Part shown: positions 1 to 48,694 of the stretch, piece by piece
Position numbering within the stretch: the first letter of the stretch is position 1
Layout of the letters: every line of letters begins with the position of its first letter
NCBI GenBank assembly: GCA_002855745.1
Contig: NDWX01000013.1
Coordinates: 1 to 48,694 of the forward strand
Source: Thermofilum sp. NZ13
GTDB lineage: Archaea > Thermoproteota > Thermoprotei > Thermofilales > Thermofilaceae
Direction of reading: 5' to 3'
DNA length: 48,694 nt
The notes under the pieces: generated by a model
Databases searched by the model: none
Told to the model about the DNA's origin: nothing
Seen by the model: the letters and a program-made list of their open reading frames with translations, nothing else
Translations under genes and position numbers: made by a program

Positions 1-794
1 TGGGCGGCTGCCTGGATTACTCTTATGCCGTCGTCCTCGAAGCTGATGAGCACCACCGCGGTGGAGGGGCCGAGCTTGGAGGCGGCTTCGGCGAGCCTAG
101 CGACCTCGCCCGAGACGTCCTGGGCGTTGGGGTCGAAGGCGACGGCCTCGACGCTGCCGCCGAGCTCCCGGAACCTGGCGGCGAAGGCCTCGAAGAGCCC
201 CTTGCCCCACGCGTCGTTCTTGTAGATCACCGCAGCCCCCCGGAAGCCGCTGCTGAACACCAGCCTAGCCAGCGCCCGCCCCTGGTACACGTCGTTAGGC
301 ACAACCCTGAACACGTAGTCGCCAGCAACAGCAAGCGAGGGTGCTGTGGAAGACTGGCTTATCACGACTATCTTGTTTGCATCTGCGAACTGCTTGACTT
401 GGCTTACTTCGCTGCTCGCCATGGGCCCTATGACGGCTTGTACTCCTTGGGCTGCGAGGGCCTGTATCTTGGCTCTAGCCTGCTCGGGGTTCGTGCCGGT
501 GTCCTCGACGAGGAGCTTGAACCTGAAAGGCGACCCAACCTGCTCCGCGAAGGCATTAATATCCTCCACAGCAAGCTCGAGCGCGTGCTGGTTTCTTTTC
601 CCGAAGGATGAGAGGTCACCGGTAAGCGGGAGGAGCGCGCCGATCGGGACGGTTATAGTCTGCTGCGCGGCTGGAGCGGTGGGTCTTGGGGCGATAAGGA
701 AGCCTATGGCGGTTCCGATGATGAGCCCTATGATCAGCAGTGTTGCAAGTTTGATAGCTTCGCTCTTTTTTGAGGATTGCGGGGCCTGAGCCAT
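1..794 (-). CDS. ABC transporter substrate-binding protein, branched-chain amino acid (LivK-like) family, partial
   Basis: Reading the minus strand from an ATG at 794 gives an open frame that runs off the window, so the C-terminus is missing. Residues 15-35 form one hydrophobic segment followed by an Ala/Pro/Thr linker, as in archaeal membrane-anchored binding proteins. The mature part begins with the family hallmark IGALLPLTGDLSSFG, followed by AVEDINA, a VIGPMASSEV stretch and a KIVVISQSSTAPSL stretch, typical of type I periplasmic binding proteins that capture branched-chain amino acids, amides or related ligands for an ABC importer. The protein would sit on the outer face of the membrane. 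The permease and ATPase genes would be expected beyond the left edge. The exact ligand cannot be read from the sequence. Confidence 0.85.
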   Translation of the reverse strand, partial: MAQAPQSSKKSEAIKLATLLIIGLIIGTAIGFLIAPRPTAPAAQQTITVPIGALLPLTGDLSSFGKRNQHALELAVEDINAFAEQVGSPFRFKLLVEDTGTNPEQARAKIQALAAQGVQAVIGPMASSEVSQVKQFADANKIVVISQSSTAPSLAVAGDYVFRVVPNDVYQGRALARLVFSSGFRGAAVIYKNDAWGKGLFEAFAARFRELGGSVEAVAFDPNAQDVSGEVARLAEAASKLGPSTAVVLISFEDDGIRVIQAAA

Positions 795-1003
795 TGAGCA
801 TGTCTGAAAACTATACTTTTTAAGTTTTTTGATACGTTTGCTGAAAAGATGTTTTCTTGCCTTTATTTCATTAAAAAACTTTTCGCGATTATTGATATTT
901 ATATGCCTTAAATTCCTTAAAAGGGTTTCACGGGAGACGCGATATTTTTGTCTGGACATAACGCATAAATCTCCGCCTAGCGTGGATCTAGTGCGGTGTT
1001 GTC

Positions 1004-1987
1004 TTGCTAGTTGATAGGTTTGGTCGCCCCCTGACGAACCTTCGAATATCGGTCACCGGCAGGTGCAACTACTCCTGCGTTTTTTGCCACAGGGAGGGGG
1101 AGGGGGAGGACCCCGATAAGCTCTCGGTTGAAGACATTGAACTCGTTTCACGGGCAGCGTACTCCTTAGGGGTGAAAACCTTCAAGCTAACAGGGGGAGA
1201 GCCCCTCGTTAGACCTGACATCGGCGAAATCGTCTCGAGAGTAAAGAGCTTAGGCAACGACGTCGAGGTTTCCGCCACAACAAACGGCTTCTTTCTCCTC
1301 GAGCGCGCTAGAAAACTCCAGGAAGCGGGTCTCGACAGGCTGAACGTCAGCCTACACGCTCTAAGCCCCCAAAGCTACAACCTGATGACCGGCGTAAACG
1401 GGAGCGAGAAGGTTTTCAAGGGGCTTAGCCTTGTGCACGACCTTGGACTGCCCGTGAAAATCAACTTCGTCGTAACAAAGTACAACTTCAGCGAGCTACC
1501 TGGTATTCTGGACTATGCCTCCAAGATGGGCTTCAACGTGAACGTCATAGAGCTTATCCCCGAGGGGAGAGGCAGGGAGAACTTCCAAGCGCTCTACTAC
1601 CCCGTTGAGAAGCTATTACCCACGCTACGCGAGAAGGCCTCGAGGGTTGAGAGGAAGCAGCTCCATAACAGGCCGGTCTTCGTCCTCGAGAGCGGTATAA
1701 GAGTAGAGGTGATAGCGAACTACTGTAACCCCTACTTCTGCATGGGGTGCACGCGGGTAAGGCTCACCCACGACGCGAAGCTTAAGCCCTGCCTCAACAG
1801 GAGCGACAACCTCGTCGACCTCGATGGCATACTGCACCACGAGGGGCTGAGCCAGGAGGAGAAGCTGGACAGGCTGGTGGAGGCTCTAAAGGCTGTTAAC
1901 ATGCTCCGCGAGCCCTTCTTCAGGATTGAGAACGGAAACTGCGTTTCTTACGATGGCAGAGTATTGGGTAAACCTAGGGAAGTGTAG
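1004..1987 (+). CDS. moaA: GTP 3',8-cyclase MoaA (molybdenum cofactor biosynthesis)
   Basis: This radical SAM enzyme catalyses the first step of molybdopterin synthesis, GTP to 3',8-cH2GTP. The N-terminal cluster motif CX3CX2C is at C21, C25 and C28 (CNYSCVFC), preceded by DRFGRPLTNLRISVTGRC, a classic MoaA start. KLTGGEPLVR is the SAM-binding GGEP motif. The second 4Fe-4S site is CX2CX13C at about C246, C249 and C263, the GTP-binding cluster that separates MoaA from other radical SAM proteins. The length (327 aa) is normal. The start is TTG at 1004; no ATG is available upstream of the conserved DRFGRP. The usual C-terminal Gly-Gly is absent (it ends GKPREV), which is worth noting because that tail helps catalysis in studied MoaA proteins. 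The gene stands alone here and is divergent from the binding-protein gene. A tungsten or molybdenum cofactor requirement is implied. Confidence 0.92.
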   Translation: MLVDRFGRPLTNLRISVTGRCNYSCVFCHREGEGEDPDKLSVEDIELVSRAAYSLGVKTFKLTGGEPLVRPDIGEIVSRVKSLGNDVEVSATTNGFFLLERARKLQEAGLDRLNVSLHALSPQSYNLMTGVNGSEKVFKGLSLVHDLGLPVKINFVVTKYNFSELPGILDYASKMGFNVNVIELIPEGRGRENFQALYYPVEKLLPTLREKASRVERKQLHNRPVFVLESGIRVEVIANYCNPYFCMGCTRVRLTHDAKLKPCLNRSDNLVDLDGILHHEGLSQEEKLDRLVEALKAVNMLREPFFRIENGNCVSYDGRVLGKPREV

Positions 1988-2024
1988 AATAGGTGTAGGT
2001 GTCGAGGAAAAACAGAAAAAATAT

Positions 2025-3362
2025 CTATTCGAGGTTCTCCGATAGGAACTCTGAAAGCATTTTCAGCTTTACGTTCACGCCGTATGCCTGTGTGGTCATG
2101 CCTAACGTGTGCATGCACCCAACGCAGGACGTGACGACCACCGAGGCACCACTCTCCCTTATTTCGTCCACCTTGGCCTTGCCGGCCACAAGCATATCCT
2201 TGTAGAGCTTATCCAGGAAGGCTTTCTCGGTTCCGCTTATGGGGATGCTTGTTCCCATAACTTTCTCCATCATCTGCTGCGTGGGCGGAACGATGCAGGC
2301 TATCGAACTCCCACCTCCACAGCACTTGCTGAAAATTCCGTGGCTCTTCAGCTTCACAAAGTTGCTTGATGCCTCGCTCAGCACGCGCACAGGCTCTTCG
2401 AGCAGGCCTCCGAAGCGCCCCATCTTGCAGGGGCTATGCCAGGTGACTTTCTCCGCGGCCTTCTTGAACTTGAGCTTGCCCTGCTTAAGGGCCTCTTCGA
2501 CCAGCTCCACTATGTGAACCACCTTGAAGGTAGGCTTCTCGCCGATGATTCTGGGTAAGTCGAACCTGAAGAAGGTGTAGGGGTAGCCGCCATCGCTGAG
2601 GACGACGTACTCGGGGTTAATCTCCCTGATGTACTCGTAGATCCTCCTGGCGACGATAGCTGTGGCTTCGTCATCGCCAGCTAGGGAGCCGATCGGAGCC
2701 CTCATGGAAAGGGGGTTGTCGGGCATCGTCCAGTCGAGGTTCAGCTTCTTGAAGAGCTTGACAGCTCCGAAGACGGAGCCCGGAGTCATCATGACTTCCG
2801 CTAGGGAGGTTATGTACAGGTACTTGGCGTTCTTCTTGTTGAACTCGACCCCCTCTTCCCTCAGCTTACTCACGGCGTCCTCCCATACCCTCCGGAGACC
2901 CGCGTTCTCGAGCAGGGTGTTTGAGGCCTCCGCGTCGACCATGAGCTTCAGTAGCGTCGGTATCCTGCCGGATTTCGCGAGGTACCCTCGCAGGACCTTT
3001 ATCATCTCGCCGCTATGGATGCCGAAGGGGCACGTCGTGTAGCATAGGCCGCAGTTGGTGCACCTGTATGCTTTTTCAACCCACTTGTCGAGCTCCTCCT
3101 TGCTCTTGGGGACACCGGCGCCGAAGAGCCACGGGAACAGCTTCGGTATGATCTGCGCGTGCCGCCTGTAGATCTTCCTCAGGGGCTCCGCCTTCTCGAC
3201 GGGGCCGTACTCTTCACCGGCGGCGGTGTAGGGGCAGTTGATCTCGCAGAGGCCGCAGTTAACGCAGTCCTCGAAGAAGTGGAACATCACGGAGTCCAGG
3301 TGCCTGAGCGCGTAGGTCTCGGCGCTTCTAACCTTCTCCGCGTTAAATTCCTCCCAGCTCAT
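2025..3362 (-). CDS. isp2: Isp2 / HdrD-like iron-sulphur protein of a hydrogenase complex
   Basis: A 445-aa cytoplasmic iron-sulphur protein. The N-terminal half has two ferredoxin-type 4Fe-4S motifs (CVNCGLCEINCP starting at C33, and CTNCGLCYTTCP near residue 100). The C-terminal half has a CCG domain of the heterodisulphide reductase HdrD kind: HSPCKMG, then KCCGGGSS, then SCVGC. Only one CCG domain is complete, whereas HdrD has two. It is the last gene of the hydrogenase operon; its ATG overlaps the stop of the cytochrome gene by 4 bp (ATGA), so the two are probably translationally coupled. The set small subunit, large subunit, NarI-like cytochrome b and HdrD-like protein matches Isp-type uptake hydrogenases. 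The inferred role is to take electrons from Isp1 on the inner face of the membrane and pass them to an unknown acceptor, possibly a disulphide or sulphur compound. Related names in other complexes are DsrK and HmeD. Confidence 0.85.
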   Translation of the reverse strand: MSWEEFNAEKVRSAETYALRHLDSVMFHFFEDCVNCGLCEINCPYTAAGEEYGPVEKAEPLRKIYRRHAQIIPKLFPWLFGAGVPKSKEELDKWVEKAYRCTNCGLCYTTCPFGIHSGEMIKVLRGYLAKSGRIPTLLKLMVDAEASNTLLENAGLRRVWEDAVSKLREEGVEFNKKNAKYLYITSLAEVMMTPGSVFGAVKLFKKLNLDWTMPDNPLSMRAPIGSLAGDDEATAIVARRIYEYIREINPEYVVLSDGGYPYTFFRFDLPRIIGEKPTFKVVHIVELVEEALKQGKLKFKKAAEKVTWHSPCKMGRFGGLLEEPVRVLSEASSNFVKLKSHGIFSKCCGGGSSIACIVPPTQQMMEKVMGTSIPISGTEKAFLDKLYKDMLVAGKAKVDEIRESGASVVVTSCVGCMHTLGMTTQAYGVNVKLKMLSEFLSENLE

Positions 3363-4150
3363 AACGTCCCCCTATTAAACTTCAGGTCGTACCACTCGTG
3401 GAGCTTGCCGTACCAGTAGCCGAAGACGAAGTGCCAGAACTTCGTGAATGGCAGAGTTGCTACCAGCAGTTCGGCTAGGGTGATGTGGACGCCGAGGACC
3501 GTCCTGTAGGTCCCTATCTCACCAGAGGGTAGGTGGTGCGTGGCCATGAACCCCGAAACTAGGATTGCGAGGAGGAGTAGGAGGGCGTACCAGTCGCCGA
3601 TGCGGGCATTGCCAAGCCTGTGGACCAGTCGGACGATCTTGTCGCCTATCTTGTAGCTGACACCGAGTATGGCCAGTATCGCTAGCAGGTCCCCGTTCAG
3701 TATGACCACAAGCGGCCCCCAGAGCGTGTTAACGAACCCCCAAGACATGTCGGAGGCTGGTATCACGCCTGAGGCAACTGTCAGGCCGGAGGAGGTTATG
3801 GACGAGGGTATGGCCAGCGGGCGCAGGACCGAGTAGAAGGGTATCCAGTACGAGAACATTGCCACGTGCTGCCCAAGCAGGAAGATTAGCGGTATCACCC
3901 CGAGGATGTGGAGCGCGACGAGCCCGCCAACGAAGTCCCCCTTCCTGTGCTTAAGCCCCTGGATGAGCGGGTCGGCGAACGTCATTACTAGCCCTACAGC
4001 CAGCTTTGTCAGCGGGCGCTGCCTCCTTGGAGCTGAGGGTCTCCTCTTCCAGAAGAACAGGTACCTGCCGAGCCTGTAGCCGACACCGAGTAGGAAGACC
4101 GCTACCACGATCGGGGGCGCAACGTAGATCGCGAAGTCTAGAATATCCAT
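3359..4150 (-). CDS. isp1: Isp1 / NarI-like cytochrome b membrane subunit
   Basis: A 263-aa polytopic membrane protein with about five or six hydrophobic segments, beginning with an N-terminal helix (YVAPPIVVAVFLLGVGYRLG) and ending in a charged cytoplasmic tail. Histidines suited to haem b ligation occur in hydrophobic helices (LVALHILGVIPL, GQHVAMFS, ATHHLPSG, GVHITLAELL, KFWHFVFG). This fits the NarI/DsrM/HdrE cytochrome b family. In hydrogenase operons the homologue is called Isp1 and carries electrons from the exported hydrogenase through the membrane to Isp2. The start is ATG at 4150, 9 bp after the large-subunit stop. Individual haem ligands are inferred from position, not proven. Confidence 0.82.
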   Translation of the reverse strand: MDILDFAIYVAPPIVVAVFLLGVGYRLGRYLFFWKRRPSAPRRQRPLTKLAVGLVMTFADPLIQGLKHRKGDFVGGLVALHILGVIPLIFLLGQHVAMFSYWIPFYSVLRPLAIPSSITSSGLTVASGVIPASDMSWGFVNTLWGPLVVILNGDLLAILAILGVSYKIGDKIVRLVHRLGNARIGDWYALLLLLAILVSGFMATHHLPSGEIGTYRTVLGVHITLAELLVATLPFTKFWHFVFGYWYGKLHEWYDLKFNRGTL

Positions 4151-4159
4151 TGGGGCCCT

Positions 4160-5950
4160 TCACCTCACGATCATTTTCTTGATCGACTTCACCTTGCCCA
4201 CTTGGATGTGCACGGCGCACGCGAGGCAGGGGTCGAAGCTCCTGATGGCCCTGACGAAGTCCAGGCCCTCCCACTGGTCGGGTGGAACCTCCTCAGTTAC
4301 AACGCTGTTGGCGACGCTCTGCTCGAAGGGCGACATACCCCACTGGTCATGCGGAGAGACGTTCCCCGTCGTCGGTGCGTGTATCTGGTAGTTGACTATC
4401 CTCCCACCCTCCTGGACGACCCAGTGCCTGACCGTGCCTCTCGGGGCCTCTGTGAACCCTACTCCGAATGTTCTGCGAGACGGCGCAGTCCACGGCCGGG
4501 ACGTCTTGGTCCTCCCGCTTCTCACAAGCTCCACCGCCTTTAGCACGTTTTGCCACGCCACGGCTGCATCGATTACGACGTTGAACGCTCTGGCCAGGAC
4601 TCTCTGGAGCGTGGTCGAGTAGGGCGGGGCTTTCCACTCGAGCGTCATCTCCTCAACAACGCTAGGTGGCAGGTCGTCTGCGCCACCGCTCCTCGGCAGC
4701 GTCACCCTGAGCGCCCCGTTTCCGCTGCCGAAGTCGCTGGGCTGGTAAGCCGTGGCCATGAGCCTCGCTATCGGGCCGACTTCAAAGGGTGTGACTGTGC
4801 CGTCCTTCCACACGAAGCGGACGGTGGCGGCCCAGTTGTACTTCCCATTCCAGTCCCTAGCCCCCGGCTTGGGTATCGTCACCTTGTTCCACGGGTGGTA
4901 AGCGGGATCCTGCTTGCCCCACAGCAGCTTATTGCCCTCGGGATCCGTCTCCGTGTAGAGCGGGAACTTTCCTTTCCAGTCATCGTAGAAGGAGGCGCCA
5001 ACGTACTCCATTATGCTCAGGTTGATCTCCTTGTAGCTCTTTGTCACGAGCTCGCCGTTCACGAACGCCCCCGGCTTGACGCTGCGTTTCTGCGCGGCCT
5101 TGTCGATGTTCTTGTAAACGTCTTCGGGGGTTTCCCCTAGCGACGAGTACTCTTCGGGGTCATCGAAGAAACCGCTGCTGACCATGTTGTGCCTGCGGTA
5201 AGTGAGTCCCTGCTCCTTGTAGTTCTCCATTTCCTCGTAGAACCAAACTATGTCCTGCCACACTGTGTAAAGGAACTTCGCCCAAGCCGTTAGCTTTGTG
5301 AGCCTGTAGGTGTAGCCTACCAGCAGGTACTCCAGGTTGGAGAGATCCGTCGAGATGCCGCCGGGGATGATCGTGCTCGGGTGGCTGTGCCTGCCGTAGA
5401 TCAGCACGCCGCCCTCGCGGGCTATCCTCTGGTACTTCACAGTCAGCTGCCAGATCTTGCCCTCGATCGGGTTCAGGGCGCGCATTATGTCCGATATCTT
5501 GGCGAAGCCGTGGATGTCCCTGTGGGGCGCGTCGGTCATCTGGGCGTCTGCCCAGACCTTCGGCGTTAGCTTCTTCACAACGAGCTCGCTGTAGTCCGGG
5601 CCTCCTAGCATGTTGAGGATGAGGGGGTGGTCGTAGAGGGGATCCGTCATCGCGAAAGCCATGTTTCGCAGGACCACTCCGAGCGGCTCTGGGACAACAC
5701 CGTAGGCCATGTCCACCGCGTGCATCGAGGCGTTAGCGTGGCTCGCTCCGCATACACCGCATATCCTAGATGTTATGTGGATGGCGTCCTCCGGCGGCCT
5801 CCCCCTTAGGAACACCTCGAAGCCTCTGAACATCGTGGCATAGACCCACACGTTCTGTGGTTTCCTCGTCGTTGTGTCGACAAGCGCCCTGAGGGCGAGG
5901 TGCCCCTCAATCCGTGTGATTGGGTCTATAAATACCTCCTTAATGCTCAT
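4160..5950 (-). CDS. [NiFe] hydrogenase large subunit (membrane-bound uptake type)
   Basis: The catalytic subunit of a hydrogenase that splits H2; the Ni-Fe(CN)2CO centre is held by four cysteines. The L1 motif RICGVCGASH lies at R62-H71 (C64, C67) and the L2 motif DPCLACAVH at D573-H581 (C575, C578). Fifteen residues follow H581; this tail would be removed by the maturation protease after nickel insertion, and the protease gene lies at 8120-8695. The protein begins FIDPITRIEGHL, as expected for group 1 enzymes. The length of 596 aa is typical. It has no signal peptide and would be co-exported with the Tat-targeted small subunit. The ATG at 5950 is 6 bp downstream of the small-subunit stop, so they form one operon. 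No hyp accessory genes (hypA-F) are present in the window. Confidence 0.95.
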   Translation of the reverse strand: MSIKEVFIDPITRIEGHLALRALVDTTTRKPQNVWVYATMFRGFEVFLRGRPPEDAIHITSRICGVCGASHANASMHAVDMAYGVVPEPLGVVLRNMAFAMTDPLYDHPLILNMLGGPDYSELVVKKLTPKVWADAQMTDAPHRDIHGFAKISDIMRALNPIEGKIWQLTVKYQRIAREGGVLIYGRHSHPSTIIPGGISTDLSNLEYLLVGYTYRLTKLTAWAKFLYTVWQDIVWFYEEMENYKEQGLTYRRHNMVSSGFFDDPEEYSSLGETPEDVYKNIDKAAQKRSVKPGAFVNGELVTKSYKEINLSIMEYVGASFYDDWKGKFPLYTETDPEGNKLLWGKQDPAYHPWNKVTIPKPGARDWNGKYNWAATVRFVWKDGTVTPFEVGPIARLMATAYQPSDFGSGNGALRVTLPRSGGADDLPPSVVEEMTLEWKAPPYSTTLQRVLARAFNVVIDAAVAWQNVLKAVELVRSGRTKTSRPWTAPSRRTFGVGFTEAPRGTVRHWVVQEGGRIVNYQIHAPTTGNVSPHDQWGMSPFEQSVANSVVTEEVPPDQWEGLDFVRAIRSFDPCLACAVHIQVGKVKSIKKMIVR

Positions 5951-5956
5951 GGAATC

Positions 5957-7216
5957 TCACCCCTTCACCTCTTTACTAGCCTCCTCCTTCTTTTTCTCGA
6001 TACTCTTAGAGACACCGTAAGCTAGGCCGACGCCCGCGAGCAAGGCCGCTACAGCTGCTGCACTCTCAAGTCCCGTGGGCACACGCGGCGCCTGGAGAGG
6101 CTTGTAGAAGGGCTCGTAGGCGTCGGTGAAGCCTGGCATCGTGCAGCCTATGCAGACGCCCCCAGTCCTCGTGGGCCCACCGATTCCATTGACCCAGCCC
6201 AGCTTGTTCCACGGGCAGTTCGAGATCGGACCCTTGCAGCCAACCGCGTATAGGCACCTGTAGCTGTTCTCTCCGGGGTACTGCCTGAAGTCACCAGCTG
6301 CGTAGGAGCCAGCCCTGGGGCACTGCTCGTGAACGGTCTGACCGTATATGAACTTCGGCCTCCAGTACCTGTCGAGCTCGGGTAAGGGTAGCAGGCCTTT
6401 AGCCCAAAGCACCAGACTCGCAAGGGCCCTCAGTTGCCCGTTCCCGTTTGCAGGGCACCCAGGCACCGCGACCGCTGGTCTGCAGTCCTGGCGTATCTCA
6501 CCAGGCTTGAAAGTGCACTGGCCCGAGATGAACCTTCGGAACGGCTCAGCCTCAGGTAGGCGGTTTACGAGGCCCTTTATTCCCCTAATGGGGTCGTCGA
6601 AGAAGCCGACAGCGCCCGTCGGGCTATCGCTCCAGCTCGAAGAGGGCAAGCCTTGCACGCGATCAAGGACTTTGTTAGCTACCAGCCCCCCGTATGACGC
6701 GCAGTTACCGACAGCGACGACTGCAACCGCGCGGGGTAGCAGCCTTCTCATCCACTCAACACAAGATATAGGCTTCCCGTTTTCCTCGCCTATAAAGCAG
6801 TAGTAGTCGCTACCGGGCGGCCCTCCTGCCTTCTCATCCTGCGGGAAGCTCCCCTCGAGGACTAGGACAAAGGGGTTGAGCTTGCCCTCCGCTGCAGCAC
6901 GTGCGATATCTAAGGCGCTCTCACCCCACTCTGGCATGACTGTTTCGTGAAAAGCGAGCTTCACGTTCCCCGGGCCTACGAGGTGGAAGGACCCTCCTAG
7001 GACGTCTACTAGGTCGGGCTCCGTCGCCTGTATTAAGGCTGTGGTGTTTCCGGCACAGTCCTGCGCTTCGAACCACACAATGTTTATCGCACCGCTCTGT
7101 GCTTGGGCTGCGGCGAGCTTCACCAGTTCGTTCCAGTTAAGGGAAGCTAGAAGCGCTGTTGCCCCAGTGACTTTTAGAAAGTCCCTACGGTTTAGGCTAA
7201 AACTGTTCAGCGGCAT
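5957..7216 (-). CDS. [NiFe] hydrogenase small subunit, Tat-exported, with C-terminal membrane anchor
   Basis: The electron-transfer subunit of the hydrogenase, first gene of the operon. A twin-arginine signal (NRRDFLKVTGATALLASL, residues 9-26 from the ATG at 7216) directs the folded dimer outside the cell. Cluster-binding segments include HEQCPR, CLYAVGCKGP, CPWNKLGW and CIGCTMPGF. A hydrophobic helix near the C-terminus (AAAVAALLAGVGLAYGV) followed by a lysine-rich tail is the membrane anchor. The proximal-cluster motif is unusual: it reads FEAQDCAGNTT (C54, with N57 where many enzymes have a second cysteine). I chose ATG 7216 because GGCGG lies just upstream and a TATA-like TTATAAAT lies at 7251-7259. 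A TTG at 7231 would add five residues but sits too close to that box. Confidence 0.93.
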   Translation of the reverse strand: MPLNSFSLNRRDFLKVTGATALLASLNWNELVKLAAAQAQSGAINIVWFEAQDCAGNTTALIQATEPDLVDVLGGSFHLVGPGNVKLAFHETVMPEWGESALDIARAAAEGKLNPFVLVLEGSFPQDEKAGGPPGSDYYCFIGEENGKPISCVEWMRRLLPRAVAVVAVGNCASYGGLVANKVLDRVQGLPSSSWSDSPTGAVGFFDDPIRGIKGLVNRLPEAEPFRRFISGQCTFKPGEIRQDCRPAVAVPGCPANGNGQLRALASLVLWAKGLLPLPELDRYWRPKFIYGQTVHEQCPRAGSYAAGDFRQYPGENSYRCLYAVGCKGPISNCPWNKLGWVNGIGGPTRTGGVCIGCTMPGFTDAYEPFYKPLQAPRVPTGLESAAAVAALLAGVGLAYGVSKSIEKKKEEASKEVKG

Positions 7217-7446
7217 TTTACCGCCTTGCAAATTTGTGGCATTAAGATCAATTATAAATCTTTATACTCAGAAAAATTACAGTTATGATTCCTTTCATTC
7301 ATAAACTTACGAATATAATTTTTTTAAAAATCGGGATTTAATCTAAATCTTGTTAAAAGAAGAATATAAAAAGATATGTTAATAATATTACATATTAGTT
7401 CAGTTACTTGAGAGGCTTTTATTGAGGGCTGCCGGGGTATCTATGG
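7217..7446. promoter_or_regulatory. Divergent AT-rich promoter region between the hydrogenase operon and the 7447-8695 gene pair
   Basis: About 230 bp of strongly AT-rich DNA without a gene. A TATA-like sequence (TTATAAAT, 7251-7259) is correctly placed about 35-40 bp before the hydrogenase small-subunit ATG on the minus strand. Further A/T runs at 7315-7400 could serve the plus-strand gene at 7447. No clear operator palindrome was seen by eye. Confidence 0.55.
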
Positions 7447-8136
7447 ATGAAAAGAAGCAGCATCATTAACCTATTAGCCGAAACCATTAAAACTTTGAGG
7501 GCTCTAGACGACTCTATACGATCCGCGTTAGCACAACCGGTTCTCGGTACTGCGATCGAGCCGTTATACAGGCGGTTAACAACTTTCCCGGAGAAATCCC
7601 CGAACATTGAGGAGGAGAAAAAAGCTCTTGCCGAAAGTGGGTACGCCGAGCTTGTTCAGAAAATTTCGGAGTCGGGATTTAAGGTTCTTTTAGGGTTCCT
7701 GTTTTACTACGGTGAAGATGGGGAGTCCGTGTATAAGGCCTTTGAAGTTGCAACGAAGCTCCCAGAGTGCAGCCACGTCATCGTGGAGGATTTCTCAACA
7801 GATAGCCTTACGGTGTCTTTCATGCTTGAGAAGTACAGCCCAAACCTCGTAGAGATCTTAACCCTTAAGAGGAGGGGTAGAGCACCGGGTATTTACAGCT
7901 ATACCGTAAGCTTGCAGAGGCCTAGTGCAGAGGAAGCGCCTGAAGCTATTAGAGCGTCGCTGGAGGGCTCGCTCGACGTTGACCACTTGTTAGAGGGCTT
8001 AAGAGCCTTCGCGCCTGTAAGGGAAGTGGTAGTCATCGAGTGCGACCCGGGGGAGCGGGAGGCATCGTTCTGCACAGAAAAACTCCTCGAGGTTGTCAAG
8101 GAAGAGCGCAGAAAACGGTGTGGCTCGCTTGACTAA
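7447..8136 (+). CDS. Hypothetical protein next to hydrogenase maturation protease
   Basis: A 229-aa soluble acidic protein, with no signal peptide or membrane helix, that I cannot assign to a family. It starts at ATG 7447 (MKRSSIIN) and its end overlaps the maturation protease gene by 17 bp (GTG 8120), so the two are probably co-transcribed and coupled. The C-terminal part has a beta-alpha pattern (REVVVIECDPGERE followed by a helix ending in KEERRKR). Its position, divergent from a hydrogenase operon and joined to the protease, suggests a chaperone, assembly or regulatory role in hydrogenase production. That is inference from context only. Confidence 0.6.
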   Translation: MKRSSIINLLAETIKTLRALDDSIRSALAQPVLGTAIEPLYRRLTTFPEKSPNIEEEKKALAESGYAELVQKISESGFKVLLGFLFYYGEDGESVYKAFEVATKLPECSHVIVEDFSTDSLTVSFMLEKYSPNLVEILTLKRRGRAPGIYSYTVSLQRPSAEEAPEAIRASLEGSLDVDHLLEGLRAFAPVREVVVIECDPGEREASFCTEKLLEVVKEERRKRCGSLD

Positions 8137-8695
8137 ACCTTATCTAGTGATAGGTATTGGAAATGAGATGTTCGGCGACGACGCGATAGGTCCTCTCCTG
8201 GCAGACGCGCTAGCGGAATGCGGCGTTAACGCTATAGCCGCTGGGCTCGACGCTTTCACCGCGGCTTCGTACCTTGAGGGGGTTCCTCTAGTGGTTTTCA
8301 TAGATGTTCTAGATGAGAGCTTCGGCTCTAAGGGAGAGGTTGTAAAGATAAGGCTCGACCCTCGCAGGCTCTCAGCATACGATATCGTCGACGCTGTAAA
8401 CTGGGAGATGAGCGCGCACGTGGTTTCCCCTGCCCATATCGTAGCTCTCGGGTATGCTTCGGGAAAATTCATAGGAGAAGCCTGGGTTATAGGCCCCGTT
8501 TCCGGAAACATTGATTTCGGGAGCCCTCCCTCCGAGGATGTGATCACAGCCGCAGAAAAAGTGGCCTCAGAGCTCGAGTCTTTGATCGGTGAAAGAATAG
8601 ATAGGGAGTGCCTACGGGAGAAGCTCAAAAGAAAGCTTGCCGAGCTTAAATCTCGCTTATTCGACTTCGTCAACCCTACGCGCGAACTTCGGTAG
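8120..8695 (+). CDS. Hydrogenase maturation endopeptidase (HycI/HyaD/HybD family)
   Basis: This nickel-dependent protease removes the C-terminal tail of the hydrogenase large subunit after the Ni-Fe centre is complete. The family N-terminus is clear: VIGIGNEMFGDDAIGPLLADAL, where the E and D in GNEMFGDD correspond to metal-binding positions; a second acidic site is VVFIDVLDE, and the conserved histidine region is SAHVVSPAHI. The C-terminal 30 residues are a charged helical extension. I prefer GTG 8120 (VARLTKPYLVIG), which overlaps the previous gene by 17 bp; TTG 8093 is possible. The 3' end overlaps the convergent PEP synthase gene by 39 bp (8657-8695). Its target is very probably the large subunit encoded at 4160-5950. 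Confidence 0.87.
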   Translation: MARLTKPYLVIGIGNEMFGDDAIGPLLADALAECGVNAIAAGLDAFTAASYLEGVPLVVFIDVLDESFGSKGEVVKIRLDPRRLSAYDIVDAVNWEMSAHVVSPAHIVALGYASGKFIGEAWVIGPVSGNIDFGSPPSEDVITAAEKVASELESLIGERIDRECLREKLKRKLAELKSRLFDFVNPTRELR

Positions 8696-11134
8696 GCCTC
8701 TTCTCTCGCGTCGCATCGGCCACCCTAGATCCTCCTCAACCCTCTCGATTTCGAGAGATTTTTCTAGGATTATCCTACGCTCGATGGAGGCTACGAGCTC
8801 CCTAGTGCGAACCACAACGTCGGGGTTCACGCTTATGCTGTCTATGCCGTGCCTCACAAGGAACTCTGAGAACTCAGGGTAAACGCTAGGAGCCTGTCCG
8901 CATATCGAGACTGTACGATAGCCGTAGGGCGAGTTGTGTGCCTTCTCGATGAGCATGGCTATGGCTGTGCGCACTGCTGGGTCTCTCTCGTCGAAGTACC
9001 TGGGATCTATCTTTGGAAGGATCGCAGAGTCCCTGTCCGTACCCAAGGTGAGTTGCGTTAGGTCGTTGCTTCCAATGGAGAAGCCGTCGAAGTACCTGGA
9101 GAACTCCTCCGCGAGGAAGATTATGCTCGGGACCTCCGCCATAGCCCATATCTTGAAGTCTTTGCTGCTCTCAAGCCCTTCCTCGGCAAGCAGCTTGATG
9201 AACTTCTCGGCTTCCCACAGTGTTCTGACGAAAGGCGCCATGACCCAGACGTTGCCGAGACCCATCTCGTCCCTGACCTTCTTGATCGCCTTAACCTCAA
9301 GCCTGAAGCCTTTCTCGTACTGAGGGCTGATGTACCTACTTACGCCGCGCCAGCCGAGCATCGGGTTGTCTTCCTGAGGTTCGTACTTCTCCCCGCCTTT
9401 CAGCTGCCGGTACTCGTTAGTCTTGAAGTCGCTGAAGCGCACGACGACAGGTCTCGGGTAGATTTCACGCGCAACGAGAGCTATGCCCTCTGCCATCTTG
9501 TTTACTAAGACGTCGCCTCTACCCGATTCGAGGAGGTACAGCGGGTGCTCTCCCACGTAGCTTGCCATGATGAACTCTACCCTCATTAGACCAATGCCGT
9601 CGAAGGGCAGGTCCTTGTACTCCTTGATCTTCTCGGGAACGCCCAGGTTCATGTATATCTTAGTGCCGGTAATCGGCTTCCATACTATCTCGATGGGCGC
9701 GGCCGCCGCAGCCACCTTCTCCTCCTTCTTCGCGCCCAGCAGTTCTTCTACTCTACCTTCGTAGACGACGCCGGTCCTTGCGTCTACGGTGTAATCCTTG
9801 CCGTCGACCATCAGCTTTGTAGCTTCCCTGGTCCCCACTATCGCGGGTATGCCCAGCTCCCTGCTCACTATCGCAGCGTGAGCGGTCATTCCGCCTTCAT
9901 CCGTCACTATCGCGGCTGCGATTTTCATGTAAGGCACCCAGTCGGGGTCCGTCATTTTAGTGACCAGTATGTCTCCGGGCTGCATCTTGGCTTTAGCGTC
10001 CTCGAGAGTCAAGCAGATCTTAGCTCGCCCATACGCGACACCCGGGCTAGCGGCCAGCCCTTTAACCACGGGTTTAGCCTCGGCAACGCTCTTAACAGAT
10101 ACTGCGCCAGCGCCAGCGGCCTCCTTTACGCTCCAAACAGTCTCGGGCCTTGCCTGCACAATGAACACGTTGTCCGGGAACGGGAGATCCCTGTCAACCG
10201 CCCACTCAATGTCCATGGGCCTACCGTAGTGCTGCTCGATCTTCAGTGCGAGTTCCGCGAGCCTCAGGACCTCCTCGTCAGTTAGCGAGTGCGCATTCCT
10301 CCTTTCCGGCTCAACCTCGCGCTCCACAGTCTTGCCAGTCTGAGGGTCTCTAACTAGCTCAACCTTCTTCTCGACAATGTTGCGCTGAATAATCTGCATC
10401 GTCTTCTTGTCCACAACCCACTCGTCAGGCGTCACCTTCCCGCTGACCACGGCTTCTCCTAGCCCCCAGTGGCCCTCAATAACGATCTTGTCCCTGTCGC
10501 CGGTGACGGGATGCAGTGTGAACATCACGCCGGCAGACTTTGAGTTCACCATCTTCTGCACAGCCACGCTGATCAGGACTTTCTCGTGCTCGAACCCCTT
10601 AGACTCCCTGTAGAAAATAGCCCTTGGTGTGAAGAGGCTCGACCAGCACTTCCTGACCTTGTCGATGACGTCATCTTCGCCTCGTACGTTCAGGTACGTC
10701 TCCTGCTGGCCCGCAAAACTGGCGTCAGGTAAGTCCTCGGCCGTCGCGCTGCTCCTTACGGCTACGAACTCCACCTTCTTGCCGACACGCCGGCTGAGCT
10801 CGCGGTAAGCCCTCCTGATCTCCTCCTCAATGTCCTTAGGCATAGAAACACTTTCAATGAGCTTTCTTATCTCCTTGCTAGCCTCCATGTAGTCCTCTGG
10901 CTTAGCGGCACCTGCAGGAACGCGGCTGCGCAGTATCTCGTAGATCTTGTCGCGAATCCCGGTCTCTTCAATAAACCTCTTGTAAGCGTATGCCGTCACC
11001 GCGAAGCCTGGAGGCACGGGTATTCCAGCTTTTATCATCTCACCGAGGTTAGCGTTCTTGCCGCCTACAATTGGTACATCCTCTTTGGACAGCTCCTCAA
11101 ACCACAAAATTATCTTCGTTTTCTTCTCGCTCAT
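8657..11134 (-). CDS. ppsA: Phosphoenolpyruvate synthase (pyruvate, water dikinase)
   Basis: Makes PEP from pyruvate and ATP (with AMP and phosphate), the entry step of gluconeogenesis, and may run in reverse in archaea. Domain order is normal: an ATP-grasp-like N-terminal domain starting VPIVGGKNANLGEM, with VAVRSSATAEDLPDASFAGQ; the central phosphohistidine domain GGMTAHAAIVSRELGIPAIVG (catalytic His in TAHA); and a C-terminal PEP-binding barrel with GSNDLTQLTLG and the CGQAPS loop containing the proton-donor cysteine. I chose ATG 11134 (MSEKKTKIILW), giving 825 aa, close to the family length. An upstream in-frame ATG at 11188 would add 18 non-conserved residues. The gene is convergent and overlapping with the hydrogenase protease gene. 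Confidence 0.93.
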   Translation of the reverse strand: MSEKKTKIILWFEELSKEDVPIVGGKNANLGEMIKAGIPVPPGFAVTAYAYKRFIEETGIRDKIYEILRSRVPAGAAKPEDYMEASKEIRKLIESVSMPKDIEEEIRRAYRELSRRVGKKVEFVAVRSSATAEDLPDASFAGQQETYLNVRGEDDVIDKVRKCWSSLFTPRAIFYRESKGFEHEKVLISVAVQKMVNSKSAGVMFTLHPVTGDRDKIVIEGHWGLGEAVVSGKVTPDEWVVDKKTMQIIQRNIVEKKVELVRDPQTGKTVEREVEPERRNAHSLTDEEVLRLAELALKIEQHYGRPMDIEWAVDRDLPFPDNVFIVQARPETVWSVKEAAGAGAVSVKSVAEAKPVVKGLAASPGVAYGRAKICLTLEDAKAKMQPGDILVTKMTDPDWVPYMKIAAAIVTDEGGMTAHAAIVSRELGIPAIVGTREATKLMVDGKDYTVDARTGVVYEGRVEELLGAKKEEKVAAAAAPIEIVWKPITGTKIYMNLGVPEKIKEYKDLPFDGIGLMRVEFIMASYVGEHPLYLLESGRGDVLVNKMAEGIALVAREIYPRPVVVRFSDFKTNEYRQLKGGEKYEPQEDNPMLGWRGVSRYISPQYEKGFRLEVKAIKKVRDEMGLGNVWVMAPFVRTLWEAEKFIKLLAEEGLESSKDFKIWAMAEVPSIIFLAEEFSRYFDGFSIGSNDLTQLTLGTDRDSAILPKIDPRYFDERDPAVRTAIAMLIEKAHNSPYGYRTVSICGQAPSVYPEFSEFLVRHGIDSISVNPDVVVRTRELVASIERRIILEKSLEIERVEEDLGWPMRRERRGLPKFARRVDEVE

Positions 11135-11310
11135 GTTCTCGTAAGTAGAAAGTTCATGACGATAAAAACCCAGCGTCATAAGTAGCAATACTATCCCTTT
11201 ATCCTAACAAATAGTGCTTTTTAGATTTACAAGCATGGATGCCTTAAGGGATAGTGTGTGGTGCCTTTAAGGCTAGAAAATGCTAAAATAGTCGAGCAGA
11301 AAGGGTGTAT

Positions 11311-11366
11311 ATGCCCCCAATGACCGAAAGAGCCCCGAGAGGGGCAGGTGGGAGGGGGCATTTTTC
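11311..11366 (+). ncRNA. Possible small structured RNA (double hairpin followed by T-run)
   Basis: An 8-bp outer stem (ATGCCCCC at 11311-11318 with GGGGGCAT at 11354-11361) encloses a second perfect stem-loop, GCCCC-GAGA-GGGGC, at 11332-11345. On the plus strand the outer stem runs directly into TTTTT (11361-11365). A TATA-like GCTAAAATAG at about 11282-11291 lies 20-25 bp before the stem, the right distance for an archaeal start site at its first base. No coding frame or recognised RNA family fits. It could instead be a leader structure on the opposite strand, 177 nt upstream of ppsA. Seen by eye only. Confidence 0.35.
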
Positions 11367-11420
11367 AAGCGCTTGGCACCAGGCATTCGCAGAGCTTCTA
11401 ACCATTAATTAGAGACAAGA

Positions 11421-11530
11421 GCCGGCACGCCCTTTTGAACCACCGACCTCGGGGTTATGAGCCCCGCGGGATACCTGGCTTCCCCACCCCGCTCCTGGTA
11501 GCGGGGGGTGGACTTTCAGGGCGTGCCGGC
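11421..11530 (-). tRNA. Circularly permuted initiator tRNA-Met (CAT)
   Basis: The 3' part of the tRNA precedes the 5' part. On the minus strand, 11512-11496 encodes positions 60-76 (T-stem 3' strand CCACC, acceptor CCCCGCT, A, encoded CCA). A GG linker follows at 11495-11494. Then 11493-11434 encodes positions 1-59 (AGCGGGG acceptor, D arm, anticodon stem CGGGG/CCCCG with loop CTCATAA, T-stem GGTGG, TTCAAA). Joined, they make a 77-nt initiator tRNA with A1-U72 and the GGG/CCC anticodon stem typical of initiators. The flanks form a 12-bp helix; with a 4-bp central helix and two 3-nt bulges (AGT and AAA) this is a textbook bulge-helix-bulge, and the splice points fall exactly between positions 59 and 60. 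The same permutation has been described in Thermofilum pendens, as I recall. Confidence 0.93.
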
Positions 11531-11632
11531 AGTATAGTTAATGCTAACTCCCAATTTAAATTTTTCAGTCGGGCTATCTCCGAGGAATAAAGCCGGTGAC
11601 TGGCTCAAGGCAGATAAACAGTCGCTGTGAGG

Positions 11633-11716
11633 CGCCGGGGCCGGGATTTGAACCCGGGTTCCCTTTCGGGAAGCGGATTAGCAATCCGCCGCCTTGGGCC
11701 GCTCGGCCACCCCGGC
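11633..11716 (-). tRNA. tRNA-Ser (GCT)
   Basis: The cloverleaf reads on the minus strand: acceptor GCCGGGG pairs with CCCCGGC, then discriminator G. The anticodon stem-loop GGATTGCTAATCC carries GCT. A long variable arm (TTCCCGAAAGGGAA) and T-arm CCGGGTTCAAATCCCGG complete a class II serine tRNA of 84 nt. There is no intron and no encoded CCA. It lies about 100 bp upstream of the permuted tRNA-iMet on the same strand. Confidence 0.95.
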
Positions 11717-11873
11717 TGATGATACGATATACTCAACGTTAATAAATTTTCTCTTGTCGTATCGGGATCTCTTGTTGCTTCAAATTCCTACTATAAGAGT
11801 GCAAAACGGAGATATGCCTAGTGTCTAGGTTCCCAAGTTAGGTTAAATCGGGTAGAATCTGCACGGCGCGGCA

Positions 11874-12923
11874 CTAAAGGAGAGGCGAGATTACCGGTGT
11901 TTTTCCGAACATACCGAGGTCTATCTCCTCGCCCTCGTCGGCCGGTGCCAGGATTAATCGCAAACCGATAGACTTCCTTTTAAGCTGGTGTACGCTCCAG
12001 AGGTCTCTTAGCGTGCCTAGCAGGACTGCGTCCTCGGAGGTTTCGGGGATCACTACCATGTCTAGCCCAGCGACACAGTACGTGGTGTAATTCAGTAGGT
12101 GGCTGAATCTGAGCTGACTCGTTCTCGCGAGCTCCTTTAGGCGGTTGTCCTCCGCAAGCGGAAGCATAACCTCGTTGAATCCGGTAGTTCTGACGTGGGA
12201 TGTTAAAGTTTCCAGCCTCGCGTTCAGCTCTCGTATTGCGGCAACTGTCCCCGGCAAAGTGAAAGTGACTCCGGATACCTCCTCGATGAGCGATGCCACG
12301 CTTCGATCCATCCAGGGTGAGAGCGAGAGATCTATGCCTGTAAAGTTATCGAAGCTTTCTTCTGCTTGTTTTTGCAACTCTAACAGCTTCGCTACTAGCT
12401 GGTCGCTCGGAACCTCCCTTCTGAACTCCTCCACATAGAGTAGACTCATGGTCACCCCTCTTTTCACGCTTTGAGTGGCAGGGAAGTAGGACGTTTGGAG
12501 CCGCGGTCCGAAGCTTACTGCAAAATGCGTTGCGAGGAGGTATGATTTCCCAGATATATGCCTTAAAACCCCCACTATCTTCTGATCTTGGCCTGGAGCG
12601 TACTCCACCGAGAGGAAAAGCTTCGGGTACTCTTGCAAGGCTTCGGCTACTGTTGCGGGGTCCCAGTCGGTTAAGGGTACTCCCACGTAGTTTATGCTGG
12701 CGTTTTCCGCGAGCTCTACGACGACGCGCAGGGAGCGCTCTAATTCCCGCGAGGATGCAGGAGGCAGGACGACCCTCCTGCTTAGAACCTTGTAGCTCTT
12801 TGTCTTGGTAAATGTATCGGTACTTTCGGCGAACCTGGTGATCGCTTGCTCGGCTTTGTCTCGGGAGGCGAGGTCTTCTTCTGTGAGGTGTAGCGCTACG
12901 GCGCGAATATCTATACTCGTCAA
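11874..12923 (-). CDS. DUF711 / UPF0210-like conserved protein
   Basis: A 349-aa soluble protein. The pattern of an N-terminal alpha-beta part (MTSIDIRAVALHLTEEDL), INYVGVPLTDWDP, LLATHFAVSFGPRLQTSYFPAT, and late SLSPWMDRSVASLIEE and FNEVMLPLAEDNRL suggests the DUF711 (UPF0210) family, whose members are found in many archaea and bacteria and are structurally related to glycyl-radical-type barrels; their reaction is not established. It starts at TTG 12923, where TTGA overlaps the stop of the upstream gene (12920-12923), so it is translationally coupled to the kinase-like gene at 12920-14029. The family call is from memory of motif style and is moderate. Confidence 0.55.
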   Translation of the reverse strand: MTSIDIRAVALHLTEEDLASRDKAEQAITRFAESTDTFTKTKSYKVLSRRVVLPPASSRELERSLRVVVELAENASINYVGVPLTDWDPATVAEALQEYPKLFLSVEYAPGQDQKIVGVLRHISGKSYLLATHFAVSFGPRLQTSYFPATQSVKRGVTMSLLYVEEFRREVPSDQLVAKLLELQKQAEESFDNFTGIDLSLSPWMDRSVASLIEEVSGVTFTLPGTVAAIRELNARLETLTSHVRTTGFNEVMLPLAEDNRLKELARTSQLRFSHLLNYTTYCVAGLDMVVIPETSEDAVLLGTLRDLWSVHQLKRKSIGLRLILAPADEGEEIDLGMFGKTPVISPLL

Positions 12924-14029
12924 AGCGCCCCAACCTCGCGCAGGTGGTCTAGAAGAGCGTCCACGTCTTTAAATAGCCTGGTGGTGTAGTACTCGAAAAA
13001 GGGGCTGGATTCCTCGAAGGGGAATATCGCGTAGACATTCTTGTTGTGAGTATAACCGTACTTTATCTCGCTGAGAACCCCAGGTGACAGAACCTTCGTC
13101 GGGTAGAACACTATAATCATATCGCTCTGGTTTATCAGCTGGTAATCCCTCACTACAATTTGGTCTTTTATGTCGCCCACAGCGTCTAGTATCTCCTTAA
13201 CCTTAATCTCCCCAACGCGCCCGTCAACTTCCACTTCAACTGTTTCTTTACCTTTAGCGACGGCTTCGTAAGCCCAATCGATCAGAACTGAGTCCTCGAT
13301 CGATATAGGGTCGAATACCACCACGCCGCTGTCTTTCAGCTTCTGCTTGACTTCGTCCTTCTCTTTCCACACCTCCGGATTACCCTTTACGTGCGTGATC
13401 GGGTAGCTGAGATAGGCCTTCGGCAAGGGTTTACTCCCCGACTTACGAGCAGCCTCGACTTTGAATAGTATTCTTTCAAGCATGGATGGATCCTCACGGC
13501 GCGGAAACAGGTAGAAAGGCTTCCGCTGATATTCCGCAAGCATCCTAGTGATGAAAGCCTCCTCGTCCCTCCAGACAAGCACCTCCTTCAGCGTGAGCCT
13601 TCCGCTCCACGCGCTGTCGTGGAGAAGGTTTAGGTACACACTATGCGCGTTATCGATCACGTTTATGTACACATCTGGGTTCAGAGCGTTCACGTAATGG
13701 AAGTTGAACGCGTGCATTAGGTGCTTTTTCCACCGAAAGCAGACGTGGGTACTTATGCTCACAGCACTTCCCGCTGAGCGGAGACCTTCAACCTCTTTCA
13801 GGATGTCCTCGAACGTCGCGGCCCTTAGGTAGTCTAACGCGAGGGGATCCATGTCGAGAATCTTACCGTCTGGAATCTGAATTCCCAGATCGCTGGATTT
13901 TTTATACATCCTTGTCCCCACGTCTATTATCTTCAACGCGTCGTTTCTCGACTGAACTTCTTTGAGTAGACTGAGGCGGCCGCTACCGCTAATGCCCGTT
14001 ACGAACGAAACTAAGGCTTCACCGCTCAT
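12920..14029 (-). CDS. Fusion of adenylate-kinase-like P-loop domain and nucleoside 2-deoxyribosyltransferase-like domain
   Basis: A 369-aa protein in two parts. Residues 1-200 look like a nucleotide kinase: VSFVTGISGSGRLSLLKEV is a modified P-loop (GxxGSGR where G-K-S/T is usual, so the P-loop lysine appears to be missing), followed by IDVGTRMYK and VSISTHVCFRWKK. Residues 200-369 (KAYLSYPITHVKGNPEVW, VVFDPISIEDS, INQSDMIIVFYPTKVLSPGV, KNVYAIFPFEE) resemble nucleoside 2-deoxyribosyltransferase-like proteins, where the aspartate in SDMIIV marks a nucleoside-binding fold. A nucleotide salvage or sensing role is possible. The start is ATG 14029, 16 bp after the secretion ATPase stop, so it may be part of the same transcript. 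The loss of the P-loop lysine suggests the kinase half may bind rather than catalyse. Confidence 0.6.
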   Translation of the reverse strand: MSGEALVSFVTGISGSGRLSLLKEVQSRNDALKIIDVGTRMYKKSSDLGIQIPDGKILDMDPLALDYLRAATFEDILKEVEGLRSAGSAVSISTHVCFRWKKHLMHAFNFHYVNALNPDVYINVIDNAHSVYLNLLHDSAWSGRLTLKEVLVWRDEEAFITRMLAEYQRKPFYLFPRREDPSMLERILFKVEAARKSGSKPLPKAYLSYPITHVKGNPEVWKEKDEVKQKLKDSGVVVFDPISIEDSVLIDWAYEAVAKGKETVEVEVDGRVGEIKVKEILDAVGDIKDQIVVRDYQLINQSDMIIVFYPTKVLSPGVLSEIKYGYTHNKNVYAIFPFEESSPFFEYYTTRLFKDVDALLDHLREVGAL

Positions 14030-14045
14030 TCCCCGGCACCCTCCC

Positions 14046-16016
14046 CTACTTGAGGTTCAGCCGTTTAACTAAGGCTTCTCCCTCATTAGACAACTTGTAG
14101 CCTATCGTGGGTCTCCCTTCCACGTAAATTAGAGTGGGTATAATGAGCCGCTTCCCGCTCAGTTCCCCTACAGCCTTCACGAACGCTTCCCTTGGGAGAG
14201 AAGTAAGCGAGAGAACCGAGGCGTGATCTCCCTCACCCCCGAGAATCGCGAGAGCCCTCAGCACGGCCATGCTCTCGTTGCTGATGTTTAAAGCTATATC
14301 GACGGCTGGCTTTTCGTTGCTTGCCTCTGAGGGGGGCCGCTGTATGGTAGAGGGCGGCTTCGCGATCACGGGTGTGGCGCTGACTGCCGTGGGTCTTGGG
14401 GTGACTTCGACCTCCACCTTGGGCGCGACTCTAATGGGCTGAGGCAGTGCGTTGATCTCTTTTAGTTCGGTGTAAGCTGTTGAGTAGACCTCTTCGGGGT
14501 AGGTGCAGTACTTATTAATGTACGTGAAAACCTCCTTCGTCTCCTTTATACCCTTAACCTGCATCCACCGTAGCACTACACGCCTACGCTCAATCTCCCT
14601 GTAGAGATCCTCTACTCTCTTGCCTGTCCTCTCCGCGATGAGGCGCAGATGGTAGCTCTCCGCGACAACCCTATGGACATCCTTAGCCGGATCCCACCTC
14701 ACAACCTCCCTGTACTTCTCGTAGTCCTCCACCTCCCAAACATGCTTTACTCTCCTGGCAAACCCCCCGCTTGGGAGGATGGTCCTCTCGGTCATTATAG
14801 CGATGTTCAGGGAGGGGATGTACGCCGGGGACACGTCCATGGGCGGGCTAGTGAGCCGTTTAACGGCTCGGTCGAGCGAGTCCGCGTGCATCGTGGACAT
14901 GCCGCCGTGCCCCGTGCTCATGGCCTGGAAGAGCACGAAGGCTTCGTCGCCTCTCACCTCCCCCACGATGATGTAGTCTGGTCTGTACCTCAGTGACACC
15001 TTCACGAGGTCATAGAGCGATATCTCCCCCACTTTGGACTCCCCAAGCCCGTAGCTCTCCCTGCTGACCAGCTGAACCCAGTTCTCGTGCGGTAGGTTGA
15101 GCTCGGGGGTCTCTTCAATGGTCACGATCTTGAAACCTGGCTTGAAGAAGTTTGCAATCGCGTTCAGCAAAGTCGTCTTGCCAGCGGCGGTGGCGCCTAT
15201 AACCATTAGCGTCATTCTGTTCTCGAGCATAACCCAAAGGTAGGCCGCAGTCCAGTCGTCGAGGTTACCGCTCTCAATCATCTCTACGATGGAAAGCGGC
15301 TTCTCGCGGAACTTCCTTATTGTGAACGTGCTCCCCCTCGGCGAGACCTCCTCACCGTACGTCGCAGCCAGCCTGTGCCTACCGGGAAGCATGGCGTCAA
15401 CTATGGGAAATGCCGCTGAAATGTGCTTCCCAGACATGTGTGCCAGTTTAACTATGAACTCACGGAGGTAGTCCCTGCTCCTGAAAACAATGTTGGTTGG
15501 TATGCTCTCGTAGTCCCTGTGCCATACGTGTATGGCCCTGTCGACGCCGTCGCAGCTAATGTCCTCGAGCTTGTAGTCCCTCATGAGGACCTCTATCGGA
15601 CCGTAGCCTACCAGGTCTCGCTCTATGTAGTACAGAACCTTACCCCAGCTCTCCTCGCTGATGCCCCTGAGCGACCCCTTGTATTTCTCGGCGAGCCTCT
15701 TGGCCTCTTCCACAACGTGCTGCCTAAGGTCGACGTCGAACGATGCAGGTGGTTCCAGCTCGACGCTGAGGATATCTATCAGCTTTTCCACGGCCTTCCT
15801 CTCCTCCTCTGTCAGCTGAACCTCTTCTACGAAGTAGGCCCGCTGGTTGCCTGCCTCGGGTATCTCCACGATCTTAACTTTAGCGAAAGGCTCCACCACC
15901 CAGTACTCGTCGATGACTTTGTAATCCTCCCTTACGGGCAAGTAGATTACATTCTCCTCGATTTTTTCTTCGGCTGAGCCCCTGCTCTTAGCCTTCTTAG
16001 CTTTGCCTTTAGGCAT
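14046..16016 (-). CDS. Type II/IV secretion ATPase (GspE/VirB11-like, archaeal pilus motor)
   Basis: A cytoplasmic hexameric ATPase that drives assembly of type IV-like pili or related surface structures. It has Walker A IGATAAGKTTLLNAI (near residue 275), an Asp-box-like TIEETPELNLPHENW, Walker B and His-box region IIVGEVRGDEAFVLFQAMSTGHGGMSTMHADS. The N-terminal 180 residues carry the usual regulatory part. The C-terminal 80 residues (SNESMAVLRALAILGGEGDH to NEGEALVKRLNLK) look like an added winged-helix domain, after a Pro-rich linker near residue 540. I chose ATG 16016: a TATA-like AATAAATACTG at 16040-16050 makes GTG 16034 too close. Its membrane partner (TadC-like) is divergent at 19658 beyond the TnpB block. 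No prepilin or peptidase gene is in the window. Confidence 0.9.
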   Translation of the reverse strand: MPKGKAKKAKSRGSAEEKIEENVIYLPVREDYKVIDEYWVVEPFAKVKIVEIPEAGNQRAYFVEEVQLTEEERKAVEKLIDILSVELEPPASFDVDLRQHVVEEAKRLAEKYKGSLRGISEESWGKVLYYIERDLVGYGPIEVLMRDYKLEDISCDGVDRAIHVWHRDYESIPTNIVFRSRDYLREFIVKLAHMSGKHISAAFPIVDAMLPGRHRLAATYGEEVSPRGSTFTIRKFREKPLSIVEMIESGNLDDWTAAYLWVMLENRMTLMVIGATAAGKTTLLNAIANFFKPGFKIVTIEETPELNLPHENWVQLVSRESYGLGESKVGEISLYDLVKVSLRYRPDYIIVGEVRGDEAFVLFQAMSTGHGGMSTMHADSLDRAVKRLTSPPMDVSPAYIPSLNIAIMTERTILPSGGFARRVKHVWEVEDYEKYREVVRWDPAKDVHRVVAESYHLRLIAERTGKRVEDLYREIERRRVVLRWMQVKGIKETKEVFTYINKYCTYPEEVYSTAYTELKEINALPQPIRVAPKVEVEVTPRPTAVSATPVIAKPPSTIQRPPSEASNEKPAVDIALNISNESMAVLRALAILGGEGDHASVLSLTSLPREAFVKAVGELSGKRLIIPTLIYVEGRPTIGYKLSNEGEALVKRLNLK

Positions 16017-16034
16017 TCTATGTCTTTTCCGCAC

Positions 16035-16363
16035 GGAACAGTATTTATTACTAACCCTACCGGCTCCTCGCGAGCACTAAACATTAATTTCGAAGACTTA
16101 CAGTATAATGATCACATGGTTTCGCTGGACGGCTTGGCGGCCGCGCCTGGCTCATCCACCCCTTCACTGATCCGGGGCCCCCTCTTCGGGGTACTCATGG
16201 GCTCCGCGCCTTCGGCCCGCCCCGCCACCTTGCTTGGGCTGTGCGGCGGGGCTCCGCCTCGGCGCCTCGAATCGCCTCTTCACACCGCGCGCGGCACCCG
16301 GCAAGCGGCTCATCGCTGTGTCGCCGTGCCGGGAACTGGGGCCGGGGCCCGCACGTCGCTGGG
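16035..16363. other. Intergenic region: ATPase promoter, then GC-rich segment downstream of tnpB (possible omega-RNA / right end)
   Basis: 16035-16125 is ordinary AT-rich DNA with the ATPase promoter. From about 16130 the sequence switches abruptly to very high GC and continues into the tnpB 3' end. It holds a perfect 8-bp stem, GCCCCGCC (16219-16226) with GGCGGGGC (16245-16252), and a run of short G/C palindromes. In TnpB elements the guide RNA (omega-RNA/reRNA) is made from the 3' end of tnpB and the DNA just beyond it, so this segment on the minus strand is the natural candidate. No coding frame with protein-like composition was seen. Confidence 0.4.
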
Positions 16364-17767
16364 CTACCTCGCTATGCTTCGAGGGGCTCCGTGGACCAGC
16401 GCCCTGGAGGTGCGCAGCCAGCTTCTCAGCGCCTCCAGCTGCTTCTCCGCATCGCAGGCCTCTAGGAAGAGCTTGGCGGCGTTGGCGCAGGCTGCCCAGT
16501 CCCTGCCGTAGACTAGGCCGCACTTGGAGCATCGGTAGTAGCGCTTCCCCAGCTCTACGCCCCGAGCTCCGCAGACCGGGCACTGCCTCCCGCTGACGTT
16601 GTTGTCAGGCTCAAAGTACTTTGCTCCCTCGTAGAGCGCTAGGTTCTTCAGTCGTTCTGCAACTCTGAGGAGTGTTCGCTGTAGTTGTGAGCCTTTGAGG
16701 GACTCGGCACGGGGCACATCCGCAACGATGACGACGAGGTAGCCCCGGTCCCTCAGCCTCCTCACCAGGCTCCTCATTTCCCTGAGCACGCTCCTGATCC
16801 AGTCGTCGTTGACTTTCCTCACCTTCCTCGAAGCCTGCCTAGCTATGCGCTCAGCCTTCTCCGGAGTCAGGTTCATCTTCGCCCTCAGCCTCTCCGCCAG
16901 CCTCAGCGCCTCCTCCACCGCGTAGCCCCTCCCCATCCTCTGCAGCTTTTCGACGTCCCTCTGTTGCCTGAACCTCCTGACGGCGAGCTCCCAGCTACCC
17001 AGCTTGGAGTAGCTACGCATAATGGCCGCCAGCAGTCTCAACATTGTCATGTTGGGAGACCTGAGTACGCGTTGCGCCAACAACTTAGCGCCACCATCGA
17101 AGGCGAAGACCATCATGTATAGTCCGTGAGAGCTGTTCACATCTATAGCGATCACTGCGAGCTTGGAATTGCCGTCCCACCAGGCAGGCCTGACCGCGCG
17201 GTGAGCCACTAGCCTCAGCCTCCCTTTGCTCGTCAGCCATAGCGTCAGCTTCACGTCCTCGAAGCGCTGGGTGTCCTCCAGCACTGCCCTAATCAAGGAG
17301 GGTCTCAGCCTCACCGCGACGCCAACACTTGGAATGCGGAGCTCTCCCTTGGAGGCGTTGAGCGCCGCAGCGGCGTTATCGCCGCCGTGAAGCACTATGC
17401 CGCCACTGACTACCTTGACAAGTAACGGTATTGGCGGCGGGGTGAACCTGCTGCGCTTCTTGCTCTTCTCCCTAGCCTCCGCGAGCATCTTGCACCACTC
17501 CACAGCGTACCAGAGCAGCCCCTTCGGCAGCCCAGACGTCTTTGAGGCTTCCTCGATCAGCTCTCTGCCGAACCTCTCCGGCTCCCTCCTGAACGCGTCA
17601 CCATACTTCCTTTCGAGGTCCTCGCAGGCCCGCTCAACCGCAGAGGCAACGCTGAAGTAGAGGCTCCGAAGCCGAAGCCTCACTGCTCTGTTCGCCTTGA
17701 CCTCCCAGACCCTGAACGCCTCGACGCGCTTCTCGCCGTTTCTACTCCCCTTACCCTCCCCGCTCAT
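16364..17767 (-). CDS. tnpB: TnpB-like RNA-guided nuclease (IS200/IS605-IS1341 family OrfB)
   Basis: A 467-aa TnpB-type protein. RuvC motif I is VIAIDVNSSHG (D209). The C-terminal zinc finger and RuvC III read CPVCGARGVELG, CSKCGLVYGRDWAACANAAK, with the catalytic Asp in GRD followed by the conserved NAA. The RuvC II site, usually Glu after a beta strand, reads VVIVADVPRAES: Asp350 is in the normal place, with a Glu four residues later. No tnpA transposase is adjacent, so this is a TnpB-only element. A strong Shine-Dalgarno (GGAGGTGA) 5 bp before ATG 17767 fixes the start, unlike the leaderless neighbours. Very high GC and a flanking GC-rich block suggest foreign origin. It lies between the divergent pilus ATPase and TadC-like genes. 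Whether it still cuts DNA is uncertain because of the RuvC II change. Confidence 0.88.
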   Translation of the reverse strand: MSGEGKGSRNGEKRVEAFRVWEVKANRAVRLRLRSLYFSVASAVERACEDLERKYGDAFRREPERFGRELIEEASKTSGLPKGLLWYAVEWCKMLAEAREKSKKRSRFTPPPIPLLVKVVSGGIVLHGGDNAAAALNASKGELRIPSVGVAVRLRPSLIRAVLEDTQRFEDVKLTLWLTSKGRLRLVAHRAVRPAWWDGNSKLAVIAIDVNSSHGLYMMVFAFDGGAKLLAQRVLRSPNMTMLRLLAAIMRSYSKLGSWELAVRRFRQQRDVEKLQRMGRGYAVEEALRLAERLRAKMNLTPEKAERIARQASRKVRKVNDDWIRSVLREMRSLVRRLRDRGYLVVIVADVPRAESLKGSQLQRTLLRVAERLKNLALYEGAKYFEPDNNVSGRQCPVCGARGVELGKRYYRCSKCGLVYGRDWAACANAAKLFLEACDAEKQLEALRSWLRTSRALVHGAPRSIAR

Positions 17768-17909
17768 AGTCTCACCTCCTTTCACCTGGGAGGCCGGGCC
17801 TCTCGCCGCGGCCCCCATCCGCCCCCACGCCCAGAGGCGTGAGGTGCGGGGGAGCCGCAGCACAGCCCAGCCCCCAGAGGTGTGCGCTGCTGCGTGGTTG
17901 CCGTAGCGT

Positions 17910-18032
17910 CTCACACCCTGTGAGCTAGCGGTGGCTGAGCCTAGTGTGAAGTAGTAGCGAGCCTCGAGGCAGCCTGTAGAGCTCCGGCATTGCTGTTAAC
18001 ACTACACGCAACGGCATCTCACAGCCTGTGAG
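17910..18032. repeat. Pair of direct-repeat palindromes upstream of tnpB
   Basis: CTCACACCCTGTGAG (17910-17924) and CTCACAGCCTGTGAG (18018-18032) differ at one central base, and each can fold into a small hairpin. They lie 143 and 251 bp upstream of the tnpB start codon. IS200/IS605 elements carry subterminal hairpins that the TnpA transposase recognises, so these may mark an element end; a repressor operator is another possibility. Confidence 0.45.
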
Positions 18033-18426
18033 CCCGGCCCCAGCCTGCCGCGCGCGGCCCCAGGCGCGGGGCTTCGATGCGGCCCTCCCGCCGAGCCCGC
18101 CCAAGCCCAGCGGCGCCAAAGCTGCAGTAGCGGCCCGTCCACCCCCGAGGGCAGGGGGCCGGCTGCCAGGGGGCGGGGAGCAGCCGAGGGCCGCCGAAGC
18201 AACCCCTCCCCGGGGAGCCTTATCCCCGGTCACGCGATCCGGGGCCTCGGCCCCCGGGCCAGCCGGCTTGCGGGCGGGCACTACCGGCCCAGAGCCGGGC
18301 CACGTGGGCGCGGCCCCGCATGCCGGCACCTTCACGCCTCCGCGCTGCGGCCGGTGGCTCGCGCGAGCCCCAAAAGCCGCGGCGCCTCACCGGCGTAGCC
18401 CGCCGCCCCCTTGCGGGGGTCCGGCC

Positions 18427-18487
18427 ACCCACGCAACCCCGCTCCCACCACGTCCCGGAGGAGCGTGAATGGTGGGGTTGCGTGGGT
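18427..18487 (+). repeat. Long hairpin with inner stem, followed by poly-A on the plus strand
   Basis: ACCCACGCAACCCC (18427-18440) is perfectly complementary to GGGGTTGCGTGGGT (18474-18487). Within the loop, GCTCC and GGAGC can form a second stem. AAAAAA follows at 18487-18493. It could end an RNA on the minus strand (where it would read as a T-run before the stem) or be a structural core of a non-coding RNA. Confidence 0.5.
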
Positions 18488-18650
18488 AAAAAAGGGGTTG
18501 TTTTCGGCGGCCCCGGCCCAATGGCTCCGCCGCCTATCCCCCCTCAACGCTAGCGCGCTGGAGGCGGTGCAGCCTAGGTGCCCGGGGCCCGCTGGCCTGA
18601 TTCGAGATGCTTTGCCCCCTCCCGCCCACTTTCTTTTCCCCGAGAGTGCA

Positions 18651-18739
18651 GGCGCCCCCTCTTCCCCCGCTACGGGCGCCAGTTTTCTCGGGGAAGCACC
18701 CTGGCCCGCCTCCTTGGCCGGCTCACCCCTTCACCGGCC
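18651..18739 (+). repeat. Dispersed GC-rich repeat, copy A
   Basis: Closely matches the minus strand of 48399-48492, sharing the run from GGCGCC through CGCTACGGGCGCCAG, TTTTCTCGGGGAAGCAC and TCACCCCTTCACCGGCC, with variation between. In this copy the left side is a decayed inverted repeat (CCCCGAGA 18638-18645 with TCTCGGGG 18686-18693; GGCGCC 18651-18656 with GGCGCC 18675-18680). In both places a SWIM zinc-finger gene or fragment lies just downstream in the same orientation. Confidence 0.7.
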
Positions 18740-18847
18740 GTTGCCTGCGGCAGCGGGCCTCCATACCCTCCTTGGACAAGGGGGGTAATATTTGCTACGA
18801 TGATTACCCTGAAAGTATAACATCGTTGCGCTTTGCCGAAGGCTGGC

Positions 18848-18949
18848 TGCTTCTCCAGGGCCTACGGCTACGTGCGCAGGGCGAGGATATGCAGTCACAT
18901 CGCCACCGTCATGCTCCTCAGGAGGCAGCTCCGGCTCCGCGCCGGATGA
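18848..18949 (+). pseudogene. C-terminal fragment of a SWIM zinc-finger protein
   Basis: This plus-strand stretch encodes CFSRAYGYVRRARICSH followed by IATVMLLRRQLRL, nearly the same as the C-terminal 34 residues of the intact protein at 48066-48344. The first cysteine of the C-x-C pair and everything before it are gone, and no start codon is available. It overlaps, on the opposite strand, the decayed end of the winged-helix-like pseudogene. It is evidence that an element carrying the SWIM gene once sat here. Confidence 0.75.
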
Positions 18950-19250
18950 GCCACAAAGCGGCATCGCCGCAAACCAGCTCCTCGATGCTGTAGCCGAGCA
19001 GTCCGTAGGCCCTCTACGCCAGGTAGACGCAACGGGTGTCGCCGATCACCGCCTCCCTGACGAGGCCTGCTGAGCGGAGCCTCTCCTGCGCCGAGGCGAT
19101 GTACCTTGTCTTCCTCGTGGCGAAGGCCCTGCTGAGCGGCTTCGGCTCGCGTAGGCGCCACAGGGTTTTTGCGAGGCCTGTCAGCTCCAACCACATGGCG
19201 ACGCTCTCCCAGACCTCCCTTTCTACCTCGACCATCAAGGTTAAACGCAA
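18941..19250 (-). pseudogene. Broken copy of the winged-helix-like gene found intact at 31243
   Basis: An open frame of 78 codons from ATG 19250 (MRLTLMVEVEREVWESVAMW) is about 75-80% identical by eye to the gene at 31243-31596. Where the intact copy reads YLTERACGLL, this one reads YLA-stop-RAYGLL: a TAG replaces the Glu codon. The frame continues after the stop with GYSIEELVCGDAALW, matching the paralogue, after loss of about three codons. So it is a recent pseudogene, or a protein truncated to 78 residues. The alpha-helical region followed by AQERLRSAGLVREAVIGDTRCVYL resembles a winged-helix DNA-binding fold. Confidence 0.75.
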
Positions 19251-19263
19251 AAGAGGGGGCTAT

Positions 19264-19443
19264 ATGTGTTCACATAAGCTGTGCTTACCTAGGCTATGTC
19301 AATGCGCCGTGCTCAAGCAGACGGAGCGAGCGCAGATAATCCGCGTCCGCGCCACGCTGGCCAAGAGGAAGAAGTTGAGCCGAGAGACCTCGGAGAGGGG
19401 CCTGAGCCTCCCGGAGTACCTCTGCCTCAAGCTCCTCGGCTGA
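19264..19443 (+). CDS. Small hypothetical protein, possibly antitoxin-like
   Basis: A 59-codon frame from ATG 19264, or 44 codons from GTG 19309. The C-terminal part, RATLAKRKKLSRETSERG followed by LSLPEYLCLKLLG, has the basic-then-amphipathic look of small antitoxins or DNA-binding fragments. No toxin gene is adjacent. It is divergent from the pseudogene at 18941-19250, with 13 bp between starts. It could be a gene fragment or chance. Confidence 0.3.
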   Translation: MCSHKLCLPRLCQCAVLKQTERAQIIRVRATLAKRKKLSRETSERGLSLPEYLCLKLLG

Positions 19444-19529
19444 AGACAGTAAAGCCTTTTTCCTCTATCCCCCACCTTACCTGACTACCACGCATGCTGT
19501 GATATTAGTAGCCCGGGCCGCGGAGATGC

Positions 19530-19554
19530 TGCTCGAACACCCTCCCGCAACCCC
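19530..19554 (-). repeat. 25-bp dispersed repeat, copy 1
   Basis: Exactly the reverse complement of 31157-31181. In both places the repeat lies upstream of a copy of the winged-helix-like gene in the same relative orientation (280 bp here, about 60 bp there). The core on the gene's strand is TTGCGGGAGGGTGTTCGAGC. This marks the two loci as copies of one mobile or duplicated unit. Confidence 0.75.
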
Positions 19555-19657
19555 CCTCCAGCCCGATGGAAGCTGGGAAGACGCAGTTCGAATACGAGAA
19601 GAATCTAGGGAAAATCTAAAAATAGCATTGCTTAGGTATTAGATAACGGATGAACGC

Positions 19658-21457
19658 ATGCTAGAGAGCTTGGCGTATGGTGTTTTCGGCTGGGCCGGAG
19701 AGGCGCTCCTTAAGATGATGCCGAGCTTGAAGAACGACATCGCATCAGCGGACATGAAAGTCTACCCTCCAGCCTATGCCGCTAGGTGTATCCTGATCTC
19801 GCTTATAGCTCTAGTATTAGGCTTCGCGTTTGATGCGCCGCTTGTCGTGATGATGAGCAGGTTAGGGGCGGGTGTGTTTCAGGTCGTCTCCCTCTCGATC
19901 ATGGTCCCTCTACTCATCGCGTCCTTGACCTTCATTTTTCTCCTGTTCTATCCGAGGATTAAGGTCTCCTCCCGTCAGTCCAGGTTTGACCTTGAGATAC
20001 CTTACCTCTCCGTGTACATCACGGTGATGGCTACTGGTGGGATCTCCCCGTACACTAGCTTCGAGAGGCTCGCGAAAGCGCCTAAGGTGCTTTTCCAGGA
20101 GATAAAAAAGGAGGCCACGCGCTTCTTCATAAGCGTGAAGGCGATGGGTATCGACCCTCTGACGGCTATAGAGGAGAGCGCTAAGAGGGTCCCCCACAAC
20201 GGCTACAAGCAGCTCATGCTCGGCTACGCCGCAACACTTAGGGCAGGTGGGGATGTGATACACTATCTTCAGAGGCAGACTGAGGTCATGCTTCGAGAAA
20301 GGGTCGCCCAGGTCAAGACCGTTGGGGAGAGGATCGGGGCCCTTATGGAGTCCTACATGGCTGTCGTTCTCCTGAGCTCAATGACCCTGTACGTGCTCTA
20401 TGTTGTGAACATGGCCCTGTCGCAGGCTGGGCTCGGGCTTCAGCAGGGAGCCTTCCAGTTCGTACTCGTCTCGTACATAGTGATGCCTATGCTCTCAGGG
20501 CTCTTCATCTACCTCGCTGACCTAATGCAACCTAAGTACCCTGTGTACGATAGCACCCCCTACTTGGTGTTCTTCGCAGCGGGTGTCCCGCTGACCACCT
20601 TCCTTTTTGTCGCCACGACACTCCCGTTCCTTGCTCCACCCCTGTCCACCGCCCTAAAAAGAGCCTTCGCGCCATTCACAGCGCTTGTGGAGGGGCTCAC
20701 GAGGGCTCTGGGCATGGAAAAAGGGTATGAGGCCGGCGTGGGGATGGTGATCTCCCTCGGGATAGGTCTCCTCCCAGGCATGGTCGCCGACAACCTGTCG
20801 ACGTTGAAGTTCGGTGGTATACAGTACGGCCTCACGAGATTCCTTCGGGACCTCGTGGAGGTGAGGAAGACCGGAATGGCCCCCGAGAGGTGCATCATAA
20901 ACCTGAAAGACCGCGATTACGGGAGGTTCAGCCCGTACCTCAAAGAGATGGCTACACAGGTTGGCTGGGGGGTTTCCCTGAGCAAGATATTTCAAAGGTT
21001 CTCACGGGGGATGAAGAATTGGTTTGCGCTGATCTCAATGTTCCTGCTTGTTGAAAGCATCGAGGTTGGTGGCGGTACCCCGCAGACGCTCGAAGCACTG
21101 GCGAGCTACGCTGAGACGCTAGAGCAAGTGGAGAAGGAGAAACGGGCAGCTCTGAGGCCACTTATGCTAATGCCTTACGTTGGTGCTTTGATAATCACGG
21201 TAGTCGTGCTCATACTCATAAGCTTCATGGGATCGATGCTTAAGTTCGCCGGTCAGAGCATATCTACCGAGCAACTTATATCCATGTTCCTCCCGCCCGT
21301 GATCATCAACAGCTACATGATGGGCCTGGCAGCCGGCAAAATAGGCTCCGAGAGGGTCTCGGCAGGCTTCCTTCACGCGTTCCTGCTCCTCTTGGCGAAC
21401 CTGGTGGCCATGATCATAGCACCGCAGATCACTGTGGGGTTGATGCCAAAAATTTAG
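19658..21457 (+). CDS. Type II secretion F-domain membrane protein (TadC/GspF/ArlJ-like)
   Basis: The 599-aa inner-membrane platform protein of an archaeal pilus or secretion system. Two repeated F-domain units are visible: IPYLSVYITVMATGGISPYTSFERLA and later a matching segment before AISMFLLVESIEVGGGTPQ, each followed by groups of hydrophobic helices (about nine in total). The pattern VGGGTPQTLEALASYAE is characteristic of the family. It partners the hexameric ATPase at 14046-16016, which is divergent. A TATA-like run (ATCTAAAAATAG, about 19615) precedes ATG 19658. In related genomes such genes are often adjacent; here 3.6 kb of foreign DNA lies between. Confidence 0.9.
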   Translation: MLESLAYGVFGWAGEALLKMMPSLKNDIASADMKVYPPAYAARCILISLIALVLGFAFDAPLVVMMSRLGAGVFQVVSLSIMVPLLIASLTFIFLLFYPRIKVSSRQSRFDLEIPYLSVYITVMATGGISPYTSFERLAKAPKVLFQEIKKEATRFFISVKAMGIDPLTAIEESAKRVPHNGYKQLMLGYAATLRAGGDVIHYLQRQTEVMLRERVAQVKTVGERIGALMESYMAVVLLSSMTLYVLYVVNMALSQAGLGLQQGAFQFVLVSYIVMPMLSGLFIYLADLMQPKYPVYDSTPYLVFFAAGVPLTTFLFVATTLPFLAPPLSTALKRAFAPFTALVEGLTRALGMEKGYEAGVGMVISLGIGLLPGMVADNLSTLKFGGIQYGLTRFLRDLVEVRKTGMAPERCIINLKDRDYGRFSPYLKEMATQVGWGVSLSKIFQRFSRGMKNWFALISMFLLVESIEVGGGTPQTLEALASYAETLEQVEKEKRAALRPLMLMPYVGALIITVVVLILISFMGSMLKFAGQSISTEQLISMFLPPVIINSYMMGLAAGKIGSERVSAGFLHAFLLLLANLVAMIIAPQITVGLMPKI

Positions 21458-21474
21458 CTGAGGGTTGTTGGGCC

Positions 21475-22038
21475 TTGGCAATAGTTATCGCGGGCACTCC
21501 CGGTGTTGGAAAGACTACCGTGGCTCGTCTCCTTGCCGAGCGCACCGGGAAGCCCTACGTTGATCTTGCAGAAGTTGTCAAGCGCGAGAAGTTCTACACC
21601 GCGTACGATGCCGTGCGGGAATCGTACATCGTGGATGTCGAAAGACTAAGAGGATACTTAGAGAAGACGCTAACTTGCAACGAGATCATCGACACGCATG
21701 TGGTCGAGGCGCTCCCACCGAGCAAGGTGTCGGTAGCCATAGTCCTTAGATTGGATCCCCTAGTTCTTCGCGGGCGCTTGATTAAAAGGGGGTATCCTGA
21801 CCTGAAGGTCCGCGAGAATGTTGAAGCCGAAATCCTTGACGCCGTGTTGATCTCCGCGGTGCAGAGCATAGGTGAGGAGAGAGTCTACGAGGTGGATACT
21901 ACGGGGAAGTCCATTGCAGAAGTTACTGAAATAATTACACAAATTTTAACTAAAAATGGTAATTTATACAGACCTGGAGGCGTTAATTGGCTAGAAAAGT
22001 ACTATTTTCTCATCGGGAAAGAGGGGGGAATTATTTAA
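21475..22038 (+). CDS. Adenylate kinase 6 / Fap7-like nucleotidase
   Basis: A 187-aa P-loop protein: AIVIAGTPGVGKTTVARLLAE is the Walker A, and VVEALPPSKVSVAIVLRLDP followed by LRGRLIKRGYP is the AK6/Fap7 signature with the short lid. In archaea and eukaryotes this enzyme acts as adenylate kinase/ATPase and helps the last steps of small ribosomal subunit maturation (interacting with uS11). It starts at TTG 21475, 17 bp after the TadC-like stop, so it may be co-transcribed by read-through. The C-terminal 25 residues (LYRPGGVNWLEKYYFLIGKE) extend past the kinase fold. Confidence 0.82.
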   Translation: MAIVIAGTPGVGKTTVARLLAERTGKPYVDLAEVVKREKFYTAYDAVRESYIVDVERLRGYLEKTLTCNEIIDTHVVEALPPSKVSVAIVLRLDPLVLRGRLIKRGYPDLKVRENVEAEILDAVLISAVQSIGEERVYEVDTTGKSIAEVTEIITQILTKNGNLYRPGGVNWLEKYYFLIGKEGGII

Positions 22039-22070
22039 ATTTTGAGAGTTGATGTGGATTTCGTAGGGAG

Positions 22071-22517
22071 ATGACGGGGAGAAATCGCGGGGTGAGAGGA
22101 GGAGGCGTCGGCCGCCACCTGATAGTGGAGATGTTTGAATGCGACCCTGTGGCACTGGACAGTATCGATGTAATAAAGACGGCGCTACTCGACTCAGCAG
22201 TGGCTTCAAATAGTACAGTTGTGAGCTTTGACTTCTACAGGTTCAAGCCTCACGGTGTCAGCGGGTACGTTCTCATAGCCGAGTCGCACATCTCCATACA
22301 CACATGGCCTGAGTACGGTTATGCGGCCATCGACGTTTTCACATGCGGTGAGCACACAGACCCGTGGAAAGGTTTAGACATGCTGAGGGACCGACTCAAG
22401 GCTAAAAAAATGACTGTACTAGAAATAGTTCGGGGTGTAGGCATCGAGAGCTACGAGGGATACTGGATACCACCCGAGAAGCGGAAGGAAGAGAAAGTAG
22501 TTGCCACAGCCCCTTAA
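22071..22517 (+). CDS. speH: S-adenosylmethionine decarboxylase proenzyme (SpeH-type), or the related archaeal arginine decarboxylase
   Basis: A pyruvoyl-dependent enzyme of polyamine synthesis, 148 aa. The self-cleavage site is in VLIAESHISIHTWPEYGYAA; the chain would be cut between E71 and S72 and the serine becomes the pyruvoyl group. Other signatures are YAAIDVFTCGEHTDPWKG and the final helix-strand unit. In crenarchaea an arginine decarboxylase evolved from this same family, so the substrate (AdoMet or arginine) cannot be fixed by eye. ATG 22071 is used; the first ten residues (Gly/Arg-rich) are not conserved and a later start is possible. Confidence 0.88.
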   Translation: MTGRNRGVRGGGVGRHLIVEMFECDPVALDSIDVIKTALLDSAVASNSTVVSFDFYRFKPHGVSGYVLIAESHISIHTWPEYGYAAIDVFTCGEHTDPWKGLDMLRDRLKAKKMTVLEIVRGVGIESYEGYWIPPEKRKEEKVVATAP

Positions 22518-22521
22518 AACG

Positions 22522-22710
22522 TCAAACACCATGTTTTCTTTCCCATATCTCCACGGTCCCTAGCCACTCCAGCACAGCAGGTTTCTTCACTTTCCGGTCC
22601 ACGGCGAGGAGGAGATAACCCCCAGCGGGCAAAGCGTAGCAGGAACCCCCGTTTTTACCCTGCAATAGCAGATCGGCGAGTGACCTGTGCGGAGCAAGAA
22701 GAGAGTGCAT
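22522..22710 (-). CDS. Small hypothetical protein
   Basis: A 62-codon frame on the minus strand beginning at ATG 22710. A TATA-like CTTTAGT lies about 25 bp upstream, as in leaderless transcripts. The middle has plausible beta-strand residues (GSCYALPAGGYLLLAVDR, then LEWLGTVEIWERK). I do not recognise a family, and it is only weakly distinguishable from a chance frame. Confidence 0.3.
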   Translation of the reverse strand: MHSLLAPHRSLADLLLQGKNGGSCYALPAGGYLLLAVDRKVKKPAVLEWLGTVEIWERKHGV

Positions 22711-22867
22711 TCGTGTCGCCGCTGACTAAAGACTCCTGAGGGAGGACTATGTTTATTCTGCAAGGAAACTCCGAACAGTGAAGGGAGCAGATGAACTGGG
22801 CACCACGTGGAGATAGCGAACGCATAACATTTTTATTGACCGTGAATTTTTCTTCAAGGAGAGAGTT

Positions 22868-23314
22868 ATGAGAAAGTCTAAGGAGAAAGGCCGCTCAGGT
22901 TCGAAGAGGCCTCCAGAGTTGAAGAAGCCCGATTGGGTTGACGCAAGCCCGGAGCAGGTTGAGAACCTTGTCGTCTCGCTTTACAGGAAAGGTTATCCCC
23001 CATCGATGATCGGCCTGATTTTGCGCGATCAATATGATATCCCTCTCGTTAAAGCCGTGACGGGTAAGAGCATTCTTCAGATCCTGCGCGAGCGTGGACT
23101 TGCTCCGGAGGTGCCGGAGGATTTAATGAACCTTATTAGGAGGGCTATCAGGATCAGGAAGCACCTAGAGGAGCACCCGAAGGATTACCACTCGAAAAGA
23201 GGTCTACAGCTGGTAGAGAGTAAAATCCACAGGCTCGCTAAGTACTACAAGAGGGAGGGGGTACTCCCACCTGACTGGAAATACGAGCCAGAAAAGATCG
23301 CTCTCTACACCTAG
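22868..23314 (+). CDS. rps15: 30S ribosomal protein S15 (uS15)
   Basis: 148 aa, the archaeal/eukaryotic S15/S13e type with an N-terminal extension. It has [38 protein letters not shown], and the RNA-binding end [20 protein letters not shown]. It binds the central domain of 16S rRNA in small-subunit assembly. AAGGAGAG lies a few bases before ATG 22868, and a TATA-like TTTTTATTG lies about 35 bp upstream. It heads a run with GAN nuclease and Pcc1, an order also familiar from other Thermoproteota. Confidence 0.96.
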
Positions 23315-23342
23315 GCGAGTGTAAAATCTCTGGTCATCCTTC

Positions 23343-24737
23343 ATGCTCAGTCGTCTTGAGGCGTTCCTAAACCATTCTCGCGAGTTTTTAATGTACTTGA
23401 GAGAAGCTGGAGAGCCGACGCTAGTAGTTTCGCACTACGATGCTGATGGGCTCTCCTCAGCCTCCATCTTCGCCTGGGTGCTCCTGCAGCTGGACGTGCC
23501 TTTCCAGCTAGTATTTGTCGAGCAGACGTACCCGGAGACCCTCGAGCAACTTCCCATCAAGGATTATTTATCAATAATCTTTCTCGACCTGGGCAGCGGG
23601 TATAAGGGGCTGCTCAGAGAGCTTGCACCTAACAAGAGGATTATGATAGTCGACCACCATGTCCCCTCAACCCCAGACAGATGGGAGCAGCTCATAGAGG
23701 TAAACCCCTACCTGGTAGGTGTCGATGCCTCGACACAAACAAGCTCCTCAACGCTCTCCTATGTTATAGCCTCTCGCATCATCAACGCCGACGAGCACCT
23801 AATTCCCGTTGCCATCGCCGGCGCACTAGGCGATAGGCTGGATGTTGGGGAAAAATCGTCGCTGACTGGGCTCAACAGGGAGGTTTTAGAGGAAGGGAAG
23901 CGCAAGGGGGTTATCGGCGAAACAATATCCCTAAGACTTTTCGGGTCTAAGAGGAGGATACTCGTCGACGCGCTGGCCTCCACCCTCGACCCGTATATTC
24001 CTGGCTTATCGGGAAACCCTACAGCCTGCGTAAAGTTCCTTGAGAGCATAGGAATCAGCCCGCGGGATGGAGACACGGCGCGGCAGGTAGGTTCATTAAG
24101 TCATAGTGAAATCAAACACCTGGCTTCAGAGCTCGTAAAATACATGATAAGTCAGGGGGTTAACGTAAAGGAAGCCGAGAAAATTTTCGGGTATAACTAC
24201 TATCTCCTCCGAGAGGCCGACTCAAGCCCCCTCAAGGATTTGAGGGAGTACGCGTACGTGCTCAATGCCTTAGGGAGGCTGGATCAATACGGCACTGCGT
24301 TATCGTTGAACTTCGGACACCGGGGGATCTTCATTGTGAGGGCAGAAGAAAGTATAAAAGAGTACAGGAGAATTCTTGCAAGGCAGCTGAGCAGAATTCT
24401 GGAACAGAAAGACTCCCAGTTCAGCTCCGGCCAAAATAGCGTGGTGTACCTGATAGATGAAGATCTGCCGAAAATCACAGGCCCCGTGAGTTCCATACTG
24501 GCCAGCGAGTTTGCTCATACGCTGCGCGCAGCAGGCAAGAAAATTGTGGGCGTAGCCTCCCCGCTGAAGAGCGGGAAAGTTAAGATCTCGTTGAGGCGAC
24601 TCGACGACTCAATCGATCTGGGTTCTCTACTGCAGAAGCTCGCAAAGGAGATGAACTTTACGGGTGGAGGCCACCCGGCTGCTGGAGGAGCGCTTGTCGA
24701 TGAAGAGCTATTCGAAGAGCTGATCAAAAGGCTGTAG
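23343..24737 (+). CDS. DHH-family exonuclease GAN (RecJ-like, GINS-associated nuclease)
   Basis: The 464-aa archaeal RecJ/Cdc45-type single-strand-specific exonuclease that associates with the replicative helicase complex (CMG-like). The DHH motifs are clear: VVSHYDADGLSSASIFAW (motif I), IIFLDLGSG (II), MIVDHHVPS (III), and the DHHA1 signature GGGHPAAGGA near the C-terminus. All metal-binding residues appear present. It lies 28 bp after rps15 and 5 bp before the Pcc1-like gene, so an operon is likely. Confidence 0.92.
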   Translation: MLSRLEAFLNHSREFLMYLREAGEPTLVVSHYDADGLSSASIFAWVLLQLDVPFQLVFVEQTYPETLEQLPIKDYLSIIFLDLGSGYKGLLRELAPNKRIMIVDHHVPSTPDRWEQLIEVNPYLVGVDASTQTSSSTLSYVIASRIINADEHLIPVAIAGALGDRLDVGEKSSLTGLNREVLEEGKRKGVIGETISLRLFGSKRRILVDALASTLDPYIPGLSGNPTACVKFLESIGISPRDGDTARQVGSLSHSEIKHLASELVKYMISQGVNVKEAEKIFGYNYYLLREADSSPLKDLREYAYVLNALGRLDQYGTALSLNFGHRGIFIVRAEESIKEYRRILARQLSRILEQKDSQFSSGQNSVVYLIDEDLPKITGPVSSILASEFAHTLRAAGKKIVGVASPLKSGKVKISLRRLDDSIDLGSLLQKLAKEMNFTGGGHPAAGGALVDEELFEELIKRL

Positions 24738-24742
24738 CACAG

Positions 24743-25024
24743 ATGATCAGGAGGATAAAGCTCAAACTGATGCTCCCCCTATCTCTTGAGGCTTTCAGAG
24801 CTCTACGACTAGACGATTTTAGTACCCCTCTAGTGCGGATAAACTCTAGGCACCACAATGGGAAAACCCTTTACACCATATACTCCCACCCGCGCAAGGT
24901 AGGCGAGGTTAAAGGGATAGTCAATGAAATCCTGCGCCTTTCCCGAATTTTCGAGACAATAGAGGCGGGCCCGCCGGGACTCGAACCCGGGACCTGCGGC
25001 TCCGGAGGCCGCCACGCTTCCTAG
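24743..25024 (+). CDS. pcc1: KEOPS complex subunit Pcc1-like small protein
   Basis: A 93-aa product. Residues 1-75 (MIRRIKLKLMLPLSLEAFRA, then PLVRINSR, then KGIVNEILRLSRIFETIE) match the size and pattern of Pcc1, the dimerisation subunit of KEOPS, which makes the t6A tRNA modification; the VNEILR-type helix is typical. Its place after rps15 and GAN supports this. The last 19 codons (from about 24967) run antisense through the tRNA-Arg gene, so the natural end of the conserved protein is just before the tRNA and the tail is read out of tRNA sequence. A homologue comparison would settle the true length. Confidence 0.65.
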   Translation: MIRRIKLKLMLPLSLEAFRALRLDDFSTPLVRINSRHHNGKTLYTIYSHPRKVGEVKGIVNEILRLSRIFETIEAGPPGLEPGTCGSGGRHAS

Positions 25025-25039
25025 CTACGCCACGGGCCC
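24966..25039 (-). tRNA. tRNA-Arg (CCG)
   Basis: On the minus strand acceptor GGGCCCG pairs with CGGGCCC, then discriminator G. The anticodon arm GCGGC-CTCCGGA-GCCGC gives anticodon CCG, and the T-arm is CCGGGTTCGAGTCCCGG. It is 74 nt with no intron and no encoded CCA. It overlaps the 3' end of the Pcc1-like reading frame on the opposite strand by 59 bp. Confidence 0.94.
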
Positions 25040-25207
25040 TCATGTAAACCTTTGCCCGGAGTCTTAAGCTTTTCACCCATTTTTGACCGTCCCGACGCGA
25101 GCACGGAAGCGCACTCTGTCCAAAATGATTGATAGCTTATAGAGTATTCTTGCTATAGCCCTAAAATTTTTTAACCGGTGTTACAACACTACATTTGGCG
25201 AAAAGTT

Positions 25208-25678
25208 ATGAGCGAGCAGGTTTCAGAGGTCAAGCTAGATCACATTGATAAAAAAATACTTGAAATGCTTCAAGACAACGCTAAGACGCCGTATTCGCAA
25301 ATCGCGAGTCAGCTCGGAATATCTGAGGCGACCGTTCACCTCAGAATTAGGAAACTGGTCAACGCTGGTATAATAAAGAGGTTTCAAGCCGTCGTAGACC
25401 CTGAGAAAGTTGGGAAGAAAGTCACAGCCATTATAGCCGTGATAGCTATACCACAAAAGTACAACCAAGTTTTAAAGCAGCTCGAACGGATGCCTGAGGT
25501 CTACGAAATATACGATGTCACAGGAGAGTACTCGACGATACTGAAAGTAAGGGTGAGGAACAAGGAGGATCTGGCGAAGCTTATAGACGAGATAGGTGGC
25601 ATCGACGGTGTCGAGAGCACGAAGACCATGTACGTGCTACGAGTGATTAAGGAGGATACTAGGATTAAGATAGACTGA
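25208..25678 (+). CDS. Lrp/AsnC-family transcription regulator
   Basis: 156 aa: an N-terminal helix-turn-helix (LDHIDKKILEMLQDNAKTPY, with QIASQLGISEATVHLRIRKL as the recognition part) and a C-terminal RAM ligand-binding domain (KVTAIIAVIAIP, YEIYDVTGEYSTILKVRVRN). Such proteins form octamers that bind amino acids and control amino-acid metabolism genes. I chose ATG 25208; a GTG at 25178 would add ten residues but lies only a few bases after the TATA-like AAAATTTTTTAA (25161-25172). It is followed after 44 bp by hxlB. Confidence 0.92.
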   Translation: MSEQVSEVKLDHIDKKILEMLQDNAKTPYSQIASQLGISEATVHLRIRKLVNAGIIKRFQAVVDPEKVGKKVTAIIAVIAIPQKYNQVLKQLERMPEVYEIYDVTGEYSTILKVRVRNKEDLAKLIDEIGGIDGVESTKTMYVLRVIKEDTRIKID

Positions 25679-25722
25679 GAGAGGCCGGAAAACTAAAAAG
25701 TACCATTCCTCTCCTCTTACCT

Positions 25723-26331
25723 GTGGCTGAAGACGTCAAAAAAGCGATGAGCAGTATAGCCGAGTACATAGCTAAGGCTGCGAGCGAGATAGATGGCGAA
25801 ATGACCAATAGATTCCTCAAATTACTGACTTCAGCTCTAGCCAACAAAAACAAGATCTTGGTCGTGGGAGCGGGACGAAGCGGGCTTGTTGCACGAGCTT
25901 TCGCCATGAGGCTCATGCACCTAGGCTTCGATGTCTACGTTGTGGGAGAGACCATCACCCCATCCGTTCGTGAAGGCGATATCCTGATCGCTGTTTCGGG
26001 TTCAGGAAGCACGCAGATCGTGCTCTCCGTAGCGTCTGCCGCTAAGAAGGCTAAGGCCTTAGTCGTTGCCGTAACATCGTTTGAGGACTCTCCCCTTGGT
26101 AAGTTGAGCGACTTCATAGTCAAGGTACCTGGGAGAACTAAAGTGGCTACGGAGACAGACTATTTCGCTAGGCAAGTTATGGGGCTCTACGAGCCGCTGG
26201 CGCCACTGGGAACCTTATTCGAAGACACCGCAATGGTGTTTTTCGACGGCGTGATATACGCGTTGATGAACCTTCTAGGCATACGCGAGGAGGACTTGAA
26301 GAAAAGGCACGCAAACGTTGAAGGGCTATAA
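25723..26331 (+). CDS. hxlB: 6-phospho-3-hexuloisomerase (SIS domain)
   Basis: 202 aa with a single SIS sugar-isomerase domain: ILVVGAGRSGLVARAFAMRL, VVGETITPSVREGDILIAVSG, SGSTQIVLSV. The length and the closing part (TETDYFARQVMGL, PLGTLFEDTAMVFFDGVIYA) are those of archaeal hexuloisomerase, which interconverts hexulose-6-phosphate and fructose-6-phosphate in the ribulose-monophosphate route that many archaea use to make pentoses. The synthase partner (hxlA) is not adjacent. The start is GTG 25723 with no obvious Shine-Dalgarno. Confidence 0.88.
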   Translation: MAEDVKKAMSSIAEYIAKAASEIDGEMTNRFLKLLTSALANKNKILVVGAGRSGLVARAFAMRLMHLGFDVYVVGETITPSVREGDILIAVSGSGSTQIVLSVASAAKKAKALVVAVTSFEDSPLGKLSDFIVKVPGRTKVATETDYFARQVMGLYEPLAPLGTLFEDTAMVFFDGVIYALMNLLGIREEDLKKRHANVEGL

Positions 26332-26343
26332 TCCGCATAATCA

Positions 26344-28125
26344 TCATCTGCGCCCGTGCCGAGTAAGAACTAGTGGGTTTATGCCGTAAAGCTCGAAGAA
26401 ACTTCTCGCCTCCGGCTCTGCCGCTCTTTCGTCAAGGAGGAAAACTCTCACCCTGTCGTGCTCAGATCTCACGCCTCTACCAATTATCTGGATGACTTTC
26501 ATCAAGCCCGGGTACAAGAACACCTGCTTCCAGGCCCACTCTCTGTTTCCAGTGGAGGCTTCGAGGACCCTGACCAGGCGCTGATTAACAGGGGAGGGTG
26601 TCGGAACCGGTAAGCCGGCAATGACTATCGTGTCTACTAAGCTCTGCTTCATCAACCTAAACTCCACCCCCTCCGAAAACTTCCCCCATGCAACAATCAT
26701 CAGGAGGCACTTCTCGTTCTCGATCAGGAACTCCACCATTTCATCTAGGGTTGTATCGTGTCTCTCCATCAGTCTTGGCCTAGCCTTCAGGTACGGGAGC
26801 ACCTCAATCATGAAAGAGTACGATGGAAAAACGACGAGCACATGTCTAGCATCGGGATCCTCGAAAACTGCTTCAATAGCCTGAGCATAGCGCCTGTAGA
26901 GCTCGGCAGTTCTGAGGACATACCTGGACGATAACCCTGGCACGATTACTAGTGTGACATTTTCCCCCCAAGTAAACGGGTATGTCGCTTCAACGACACG
27001 CTCCTTTTCGACACCAAGTAGTGCCGCGTAGTATTCCGCTGGAGGGAGCGTGGCAGACAGCAAAACGGAGGCCCTTACACTATGAAAAACCCTCCTAGCG
27101 ATCCTCGGTACGTTGTAGAAATACACTTTGAAGGCTTTACCCTCGCTGTCGTTTAACGCTAAGAGCACAGAATCGCTTGGAAGGTTCTCGACACTTTTAA
27201 TGAACTCCGCCACCTGCCACGTAGCGGACAACACTCCTATTCTTCTCTCAATGCTCAAGGCGAGCCTGCTTAGGCTTGCTGAAGCCGGAGCGATTTCCAG
27301 AAACTTCTCAGCAGGGATTTCTGCCCCCTCGTCTGTCGCTGTCCTATCAAGAAGCGCCATCAGGGATTTTAAAGCCTCCCTGGTTTCCGCAACCTCGTCC
27401 CCGCCAAACCTCTGAACCTCTCCTATCGCAGAAGCTAAAACAGAGCCATTAAGCCTGCTACTTAAGCTATCCGAGATAAACGTAGGTAAGTTGTGTGCCT
27501 CGTCAATGACCAAAAGAGTTTCCGAGAGATTTACACGGCCTCTTTCCACTATAAGATTAAAAAGTGCCGGGTTGAAAAAGTACGAGTAGGAGGCTACGAT
27601 CAATCTGGCTTTCTCCAAAGCCCTCAAGGCTATCTCGTATGGGCAGATGCCGCTTTCGCGCCCCATCCTCCTCATGAGCGGCGGCGTAAGAACCTGCGGT
27701 AGCTCGAGATTAGACGCGCCTTCACCATACGGGCACTCACCACTTGCTCGCTTCAATGAGCAAAACTTCATGAAGCGATTGTAATCCATGTCCGCTACAA
27801 GCTTGCCGGGAAAAAGGCATAGATCCTTCCTGCTGACCAAAGTGACGGCAGTGATATCCACGCCTTTATCAGTAAGCCTTAGAGCCTCGCGGATGGGCGC
27901 TTGAAACTGACTCTTCGTGTGCGCCAAGTACGCTATGCGTGGGACGCCAGAGGCCAGAGCCCCAGCCAGTACTGCAGCGGTTTTCCCAAAGCCTACCGGG
28001 TAGCGGGCAATCAGCACTTTAGAAGCTGAGACGCTTTCATAAACTAGTCTCGCTAGCTCTAGCTGACCGCTACGCGGATGATCGTACGGAAAGACCTCCT
28101 TTATTCTCGCTACAACCTCTTCCAT
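26344..28125 (-). CDS. XPD/Rad3-like iron-sulphur DNA helicase
   Basis: A 593-aa SF2 helicase with 5'-3' polarity in studied relatives, used in repair. Walker A is ARYPVGFGKTA (G45-T49), the DEAH box is LLVIDEAHNLP, and helicase motifs include SVLLSATLPP, WGKFSEGVEF and IQIIGRGVRSEHD. Four cysteines between motifs Ia and II (RKDLC, FCSLK, ECPYG, ICPYE) are the ligands of the XPD 4Fe-4S cluster. The ATG is at 28125. It is convergent with hxlB (12 bp apart). Confidence 0.92.
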   Translation of the reverse strand: MEEVVARIKEVFPYDHPRSGQLELARLVYESVSASKVLIARYPVGFGKTAAVLAGALASGVPRIAYLAHTKSQFQAPIREALRLTDKGVDITAVTLVSRKDLCLFPGKLVADMDYNRFMKFCSLKRASGECPYGEGASNLELPQVLTPPLMRRMGRESGICPYEIALRALEKARLIVASYSYFFNPALFNLIVERGRVNLSETLLVIDEAHNLPTFISDSLSSRLNGSVLASAIGEVQRFGGDEVAETREALKSLMALLDRTATDEGAEIPAEKFLEIAPASASLSRLALSIERRIGVLSATWQVAEFIKSVENLPSDSVLLALNDSEGKAFKVYFYNVPRIARRVFHSVRASVLLSATLPPAEYYAALLGVEKERVVEATYPFTWGENVTLVIVPGLSSRYVLRTAELYRRYAQAIEAVFEDPDARHVLVVFPSYSFMIEVLPYLKARPRLMERHDTTLDEMVEFLIENEKCLLMIVAWGKFSEGVEFRLMKQSLVDTIVIAGLPVPTPSPVNQRLVRVLEASTGNREWAWKQVFLYPGLMKVIQIIGRGVRSEHDRVRVFLLDERAAEPEARSFFELYGINPLVLTRHGRR

Positions 28126-28307
28126 GAACTTGAATGAGAATAGCTAACCTATGCCTTAAAACTTCTGCTACCCCAATTATGACCCCGCAAATATTGTGCC
28201 TCGCGAATCATTAGGATATAACCCGAGGGGCAGGCTTGCTCCAGCCTCTTGTTTTTGCTTAGTTAAAGCCGTCTCGAAGCACACTGCGTCAGAGGGCTGT
28301 GAGCGGA

Positions 28308-28320
28308 GATTATATATTTG
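28308..28320 (+). promoter_or_regulatory. TATA box for the 28352 operon
   Basis: GATTATATATTTG lies 32-44 bp upstream of ATG 28352, giving a transcription start a few bases before the start codon. The preceding 28126-28300 holds nothing else that I can recognise. Confidence 0.6.
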
Positions 28321-28351
28321 TGGCGCGCAATAGAGATTCTTCGATGAGTGT

Positions 28352-28588
28352 ATGGATGAGAAGCTCCTCAGGTATTTCAGGGAAGTCTTGGGGGCTGTAA
28401 CGTTAGCTGTACTTATAGCCAGCGCTTACTACTCCTACAAGGTCCTTGCGTATGTTCTGAACTGGGAGCCGGGCACCCAGCAGATGTACACCTCATACAT
28501 GACCACGCTAATTTACCTTCTTTTCACGTTAACGTCGCTCTTCCTGTTCTACGAAACTCTCAAGCGAGCGGCTGAGCAGCGTGCTTAG
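28352..28588 (+). CDS. Small two-helix membrane protein, hypothetical
   Basis: 78 aa with two hydrophobic helices (AVTLAVLIASAYYSYKVLAY and TTLIYLLFTLTSLFLFYETL) separated by a short polar loop, and charged ends (MDEKLLRYFRE and KRAAEQRA). No family recognised. Its stop overlaps the thiL GTG start by 8 bp, so it is the first gene of an operon with thiL and the radical SAM gene. Confidence 0.7.
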   Translation: MDEKLLRYFREVLGAVTLAVLIASAYYSYKVLAYVLNWEPGTQQMYTSYMTTLIYLLFTLTSLFLFYETLKRAAEQRA

Positions 28589-29513
28589 AGAAGATGTTAT
28601 CGTCGACTGGATAACGTCTGCTTTTAGAATTGAAAAAAGCGATGCTGTTGCAATAGAAACCTCGGGTGCCGGAAGCTTAGTCGTGAACGTCGACGCATTT
28701 GACTCAGAAATCCACTGGCCACCTTTTTTGAGCGCGTATATGGCTGGCCGCAGAGCCTACATAGCCTCAACGAGCGACGTGATCGTAAAGGGGGGTAAGC
28801 CTGTAGCCGTTCTCGTCTCCTTGAGAATACCCTCATCGTTCAGCATAAACACTGTGAAGAGTTTCGTTCTCGGCCTTGAGAGCGCCGCGTCCGAGCTTGG
28901 CGCGCGCTATCTAGGCGGAGATACCGACGTGGCTCGGGGTGGGTCATTCAGAGCTGAAGTGATCAGCATAGGGGTGCCTGCTGGCAAGATCCTTCACCGT
29001 AAAGGGGCTAAGCCCGGCGACCTCCTCGCGATCTCGGGCTGCGTGGGCACTTCGAGTGTAGTGTTCAAAGCGCTAGCCGGCGAGCTGGACAGCCAGCTCC
29101 TAGAGAGCGCTCTAAGTGACTGGATGAGTCCGCAGTGGCCTCGCCTAAAGGCATGGTTCGAGGTAACCCGCTTCTTAAGCGCTTCGATTGACAACAGCGA
29201 TGGCCTAGCTCTCACCCTGCACTACCTCGCTGAGAGCTCCGGCGTGAGACTTGTACTTGACGAGATACCCATTTGTAGCAAGCCTCTCGAGGTTTTAGGC
29301 GAGAGTGGCGCCCTCGAAAGCTCCTTGTATCAAAGCGGAGAGGAGTACAACTTCGTCTTTGCCTTCCCTAAAGAGCACGAATGGGTGGCCGAAGCGCTTG
29401 GCGCTAGGATTGTAGGTAGGGTAGTGGAGGGGCGTGGAGTTTACTTGAACGGGTACGGTGAAGTTGCTAAATCAGGCTGGATCAGCGGAGAGGGGTATTA
29501 TAGGAGAGCATGA
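28581..29513 (+). CDS. thiL: Thiamine-monophosphate kinase ThiL-like (AIR synthase/PurM superfamily)
   Basis: A 310-aa PurM-fold kinase. VVNVDAFDSEIHWP, YIASTSDVIVKGGKPVAVLV, ARYLGGDTDVARGG and GDLLAISGCVGTS are the ThiL-type ATP and metal-binding loops; the late SGEEYNFVFAFP is the usual EDYELLF-like motif. The reaction phosphorylates thiamine monophosphate to the pyrophosphate cofactor. GTG 28581 overlaps the previous gene, and the end overlaps the radical SAM gene by ATGA (29510-29513). Other PurM-like kinases (for example SelD- or HypE-like) are less likely. Confidence 0.78.
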   Translation: MLREDVIVDWITSAFRIEKSDAVAIETSGAGSLVVNVDAFDSEIHWPPFLSAYMAGRRAYIASTSDVIVKGGKPVAVLVSLRIPSSFSINTVKSFVLGLESAASELGARYLGGDTDVARGGSFRAEVISIGVPAGKILHRKGAKPGDLLAISGCVGTSSVVFKALAGELDSQLLESALSDWMSPQWPRLKAWFEVTRFLSASIDNSDGLALTLHYLAESSGVRLVLDEIPICSKPLEVLGESGALESSLYQSGEEYNFVFAFPKEHEWVAEALGARIVGRVVEGRGVYLNGYGEVAKSGWISGEGYYRRA

Positions 29514-31093
29514 CGGTTGCGGTGCTTATAGACGGGTACACGGATGAGCCTGCGGGCCTCGGCGTCCCACCCTATATCGACGTATACCCTCGATACCTTG
29601 CGGGCGCGATCTGGCACGCCGATAAGACCGCGAAGCTCTACTACTTCACGATCGACGCATATCGCTCAAACGAGACGAGCATCTCCAGTATAATCGCCAA
29701 AGCAGACCTCCTCATAGTTATCGGCGGCGTTGTCGTCCCTGGGCGATACCTCGGCGGCAAACCCATAACTCCTCAAGAGATAATCTCAATACCAAAGAAA
29801 TACGAAAAGCCCCTCAAGGTTCTCTGCGGCCCAGTAGCCCGCTTCGGGACCGCGCTGCGGGGTGGGGAAAGAGCAGTTCACCCGAAGGCTCTCGAGGAAG
29901 CATACGACCTCATCATCAGGGGCGATCCAGCGCATGTAATTTACGAACTACTCGTCGAGAAGAGCGTTGAAAAAGTGAACCCGTTCAAACTACCTTCCGA
30001 CTACCGCCTAACGGACATATTCGCGGTGAAGGGGGCAAGAGTGGTGCTACAGCACCCCAACCTAGGGTTTAACTTGACAGCAGAGATAGAGACCTTCAGG
30101 GGCTGCCCTCGGTGGCTATCCGGCGGATGCTCTTTCTGCATCGAGCCACGCCTCGGTCGAGTAGTGTGGCGCGAGCAGGAAGCTATAGCCTCAGAAATCA
30201 GGGCTCTCTACGAGCTAGGTGTCCGAGCCTTTCGGCTCGGGAGGCAGAGCGACTTCCTGGCGTACAAGGCTAAAGGCGTGAATGAAGTGGAGTACCCTGA
30301 GCCGGCCCCTGAGGAGCTCGAGAAGCTCTTCCAGGCGGTGAGGAGGGCCGCACCAAGCCTGGAAACATTACACATTGACAACGTGAATCCGATGACGATA
30401 GCTCTCCACGAGGAGAAGGCTGAGAGAGCAATCAAGATCATCATTAAGTATCACACTCCCGGTGACGTCGCGGCTTTTGGACTAGAGAGCGCTGACCCGA
30501 TAGTATCTAGGGAGAATAACCTCGGGAACAGCGCGGAGGATGTTCTGAAGGCCGTCGAGATCGTGAACCACCTAGGTAAACGGAGGGGTTGGAACGGGCT
30601 GCCGGAGCTCTTACCTGGGTTAAACTTCGTGTTAGGCTTGAAGGGAGAGACGAAGAAGACCTTCGAGTACAATAAGGAGTTTCTTGAAGAAATCCTCAGG
30701 AGGGGGCTACTGGTGAGAAGGGTCAACATAAGGGAGGTCCTTCCCCTACCGGGCACGCCGATGTGGAATATAGGGGACAAGATAGCTAAGAGGCACAAGA
30801 AGTTCATTCTAAGCTTCAAGAGATGGGTTCGCGAGTACTTCGATGTTGAAATGATGCGAAGGCTTTTTCCTAGGGGAACAGTGATCAGGAGGTGCTACAT
30901 CGAGGCGATTGTTGATGGAAAATTCGTTGCGAGACCTACTGGGAGCTACCCGGTAACGGTATTTCTCGATGAAGGGAAAGTGGGCTCAAGAGTGGAGTGC
31001 GTCGTATACGACCATAAGGCTAGGAGCCTACTCGGCGCGAAAATGCCTCTCACTACGCGCAACAGGCGAGTGCGTCGCAATGCTACCTTTTAG
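29510..31093 (+). CDS. Radical SAM protein with CX7CX2C cluster motif and TRAM-like C-terminus (COG1031-like)
   Basis: 527 aa. N-terminal residues 1-170 are a Rossmann-like cobalamin-binding-type region (VAVLIDGYTDEPAGLGVPPY, LLIVIGGVVVPGRYLGG). The radical SAM cluster motif is ETFRGCPRWLSGGCSFC (C199, C207, C210), with wider than usual spacing. The barrel continues with FRLGRQSD, LHIDNVNP and VAAFGLESADP. The last 60 residues (RPTGSYPVTVFLDEGKVG, RVECVVYDHKARSLLGAKMP) look like a TRAM-type RNA-binding domain, as in tRNA-modifying methylthiotransferases. This suggests a nucleic-acid modification enzyme, but the substrate is unknown. Translationally coupled to thiL. A hairpin containing the 25-bp repeat lies after the stop. 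Confidence 0.78.
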   Translation: MTVAVLIDGYTDEPAGLGVPPYIDVYPRYLAGAIWHADKTAKLYYFTIDAYRSNETSISSIIAKADLLIVIGGVVVPGRYLGGKPITPQEIISIPKKYEKPLKVLCGPVARFGTALRGGERAVHPKALEEAYDLIIRGDPAHVIYELLVEKSVEKVNPFKLPSDYRLTDIFAVKGARVVLQHPNLGFNLTAEIETFRGCPRWLSGGCSFCIEPRLGRVVWREQEAIASEIRALYELGVRAFRLGRQSDFLAYKAKGVNEVEYPEPAPEELEKLFQAVRRAAPSLETLHIDNVNPMTIALHEEKAERAIKIIIKYHTPGDVAAFGLESADPIVSRENNLGNSAEDVLKAVEIVNHLGKRRGWNGLPELLPGLNFVLGLKGETKKTFEYNKEFLEEILRRGLLVRRVNIREVLPLPGTPMWNIGDKIAKRHKKFILSFKRWVREYFDVEMMRRLFPRGTVIRRCYIEAIVDGKFVARPTGSYPVTVFLDEGKVGSRVECVVYDHKARSLLGAKMPLTTRNRRVRRNATF

Positions 31094-31156
31094 GTTTTCC
31101 CTGTTTTCTTCCCGTGTTCGACCCGCGTCTTCCCTCGCTTCCAGCGGACTTGAGAA

Positions 31157-31181
31157 GGGGTTGCGGGAGGGTGTTCGAGCA
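31157..31181 (+). repeat. 25-bp dispersed repeat, copy 2, inside a hairpin
   Basis: Identical to the minus strand of 19530-19554. Here it is flanked so that AAGGGGTTGC (31155-31164) pairs with GCAACCCCTT (31179-31188), forming a 10-bp stem that may also end the upstream operon's transcript. Confidence 0.7.
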
Positions 31182-31242
31182 ACCCCTTGAGGCTCTCAGC
31201 TCACCGCGGTCACGGCACCTGTGAACGCCTATAAACTCCCTC

Positions 31243-31596
31243 ATGCGCTTGGCTGTGATGGTCGAGGTAGACAGGGAGGTGTGGGAGAGCGTGGCTAGGT
31301 GGCTCGAGCTGACTGGATTGACGGCTATGCTCTGGAGGCTCAGGCAGCCCAAGCCGCTCAGCAGGGCCTTCGCCACGAGGAACACCAGGCACATCGCCTC
31401 GGCCTTGGAGAGGCTGCGCTCAGCCGGCTTCGTGAAAGAAGCGGTAGTCGGCAATGTGAGGTACATCTACCTCACCGAGCGGGCGTGCGGCCTCCTCTCG
31501 CTGCTCGGCTACAGCATCGAGGAAGTGGCCTGCGGCGATACTGCCCTGAGGCTCCTGAGGCACTGCGGGAGTGAGCCGGCGGCTACCCCGGGCTGA
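31243..31596 (+). CDS. Winged-helix-like small protein, intact copy of a duplicated gene
   Basis: 117 aa from ATG 31243 (MRLAVMVEVDREVWESVARW). The middle (LWRLRQPKPLSRAFATRN, then ALERLRSAGFVKEAVVGN, then VRYIYLTERACG) has the helix-helix-wing order of winged-helix regulators. The C-terminal part (LLGYSIEEVACGDTALRLLR) is helical. A second, broken copy is at 18941-19250 on the minus strand, and both are preceded by the same 25-bp repeat. There is no known family name. It stands at the border of the defence-like island and could regulate it, or could belong to a mobile unit. Confidence 0.65.
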   Translation: MRLAVMVEVDREVWESVARWLELTGLTAMLWRLRQPKPLSRAFATRNTRHIASALERLRSAGFVKEAVVGNVRYIYLTERACGLLSLLGYSIEEVACGDTALRLLRHCGSEPAATPG

Positions 31597-32057
31597 GCGT
31601 CTTCTGCTCCACTCCTAGGCCGACCGCAAGGTTCTTGAGCCTAGCCTTCATGCCGCTCCACGCGTCCTTGCTCGCCGCTCAGCCACCCACCCATACGCTC
31701 AGCCCAGCCCTAGAGCCCTAGCACAGCATACCAAAAGCATTCCAGCTCTATCAAGGCTCACCGCCTCTCGATCTCGCTCCATGCTATAAAGAACGTAATG
31801 TTTTCCCTACCAGAAGGATTACTAAGCCATGCAGTGAAAGAGTTTCAGCCCGATGACGGGGCTTTTTAGGTTTCTTTGTAAAGCCTCATAGTGTATATTG
31901 GATGAAGTGAGAACTCAACTTGTACTGATCTCATATAAAGTTTTGTAATTGCTTATGGCATGCCTTACCACGATTAAGGTCAAATGGTTTGCAGTATACA
32001 GATAAGACCTTATTATTTCACCGCAAAGAAAATAAAGTTAAAGTATGCAGTGTACTT
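31597..32057. other. Gene-free stretch before the EVE-like pseudogene
   Basis: About 460 bp. The first 190 bp are GC-rich; on the minus strand a short open stretch reads DAWSGMKARLKNLAVGLGVE, which may be a decayed gene end but has no start. From about 31790 the DNA becomes AT-rich and holds probable promoter sequence for the gene at 32058 (for example ATATAAAG near 31934). No RNA gene was recognised. Confidence 0.4.
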
Positions 32058-32422
32058 GTGCCGAAGTTCTGGGTGCTCAGCGGGACGTTGGAGAACTGGG
32101 CTGTAGGACTCGAGCAGAGAACCTGGGGTGTCGGCGAGGCCGCGAGGAGATTTTGGGAAAGAGTTCAACCCGGTGACGTAGTGGTCTTCTACGCTGTGAA
32201 ATCCGTGTGCTGGGCTACGGGATTGTAGAGGAGAAGTTCGTAAGCAACGAGCCCCTCTGGCCGAGGGAGAGGGATGAGGGCGAGGTGCTCTGGCCCTACC
32301 GGCTAAAGATAAAGATTGAGAAACTCTTCGAGAGACCAAAACCTAGGCCAAAGGGAATGCTGGTAGCCTTCGGCATTAACGTGTTGAGCGAGGACGTACT
32401 CGCCGAGGCTATAAGGGAGTAG
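32058..32422 (+). pseudogene. EVE (PUA-like) domain protein, frameshifted
   Basis: Frame 1 from GTG 32058 reads VPKFWVLSGTLENWAVGLEQ, RTWGV, RFWERVQPGDVVVFYAVKSV, then goes out of register and stops at 32228. The adjoining frame from 32207 continues the same domain: LGYGIVEEKFVSNEPLWPRE, VLWPYRLKIKIEKLF, ending at 32422. Removing one GT from the GTGTG at about 32203-32207 restores KSVLGYGIVEEKF. EVE domains bind modified bases (for example methyl- or hydroxymethyl-cytosine), and EVE proteins are common in defence islands. The break may be a real mutation or a sequencing error at the GTGTG repeat. Confidence 0.72.
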
Positions 32423-32494
32423 GCGTGCCTGCGTCGCATGTTTACCAAAAGTAAGAATTAAGAGACGCCTTGATAGGGTATCTTTAGAGTAGCT

Positions 32495-35400
32495 ATGGTT
32501 AGCGTAGGCTATGATGAGCGGTGGTTGCAAGGAAAGATTCTCATCTGGATGAACGAGATACTCAGGGAGTACGGTCTCCCCTTCGAGGCGGTTGAGCAGG
32601 AAGTCAAGATAAGTACCCCAAAGGGTCTTAGGAGATACCCAGACCTCATAGTGTGGTACAAGAAGCCCGATAAAATAGCTTGTCTAATAGAGCTTAAGGT
32701 GCCTACAATCGATGTATACAGCGACGACTTAGTTAATGATGCACTCCAGAAAGCGATGCTAGTCGGGATACCCTTCTTCGCCACCTGGAACCTGAACAAG
32801 CTAGTCCTATGGGAGACCTTCAAGCCCGGGACTAGCCTATTCGACAGGAGGCTTAAGCACTGGGATGTAGTCGACGTAAAACTGCCCTCTGACATTGAAA
32901 GACCTGAGATAGAGAAGGCCGTTAAGGCCTTCATATTAGAGTTCCTGACCGAGCTGACAAGGCTGTACGAGCGCAAGCTGCCAAGACCCGAGGCCTACGT
33001 GCTACCCAAGCTGTACCCCGACGACATAATGGTCCTGAGGCTGAGGAGCGCCGTGGACTCTCTCTACATCCCTATCTCGCTCTACATTCTAAAGAAAAAG
33101 GAGGAAGACTTGAACTTCCGCAGAAAAGTTGGAGAATGGTTCGTAAATCAAGGCTGGATCTTTAGCGGCTCGGAAGAGGACTATGACAGGTTAGCCCGTC
33201 AAACGGTTTATCTTCTAATTAACAAGCTACTGTTTTACAATGTCTTAAGGTCTAAGTTCAAGCTAGAGCCCATTGTTATTAGTGACGTTACCACTAGTGA
33301 AGGGTTGAAGGAGCGATTGCAGAGATATTTCAACACAGGAATAAGACTGGGCTATGGAATCATTTTTGCTGCAGATTTCCTAGAGACTATACCTATACCC
33401 GACGAAGCTGTAGATGAGCTCAAAAAGCTGATAGCGGAGCTCAACAAGTACGACTTCTCTGAAATAGGCTACGACATTATAGGCAAGGTCTTCGAGAAAC
33501 TGATACCAAAGATCGAAAGGCACAAGCTAGGCCAGTACTTTACGAGGACTGATGTAGTAGACTTAATTCTAGGCTTCACAGTCAAGCATCCCAACGCCAG
33601 GGTGCTCGACCCGGCCTGCGGCTCAGGGACGTTCCTCGTAAGAGCCTATCAGAGGAAGAAGTACCTGGCGGAGAAGCTCTACAGAGAGGGCAGGTACGAC
33701 AAGCCCCGCAAGCTCCATAATGAGGTGATAAACGAACTCTGGGGAGTGGACATAGCGAAGTTCCCGGCACATCTATCCGAGATAAACCTTGTGATAAGGG
33801 ACCTTGAGGCCTTAGAGAACAGACCTAACATTGTGTGCAGGGACTTCTTTGAGATACAGCCGGGCACTAGGACCCTGCTGTATGAGCTTGCCTACAAGAT
33901 CCCGGATATGCATGAGGAGGTAGAGGTAGAGTTCCCTGCGGAGTTTGATGCTGTCGTAACCAACCCGCCCTACACGAGGCAAGAGGAGATAGAAGACATG
34001 CTGATAGGGGGGTATAAAGAGAGGCTGAGAGCCCTCGTAAAGAAAATGCACAAAATAGATGTGGGCATGAGGTCCAGCATATACGTTTATTTCTTCATAC
34101 ATGGCGGCGCGTTCGTCAGAGACGGGGGGCGCCTAGGGCTCGTGACCTTCAACTCGTGGTTGGATGTGGATTTCGGGAAGTACCTTCAAGAGTATTTCCT
34201 CAGGAATTTCAAGATAATCGCTGTAATCGAGCCTAAGTATGAGAAGTGGTTTGAAGACGCAGATGTCACAGCGGCTATCACTATACTGGAGAGAACAGAC
34301 GACCCGAAAGAACGAGATGAGAACCTAGTGAAGTTCGTGCAGATAAAAGTTCCCCTAAGAGAGCTTATACCAGAACCCGGCGATGTTGATCAAGATAGAA
34401 TTAGATGGGAAGCCATAGATAAGCTTGTAGAATTCATCGAGAAGACCGACAAGTACTACGAGGATTCTAGGATAAGGATATTCCCTAAGAAGCAGAGAGA
34501 ACTCTGGGACGAGGGGTACGATGACGAAAAGGAGAGGTACGTCGGCTCGAAGTGGGGCAAGTACATTAGAGCACCCGAGATATTCTTCAAGATACTACAA
34601 CACGGTGCTGAAAGAGAGATACTAGTACCACTAAAGGAACTGGCCGCCGTAAGAAGGGGGTTTACAACGGGGAGCGACGAGTTCTTCTATCTCGATAATG
34701 ATAGAGTTGCTCGCTGGGGTATAGAGAGACGCTATCTGCACCCCGTGATCATATCTCCACGTGAGTCAAAGGATATAGTCATAGATAAGTCAAAATTAAA
34801 GTATAAAGTTCTTCTTGTTAATGAGCCTAAGGAAGAACTGGCTGGGACAAATGTCTTAAAGTATATAGAGTGGGGCGAAACTCAAGGATTTCATCTCAGA
34901 GATACCTGTCGGTCGCGAATCCCTTGGTATGCTCTAGGTGCTAAAGAACCCGGTCCCATACTATGGCATAGGCGTCACTACTCAAGGCATATAGTATTTT
35001 TAAACATTAAGGATCGCGTATACGTCGATGATGGTTTATTCGAAATAATACCTCATAATGAGAAATACGTGCTACCTCTAGCGGCTTTGCTAAATTCAAC
35101 GATGTATGCTTTTCTAAAATTCTTCTATGGTCGTGGTACGGCGGGTGGAAGAGCAATAGAAACAGGAGGCATAGATATCGCTAAAATGCCTATAATAGAT
35201 CTCAGAAAGCTTGACAGATACGTAATAGATAAGCTGGCATCTATCTTTAGTAAGCTCTTAGAGAGACCGATAGAAAACATAGAAAGTGAGGTGAAGAAAC
35301 CCGATAGGCGTGAGCTAGATCGCTTGATCCTAGTCGATATCCTAGGGCTAGAGGACAAGGACTTGGAAGATCTCTACAAGTCTGTAATGGACTTAGTAAA

Positions 35401-35905
35401 AGTGTTGATAATAAGAGATAATATGAAACCTAAGAAAACGCATAAAGGTCCGAACGTAAATGCCATCGCAACTAGCTTAAGCAGGAATTTCGCGCATTAC
35501 CTCAAAGTCTTTCCTGATGAGTACGTTGGGAACTACCGGGGTGAGTGGGAAGAAATTAATGTTCCGACAGCTAAGAGGGTTGAGTTAGGCTCTGACATCG
35601 GAGGGGTTTACGTTAAGGTTAACGACACAGAGATTTACCGGGGATGGAATCGCTCGGCCGCTGAGTACATATACTACTCGATACTGTTTGGCAGTTTAAA
35701 GGTTAAAATTCCCAAAGACAAAGAATTTGTTGAAGAATGCGTGAGAAAATTCAAGGAAGACTTAGATAGGATGAAGGACGAACTGAACAAAATGATCGAA
35801 GCCAGTATACCTGACGCGAAGATTCGCGAGGAGGTTAAGAGTCTCGTTCTTAGGAAGGTGTTTGAGATATTAAAAAGCAGGCAGAGAACTACGGGAGCTC
35901 AATAA
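32495..35905 (+). CDS. PD-(D/E)XK nuclease fused to adenine-specific DNA methyltransferase (PglX/DrmMI-like, type IIG-like)
   Basis: 1136 aa. Residues 1-150 hold a PD-(D/E)XK-type nuclease: YPDLIVWY (D50) and ACLIELKVP (E66, K68). A helical linker follows (150-350). The methyltransferase core begins LGQYFTRTDVVDLI, has SAM motif I VLDPACGSGTFLVRAY (near residue 372) and catalytic motif IV VVTNPPYTRQ (near 490), as in N6-adenine enzymes. The part after about 715 (LKELAAVRRGFTTGSDEFFY and on) is a target-recognition-like domain, and the end is helical. This layout resembles type IIG restriction enzymes and the methyltransferases of BREX (PglX) and DISARM class 1 (DrmMI). It overlaps the convergent Lhr-like helicase gene by 17 bp. 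The likely role is to mark host DNA and possibly cut unmarked DNA. Confidence 0.87.
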   Translation: MVSVGYDERWLQGKILIWMNEILREYGLPFEAVEQEVKISTPKGLRRYPDLIVWYKKPDKIACLIELKVPTIDVYSDDLVNDALQKAMLVGIPFFATWNLNKLVLWETFKPGTSLFDRRLKHWDVVDVKLPSDIERPEIEKAVKAFILEFLTELTRLYERKLPRPEAYVLPKLYPDDIMVLRLRSAVDSLYIPISLYILKKKEEDLNFRRKVGEWFVNQGWIFSGSEEDYDRLARQTVYLLINKLLFYNVLRSKFKLEPIVISDVTTSEGLKERLQRYFNTGIRLGYGIIFAADFLETIPIPDEAVDELKKLIAELNKYDFSEIGYDIIGKVFEKLIPKIERHKLGQYFTRTDVVDLILGFTVKHPNARVLDPACGSGTFLVRAYQRKKYLAEKLYREGRYDKPRKLHNEVINELWGVDIAKFPAHLSEINLVIRDLEALENRPNIVCRDFFEIQPGTRTLLYELAYKIPDMHEEVEVEFPAEFDAVVTNPPYTRQEEIEDMLIGGYKERLRALVKKMHKIDVGMRSSIYVYFFIHGGAFVRDGGRLGLVTFNSWLDVDFGKYLQEYFLRNFKIIAVIEPKYEKWFEDADVTAAITILERTDDPKERDENLVKFVQIKVPLRELIPEPGDVDQDRIRWEAIDKLVEFIEKTDKYYEDSRIRIFPKKQRELWDEGYDDEKERYVGSKWGKYIRAPEIFFKILQHGAEREILVPLKELAAVRRGFTTGSDEFFYLDNDRVARWGIERRYLHPVIISPRESKDIVIDKSKLKYKVLLVNEPKEELAGTNVLKYIEWGETQGFHLRDTCRSRIPWYALGAKEPGPILWHRRHYSRHIVFLNIKDRVYVDDGLFEIIPHNEKYVLPLAALLNSTMYAFLKFFYGRGTAGGRAIETGGIDIAKMPIIDLRKLDRYVIDKLASIFSKLLERPIENIESEVKKPDRRELDRLILVDILGLEDKDLEDLYKSVMDLVKVLIIRDNMKPKKTHKGPNVNAIATSLSRNFAHYLKVFPDEYVGNYRGEWEEINVPTAKRVELGSDIGGVYVKVNDTEIYRGWNRSAAEYIYYSILFGSLKVKIPKDKEFVEECVRKFKEDLDRMKDELNKMIEASIPDAKIREEVKSLVLRKVFEILKSRQRTTGAQ

Positions 35906-38894
35906 TGTAATGTTTCTTCCCGCCAAAAACATTGCTAACTATTGCCTTGTATATTGAGCATATTAGTGCAATCACCAGTTTATCTAAAAAGTAGGTTGGC
36001 ACGGAGCTGTGGATTACTGTTACACGAGTCCCCCTTAGGTGCACTTTTACGTTAATGCGGTCTCCTAAAGATCTTTTCAACTTCTTACTTAGTGCTGCAA
36101 GGACGATAGGTAGGGCCCCATCTATCCTGAGCGAGTACTTCTGTTCCGGTGCCGTGAATCTTCCGTACAATGTCACATCCACAATGTTTCCTCTTTTACC
36201 TAGCTTGGTCAGCAGCTTTGGGAAGTCTTTTAAAGCCTCCTTCTCAAAAAGCTCCAAGTCTTCTTCTCTACGTATAACGAAGTACTTTACAGCGACAGGC
36301 ACTCTCGTAGCAACCCACTCTTCTGTAAGAGGTATCTTGGCTACCGTCCACCCACTAGTGTCTGGATCTAGAACGGCTAGGATAGGCTTCTCTACCATGA
36401 TCTCTTGGAGTTCCTTTTTGATGTCGAGTGGGCTACCCCAGCTGTACTCGAGTAGCTGGTCGAAGGTTACGACCTTAGTTCTCGAGATAGCCTCCTCGAT
36501 TACCGCTCTGAGAGTCTCTTGCCAGGGTCTCTCGAACGGGTATCTGACTATGCTTTCCGCAAGGCTACTAGGCTTATCGCACACCGCAACCACTACGCTT
36601 AACTCGCCCCTACTTAGCCTTCTTACAACATCGAGGGAGCTAGGCACATCGTAGTAAAGTAAGATGGCCTGCCTAGCCGCCTCCCTTCTAATTAATATCT
36701 CGTCGGATGGAAAGCCGAAGTGTTCCCTGATTTCATCAATGATTAACCTAGTGTACGGAGACCTCTTGTAGACATGTCTCTCAACTAGCATCTCTAGCTC
36801 TTCAGGACTAATGCTCTTGAATGCCTCAAGGGGGTCAAGTACCTCTGACTTTATGGCAAACCCGTGAGGCGCGATCACGTATTTTACGAGAAGGCTTTTC
36901 TCGGCTATCTTCTCGTAGACAGTTGCAGCGAGCGTCCTGTTCACTTGCTCGCCCATGAAAGTTATGAAGACTGTCATCTTTGCAGAGGGCACTTTCTCAA
37001 CGACTATGTGGCCCTTAAGGAGCGGCTCTAAGTATTCATCCCCCAGCTTTGAAACATATTCTTCCACGAGTTTAGCTACTACCTCGTCGGCACCGAAGTT
37101 TCTTAAGATGTCTGAGCTTTCTCTAGTTTTCTTAAGTACTTCCAGCATTCTCCTCGCCACCAGCTTATGGCGTTGTGGCCCTTCGCCCTTCCACGTTGGA
37201 GCGATTCCTCGCTCGTCGGTTTTGATCACTATTACCTTGCGGTCTCTTTCGTCAATCTCCACCACCTTCCAGTTCTGCCCGGCGAGCCTGATGACCATGC
37301 CGCTGGACAGCGCTCTGTAGACATAGGAGGAGTCCAGCTCTCCGATCTTCCTATACTTCTTCAGCCCGTACTCCTCGATGACGCTGAAGGTCTCTCTCTT
37401 AGGTATCATGCTGAAGAACTCGCTGAAGCTCAGCGACTGACCATTACTCTCATCTTGGCTGAACCTCCACACCTTCCAGAACTTCGACCCAGGCAATAGT
37501 ACGCGGCCTTCTATGCTGATTATCTCTTCGTTAGCAAGGAGTTGCAGAACATCGTTGAACTCTTTTACTGTAAGGTCCCTAAATATTGTTGACTTATTTA
37601 TGACCCTATAGGCTTGGTCGATTGTCATGAGGATGAAGCCGTTACTGCGCTTTCTCTTCCAGAAACGTCTTAGCTTGTAGTTGTGCAACGCTATCCCTAC
37701 AACCTCCTTGGTCAGCACGTCTAGGGGCTTGCTTATCACCGTTGGCTCTTCAATTCTCTCTTCCTTTGCTAAGCTTACAATGGCTATGCTCTCTAAGTAG
37801 TCCTCAATGTCTGTTGTGACTATCTTGCACTCGGACTCCTGACCCGGCCTGTGTTTGCTCCTGCCGGCTCTCTGTAGCAACGCAGAAACCTGACCGGGAG
37901 ATCTATACTGGACTACTTGGTCTATGTCTCCTACGTCTATACCTAGCTCGAGGGTCTTGGTAGCTATTAGGCATCTAAGGAGCTCGGTTTTAAACGTGTC
38001 CTCAAAGATCTCTCTTTCCTCCCTCTCGATCGAGCCGTGGTGAACGTTGCAGCCCACACCCATATCGCTTAGCACAGATTGCAACCTCTCTGCAGAGTAC
38101 CTCGAGTTAGTAAATACGAGGGTCTTCTTGCCTCCTCGGATGCACTCCGCTATCACTCTGGCCCCTGCGAGGAACGGGTCCTCATGCTCCTCATCGGTTT
38201 CGGGCACGCCGAGCCTTACCTCGAATTTATAGTGTCTCCTCTCGCTTGATTCTATAACTTTAACATCACCGTCGGATCCTCCTAGTAACTCTGCTACTTT
38301 TGAAGGATCGCCAGCGGTAGCCGAAAGACCTACCCTCTGAAGCCCTGTTTGCGTAAGCTCCTTAAGCCTCTCCAGTAGCACCAGAAGCTGGTAGCCTCTC
38401 TTCGTCATAAATAACTCATGTACCTCGTCGATAATGACCCACCTGACTGTTCTTAAGTGCAACCACCATTTGGGCGACCAGTCGAGGACTATCTCTAGGC
38501 TCTCCGGTGTGATTACTACTATGTCGGGGGTTGGCTTCCTGTAGGTCTTTACAACATCACCGTACAAGGGCCTAACCTTGAGACCTAGGGAAGTAGCGTA
38601 GTACTCTATCCTGTCCCTTAGGTCTCTGGTGAGCGCTTTTAGAGGGTTGATGTAGACGAGCTTTACTCCCTCTGCTTCGCGGCAGTTCCTGTAGATGAGG
38701 TCTAGTATGGGTAAGAGCGCGGCTTCGGTCTTCCCAGAGCCTGTCGGGGCTATTAACAGAGCGTTCTTGCCTCTTATGATCTCAGGTATCGCGAGCCTCT
38801 GTATCTCCGTCGGCTCGCGTAGCTTCCTTGCCACACATTCTTGCAACCTTTCGTTTAGTAGCGTGAAGGGGTACACGGGAGTTCCTTTTTCCAT
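35889..38894 (-). CDS. Lhr-like SF2 helicase in defence cluster (BrxHI/COG1201-like)
   Basis: A 1001-aa helicase. It starts MEKGTPVYPF and has LREPTEIQRLAIPEI (Q-motif-like), LLIAPTGSGKTEAAL (Walker A, A49-T56), VRWVIIDEVHELFMTKRGYQ (DEVH box near 155), GLSATAGDPSKVA (motif III), TLVFTNSRYSAERLQ (IV), ATKTLELGIDVGDIDQV (V) and LLQRAGRSKHR (VI). DEVH, the RGYQLL continuation and the long C-terminal part are Lhr-family features; Lhr cores unwind DNA and RNA-DNA hybrids 3' to 5'. Lhr-like helicases occur as BrxHI in some BREX systems. It is convergent with the methyltransferase gene and divergent from the DrmA-like gene, with an AT-rich divergent promoter at 38895-38985. A purely cellular Lhr role is the alternative, but its position inside the cluster argues for defence. 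Confidence 0.85.
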   Translation of the reverse strand: MEKGTPVYPFTLLNERLQECVARKLREPTEIQRLAIPEIIRGKNALLIAPTGSGKTEAALLPILDLIYRNCREAEGVKLVYINPLKALTRDLRDRIEYYATSLGLKVRPLYGDVVKTYRKPTPDIVVITPESLEIVLDWSPKWWLHLRTVRWVIIDEVHELFMTKRGYQLLVLLERLKELTQTGLQRVGLSATAGDPSKVAELLGGSDGDVKVIESSERRHYKFEVRLGVPETDEEHEDPFLAGARVIAECIRGGKKTLVFTNSRYSAERLQSVLSDMGVGCNVHHGSIEREEREIFEDTFKTELLRCLIATKTLELGIDVGDIDQVVQYRSPGQVSALLQRAGRSKHRPGQESECKIVTTDIEDYLESIAIVSLAKEERIEEPTVISKPLDVLTKEVVGIALHNYKLRRFWKRKRSNGFILMTIDQAYRVINKSTIFRDLTVKEFNDVLQLLANEEIISIEGRVLLPGSKFWKVWRFSQDESNGQSLSFSEFFSMIPKRETFSVIEEYGLKKYRKIGELDSSYVYRALSSGMVIRLAGQNWKVVEIDERDRKVIVIKTDERGIAPTWKGEGPQRHKLVARRMLEVLKKTRESSDILRNFGADEVVAKLVEEYVSKLGDEYLEPLLKGHIVVEKVPSAKMTVFITFMGEQVNRTLAATVYEKIAEKSLLVKYVIAPHGFAIKSEVLDPLEAFKSISPEELEMLVERHVYKRSPYTRLIIDEIREHFGFPSDEILIRREAARQAILLYYDVPSSLDVVRRLSRGELSVVVAVCDKPSSLAESIVRYPFERPWQETLRAVIEEAISRTKVVTFDQLLEYSWGSPLDIKKELQEIMVEKPILAVLDPDTSGWTVAKIPLTEEWVATRVPVAVKYFVIRREEDLELFEKEALKDFPKLLTKLGKRGNIVDVTLYGRFTAPEQKYSLRIDGALPIVLAALSKKLKRSLGDRINVKVHLRGTRVTVIHSSVPTYFLDKLVIALICSIYKAIVSNVFGGKKHYIIELP

Positions 38895-38985
38895 GTCTTC
38901 TATATTCTTCAGTTGCCGCCTTCATATAACATTAGCCATAAAACTTATTAGGAAATACGGGTACAATTACTTAATCCGGTATCTG
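38895..38985. promoter_or_regulatory. Divergent promoter between the two helicase genes
   Basis: 91 bp of AT-rich DNA between the minus-strand helicase ATG (38894) and the first plausible plus-strand starts. CCATAAAACTTATTA (38936-38950) is a TATA-like box for the plus strand, about 40 bp before GTG 38986; the minus strand has TTATATG 36-42 bp before ATG 38894. Confidence 0.5.
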
Positions 38986-41325
38986 GTGGTGAACATCCCG
39001 ACTGAGGACGAGATTGTTGATGCATATCACGCGCTTATCGACCTCGAGTACAGGAAGTATGTTAATAGTAATGAGCGTTTTGAGGATTCTTGGCACAGTT
39101 ACAATGAGGCTATAGGCATTATCTCATCGTGTCTCTCTAAACCCCCAACAGAGGCGGGGGAGATCTTCCGAGATCTTCTGGAGAGAGGATTCATAGTGAG
39201 AATAGGAGGAGATAAGTACAGGACGCTTCACTTCGACATAGCGTATAGGGCTTCCAACATCAGAATAGAGCACGGTAGCCTTAGGTACCCGCTCGAGGCT
39301 AAGGTATACGTTAGAGACGAGGAGATACCGCGTTTCGACGACCACCCCTTCGCGGCCTTGAGGGACGCAGTGGATCCAGAAGTGTATGAAGCGCTCGAGT
39401 ACGCCATTTTTAAAGATGTCAATCCCAGGGAGCCGGGCAGGATAGCGGGCTTCTCCGACTTCCAGCTCAGAGCAATAAGGGCGCTCTTGAAGGGCGACAA
39501 GAGGGCCTACATACTAATCGCTCCCACATCTGGAGGTAAAACATACGCTTTCCTAATACCAATTTTAGCTAAAATCATAGAAGCAAAGCTACAGGGGGGA
39601 GAGGGAGAGAAGAGGGTAAAAGCTCTCATTATCTACCCAAGGAAAGCTCTGGAGAGAGATCAGCTCAACAAAATCATCGCCATACTCTACAGGATAAACT
39701 ACTATTTTAAGCATGTAAAGGGCTTAAACACGGAGATAACGATAGGCATAGACGATGGCGAGACCCCCTGGGAGCGAGGTGTTAGGTCGAGAACATCTTA
39801 CAGGGGCGCTATATGCCCCTACAGCGATGGGAGCCTTGAGTACTTCGTGGCTAGCGGGTTTAAGGGGATAAGGTGCAGGCACTGTGGGAGAAGGTTCGAC
39901 TGGATATACGGCTACAGAGAGCAGATATGGAGTGAGAAGCCAGACATACTTATAACTAACGTCTGGACGCTAGATTTCAGGCTTCCTAGCAGGACAATAG
40001 AGCATGATTACGCCCTCTTCAAAGGCCTGTCAATAATAGTTCTCGACGAGGCACACGTGTATCAGTCGCTACTTGGAGGGAACGTTAGGTACCTGCTTAA
40101 GAGGCTCAAGCTGGCCTCGAGCGGCGAGCCTATGATCGTTCTCTCCTCGGCTACGATATCGAAGCCCGAGGAGTTCGGAAAGAACATACTAGACCTCGAG
40201 CCGAGTAAAGAGTTCGAGGTGGTGGAAGCTGGCAAGAAAAGAGCGAAAAAGAAGGTGGTCTATCTCATAATGGCGGTACACCCACAGCGCTCTTGGGAGA
40301 CCGCCGTATATGAGCTAGCGCTACTCTTAGCCACGGTCTTCAAATACAGAGGGCTCCAGAGCGTTATCTTCATAGACAGCCTCAGAGAGCTCTACCGGGT
40401 ACATAGCCAGATGCTCAGGGTAGCGGCACTCTATTACCAAGAACCTAAGGACCACTTCGACGCAAATATTGTCGCTGACCCAGATGATCCATACAATTAC
40501 CAGGTATACATGAAAAGAGGGGACACGTTTGATCCATACAACACACCCATCGAGATTTACAACTATGTAAAGCTTCACCACGCCAACGTGAAAGACAGAG
40601 AGATTATAGAAAGGGAATTTGTGGATGGGAGATTAGGAGTGCTAATATCGACTTCGACACTAGAACTCGGCGTAGACTACCCTAACGTGAGCATAGTTGC
40701 AACAATAGGCATTCCCTTCATGTTAGAGAGTATACCCCAGAGGATCGGCAGGGCTGGTAGGGACCGCAAAAAGACCCTCAATACCACACTCGCAATCATT
40801 CTGCTGAGGAACACCCCTCTAGAACTCTACTATTTGTACAAGCCCGAGGATCTGATAGAGGGCTACAGGAAGAAGGACATACCAGTCGCCTGGAGGAACA
40901 TCGCGGTCAAAAAGTATCACGCACTTTTCACGGTATTCGACGAGATGGCGCGTAACGGCATCGATACATGCATCCTACGAACCGACGGTAGGCTAAAAGA
41001 TCTAGACGAGTTTGTCTACAAGATACTCGACTTTATCGATAAGACGAAGGAAAAGCTCGCCGTATTGGCTTCTCGAACTGAAAGGGATGAAGATCCACCC
41101 CAAGAGGTGGTAGAGGATATTAGGAGAGAGTTGAGAGCAATCCCGAAGAGAGTAGAGGAGTGGAGGAAGGCTCATGACACCATCTTAGATGCTTACGGGG
41201 TTCTAGCTAACGTAAGGAAATTGGCCAGACGACTAACCGTGCTCGCGTGGAAGATTGGTGACCGGGACTTAGAGAGAGAGTCGCGAGAGATGCTTGGCTT
41301 GATTTGGCGTGCCACATCGGGGTGA
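38986..41325 (+). CDS. DrmA/MrfA-like SF2 helicase, DUF1998-associated type
   Basis: 779 aa from GTG 38986. Motifs: FSDFQLRAIRALL (Q region), ILIAPTSGGKTYAFLIP (Walker A near 179), ALIIYPRKALERDQ (Ia), IIVLDEAHVYQSLLGGNV (DEAH near 354), VLSSATISKPEEFG (III), ISTSTLELGVDYPNV (V), IPQRIGRAGRDRKK (VI, near 585). Between motifs I and II a small insert with cysteines (CPYSDG, then CRHCGRRFDW, about 276-299) may bind zinc. This is the helicase type that occurs with DUF1998, as in MrfA/YprA and DISARM DrmA, but here the DUF1998-like part is in the next gene, whose ATG follows after 4 bp. ATG 38893 is an alternative start adding 31 residues, but it would overlap the start codon of the opposite helicase gene. 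Confidence 0.83.
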   Translation: MVNIPTEDEIVDAYHALIDLEYRKYVNSNERFEDSWHSYNEAIGIISSCLSKPPTEAGEIFRDLLERGFIVRIGGDKYRTLHFDIAYRASNIRIEHGSLRYPLEAKVYVRDEEIPRFDDHPFAALRDAVDPEVYEALEYAIFKDVNPREPGRIAGFSDFQLRAIRALLKGDKRAYILIAPTSGGKTYAFLIPILAKIIEAKLQGGEGEKRVKALIIYPRKALERDQLNKIIAILYRINYYFKHVKGLNTEITIGIDDGETPWERGVRSRTSYRGAICPYSDGSLEYFVASGFKGIRCRHCGRRFDWIYGYREQIWSEKPDILITNVWTLDFRLPSRTIEHDYALFKGLSIIVLDEAHVYQSLLGGNVRYLLKRLKLASSGEPMIVLSSATISKPEEFGKNILDLEPSKEFEVVEAGKKRAKKKVVYLIMAVHPQRSWETAVYELALLLATVFKYRGLQSVIFIDSLRELYRVHSQMLRVAALYYQEPKDHFDANIVADPDDPYNYQVYMKRGDTFDPYNTPIEIYNYVKLHHANVKDREIIEREFVDGRLGVLISTSTLELGVDYPNVSIVATIGIPFMLESIPQRIGRAGRDRKKTLNTTLAIILLRNTPLELYYLYKPEDLIEGYRKKDIPVAWRNIAVKKYHALFTVFDEMARNGIDTCILRTDGRLKDLDEFVYKILDFIDKTKEKLAVLASRTERDEDPPQEVVEDIRRELRAIPKRVEEWRKAHDTILDAYGVLANVRKLARRLTVLAWKIGDRDLERESREMLGLIWRATSG

Positions 41326-41329
41326 TGCT

Positions 41330-43933
41330 ATGAGCTTTGGGGAGCTTGAGAGAATCGCTGACAGGATTGAGGCATACCTCAGCAAGGCCCAAATGAAACT
41401 ATACCAAGAGATAGGGAGACTCTCGACAACCGGAGAAGAGAAGCTCGTAGAAAGGCTTCACAGAATTTCAGCTGAAATATGGAGTTCCTTACGTGAGGTT
41501 AGAGAGAAGAAACCGGTCATAGAGAAGTTTGTAAACCTCGTTAAAAGGACTAGGAGCATGCCTGAGGACATCATCAACCTATTATCGCTTACCGAGCTAC
41601 CAGTCACGCAGGGCGGGGGCAGAGTCGTAGTCGAGGGTATCGTGGGCTACAGGGGGTTAGGCATAGAGACTATAGACCACCACCTGAGCAAGGTTAGCTA
41701 CGAAAACGTCGAAGAGCCTCGAGGAGAAGGCGCGCCGACGAACGTCTCAATAACGAGCCTGATGTATAGGGTTCCGCCCTTCGAGCTAAGTAAGTGTGAA
41801 TATGAAAGAGAGAAGGACGAAGAAGTGACAAGGATTCTAGGCGCGAGACACGTATGGTTAGTAAAGCCTAAAGGAGTTACCGATAATTCATGGAGAAATG
41901 TTCTCACTAAGACTCTGGGCCGTGGGAATAAGGACGTAATCATAGGGAAGTACGACCCGATCGGTAGGATACTGCAGCTAAACACACTAAAACTTGTCGA
42001 TGTAACGCGGAGGTCTCTGGAGCTAGAGATAGTGGACACCAGCGGAAGGGACAGGTACGTATTTTTCCTCAAGCTGGGCAGCTCTGGGCTGGAGGAGCAA
42101 CTGAAAGGCGTGATGAGTAAGGAGAGAGTCTTAGAGGTCTTAAGGGAGAGGGAGAGGCAGGCGCCCGTGGAGCTTGGTCCCAGAGGATCCTGGCGTATAA
42201 GGCTCGACTACGTCTACTTCTGCTATAAAGGGCTGGCTATGTCAACCGATCCCTACGACCTCGAGTGTCCGTATAGAAACTGTCCTCTGAGAATAGGCAG
42301 TATGTGTGATGGAGAGAGGTTCTGGAGTGCGAAGTACTTTAGAAGGAAGCCCTATCCGAAGGTATACCCCCTAAGAAGCGTAGACCCGGGCCTCGGCGGC
42401 ATACCTTCTTATAGAGAAGCGCTTCCAACCGGTCTAATAACCTTTAGCGCTTACGATAAGCGCAGGATAGAGTCCGTGTGGTACGGAGTAGAGATGGGAA
42501 CTTGGTTCATTAGGGCTAGGCCTACCATCAGGATATACTTCGACGATAGCTCCAAGATAGGGTACTCGATACCGACGTCGCTACTGGAGTTCTCTTTCAT
42601 AATGGAGTGGCTCGACAATGAAATAAAGACTATACTCCTTGAGAATGACGAGATAAGAAGGAGCATAGCTCTTAAATACGTCCTCTTAAAGAGCCTGGGG
42701 AGAAGGCTTGACTATGATAGACTCGCTAGAGCGTTAACCAACATAATGTCGGAGAGGGGTGAGGAGGCCGAGGAATTTGCCAAGTACTACAAGAGGAAGG
42801 AGATAGACGATGACATTCTTAGCTTCGCCCGGAGACTACTGTTACACTCGCTAACTCACATGCTGACGCAGTACATTCTCTATTGGCTGGTCGGAGTAGA
42901 CTACAACTTTATACTCACAAGATATTACTACAAGAACAGTGCGAAGATCTTCTTGGTGGAGAACGCTAAGAACGGCCGGCTTGGGATAGTGGATACGGTT
43001 GTTAAACATGTTAAAAGAAAGGGTTTGCCTGCTTTCCTGTTAGAGTTCACTGGGTGGCTTGATGTCTTCTTAGACATGCACGACAAAGACTTCGACAAGA
43101 TATCAGCTGAGCGTAAGAGCGAAGCTACTAGGCTGATAGCAACGACTATTAGAAGGCTCAAAGTTGAGGATCCGGGGAAAGCAGACAGGCTGATCAAGGT
43201 AGATGATATAGTTCGTAGCTTCAGAGACGAGCTGGAGAACGCAGGGTTAGAGCTTGACATAGCCCTGGCCAGAATCGTGTTATTGGCGAGCAATAAGGTT
43301 AGAGAAGACTTAATCCAAGATATTGAGGACTACTTCGACGACGTGCTTGAGAAGAACGGCTTCCGTCTCTGCTGGGACGGTTGCAATGCCTGCGTTAGAC
43401 TCGAGAAACACTGCAACGAGGGAATATACCAGGTGCTTACAACTAGCAAAATGCTTCTCCAAGAGTTTACTAAGCACCTCCGAAGCATTCTATCTAAGGG
43501 AATTAACGATACCTCTAGGAGCGTTGGGAGAATCCTCGAGCCTCTCCTCATGGGGGCTAGGAGCTCTCTTGATATCTCGAGCCCCTTCATCTCTCCGAGA
43601 TACGCTAGGATGCTCATAGAGAAGTCGAAAGAAGGGGTTAAGGTAAGAGTTTTGACGTCCGCGCCCCCCGAAGGCGAGCTAGAGCACCATCTTGAAGCGC
43701 TAGAGATTCTTAAGCTGAGCACTAGCGACTCTCTAGAGGTGAGGATCGTTGAGAGCCTACACGCTAAGATTTACATCATTGACAAGAAGATAGCGGTGAC
43801 AGGTTCCGCAAACCTAACGGAGAGCGGACTCTTTAGGAACCTAGAGCATATCGAGGTTAAGATGGAGCCGAAGACGGTGGAGGAGAACGTGAAGATGTTC
43901 GAGAATCTATGGGCTAACGCTAACCCTATTTAA
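41330..43933 (+). CDS. DUF1998-like protein fused to a phospholipase-D domain (DrmB-DrmC fusion)
   Basis: 867 aa. The N-terminal 130 residues are helical. A first cysteine group, ECPYRNCPLRIGSMC, is near residue 310. The DUF1998-like part has RRLLLHSLTHML (near 505), AKIFLVENAKNGRLGIVDT, and the closing zinc-type motif LCWDGCNACVRLEKHC (about 680-696). The last 150 residues are a PLD domain: SSLDISSPFISPRYARMLIE, then a single HKD motif SLHAKIYIIDKKIAVTGSAN (His near 811). DISARM uses DUF1998 (DrmB) and PLD (DrmC) as separate proteins; here they are one chain. GGGGTGAT just before ATG 41330 is a good ribosome site; a GTG at 41309 would overlap the previous gene. It overlaps the convergent methyltransferase gene by 4 bp. 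Confidence 0.82.
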   Translation: MSFGELERIADRIEAYLSKAQMKLYQEIGRLSTTGEEKLVERLHRISAEIWSSLREVREKKPVIEKFVNLVKRTRSMPEDIINLLSLTELPVTQGGGRVVVEGIVGYRGLGIETIDHHLSKVSYENVEEPRGEGAPTNVSITSLMYRVPPFELSKCEYEREKDEEVTRILGARHVWLVKPKGVTDNSWRNVLTKTLGRGNKDVIIGKYDPIGRILQLNTLKLVDVTRRSLELEIVDTSGRDRYVFFLKLGSSGLEEQLKGVMSKERVLEVLRERERQAPVELGPRGSWRIRLDYVYFCYKGLAMSTDPYDLECPYRNCPLRIGSMCDGERFWSAKYFRRKPYPKVYPLRSVDPGLGGIPSYREALPTGLITFSAYDKRRIESVWYGVEMGTWFIRARPTIRIYFDDSSKIGYSIPTSLLEFSFIMEWLDNEIKTILLENDEIRRSIALKYVLLKSLGRRLDYDRLARALTNIMSERGEEAEEFAKYYKRKEIDDDILSFARRLLLHSLTHMLTQYILYWLVGVDYNFILTRYYYKNSAKIFLVENAKNGRLGIVDTVVKHVKRKGLPAFLLEFTGWLDVFLDMHDKDFDKISAERKSEATRLIATTIRRLKVEDPGKADRLIKVDDIVRSFRDELENAGLELDIALARIVLLASNKVREDLIQDIEDYFDDVLEKNGFRLCWDGCNACVRLEKHCNEGIYQVLTTSKMLLQEFTKHLRSILSKGINDTSRSVGRILEPLLMGARSSLDISSPFISPRYARMLIEKSKEGVKVRVLTSAPPEGELEHHLEALEILKLSTSDSLEVRIVESLHAKIYIIDKKIAVTGSANLTESGLFRNLEHIEVKMEPKTVEENVKMFENLWANANPI

Positions 43934-45402
43934 ATTCTCTCTAGCCTTATCAGGTAGAGGAACTTATCCTTCCCGTGTACCCCCTGCGCCGACGACCTGA
44001 GCTTAGGGAAGTACTTCTCAATTTCTATCTTAAAGGATCCGTCAATCTCTTTCCGGAGTATGTCGACGGTCCTGCTAAACGTCCTAGAGCTTCTGTTGTG
44101 TAGGATCAGTACGATCCTACCCCCTTTTCTAACCAGCTTCTTTGACTTATTGACTAGTAGAACTATGCTGGACAGGTAGTCAGAGAGCTTCCTCCCGACA
44201 ACTCTGTTGATGTCTATTTCATGGCGCCAAAAGGAGTAATCGCTGAACCTGGTATCTCTGTACCTGCCTTCCAGCCACTTCTGCCATAGGTAGAGTAGCT
44301 CGTAATAGTGGATTTCATCATAATGTGGCGGATCCATTACGATAACATCTGCCCTGGTTTTCGATTCCAGTAAGTCGCGTGCATCGCATCTGAGGATTAG
44401 GACTCTCCTCTTCATCTTAAGCGGAAGCTTCGGCAGGCTGTTGTAGTCAAAGTGGGCACTCACGTCGTAGTCCTCAGCGACCCTAGCCCAGTTATTCTTG
44501 AAGTTGCGGACCAGGATTAACCTGCGTAGGAAGCTCTTGCAGAAGTTCCTCTCCTCCCTTATATACGGAATCCAGTACCTCGGCAACTTCCACGAAGGAC
44601 CGCTAGAATCTGTGTGTGGAATCATCTTTGTAGCTTGCGGAAGAGCCGCTATGAAGGCTAGTTTGAGAAGATCCCCTTGGTCTTCATCCTCCGCCCAGAA
44701 ATCTTCTATTACCTCATACAGTTTTGAAGCAACGTATAGATTCCTCTTAGTGAAGAGGTCCTCAAGCTTAGGCGCCAGAATTCCGGGATGCTCTCTGAAT
44801 TCCCTCCCGAGTTCATCGTACTTAAATTCTCCCTCCGGATGCCACGATGTTATAGTGAAGGTTTTTTCACTCTCCTGGTAGTCTTCAATCAGTCTCTGCT
44901 CCTCTATAAGCCCTTCCTCGAGGAAGAGCGATACCACCTTATCTCTCTTATCTGCAGATAAAGCGGGTTGAAATAATGCACCACAACTCTCACACTTCAG
45001 TTTTTTATTATATCTCGCTCGGCGGGGGTCAACCCAGCTACCGCATTGAGGACATTGAAACTCCGTTACCCACACTGCATACTTGAGAACCTTTCTTTGA
45101 CCATTGGTCGATAGTGTATAAGCTTCCCTCTCTAGCTCTATGCAAAGCTCTTGGATCTCCCTTAGAGTTTTCTCTTTGAGTGTGTGTTTATTTAGAAGAG
45201 TCCAAGAGATGAAAACAGCGACCGGATTTATGTCGGCTAATACCGCGGAACTTCCTACTTTTACAGCCGCCTCTCCTACAGTGCCAGAACCCGCGAATGG
45301 GTCAAGGATAAGCTTAGCACCTTTTACTTCTCTTAGGTAAATCCCCACGGGTTTTCTAGCCCAGAACTTTATGACCTGATGGACGGATGGCATTGTCTGC
45401 AT
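43930..45402 (-). CDS. DNA methyltransferase with zinc ribbon (COG1743 / DUF1156-like)
   Basis: 490 aa. It starts PSVHQVIKFWARKPVGIYLR, the beginning usual in DUF1156-type methyltransferases, and has SAM motif LILDPFAGSGTVGEAA (D34), ADINPVAVFISWTLL, a zinc ribbon QCPQCGSW and CESCG (about 116-140), and catalytic motif VIVMDPPHYDEIHYYELLYL (near 357, DPPH in place of DPPY). The order of motifs (SAM site first) and the DPP-H/Y suggest an amino-methyltransferase acting on N6-adenine or N4-cytosine. It is the second methyltransferase of the cluster. Its 3' end overlaps the DUF1998-PLD gene by 4 bp. COG1743 enzymes also occur in DISARM-like and other helicase-associated defence loci. Confidence 0.83.
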   Translation of the reverse strand: MQTMPSVHQVIKFWARKPVGIYLREVKGAKLILDPFAGSGTVGEAAVKVGSSAVLADINPVAVFISWTLLNKHTLKEKTLREIQELCIELEREAYTLSTNGQRKVLKYAVWVTEFQCPQCGSWVDPRRARYNKKLKCESCGALFQPALSADKRDKVVSLFLEEGLIEEQRLIEDYQESEKTFTITSWHPEGEFKYDELGREFREHPGILAPKLEDLFTKRNLYVASKLYEVIEDFWAEDEDQGDLLKLAFIAALPQATKMIPHTDSSGPSWKLPRYWIPYIREERNFCKSFLRRLILVRNFKNNWARVAEDYDVSAHFDYNSLPKLPLKMKRRVLILRCDARDLLESKTRADVIVMDPPHYDEIHYYELLYLWQKWLEGRYRDTRFSDYSFWRHEIDINRVVGRKLSDYLSSIVLLVNKSKKLVRKGGRIVLILHNRSSRTFSRTVDILRKEIDGSFKIEIEKYFPKLRSSAQGVHGKDKFLYLIRLERI

Positions 45403-45915
45403 TCATTTCTTTGAGAGTCTACTGGGAACTTATACTTTACTTTATTGAGGTAGAATCTCAAGAGGTTATCGGTTATCCATTTTACAGCAGAAGGCTCAGA
45501 ACATTGTTAAGGTTGTGGGCAACCTGTTATCTCGAAACGGAGGAAAGAAAAGCTCAGAGCCTAAGGTATGGCTCGGTATTCTAGAATTTTTCCAGGTGCA
45601 TTAGCGGTGCATTTAGGCTCGCCTCGGAGCATACCGGCTGGAAGCCTACAACTGTCTCCTCTAAATCCTCGAGTTGAACCCTTGGGTAGAAAACGGGAGT
45701 TCAGCATACGCTATACTAATCGGGCCTGAAAGCACACCTATGGTTTTATTGCTTAAGCTATCTTTTATAAGTATATAAGAAGAGTACTAGACAACCTGAG
45801 AAGGCAGTGCTTGAGGGTGATTGAGAAGAGCAAGAGGTGGTCGAGGTAGGCACTTAAGGCTGAGGCCTCTGGCAACCTTATAAGTCTGCGGCTAGGTGTG
45901 TGTAGTGAGCCGGAT
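45403..45915. other. Gene-free stretch after the defence cluster, with a TATA box at its right end
   Basis: About 510 bp. 45403-45560 is AT-rich and should hold the promoter of the minus-strand methyltransferase gene. 45570-45860 shows no convincing gene or RNA. CTTATAAG at 45877-45884, followed by TCTGCG, is a TATA box for the gene at 45916; almost the same sequence is found before the gene at 46733. Confidence 0.45.
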
Positions 45916-46197
45916 ATGCTGAGGGTGAGGTGGTTCCCCGATCCCGGCGTTAGGCTGGGCGGGGAGGTGAGGAGGGCTGTCGAGAGGCAGGTCCGGGGGC
46001 TCGACCCCGGGAGGCTGAGGGCACTGCAAGAGTACGAGGAGGCCGGAGACGCAATAGTGCTGCCGGAGCCGGACCCATACGAGGGCCTCGTGGTCAAGGT
46101 GGTGAGGCACCGGGGCAGGCTACTCGTAGCAGCGGCCCTCTGGGAGCACGGAGGCCTCGTCGAGGAGTGCTACGTCGCCGAGCTGGTCGAGGAGTAG
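45916..46197 (+). CDS. Hypothetical protein
   Basis: 93 aa from ATG 45916 (MLRVRWFPDPGVRLGGEVRR), placed about 35 bp after a TATA box, as in leaderless archaeal genes. GC-rich codon use. The N-terminal half is helical and charged (RAVERQVRGLDPGRLRALQE); the second half is beta-rich (EGLVVKVVRHRGRLLVAAAL). No family recognised. A GTG at 45898 would add six residues but lies too near the TATA box. Confidence 0.6.
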   Translation: MLRVRWFPDPGVRLGGEVRRAVERQVRGLDPGRLRALQEYEEAGDAIVLPEPDPYEGLVVKVVRHRGRLLVAAALWEHGGLVEECYVAELVEE

Positions 46198-46300
46198 GTC
46201 GGCTGCTAGAGCGGAGCAAAAGGCGCCCCGCTGGGGCCACCGCTTCGAGAGCTGGGCTATTGAGCCGCGGAGAGCCGGTAGCGTGGCCTACGCTGCTAGT

Positions 46301-46627
46301 CTACCTCGCGAGCCTGCCCTCCCTCTCGGCCCTGTAGTACTCCATCAGTGCCCGGCCAGGGTCTTCGGCGTGCACGACCTTCACGCTGCACTCCCCGCCA
46401 CCGGCGAGCCCCACCAGGTACTCCACCACCGCCGTCATCGACGACGGGTCGAGGAAGGCGCCCAGCAGCCTCACGCCCCTCACCTCCCCGAGCTCCCTCT
46501 CCACATCACTTTTCACCAGCTCGAAGAGAGCCAGCCTGTCCCTTTCCCACGCTTCAAGCACCTCACCCAGGCTTAGCCTTAGCGGTTTGAAGACGTCGCC
46601 CACGTACAGGAAAGCGCGGCCAGGCAC
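46301..46627 (-). CDS. Hypothetical protein
   Basis: 108 aa from GTG 46627 (the encoded protein continues PGRAFLYVGDVFKPLRLSLG). A TTTTAAGTACC TATA-like sequence lies about 25 bp upstream on the minus strand. Alternating helix and strand (LLGAFLDPSSMTAVVEYLVG, ECSVKVVHAEDPGRALMEYY) suggests a small soluble alpha-beta protein. No family recognised; it lies alone between two plus-strand genes. Confidence 0.55.
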   Translation of the reverse strand: MPGRAFLYVGDVFKPLRLSLGEVLEAWERDRLALFELVKSDVERELGEVRGVRLLGAFLDPSSMTAVVEYLVGLAGGGECSVKVVHAEDPGRALMEYYRAEREGRLAR

Positions 46628-46690
46628 GGGAAAGTCACACGGAACTGGTACTTAAAACTGACCTAGCCGCGGAGCGCCTCGCCGCTAGGT

Positions 46691-46702
46691 TTATAAGTCT
46701 GC
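46691..46702 (+). promoter_or_regulatory. TATA box before the 46733 gene, sharing sequence with 45879-45890
   Basis: TTATAAGTCTGC occurs here and, in identical form, at 45879-45890 before the gene at 45916. In both cases a start codon follows 25-32 bp after the motif. The shared bases after the TATA (GTCTGC) may be chance or part of a common control. Confidence 0.5.
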
Positions 46703-46732
46703 CTCCCCTAGGATCTGCTCGGAGCTGTCTCC

Positions 46733-48076
46733 ATGGAGAGCGCGGGCAAGCCTCAGCGGGAGGCAGAGTTCCAGCCGCTCCCGGAGCCCCGCTTCCCGTG
46801 GGGGCGTGTGCTCCTCGTCGCCGCCTTATACTTCGCCTCTACGGCTGCATTCCCCCTCCTTTTCACACCGCAGGATCCTAGTGAAGCTACTTACTGGAAA
46901 TTAATCGGTTGGGGGAGTCTAGCACTAAGCTTAGGCACACTCCACCTATACCCTATTTCACGGAGATTCCTCGAATACTCGTCGAGGTTTAAGGCGCACT
47001 CCAAGAGCCGAACTGACCTCGTCGGTAGTGTTATTATCGGTCTGTTTCTTACAGGTCTCGTCTTCTACATAAGAACTATACCCCCGGGGAGCCCACTCGC
47101 GTCTTATCTATATCTTCTTGCTTGTTTTCTAGTTCTTATTGGATTCGTGCAGCTCCCGTATTCCTTGATCGAGTCCCCGAGCACTCGCTGGGCTTCATTC
47201 GAGCTCTTGGAAAAGGAGTTGAACATGAGATTTTCCTTGACGGCCTCGGTTTGGGGCCTCGTCACAGCACTCATCCTCGTTCTCATCCCCCCACTACTCG
47301 CTCTGTTCGTAATTCTGCTTATGGTCTCCGTAACGATAGTACTATTTATTGTAACTCCGAGCTCTTCAATCGAGCTTAAGTACCTGCTCTTACTCGTAAT
47401 CATACTAGCTGTACCTGTAGGATTGTATCTATTGTATCTGAAGTTTACTGTGAATATAAGCCCCCGCCCTCCCACGGAACTATACCTTATCGATTTCCTA
47501 AAAGGCATGGCATCACTCGCATCATTCGCGCTTAAATTCCCCCTTGACTGGTCTATTGACCTTCTTGCTTCACATGTACCTGCGCCCCTGCCTCCCAAGC
47601 CTTCTAAGGCACGCGTTTGCGAAGCGAGGCGGGGTGATTCCGGTGACCTGTTTCTAAGCTTCGTGCTGGAAAGAGAAGCCGAGGAGGGCGGCTGCGTTAA
47701 GGGTGAGTTCATCGCCCTCGCCGACGCGAATAGCCGGGGCGGCGGCTCCGGCGGGCTCCTGTGCGCTAGCGGGCGGGCGCGCCTGGTCAAGCGGCGCGAC
47801 GACAGCCCCTCGGGGTTCGCGGTGTACATCCCGGGCGAGCGGAGCGCGCTCCTCGACGCCTACCTGAAGCTGGGCAGCGGCCTCGCCGGCGTGAGCAGGC
47901 TCATCGTACTCCTGACGCTCCGCTACACCTTCCCGCTCAAGGGCACCTTGACCGAGACCCACGTCCTGCTTGTCGAGCCCGGGGAGGAGAGGGTGGAGGA
48001 GCTCTTCAGGTTCGCGGGCGAGCCCTCCGGGCTAAAATTGGCTATTACCCGAGCCGAGCCACAGGCTACACACTGA
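46733..48076 (+). CDS. Polytopic membrane protein with C-terminal soluble domain, hypothetical
   Basis: 447 aa. About six hydrophobic helices lie in residues 24-240 (for example VLLVAALYFASTAAFPLLF, VGSVIIGLFLTGLVFYI, ILVLIPPLLALFVILLMVSV, YLLLLVIILAVPVGLYLLYL). Residues 260-447 are soluble, with a likely beta-rich domain (SKARVCEARRGDSGDLFLSF to LLVEPGEERVEELFRF). The DNA of the membrane part is AT-richer than that of the start and of the soluble part (47690-48060), so the gene is mosaic in composition. No family recognised. Its 3' end overlaps the convergent SWIM gene by 11 bp. Confidence 0.7.
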   Translation: MESAGKPQREAEFQPLPEPRFPWGRVLLVAALYFASTAAFPLLFTPQDPSEATYWKLIGWGSLALSLGTLHLYPISRRFLEYSSRFKAHSKSRTDLVGSVIIGLFLTGLVFYIRTIPPGSPLASYLYLLACFLVLIGFVQLPYSLIESPSTRWASFELLEKELNMRFSLTASVWGLVTALILVLIPPLLALFVILLMVSVTIVLFIVTPSSSIELKYLLLLVIILAVPVGLYLLYLKFTVNISPRPPTELYLIDFLKGMASLASFALKFPLDWSIDLLASHVPAPLPPKPSKARVCEARRGDSGDLFLSFVLEREAEEGGCVKGEFIALADANSRGGGSGGLLCASGRARLVKRRDDSPSGFAVYIPGERSALLDAYLKLGSGLAGVSRLIVLLTLRYTFPLKGTLTETHVLLVEPGEERVEELFRFAGEPSGLKLAITRAEPQATH

Positions 48077-48344
48077 GCCTCAGCTGCCTCCTGTGCAGCA
48101 TCACCGTAGCTATGTGGCTGCATATTCTAGCCTTCCTGACGTAGCCGTACGCGCTGGAGAAGCAGTCGCACCTGTACTTTCCCCCGCTTATCCACACGTT
48201 GTACCAGGGGTAGGTGTCGCCCAGCTCAGCGAGCCCCTTGACGAGCCAGTGCTCATTGCCCACTCTCTCAACTTTCCCGGCGAAAGCCCTGCTATCGGAA
48301 TAAAACCATTCATGCTGTAAATCCAAAAACAACAAGAGGCGCAA
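48066..48344 (-). CDS. SWIM zinc-finger protein
   Basis: 92 aa, beginning with TTG 48344 (encoded RLLLFLDLQHEWFYSDSR follows). The SWIM motif is C-x-C-xn-C-x-H: C59-D-C61 and C75-S-H77 in KYRCDCFSSAYGYVRKARIC. SWIM fingers bind DNA or proteins and occur in archaeal mobile and recombination-related proteins. A TATA-like CTTAATAG lies directly upstream. Most of its 5' half lies inside the window-end inverted repeat, and a fragment of a close copy is at 18848-18949. It may be the cargo or accessory gene of a small mobile element. Confidence 0.72.
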   Translation of the reverse strand: MRLLLFLDLQHEWFYSDSRAFAGKVERVGNEHWLVKGLAELGDTYPWYNVWISGGKYRCDCFSSAYGYVRKARICSHIATVMLHRRQLRLSV

Positions 48345-48398
48345 AGCTATTAAGCAGGCCCCTCGACAGTCACTGTGAGGCCGCGAGCCGCAGCAGCT

Positions 48399-48492
48399 GG
48401 CCGGTGAAGGGGTGAACCGGCCGAGGGCGCCGCGGCCAACACCGTGCTTCCCCGAGAAAACTGGCGCCCGTAGCGGGGGGAAGAGGGGCGCC
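48399..48492 (-). repeat. Dispersed GC-rich repeat, copy B
   Basis: Matches 18651-18739 (copy A) over about 90 bp with a few differences. It lies just upstream of the SWIM gene start (48344) on the same strand, the same order as in copy A. Its mirror image is at 48463-48556 because of the inverted repeat. Confidence 0.7.
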
Positions 48493-48610
48493 AGTTTTCT
48501 CGGGGAAGCACGGTGTTGGCCGCGGCGCCCTCGGCCGGTTCACCCCTTCACCGGCCAGCTGCTGCGGCTCGCGGCCTCACAGTGACTGTCGAGGGGCCTG
48601 CTTAATAGCT

Positions 48611-48694
48611 TTGCGCCTCTTGTTGTTTTTGGATTTACAGCATGAATGGTTTTATTCCGATAGCAGGGCTTTCGCCGGGAAAGTTGAGAGAGTG
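48611..48694 (+). CDS. Second SWIM protein copy, partial (28 codons)
   Basis: The right arm of the inverted repeat encodes from TTG 48611 the same 28 residues as the start of the 48066-48344 gene (RLLLFLDLQHEWFYSDSR, then AFAGKVERV), and runs off the window. It exists only if the inverted repeat is real. Confidence 0.5.
   Translation, partial: MRLLLFLDLQHEWFYSDSRAFAGKVERV

Follow-up and report, generated by a model that had tools for sequence, protein, structure and literature searches.

DISARM systems comprise DrmA, DrmB, DrmC, DrmM and DrmD/E, of which DrmC was reported to be non-essential and did not co-purify (PMC9142583). A split arrangement, with the helicase and the DUF1998 module on separate genes, is typical of DISARM, whereas the related ARMADA systems have a one-piece YprA helicase with a C-terminal Vsr nuclease, together with BrxHII/RapA (SNF2) (PMC12458937). 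Other helicase-methylase associations are BREX type 2 (PglX, BrxHI) and the Hma/DUF499-centred BREX-related systems, the latter archaeal (PMC12839542). In surveys, few multi-gene defences were found in Thermoproteota besides restriction-modification, CRISPR-Cas and argonautes (PMC12988326).

We analysed a window of 48,694 nucleotides from Thermofilum sp. NZ13 (contig NDWX01000013.1), in which five long ORFs, here named A to E, form a compact cassette at 32495-45402. A preliminary description had proposed looking for the same genes elsewhere in Thermoproteota, and all five were indeed found, in the same order and on the same strands, in a metagenome-assembled genome (MAG) of another family of the same order (locus L031, QMSC01000011.1). 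The features of the cassette are as follows.

32495..35905, plus strand: gene A, type IIG-like restriction enzyme/N6-adenine methyltransferase, 1136 aa (Pfam, PADLOC, motifs)
32639..32698, plus strand: PD-(D/E)xK-type motif of A, P49 D50 ... E66 L67 K68 (aa 49-68), identical in L031
34592..35644, plus strand: putative target recognition domain of A, diverged, aa ~700-1050 (identity drop against L031)
35889..38894, minus strand: gene B, Lhr/BrxHI-like SF2 helicase, 1001 aa (Pfam, PADLOC, solved structures, motifs)
38895..38985, no strand: divergent B/C intergenic region, with AT-rich stretches also conserved in L031
38986..41325, plus strand: gene C, YprA-family (DrmA/DpdJ-like) helicase core, ~779 aa (Pfam, PADLOC, tree)
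41309..43933, plus strand: gene D, fusion of a DrmB-like DUF1998/MZB protein with a DrmC/DpdK-like PLD nuclease, 874 aa (Pfam, profiles)
42806..43414, plus strand: MZB/DUF1998 region of D (alignment of 12 homologues; Pfam MZB in L076)
43544..43912, plus strand: PLD nuclease domain of D, aa 746-868 (Pfam PF13091, PLDc_2, E 1.2e-19)
43930..45402, minus strand: gene E, D12/DUF1156-like DNA methyltransferase with a zinc ribbon, 490 aa (weak profile matches, motifs)

The five genes and their orientations (+, -, +, +, -) were as first described. Overlaps measure 17 bp for A/B and for C/D and 4 bp for D/E. The 4-bp gap reported between B and C was wrong: the best start of C is a GTG at about position 38986, which leaves a divergent intergenic region of about 91 bp, also conserved in L031, where the orthologue of C starts with an ATG 85 bp from B. 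The cassette divides into several transcription units, namely A+, B-, CD+ and E-, an organisation that we counted against a single co-regulated system.

Judged from its sequence, A appears to unite in a single chain the nuclease motif, N6 methylase and putative recognition domain of a type IIG enzyme. The methylase matches Eco57I/N6_Mtase in Pfam and carries the motifs DPACGSG (aa 372-378) and NPPY (aa 490-493). Pfam gives no nuclease domain match in A and the nuclease call is that of the motif, whose D50 and K68 are also invariant among stand-alone IIG relatives; together, the PD...ELK motif and the Pfam match bear out the nuclease-fused adenine methyltransferase originally proposed. A lies closer to type IIG enzymes than to PglX: in PADLOC its top match is the type IIG REase-MTase model (184 bits, against 52 bits for PglX and 44.6 bits for DrmMI). 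Its closest relatives are the stand-alone IIG enzymes. Identity between A and its L031 orthologue is 83% over aa 1-700 and 41% over aa 700-1136, the pattern expected of a switched recognition domain. The C-terminus of B diverges in step with this putative domain. B is the Lhr-like helicase that had been announced on the minus strand: it contains DEAD, Helicase_C, DEAD_assoc and WH_Lhr domains (Pfam) and the motifs APTGSGKT, DEVH, SAT and QRAGR, its best solved structure is Lhr, and its top PADLOC match is BrxHI (364.8 bits, E 2e-109), a widespread family that is not diagnostic.

C has the Pfam DEAD and Helicase_C domains with a Cys-rich insertion within RecA1, and its best match among solved structures is MrfA/YprA (E 5.5e-34). 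In PADLOC, DrmA (116.8 bits) and DpdJ (116.2 bits) nearly tie, and with the DrmA model a true DISARM-type DrmA from this phylum reaches 330 bits, compared with 117 for C. In a tree with relatives from across Thermoproteota and only two archaeal DrmA references, C belongs to a separate clade (100/99) beside DrmA and DpdJ, either of which may be its sister. Topology tests do not reject the C family and DrmA as a single clade (p-AU 0.29) and do reject the window C with DrmA alone (p-AU 0.007). The host genome encodes another YprA-type helicase elsewhere (G000 C13).

The DUF1998-PLD fusion proposed for D holds directly for its PLD half, matched in Pfam, with the motifs HAKIYIID (aa 818-825) and GSANLT (aa 832-837); DrmC models match D, DpdK scores on its PLD domain, and PLD proteins are the only solved structures that the D profile matches above chance. 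The other half holds through relatives: neither the Pfam DUF1998 model nor any PADLOC DrmB model matches D itself, and we regard D as a DUF1998 protein because one homologue, L076, lies above the MZB (PF09369) cut-off and its family aligns with DrmB. Indeed, in hhalign the D family aligned with DrmB (E 8e-6) and with the C-terminus of a DpdJ (E 2.8e-5, at the Cys cluster of a long DpdJ), with nothing significant against BRIGADE-like and Druantia-like helicases and one from Deinococcus, and against a DISARM-like locus the D profile gave E 2e-7 for DrmB and E 2e-9 for DrmC. The MZB region contains LLLHSLTHML...ENAKNGRLGI and a four-cysteine cluster, CWDGCNACVRLEKHC (aa 688-702). Structure prediction for D with AlphaFold, based on two aligned sequences, gave a model that was discarded (pLDDT 30, pTM 0.21), so the putative canopy fold is that of the sequence profiles. 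E matches D12/N6_N4 and DUF1156-antiphage weakly and carries DPFAGSG (aa 34-40) and two CxxC knuckles, one starting at aa 117 and the other at aa 137, in agreement with the zinc-ribbon methyltransferase first suggested on the minus strand; its DPPH (aa 357-360) in place of DPPY makes methylase activity less certain. The two methyltransferases thus belong to different classes, as had been claimed, A being of N6/IIG type and E D12/DUF1156-like.

Only two complete cassettes were found, each in a MAG or a draft assembly. Between them, DNA identity is about 77-79% across nearly the whole 13 kb and protein identity is 67% (A), 78% (B), 86% (C), 79% (D) and 73% (E); the A-side flank is not conserved as DNA. 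The recurrence of an identical layout makes the cassette more than a chance association. B to E are under purifying selection (dN/dS 0.08-0.14, dS about 0.9-2.3; A is saturated). A search of genome contigs with D retrieved the L031 genome as the sole find. The cassette is absent from a genome of the same species (G192), in which synteny breaks beside its position. An A-type gene is present in 3 of 81 genomes of the class; G035, the third member, has a 5-kb contig with the A-B pair only, and the rest of that genome (69% complete) gave no strong match to D.

C and D occur as a pair or a fusion at 12 Thermoproteota loci, and the C-D fusions that occur naturally in L077 and L079 support a joint action of the two proteins. 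An E-type methylase lies near C-D in 11 of the 12, adjacent in most, and at none of 11 control loci, seven of the positive loci having been in the training set of the E profile. C-D-E is found without A-B at several of these loci. In Thermoproteota the recurrent unit is C-D, in most cases with an E-type methylase, and A-B is a lineage-specific addition.

Considering the set as a whole, the cassette shares with DISARM a YprA helicase core and a DUF1998 module on separate genes (C and D, the latter recognised via relatives and profiles), a PLD nuclease and a DNA methylase. It differs in that the PLD domain is part of the DUF1998 protein instead of forming a DrmC gene of its own, an Lhr helicase replaces the SNF2 DrmD, an apparently IIG-type enzyme stands in place of DrmMI, there is a second methylase of another class, and C lies in its own clade. 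Neither DrmD (SNF2) nor DrmE was found among the long ORFs of the island (31.1-48.7 kb), the second helicase being Lhr-like, nor were PglZ, BrxC/PglY, PglW or BrxD, so that the reported absence of PglZ, BrxC and SNF2 DrmD is correct within the island. With BREX type 2 the cassette shares a methylase with an Lhr-like BrxHI helicase. Of the proposed mixture of a DISARM core with BREX-type partners, the helicase, DUF1998, PLD and BrxHI/Lhr components stand, but "DISARM core" is too strong, C not being nested in DrmA. The Dpd system has a DpdJ-type helicase closely related to C, a DpdK that scores on the PLD of D and, in a long DpdJ, a C-terminal Cys cluster that aligns with D; in the cassette the helicase is split, methylases are present instead, and the five genes and scanned flanking ORFs contain no 7-deazaguanine modification genes. 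Like ARMADA/Druantia, it combines a YprA helicase with a methylase and a second helicase, but unlike ARMADA its helicase is split, its nuclease is PLD and its second helicase Lhr-like. It resembles the Hma/DUF499-centred systems as an archaeal helicase-methylase system, but the window lacks a DUF499 ATPase; such Hma/DUF499-centred genes adjoin C-D relatives at L032, L033 and L082. The Thermoproteota C-D-E set resembles a deep branch of YprA defence systems in which DUF1998 and PLD are either separate or fused, and probably falls within it; the main text describing that branch presents no class that combines IIG, Lhr and a D12/DUF1156-like methylase, and Thermoproteota are not mentioned there. 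Type ISP restriction enzymes add an SF2 motor to a nuclease-methylase and A plus B resembles them, A sharing its nuclease, N6 methylase and recognition domain with type IIG, but here B supplies the motor as a protein of its own, and a YprA/DUF1998/PLD module accompanies it. The five-gene set matches none of DISARM, BREX, ARMADA and Hma, and no named system with it was found in PADLOC or in the literature searched, in keeping with the earlier suggestion of a distinct system.

Together with the wider C-D-E module, the cassette suggests that divergent DISARM-like systems of Thermoproteota escape standard models, since neither the PADLOC DrmB models nor Pfam DUF1998 reach D. The fusion in D also bears on which nuclease acts with DrmAB in DISARM, canopy and nuclease being one polypeptide here, and the cassette illustrates a way in which such systems may recruit type IIG enzymes and Lhr helicases.

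We consider it fairly probable that the cassette encodes an ATP-dependent antiviral system of restriction-modification type that varies between strains. With its YprA/DUF1998 core, such a system would be related to DISARM but would not be DISARM itself. Taking as models DISARM (PMC9142583) and ARMADA, an experimentally tested relative (PMC12458937), we infer complex formation, marks, cutting and the union of A-B with C-D-E in one system. C, as the helicase core, and D, as the DUF1998 canopy, would assemble into a translocating complex similar to DrmAB, which would load on foreign DNA that offers accessible single strands or ends. With the PLD nuclease on the same chain as the canopy, this complex would itself couple translocation to cutting. 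A would use its variable C-terminal domain to recognise the sites at which it methylates adenine and could also cut, with B as a motor partner pulling or unwinding DNA where A meets no methylation. E would add a second methyl mark, so that the marks of A and E would spare the host genome and C-D would cut unmarked DNA.

That all five proteins form one integrated machine, in which a methylation-checking IIG enzyme and its Lhr motor license a PLD-carrying YprA/DUF1998 translocase (an archaeal class between type ISP and DISARM), can be advanced only tentatively. More doubtful, though a serious alternative, is the juxtaposition of two independent defence systems, an ATP-assisted type IIG pair A-B (a split analogue of type ISP with a separate SF2 motor) and a DISARM-like C-D-E. 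The loci with C-D-E and no A-B, the G035 contig with A-B and no evidence of C-D-E, the stand-alone kin of A and the joint divergence of the B C-terminus and the putative recognition domain of A all speak for it; yet the B/C intergenic region is kept in both complete copies, as are the overlaps of C with D (17 bp) and of D with E (4 bp), despite near-saturated synonymous divergence, and no complete A-B locus without C-D-E was seen. We regard as improbable a canonical class 1 DISARM with replacements (Lhr for DrmD, IIG for DrmMI, a DrmB-DrmC fusion): among named PADLOC systems C matches DrmA best, level with DpdJ, DrmC models match D, the split layout is DISARM-typical (PMC12458937) and the C family may join DrmA in one clade, but the separate clade of C, the rejected grouping of the window C with DrmA alone, the silence of the PADLOC DrmB models on D and the far higher score of a true same-phylum DrmA argue against it. 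A role in DNA repair or genome maintenance instead of defence is very improbable: some members of the Lhr and YprA/MrfA families are repair helicases with housekeeping roles and the host has its separate YprA-type helicase, but the patchy occurrence (including absence from a same-species genome), the two methylases, the IIG enzyme with a diverged recognition domain, the PLD nuclease and the DUF499/DUF1156/SNF2 (Hma/BR-type) genes adjoining relatives oppose it.

IMG/VR searches with A, C and D gave no relatives and D had no plasmid match; virus or plasmid carriage of the cassette is thus not supported by these collections. Besides the five long genes, the island holds one 447-aa ORF without a Pfam match, and its flanks are the two halves of one dispersed repeat.

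31077..31554, no strand: left flank, first half of the dispersed repeat (winged-helix-like ORF 31243-31596)
48075..48288, no strand: right flank, second half of the same repeat (SWIM zinc-finger ORF 48066-48344)

Two small ORFs (45898-46197 and 46301-46627) were rejected as parts of the system: they adjoin both copies of the cassette, but DNA that matches them recurs in multiple copies at other places in the genome.

The cassette is a real, conserved gene combination of a known kind, the YprA/DUF1998 restriction-like defence, and the association of its five genes is apparently without earlier description. DISARM, Dpd, Druantia, ARMADA, BRIGADE, TALON and BREX-related systems have been described and further, uncharacterised DISARM-like classes mentioned, and the five-gene set was not found in the main texts of the papers searched (PMC12458937, PMC12839542). 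As the preliminary description had it, all five open reading frames are present in the window. Besides C, which has a YprA-family helicase core with MrfA/YprA as closest solved relative, they are:

32495-35905 (+): A, type IIG-like enzyme with Eco57I and N6_Mtase domains
35889-38894 (-): B, Lhr/BrxHI-like helicase
41309-43933 (+): D, with a PLD domain at its C-terminal end
43930-45402 (-): E, methylase with motif I (DPFAGSG), then a zinc ribbon, then motif IV (DPPH)

The best PADLOC match of A is the IIG REase-MTase family, spanning residues 47-969. A carries DPACGSG, NPPY and a PD...ELK motif kept in its L031 orthologue, and its D50 and K68 are also invariant in IIG relatives of 34-37% identity. 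B belongs to a helicase family found in 363 of 398 Thermoproteota genomes. The 4-bp gap first reported between B and C is an artefact, since the longest ORF had been taken as the gene and the L031 orthologue of C starts 85 bp from B; in the window, C most likely starts at GTG 38986, leaving a divergent intergenic region of about 91 bp toward B.

The same five genes recur in identical order and strands in L031 (QMSC01000011.1, 'Thermoprotei archaeon isolate B14_G17'). The proteins of both copies share 67-86% identity, with synonymous sites near saturation and dN/dS of 0.08-0.14 for B-E (A saturated). A is 83% identical to its orthologue over the first 700 residues and 41% over the remainder, a pattern such as a replaced recognition domain would leave; the last 200 residues of B are likewise divergent. 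A third A-B pair lies on a 5-kb contig of G035, another member of the class, and the A type (E <= 1e-100) occurs in only these three of 81 class genomes.

As references, the trees included DrmA, DpdJ, Druantia-like, BRIGADE-like, MrfA-like and Lhr proteins. C proteins from Thermoproteota fall into a single clade (support 100/99), whose grouping with DpdJ and DrmA is weakly favoured (52/81). With only two archaeal DrmA references, both on long branches, joining the C family to DrmA is not rejected (p-AU 0.29); a grouping of DrmA with C of the window alone is rejected (p 0.007). True DISARM-type loci are rare in Thermoproteota (2/300 genomes at E <= 1e-30, G050 and G254); their drmA-drmB-drmC loci, L137 (G050 C1) and L138 (G254 C69), serve as references.

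The preliminary description had made its reading depend on DUF1998 and PLD in D: PLD was found directly and DUF1998 was reached via homologues. PF09369 gave no match in D itself, and a D homologue in locus L076 exceeds its cut-off (27.4 vs 24.2 bits). An alignment of 12 D homologues shows a conserved HTLAHLL...E..GGLGL block and, in most, a C-x-D-G-C-x2-C...C cluster. By hhalign, the D family matches DrmB of two archaeal DISARM-type loci (E 8e-6) and the C-terminus of one long DpdJ (E 2.8e-5), and its HMM recovers DrmB and DrmC of L138 (2e-7 and 2e-9). Together, these matches identify D, at the sequence level, as a DrmB-like module joined to a predicted DrmC/DpdK-like nuclease.

D was used to survey 398 Thermoproteota genomes, whose neighbourhoods were then inspected. 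C and D are adjacent or fused (L077, L079) at 12 loci. Profile searches found an E-type methylase, sometimes several genes distant, at 11 of these and at none of 11 control loci; seven of the 11 had trained the profile, the other four being independent but weaker matches. Apart from the cassette copies, relatives of A are stand-alone IIG enzymes. Given this survey, these relatives and the ubiquity of the B family, the recurrent core is C-D, usually with E, and A-B is a lineage-specific addition. At L032, L033 and L082, C-D adjoins a DUF1156/DUF499/SNF2 set that can be read, from its sequence, as an Hma or BREX-related type (PMC12839542). Directly upstream of C, L078 (13171-14448) and L080 (14814-16079) encode an unassigned protein of 422-426 aa; for the L080 copy, PADLOC gave no match and Pfam nothing confident.

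All five genes likely act as one system, the main rival being two neighbouring systems side by side. By analogy with DrmAB (PMC9142583), C-D would use ATP to translocate on DNA after loading where ends are accessible, a step supported by homology, split or fused architecture and motifs. The PLD fused to D would cut DNA. Self DNA would be marked by A and E, a role supported by their methylase motifs and by the divergence of the putative recognition domain in A. B might be the motor for A, a guess drawn from BREX type 2 and the generally known type ISP logic.

A complete genome of the same species, G192, matches the window over at least 26.0-31.07 kb at 95% (97% at the edge) and then departs. 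The cassette lies in a 16.5-kb island (31.55-48.07 kb) bounded exactly by the two halves of one dispersed repeat:

31077-31554 and 48075-48288: repeat halves; in the repeat, a winged-helix-like ORF and a SWIM zinc-finger ORF converge

Since G192 lacks the cassette and its repeat copies have both halves contiguous, the island is a strain-variable region; the contig ends at 48694, which limits tracing of the exact insertion event. The repeat has more than 20 matching places in G192 and a further window copy near 18636-19632. A 516-aa protein (16364-17914, -) scores 28.8 bits, against a cut-off of 26.3, for a TNB zinc domain of Cas12f/TnpB-like type. Because homologous DNA adjoins repeat copies in G192 (L085, L086), the repeat may be part of a TnpB-associated element. 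The contig end (48261-48694) is a 97% inverted repeat, possibly an assembly fold-back, although both G192 strands have matches to parts of it. Two small ORFs, 45898-46197 (+) and 46301-46627 (-), for which Pfam gave nothing confident, are possibly an accessory or toxin-antitoxin-like pair; they adjoin the cassette in both the window and L031, and matching DNA is repeated on other contigs (C4, C33 and C1) of the same genome.
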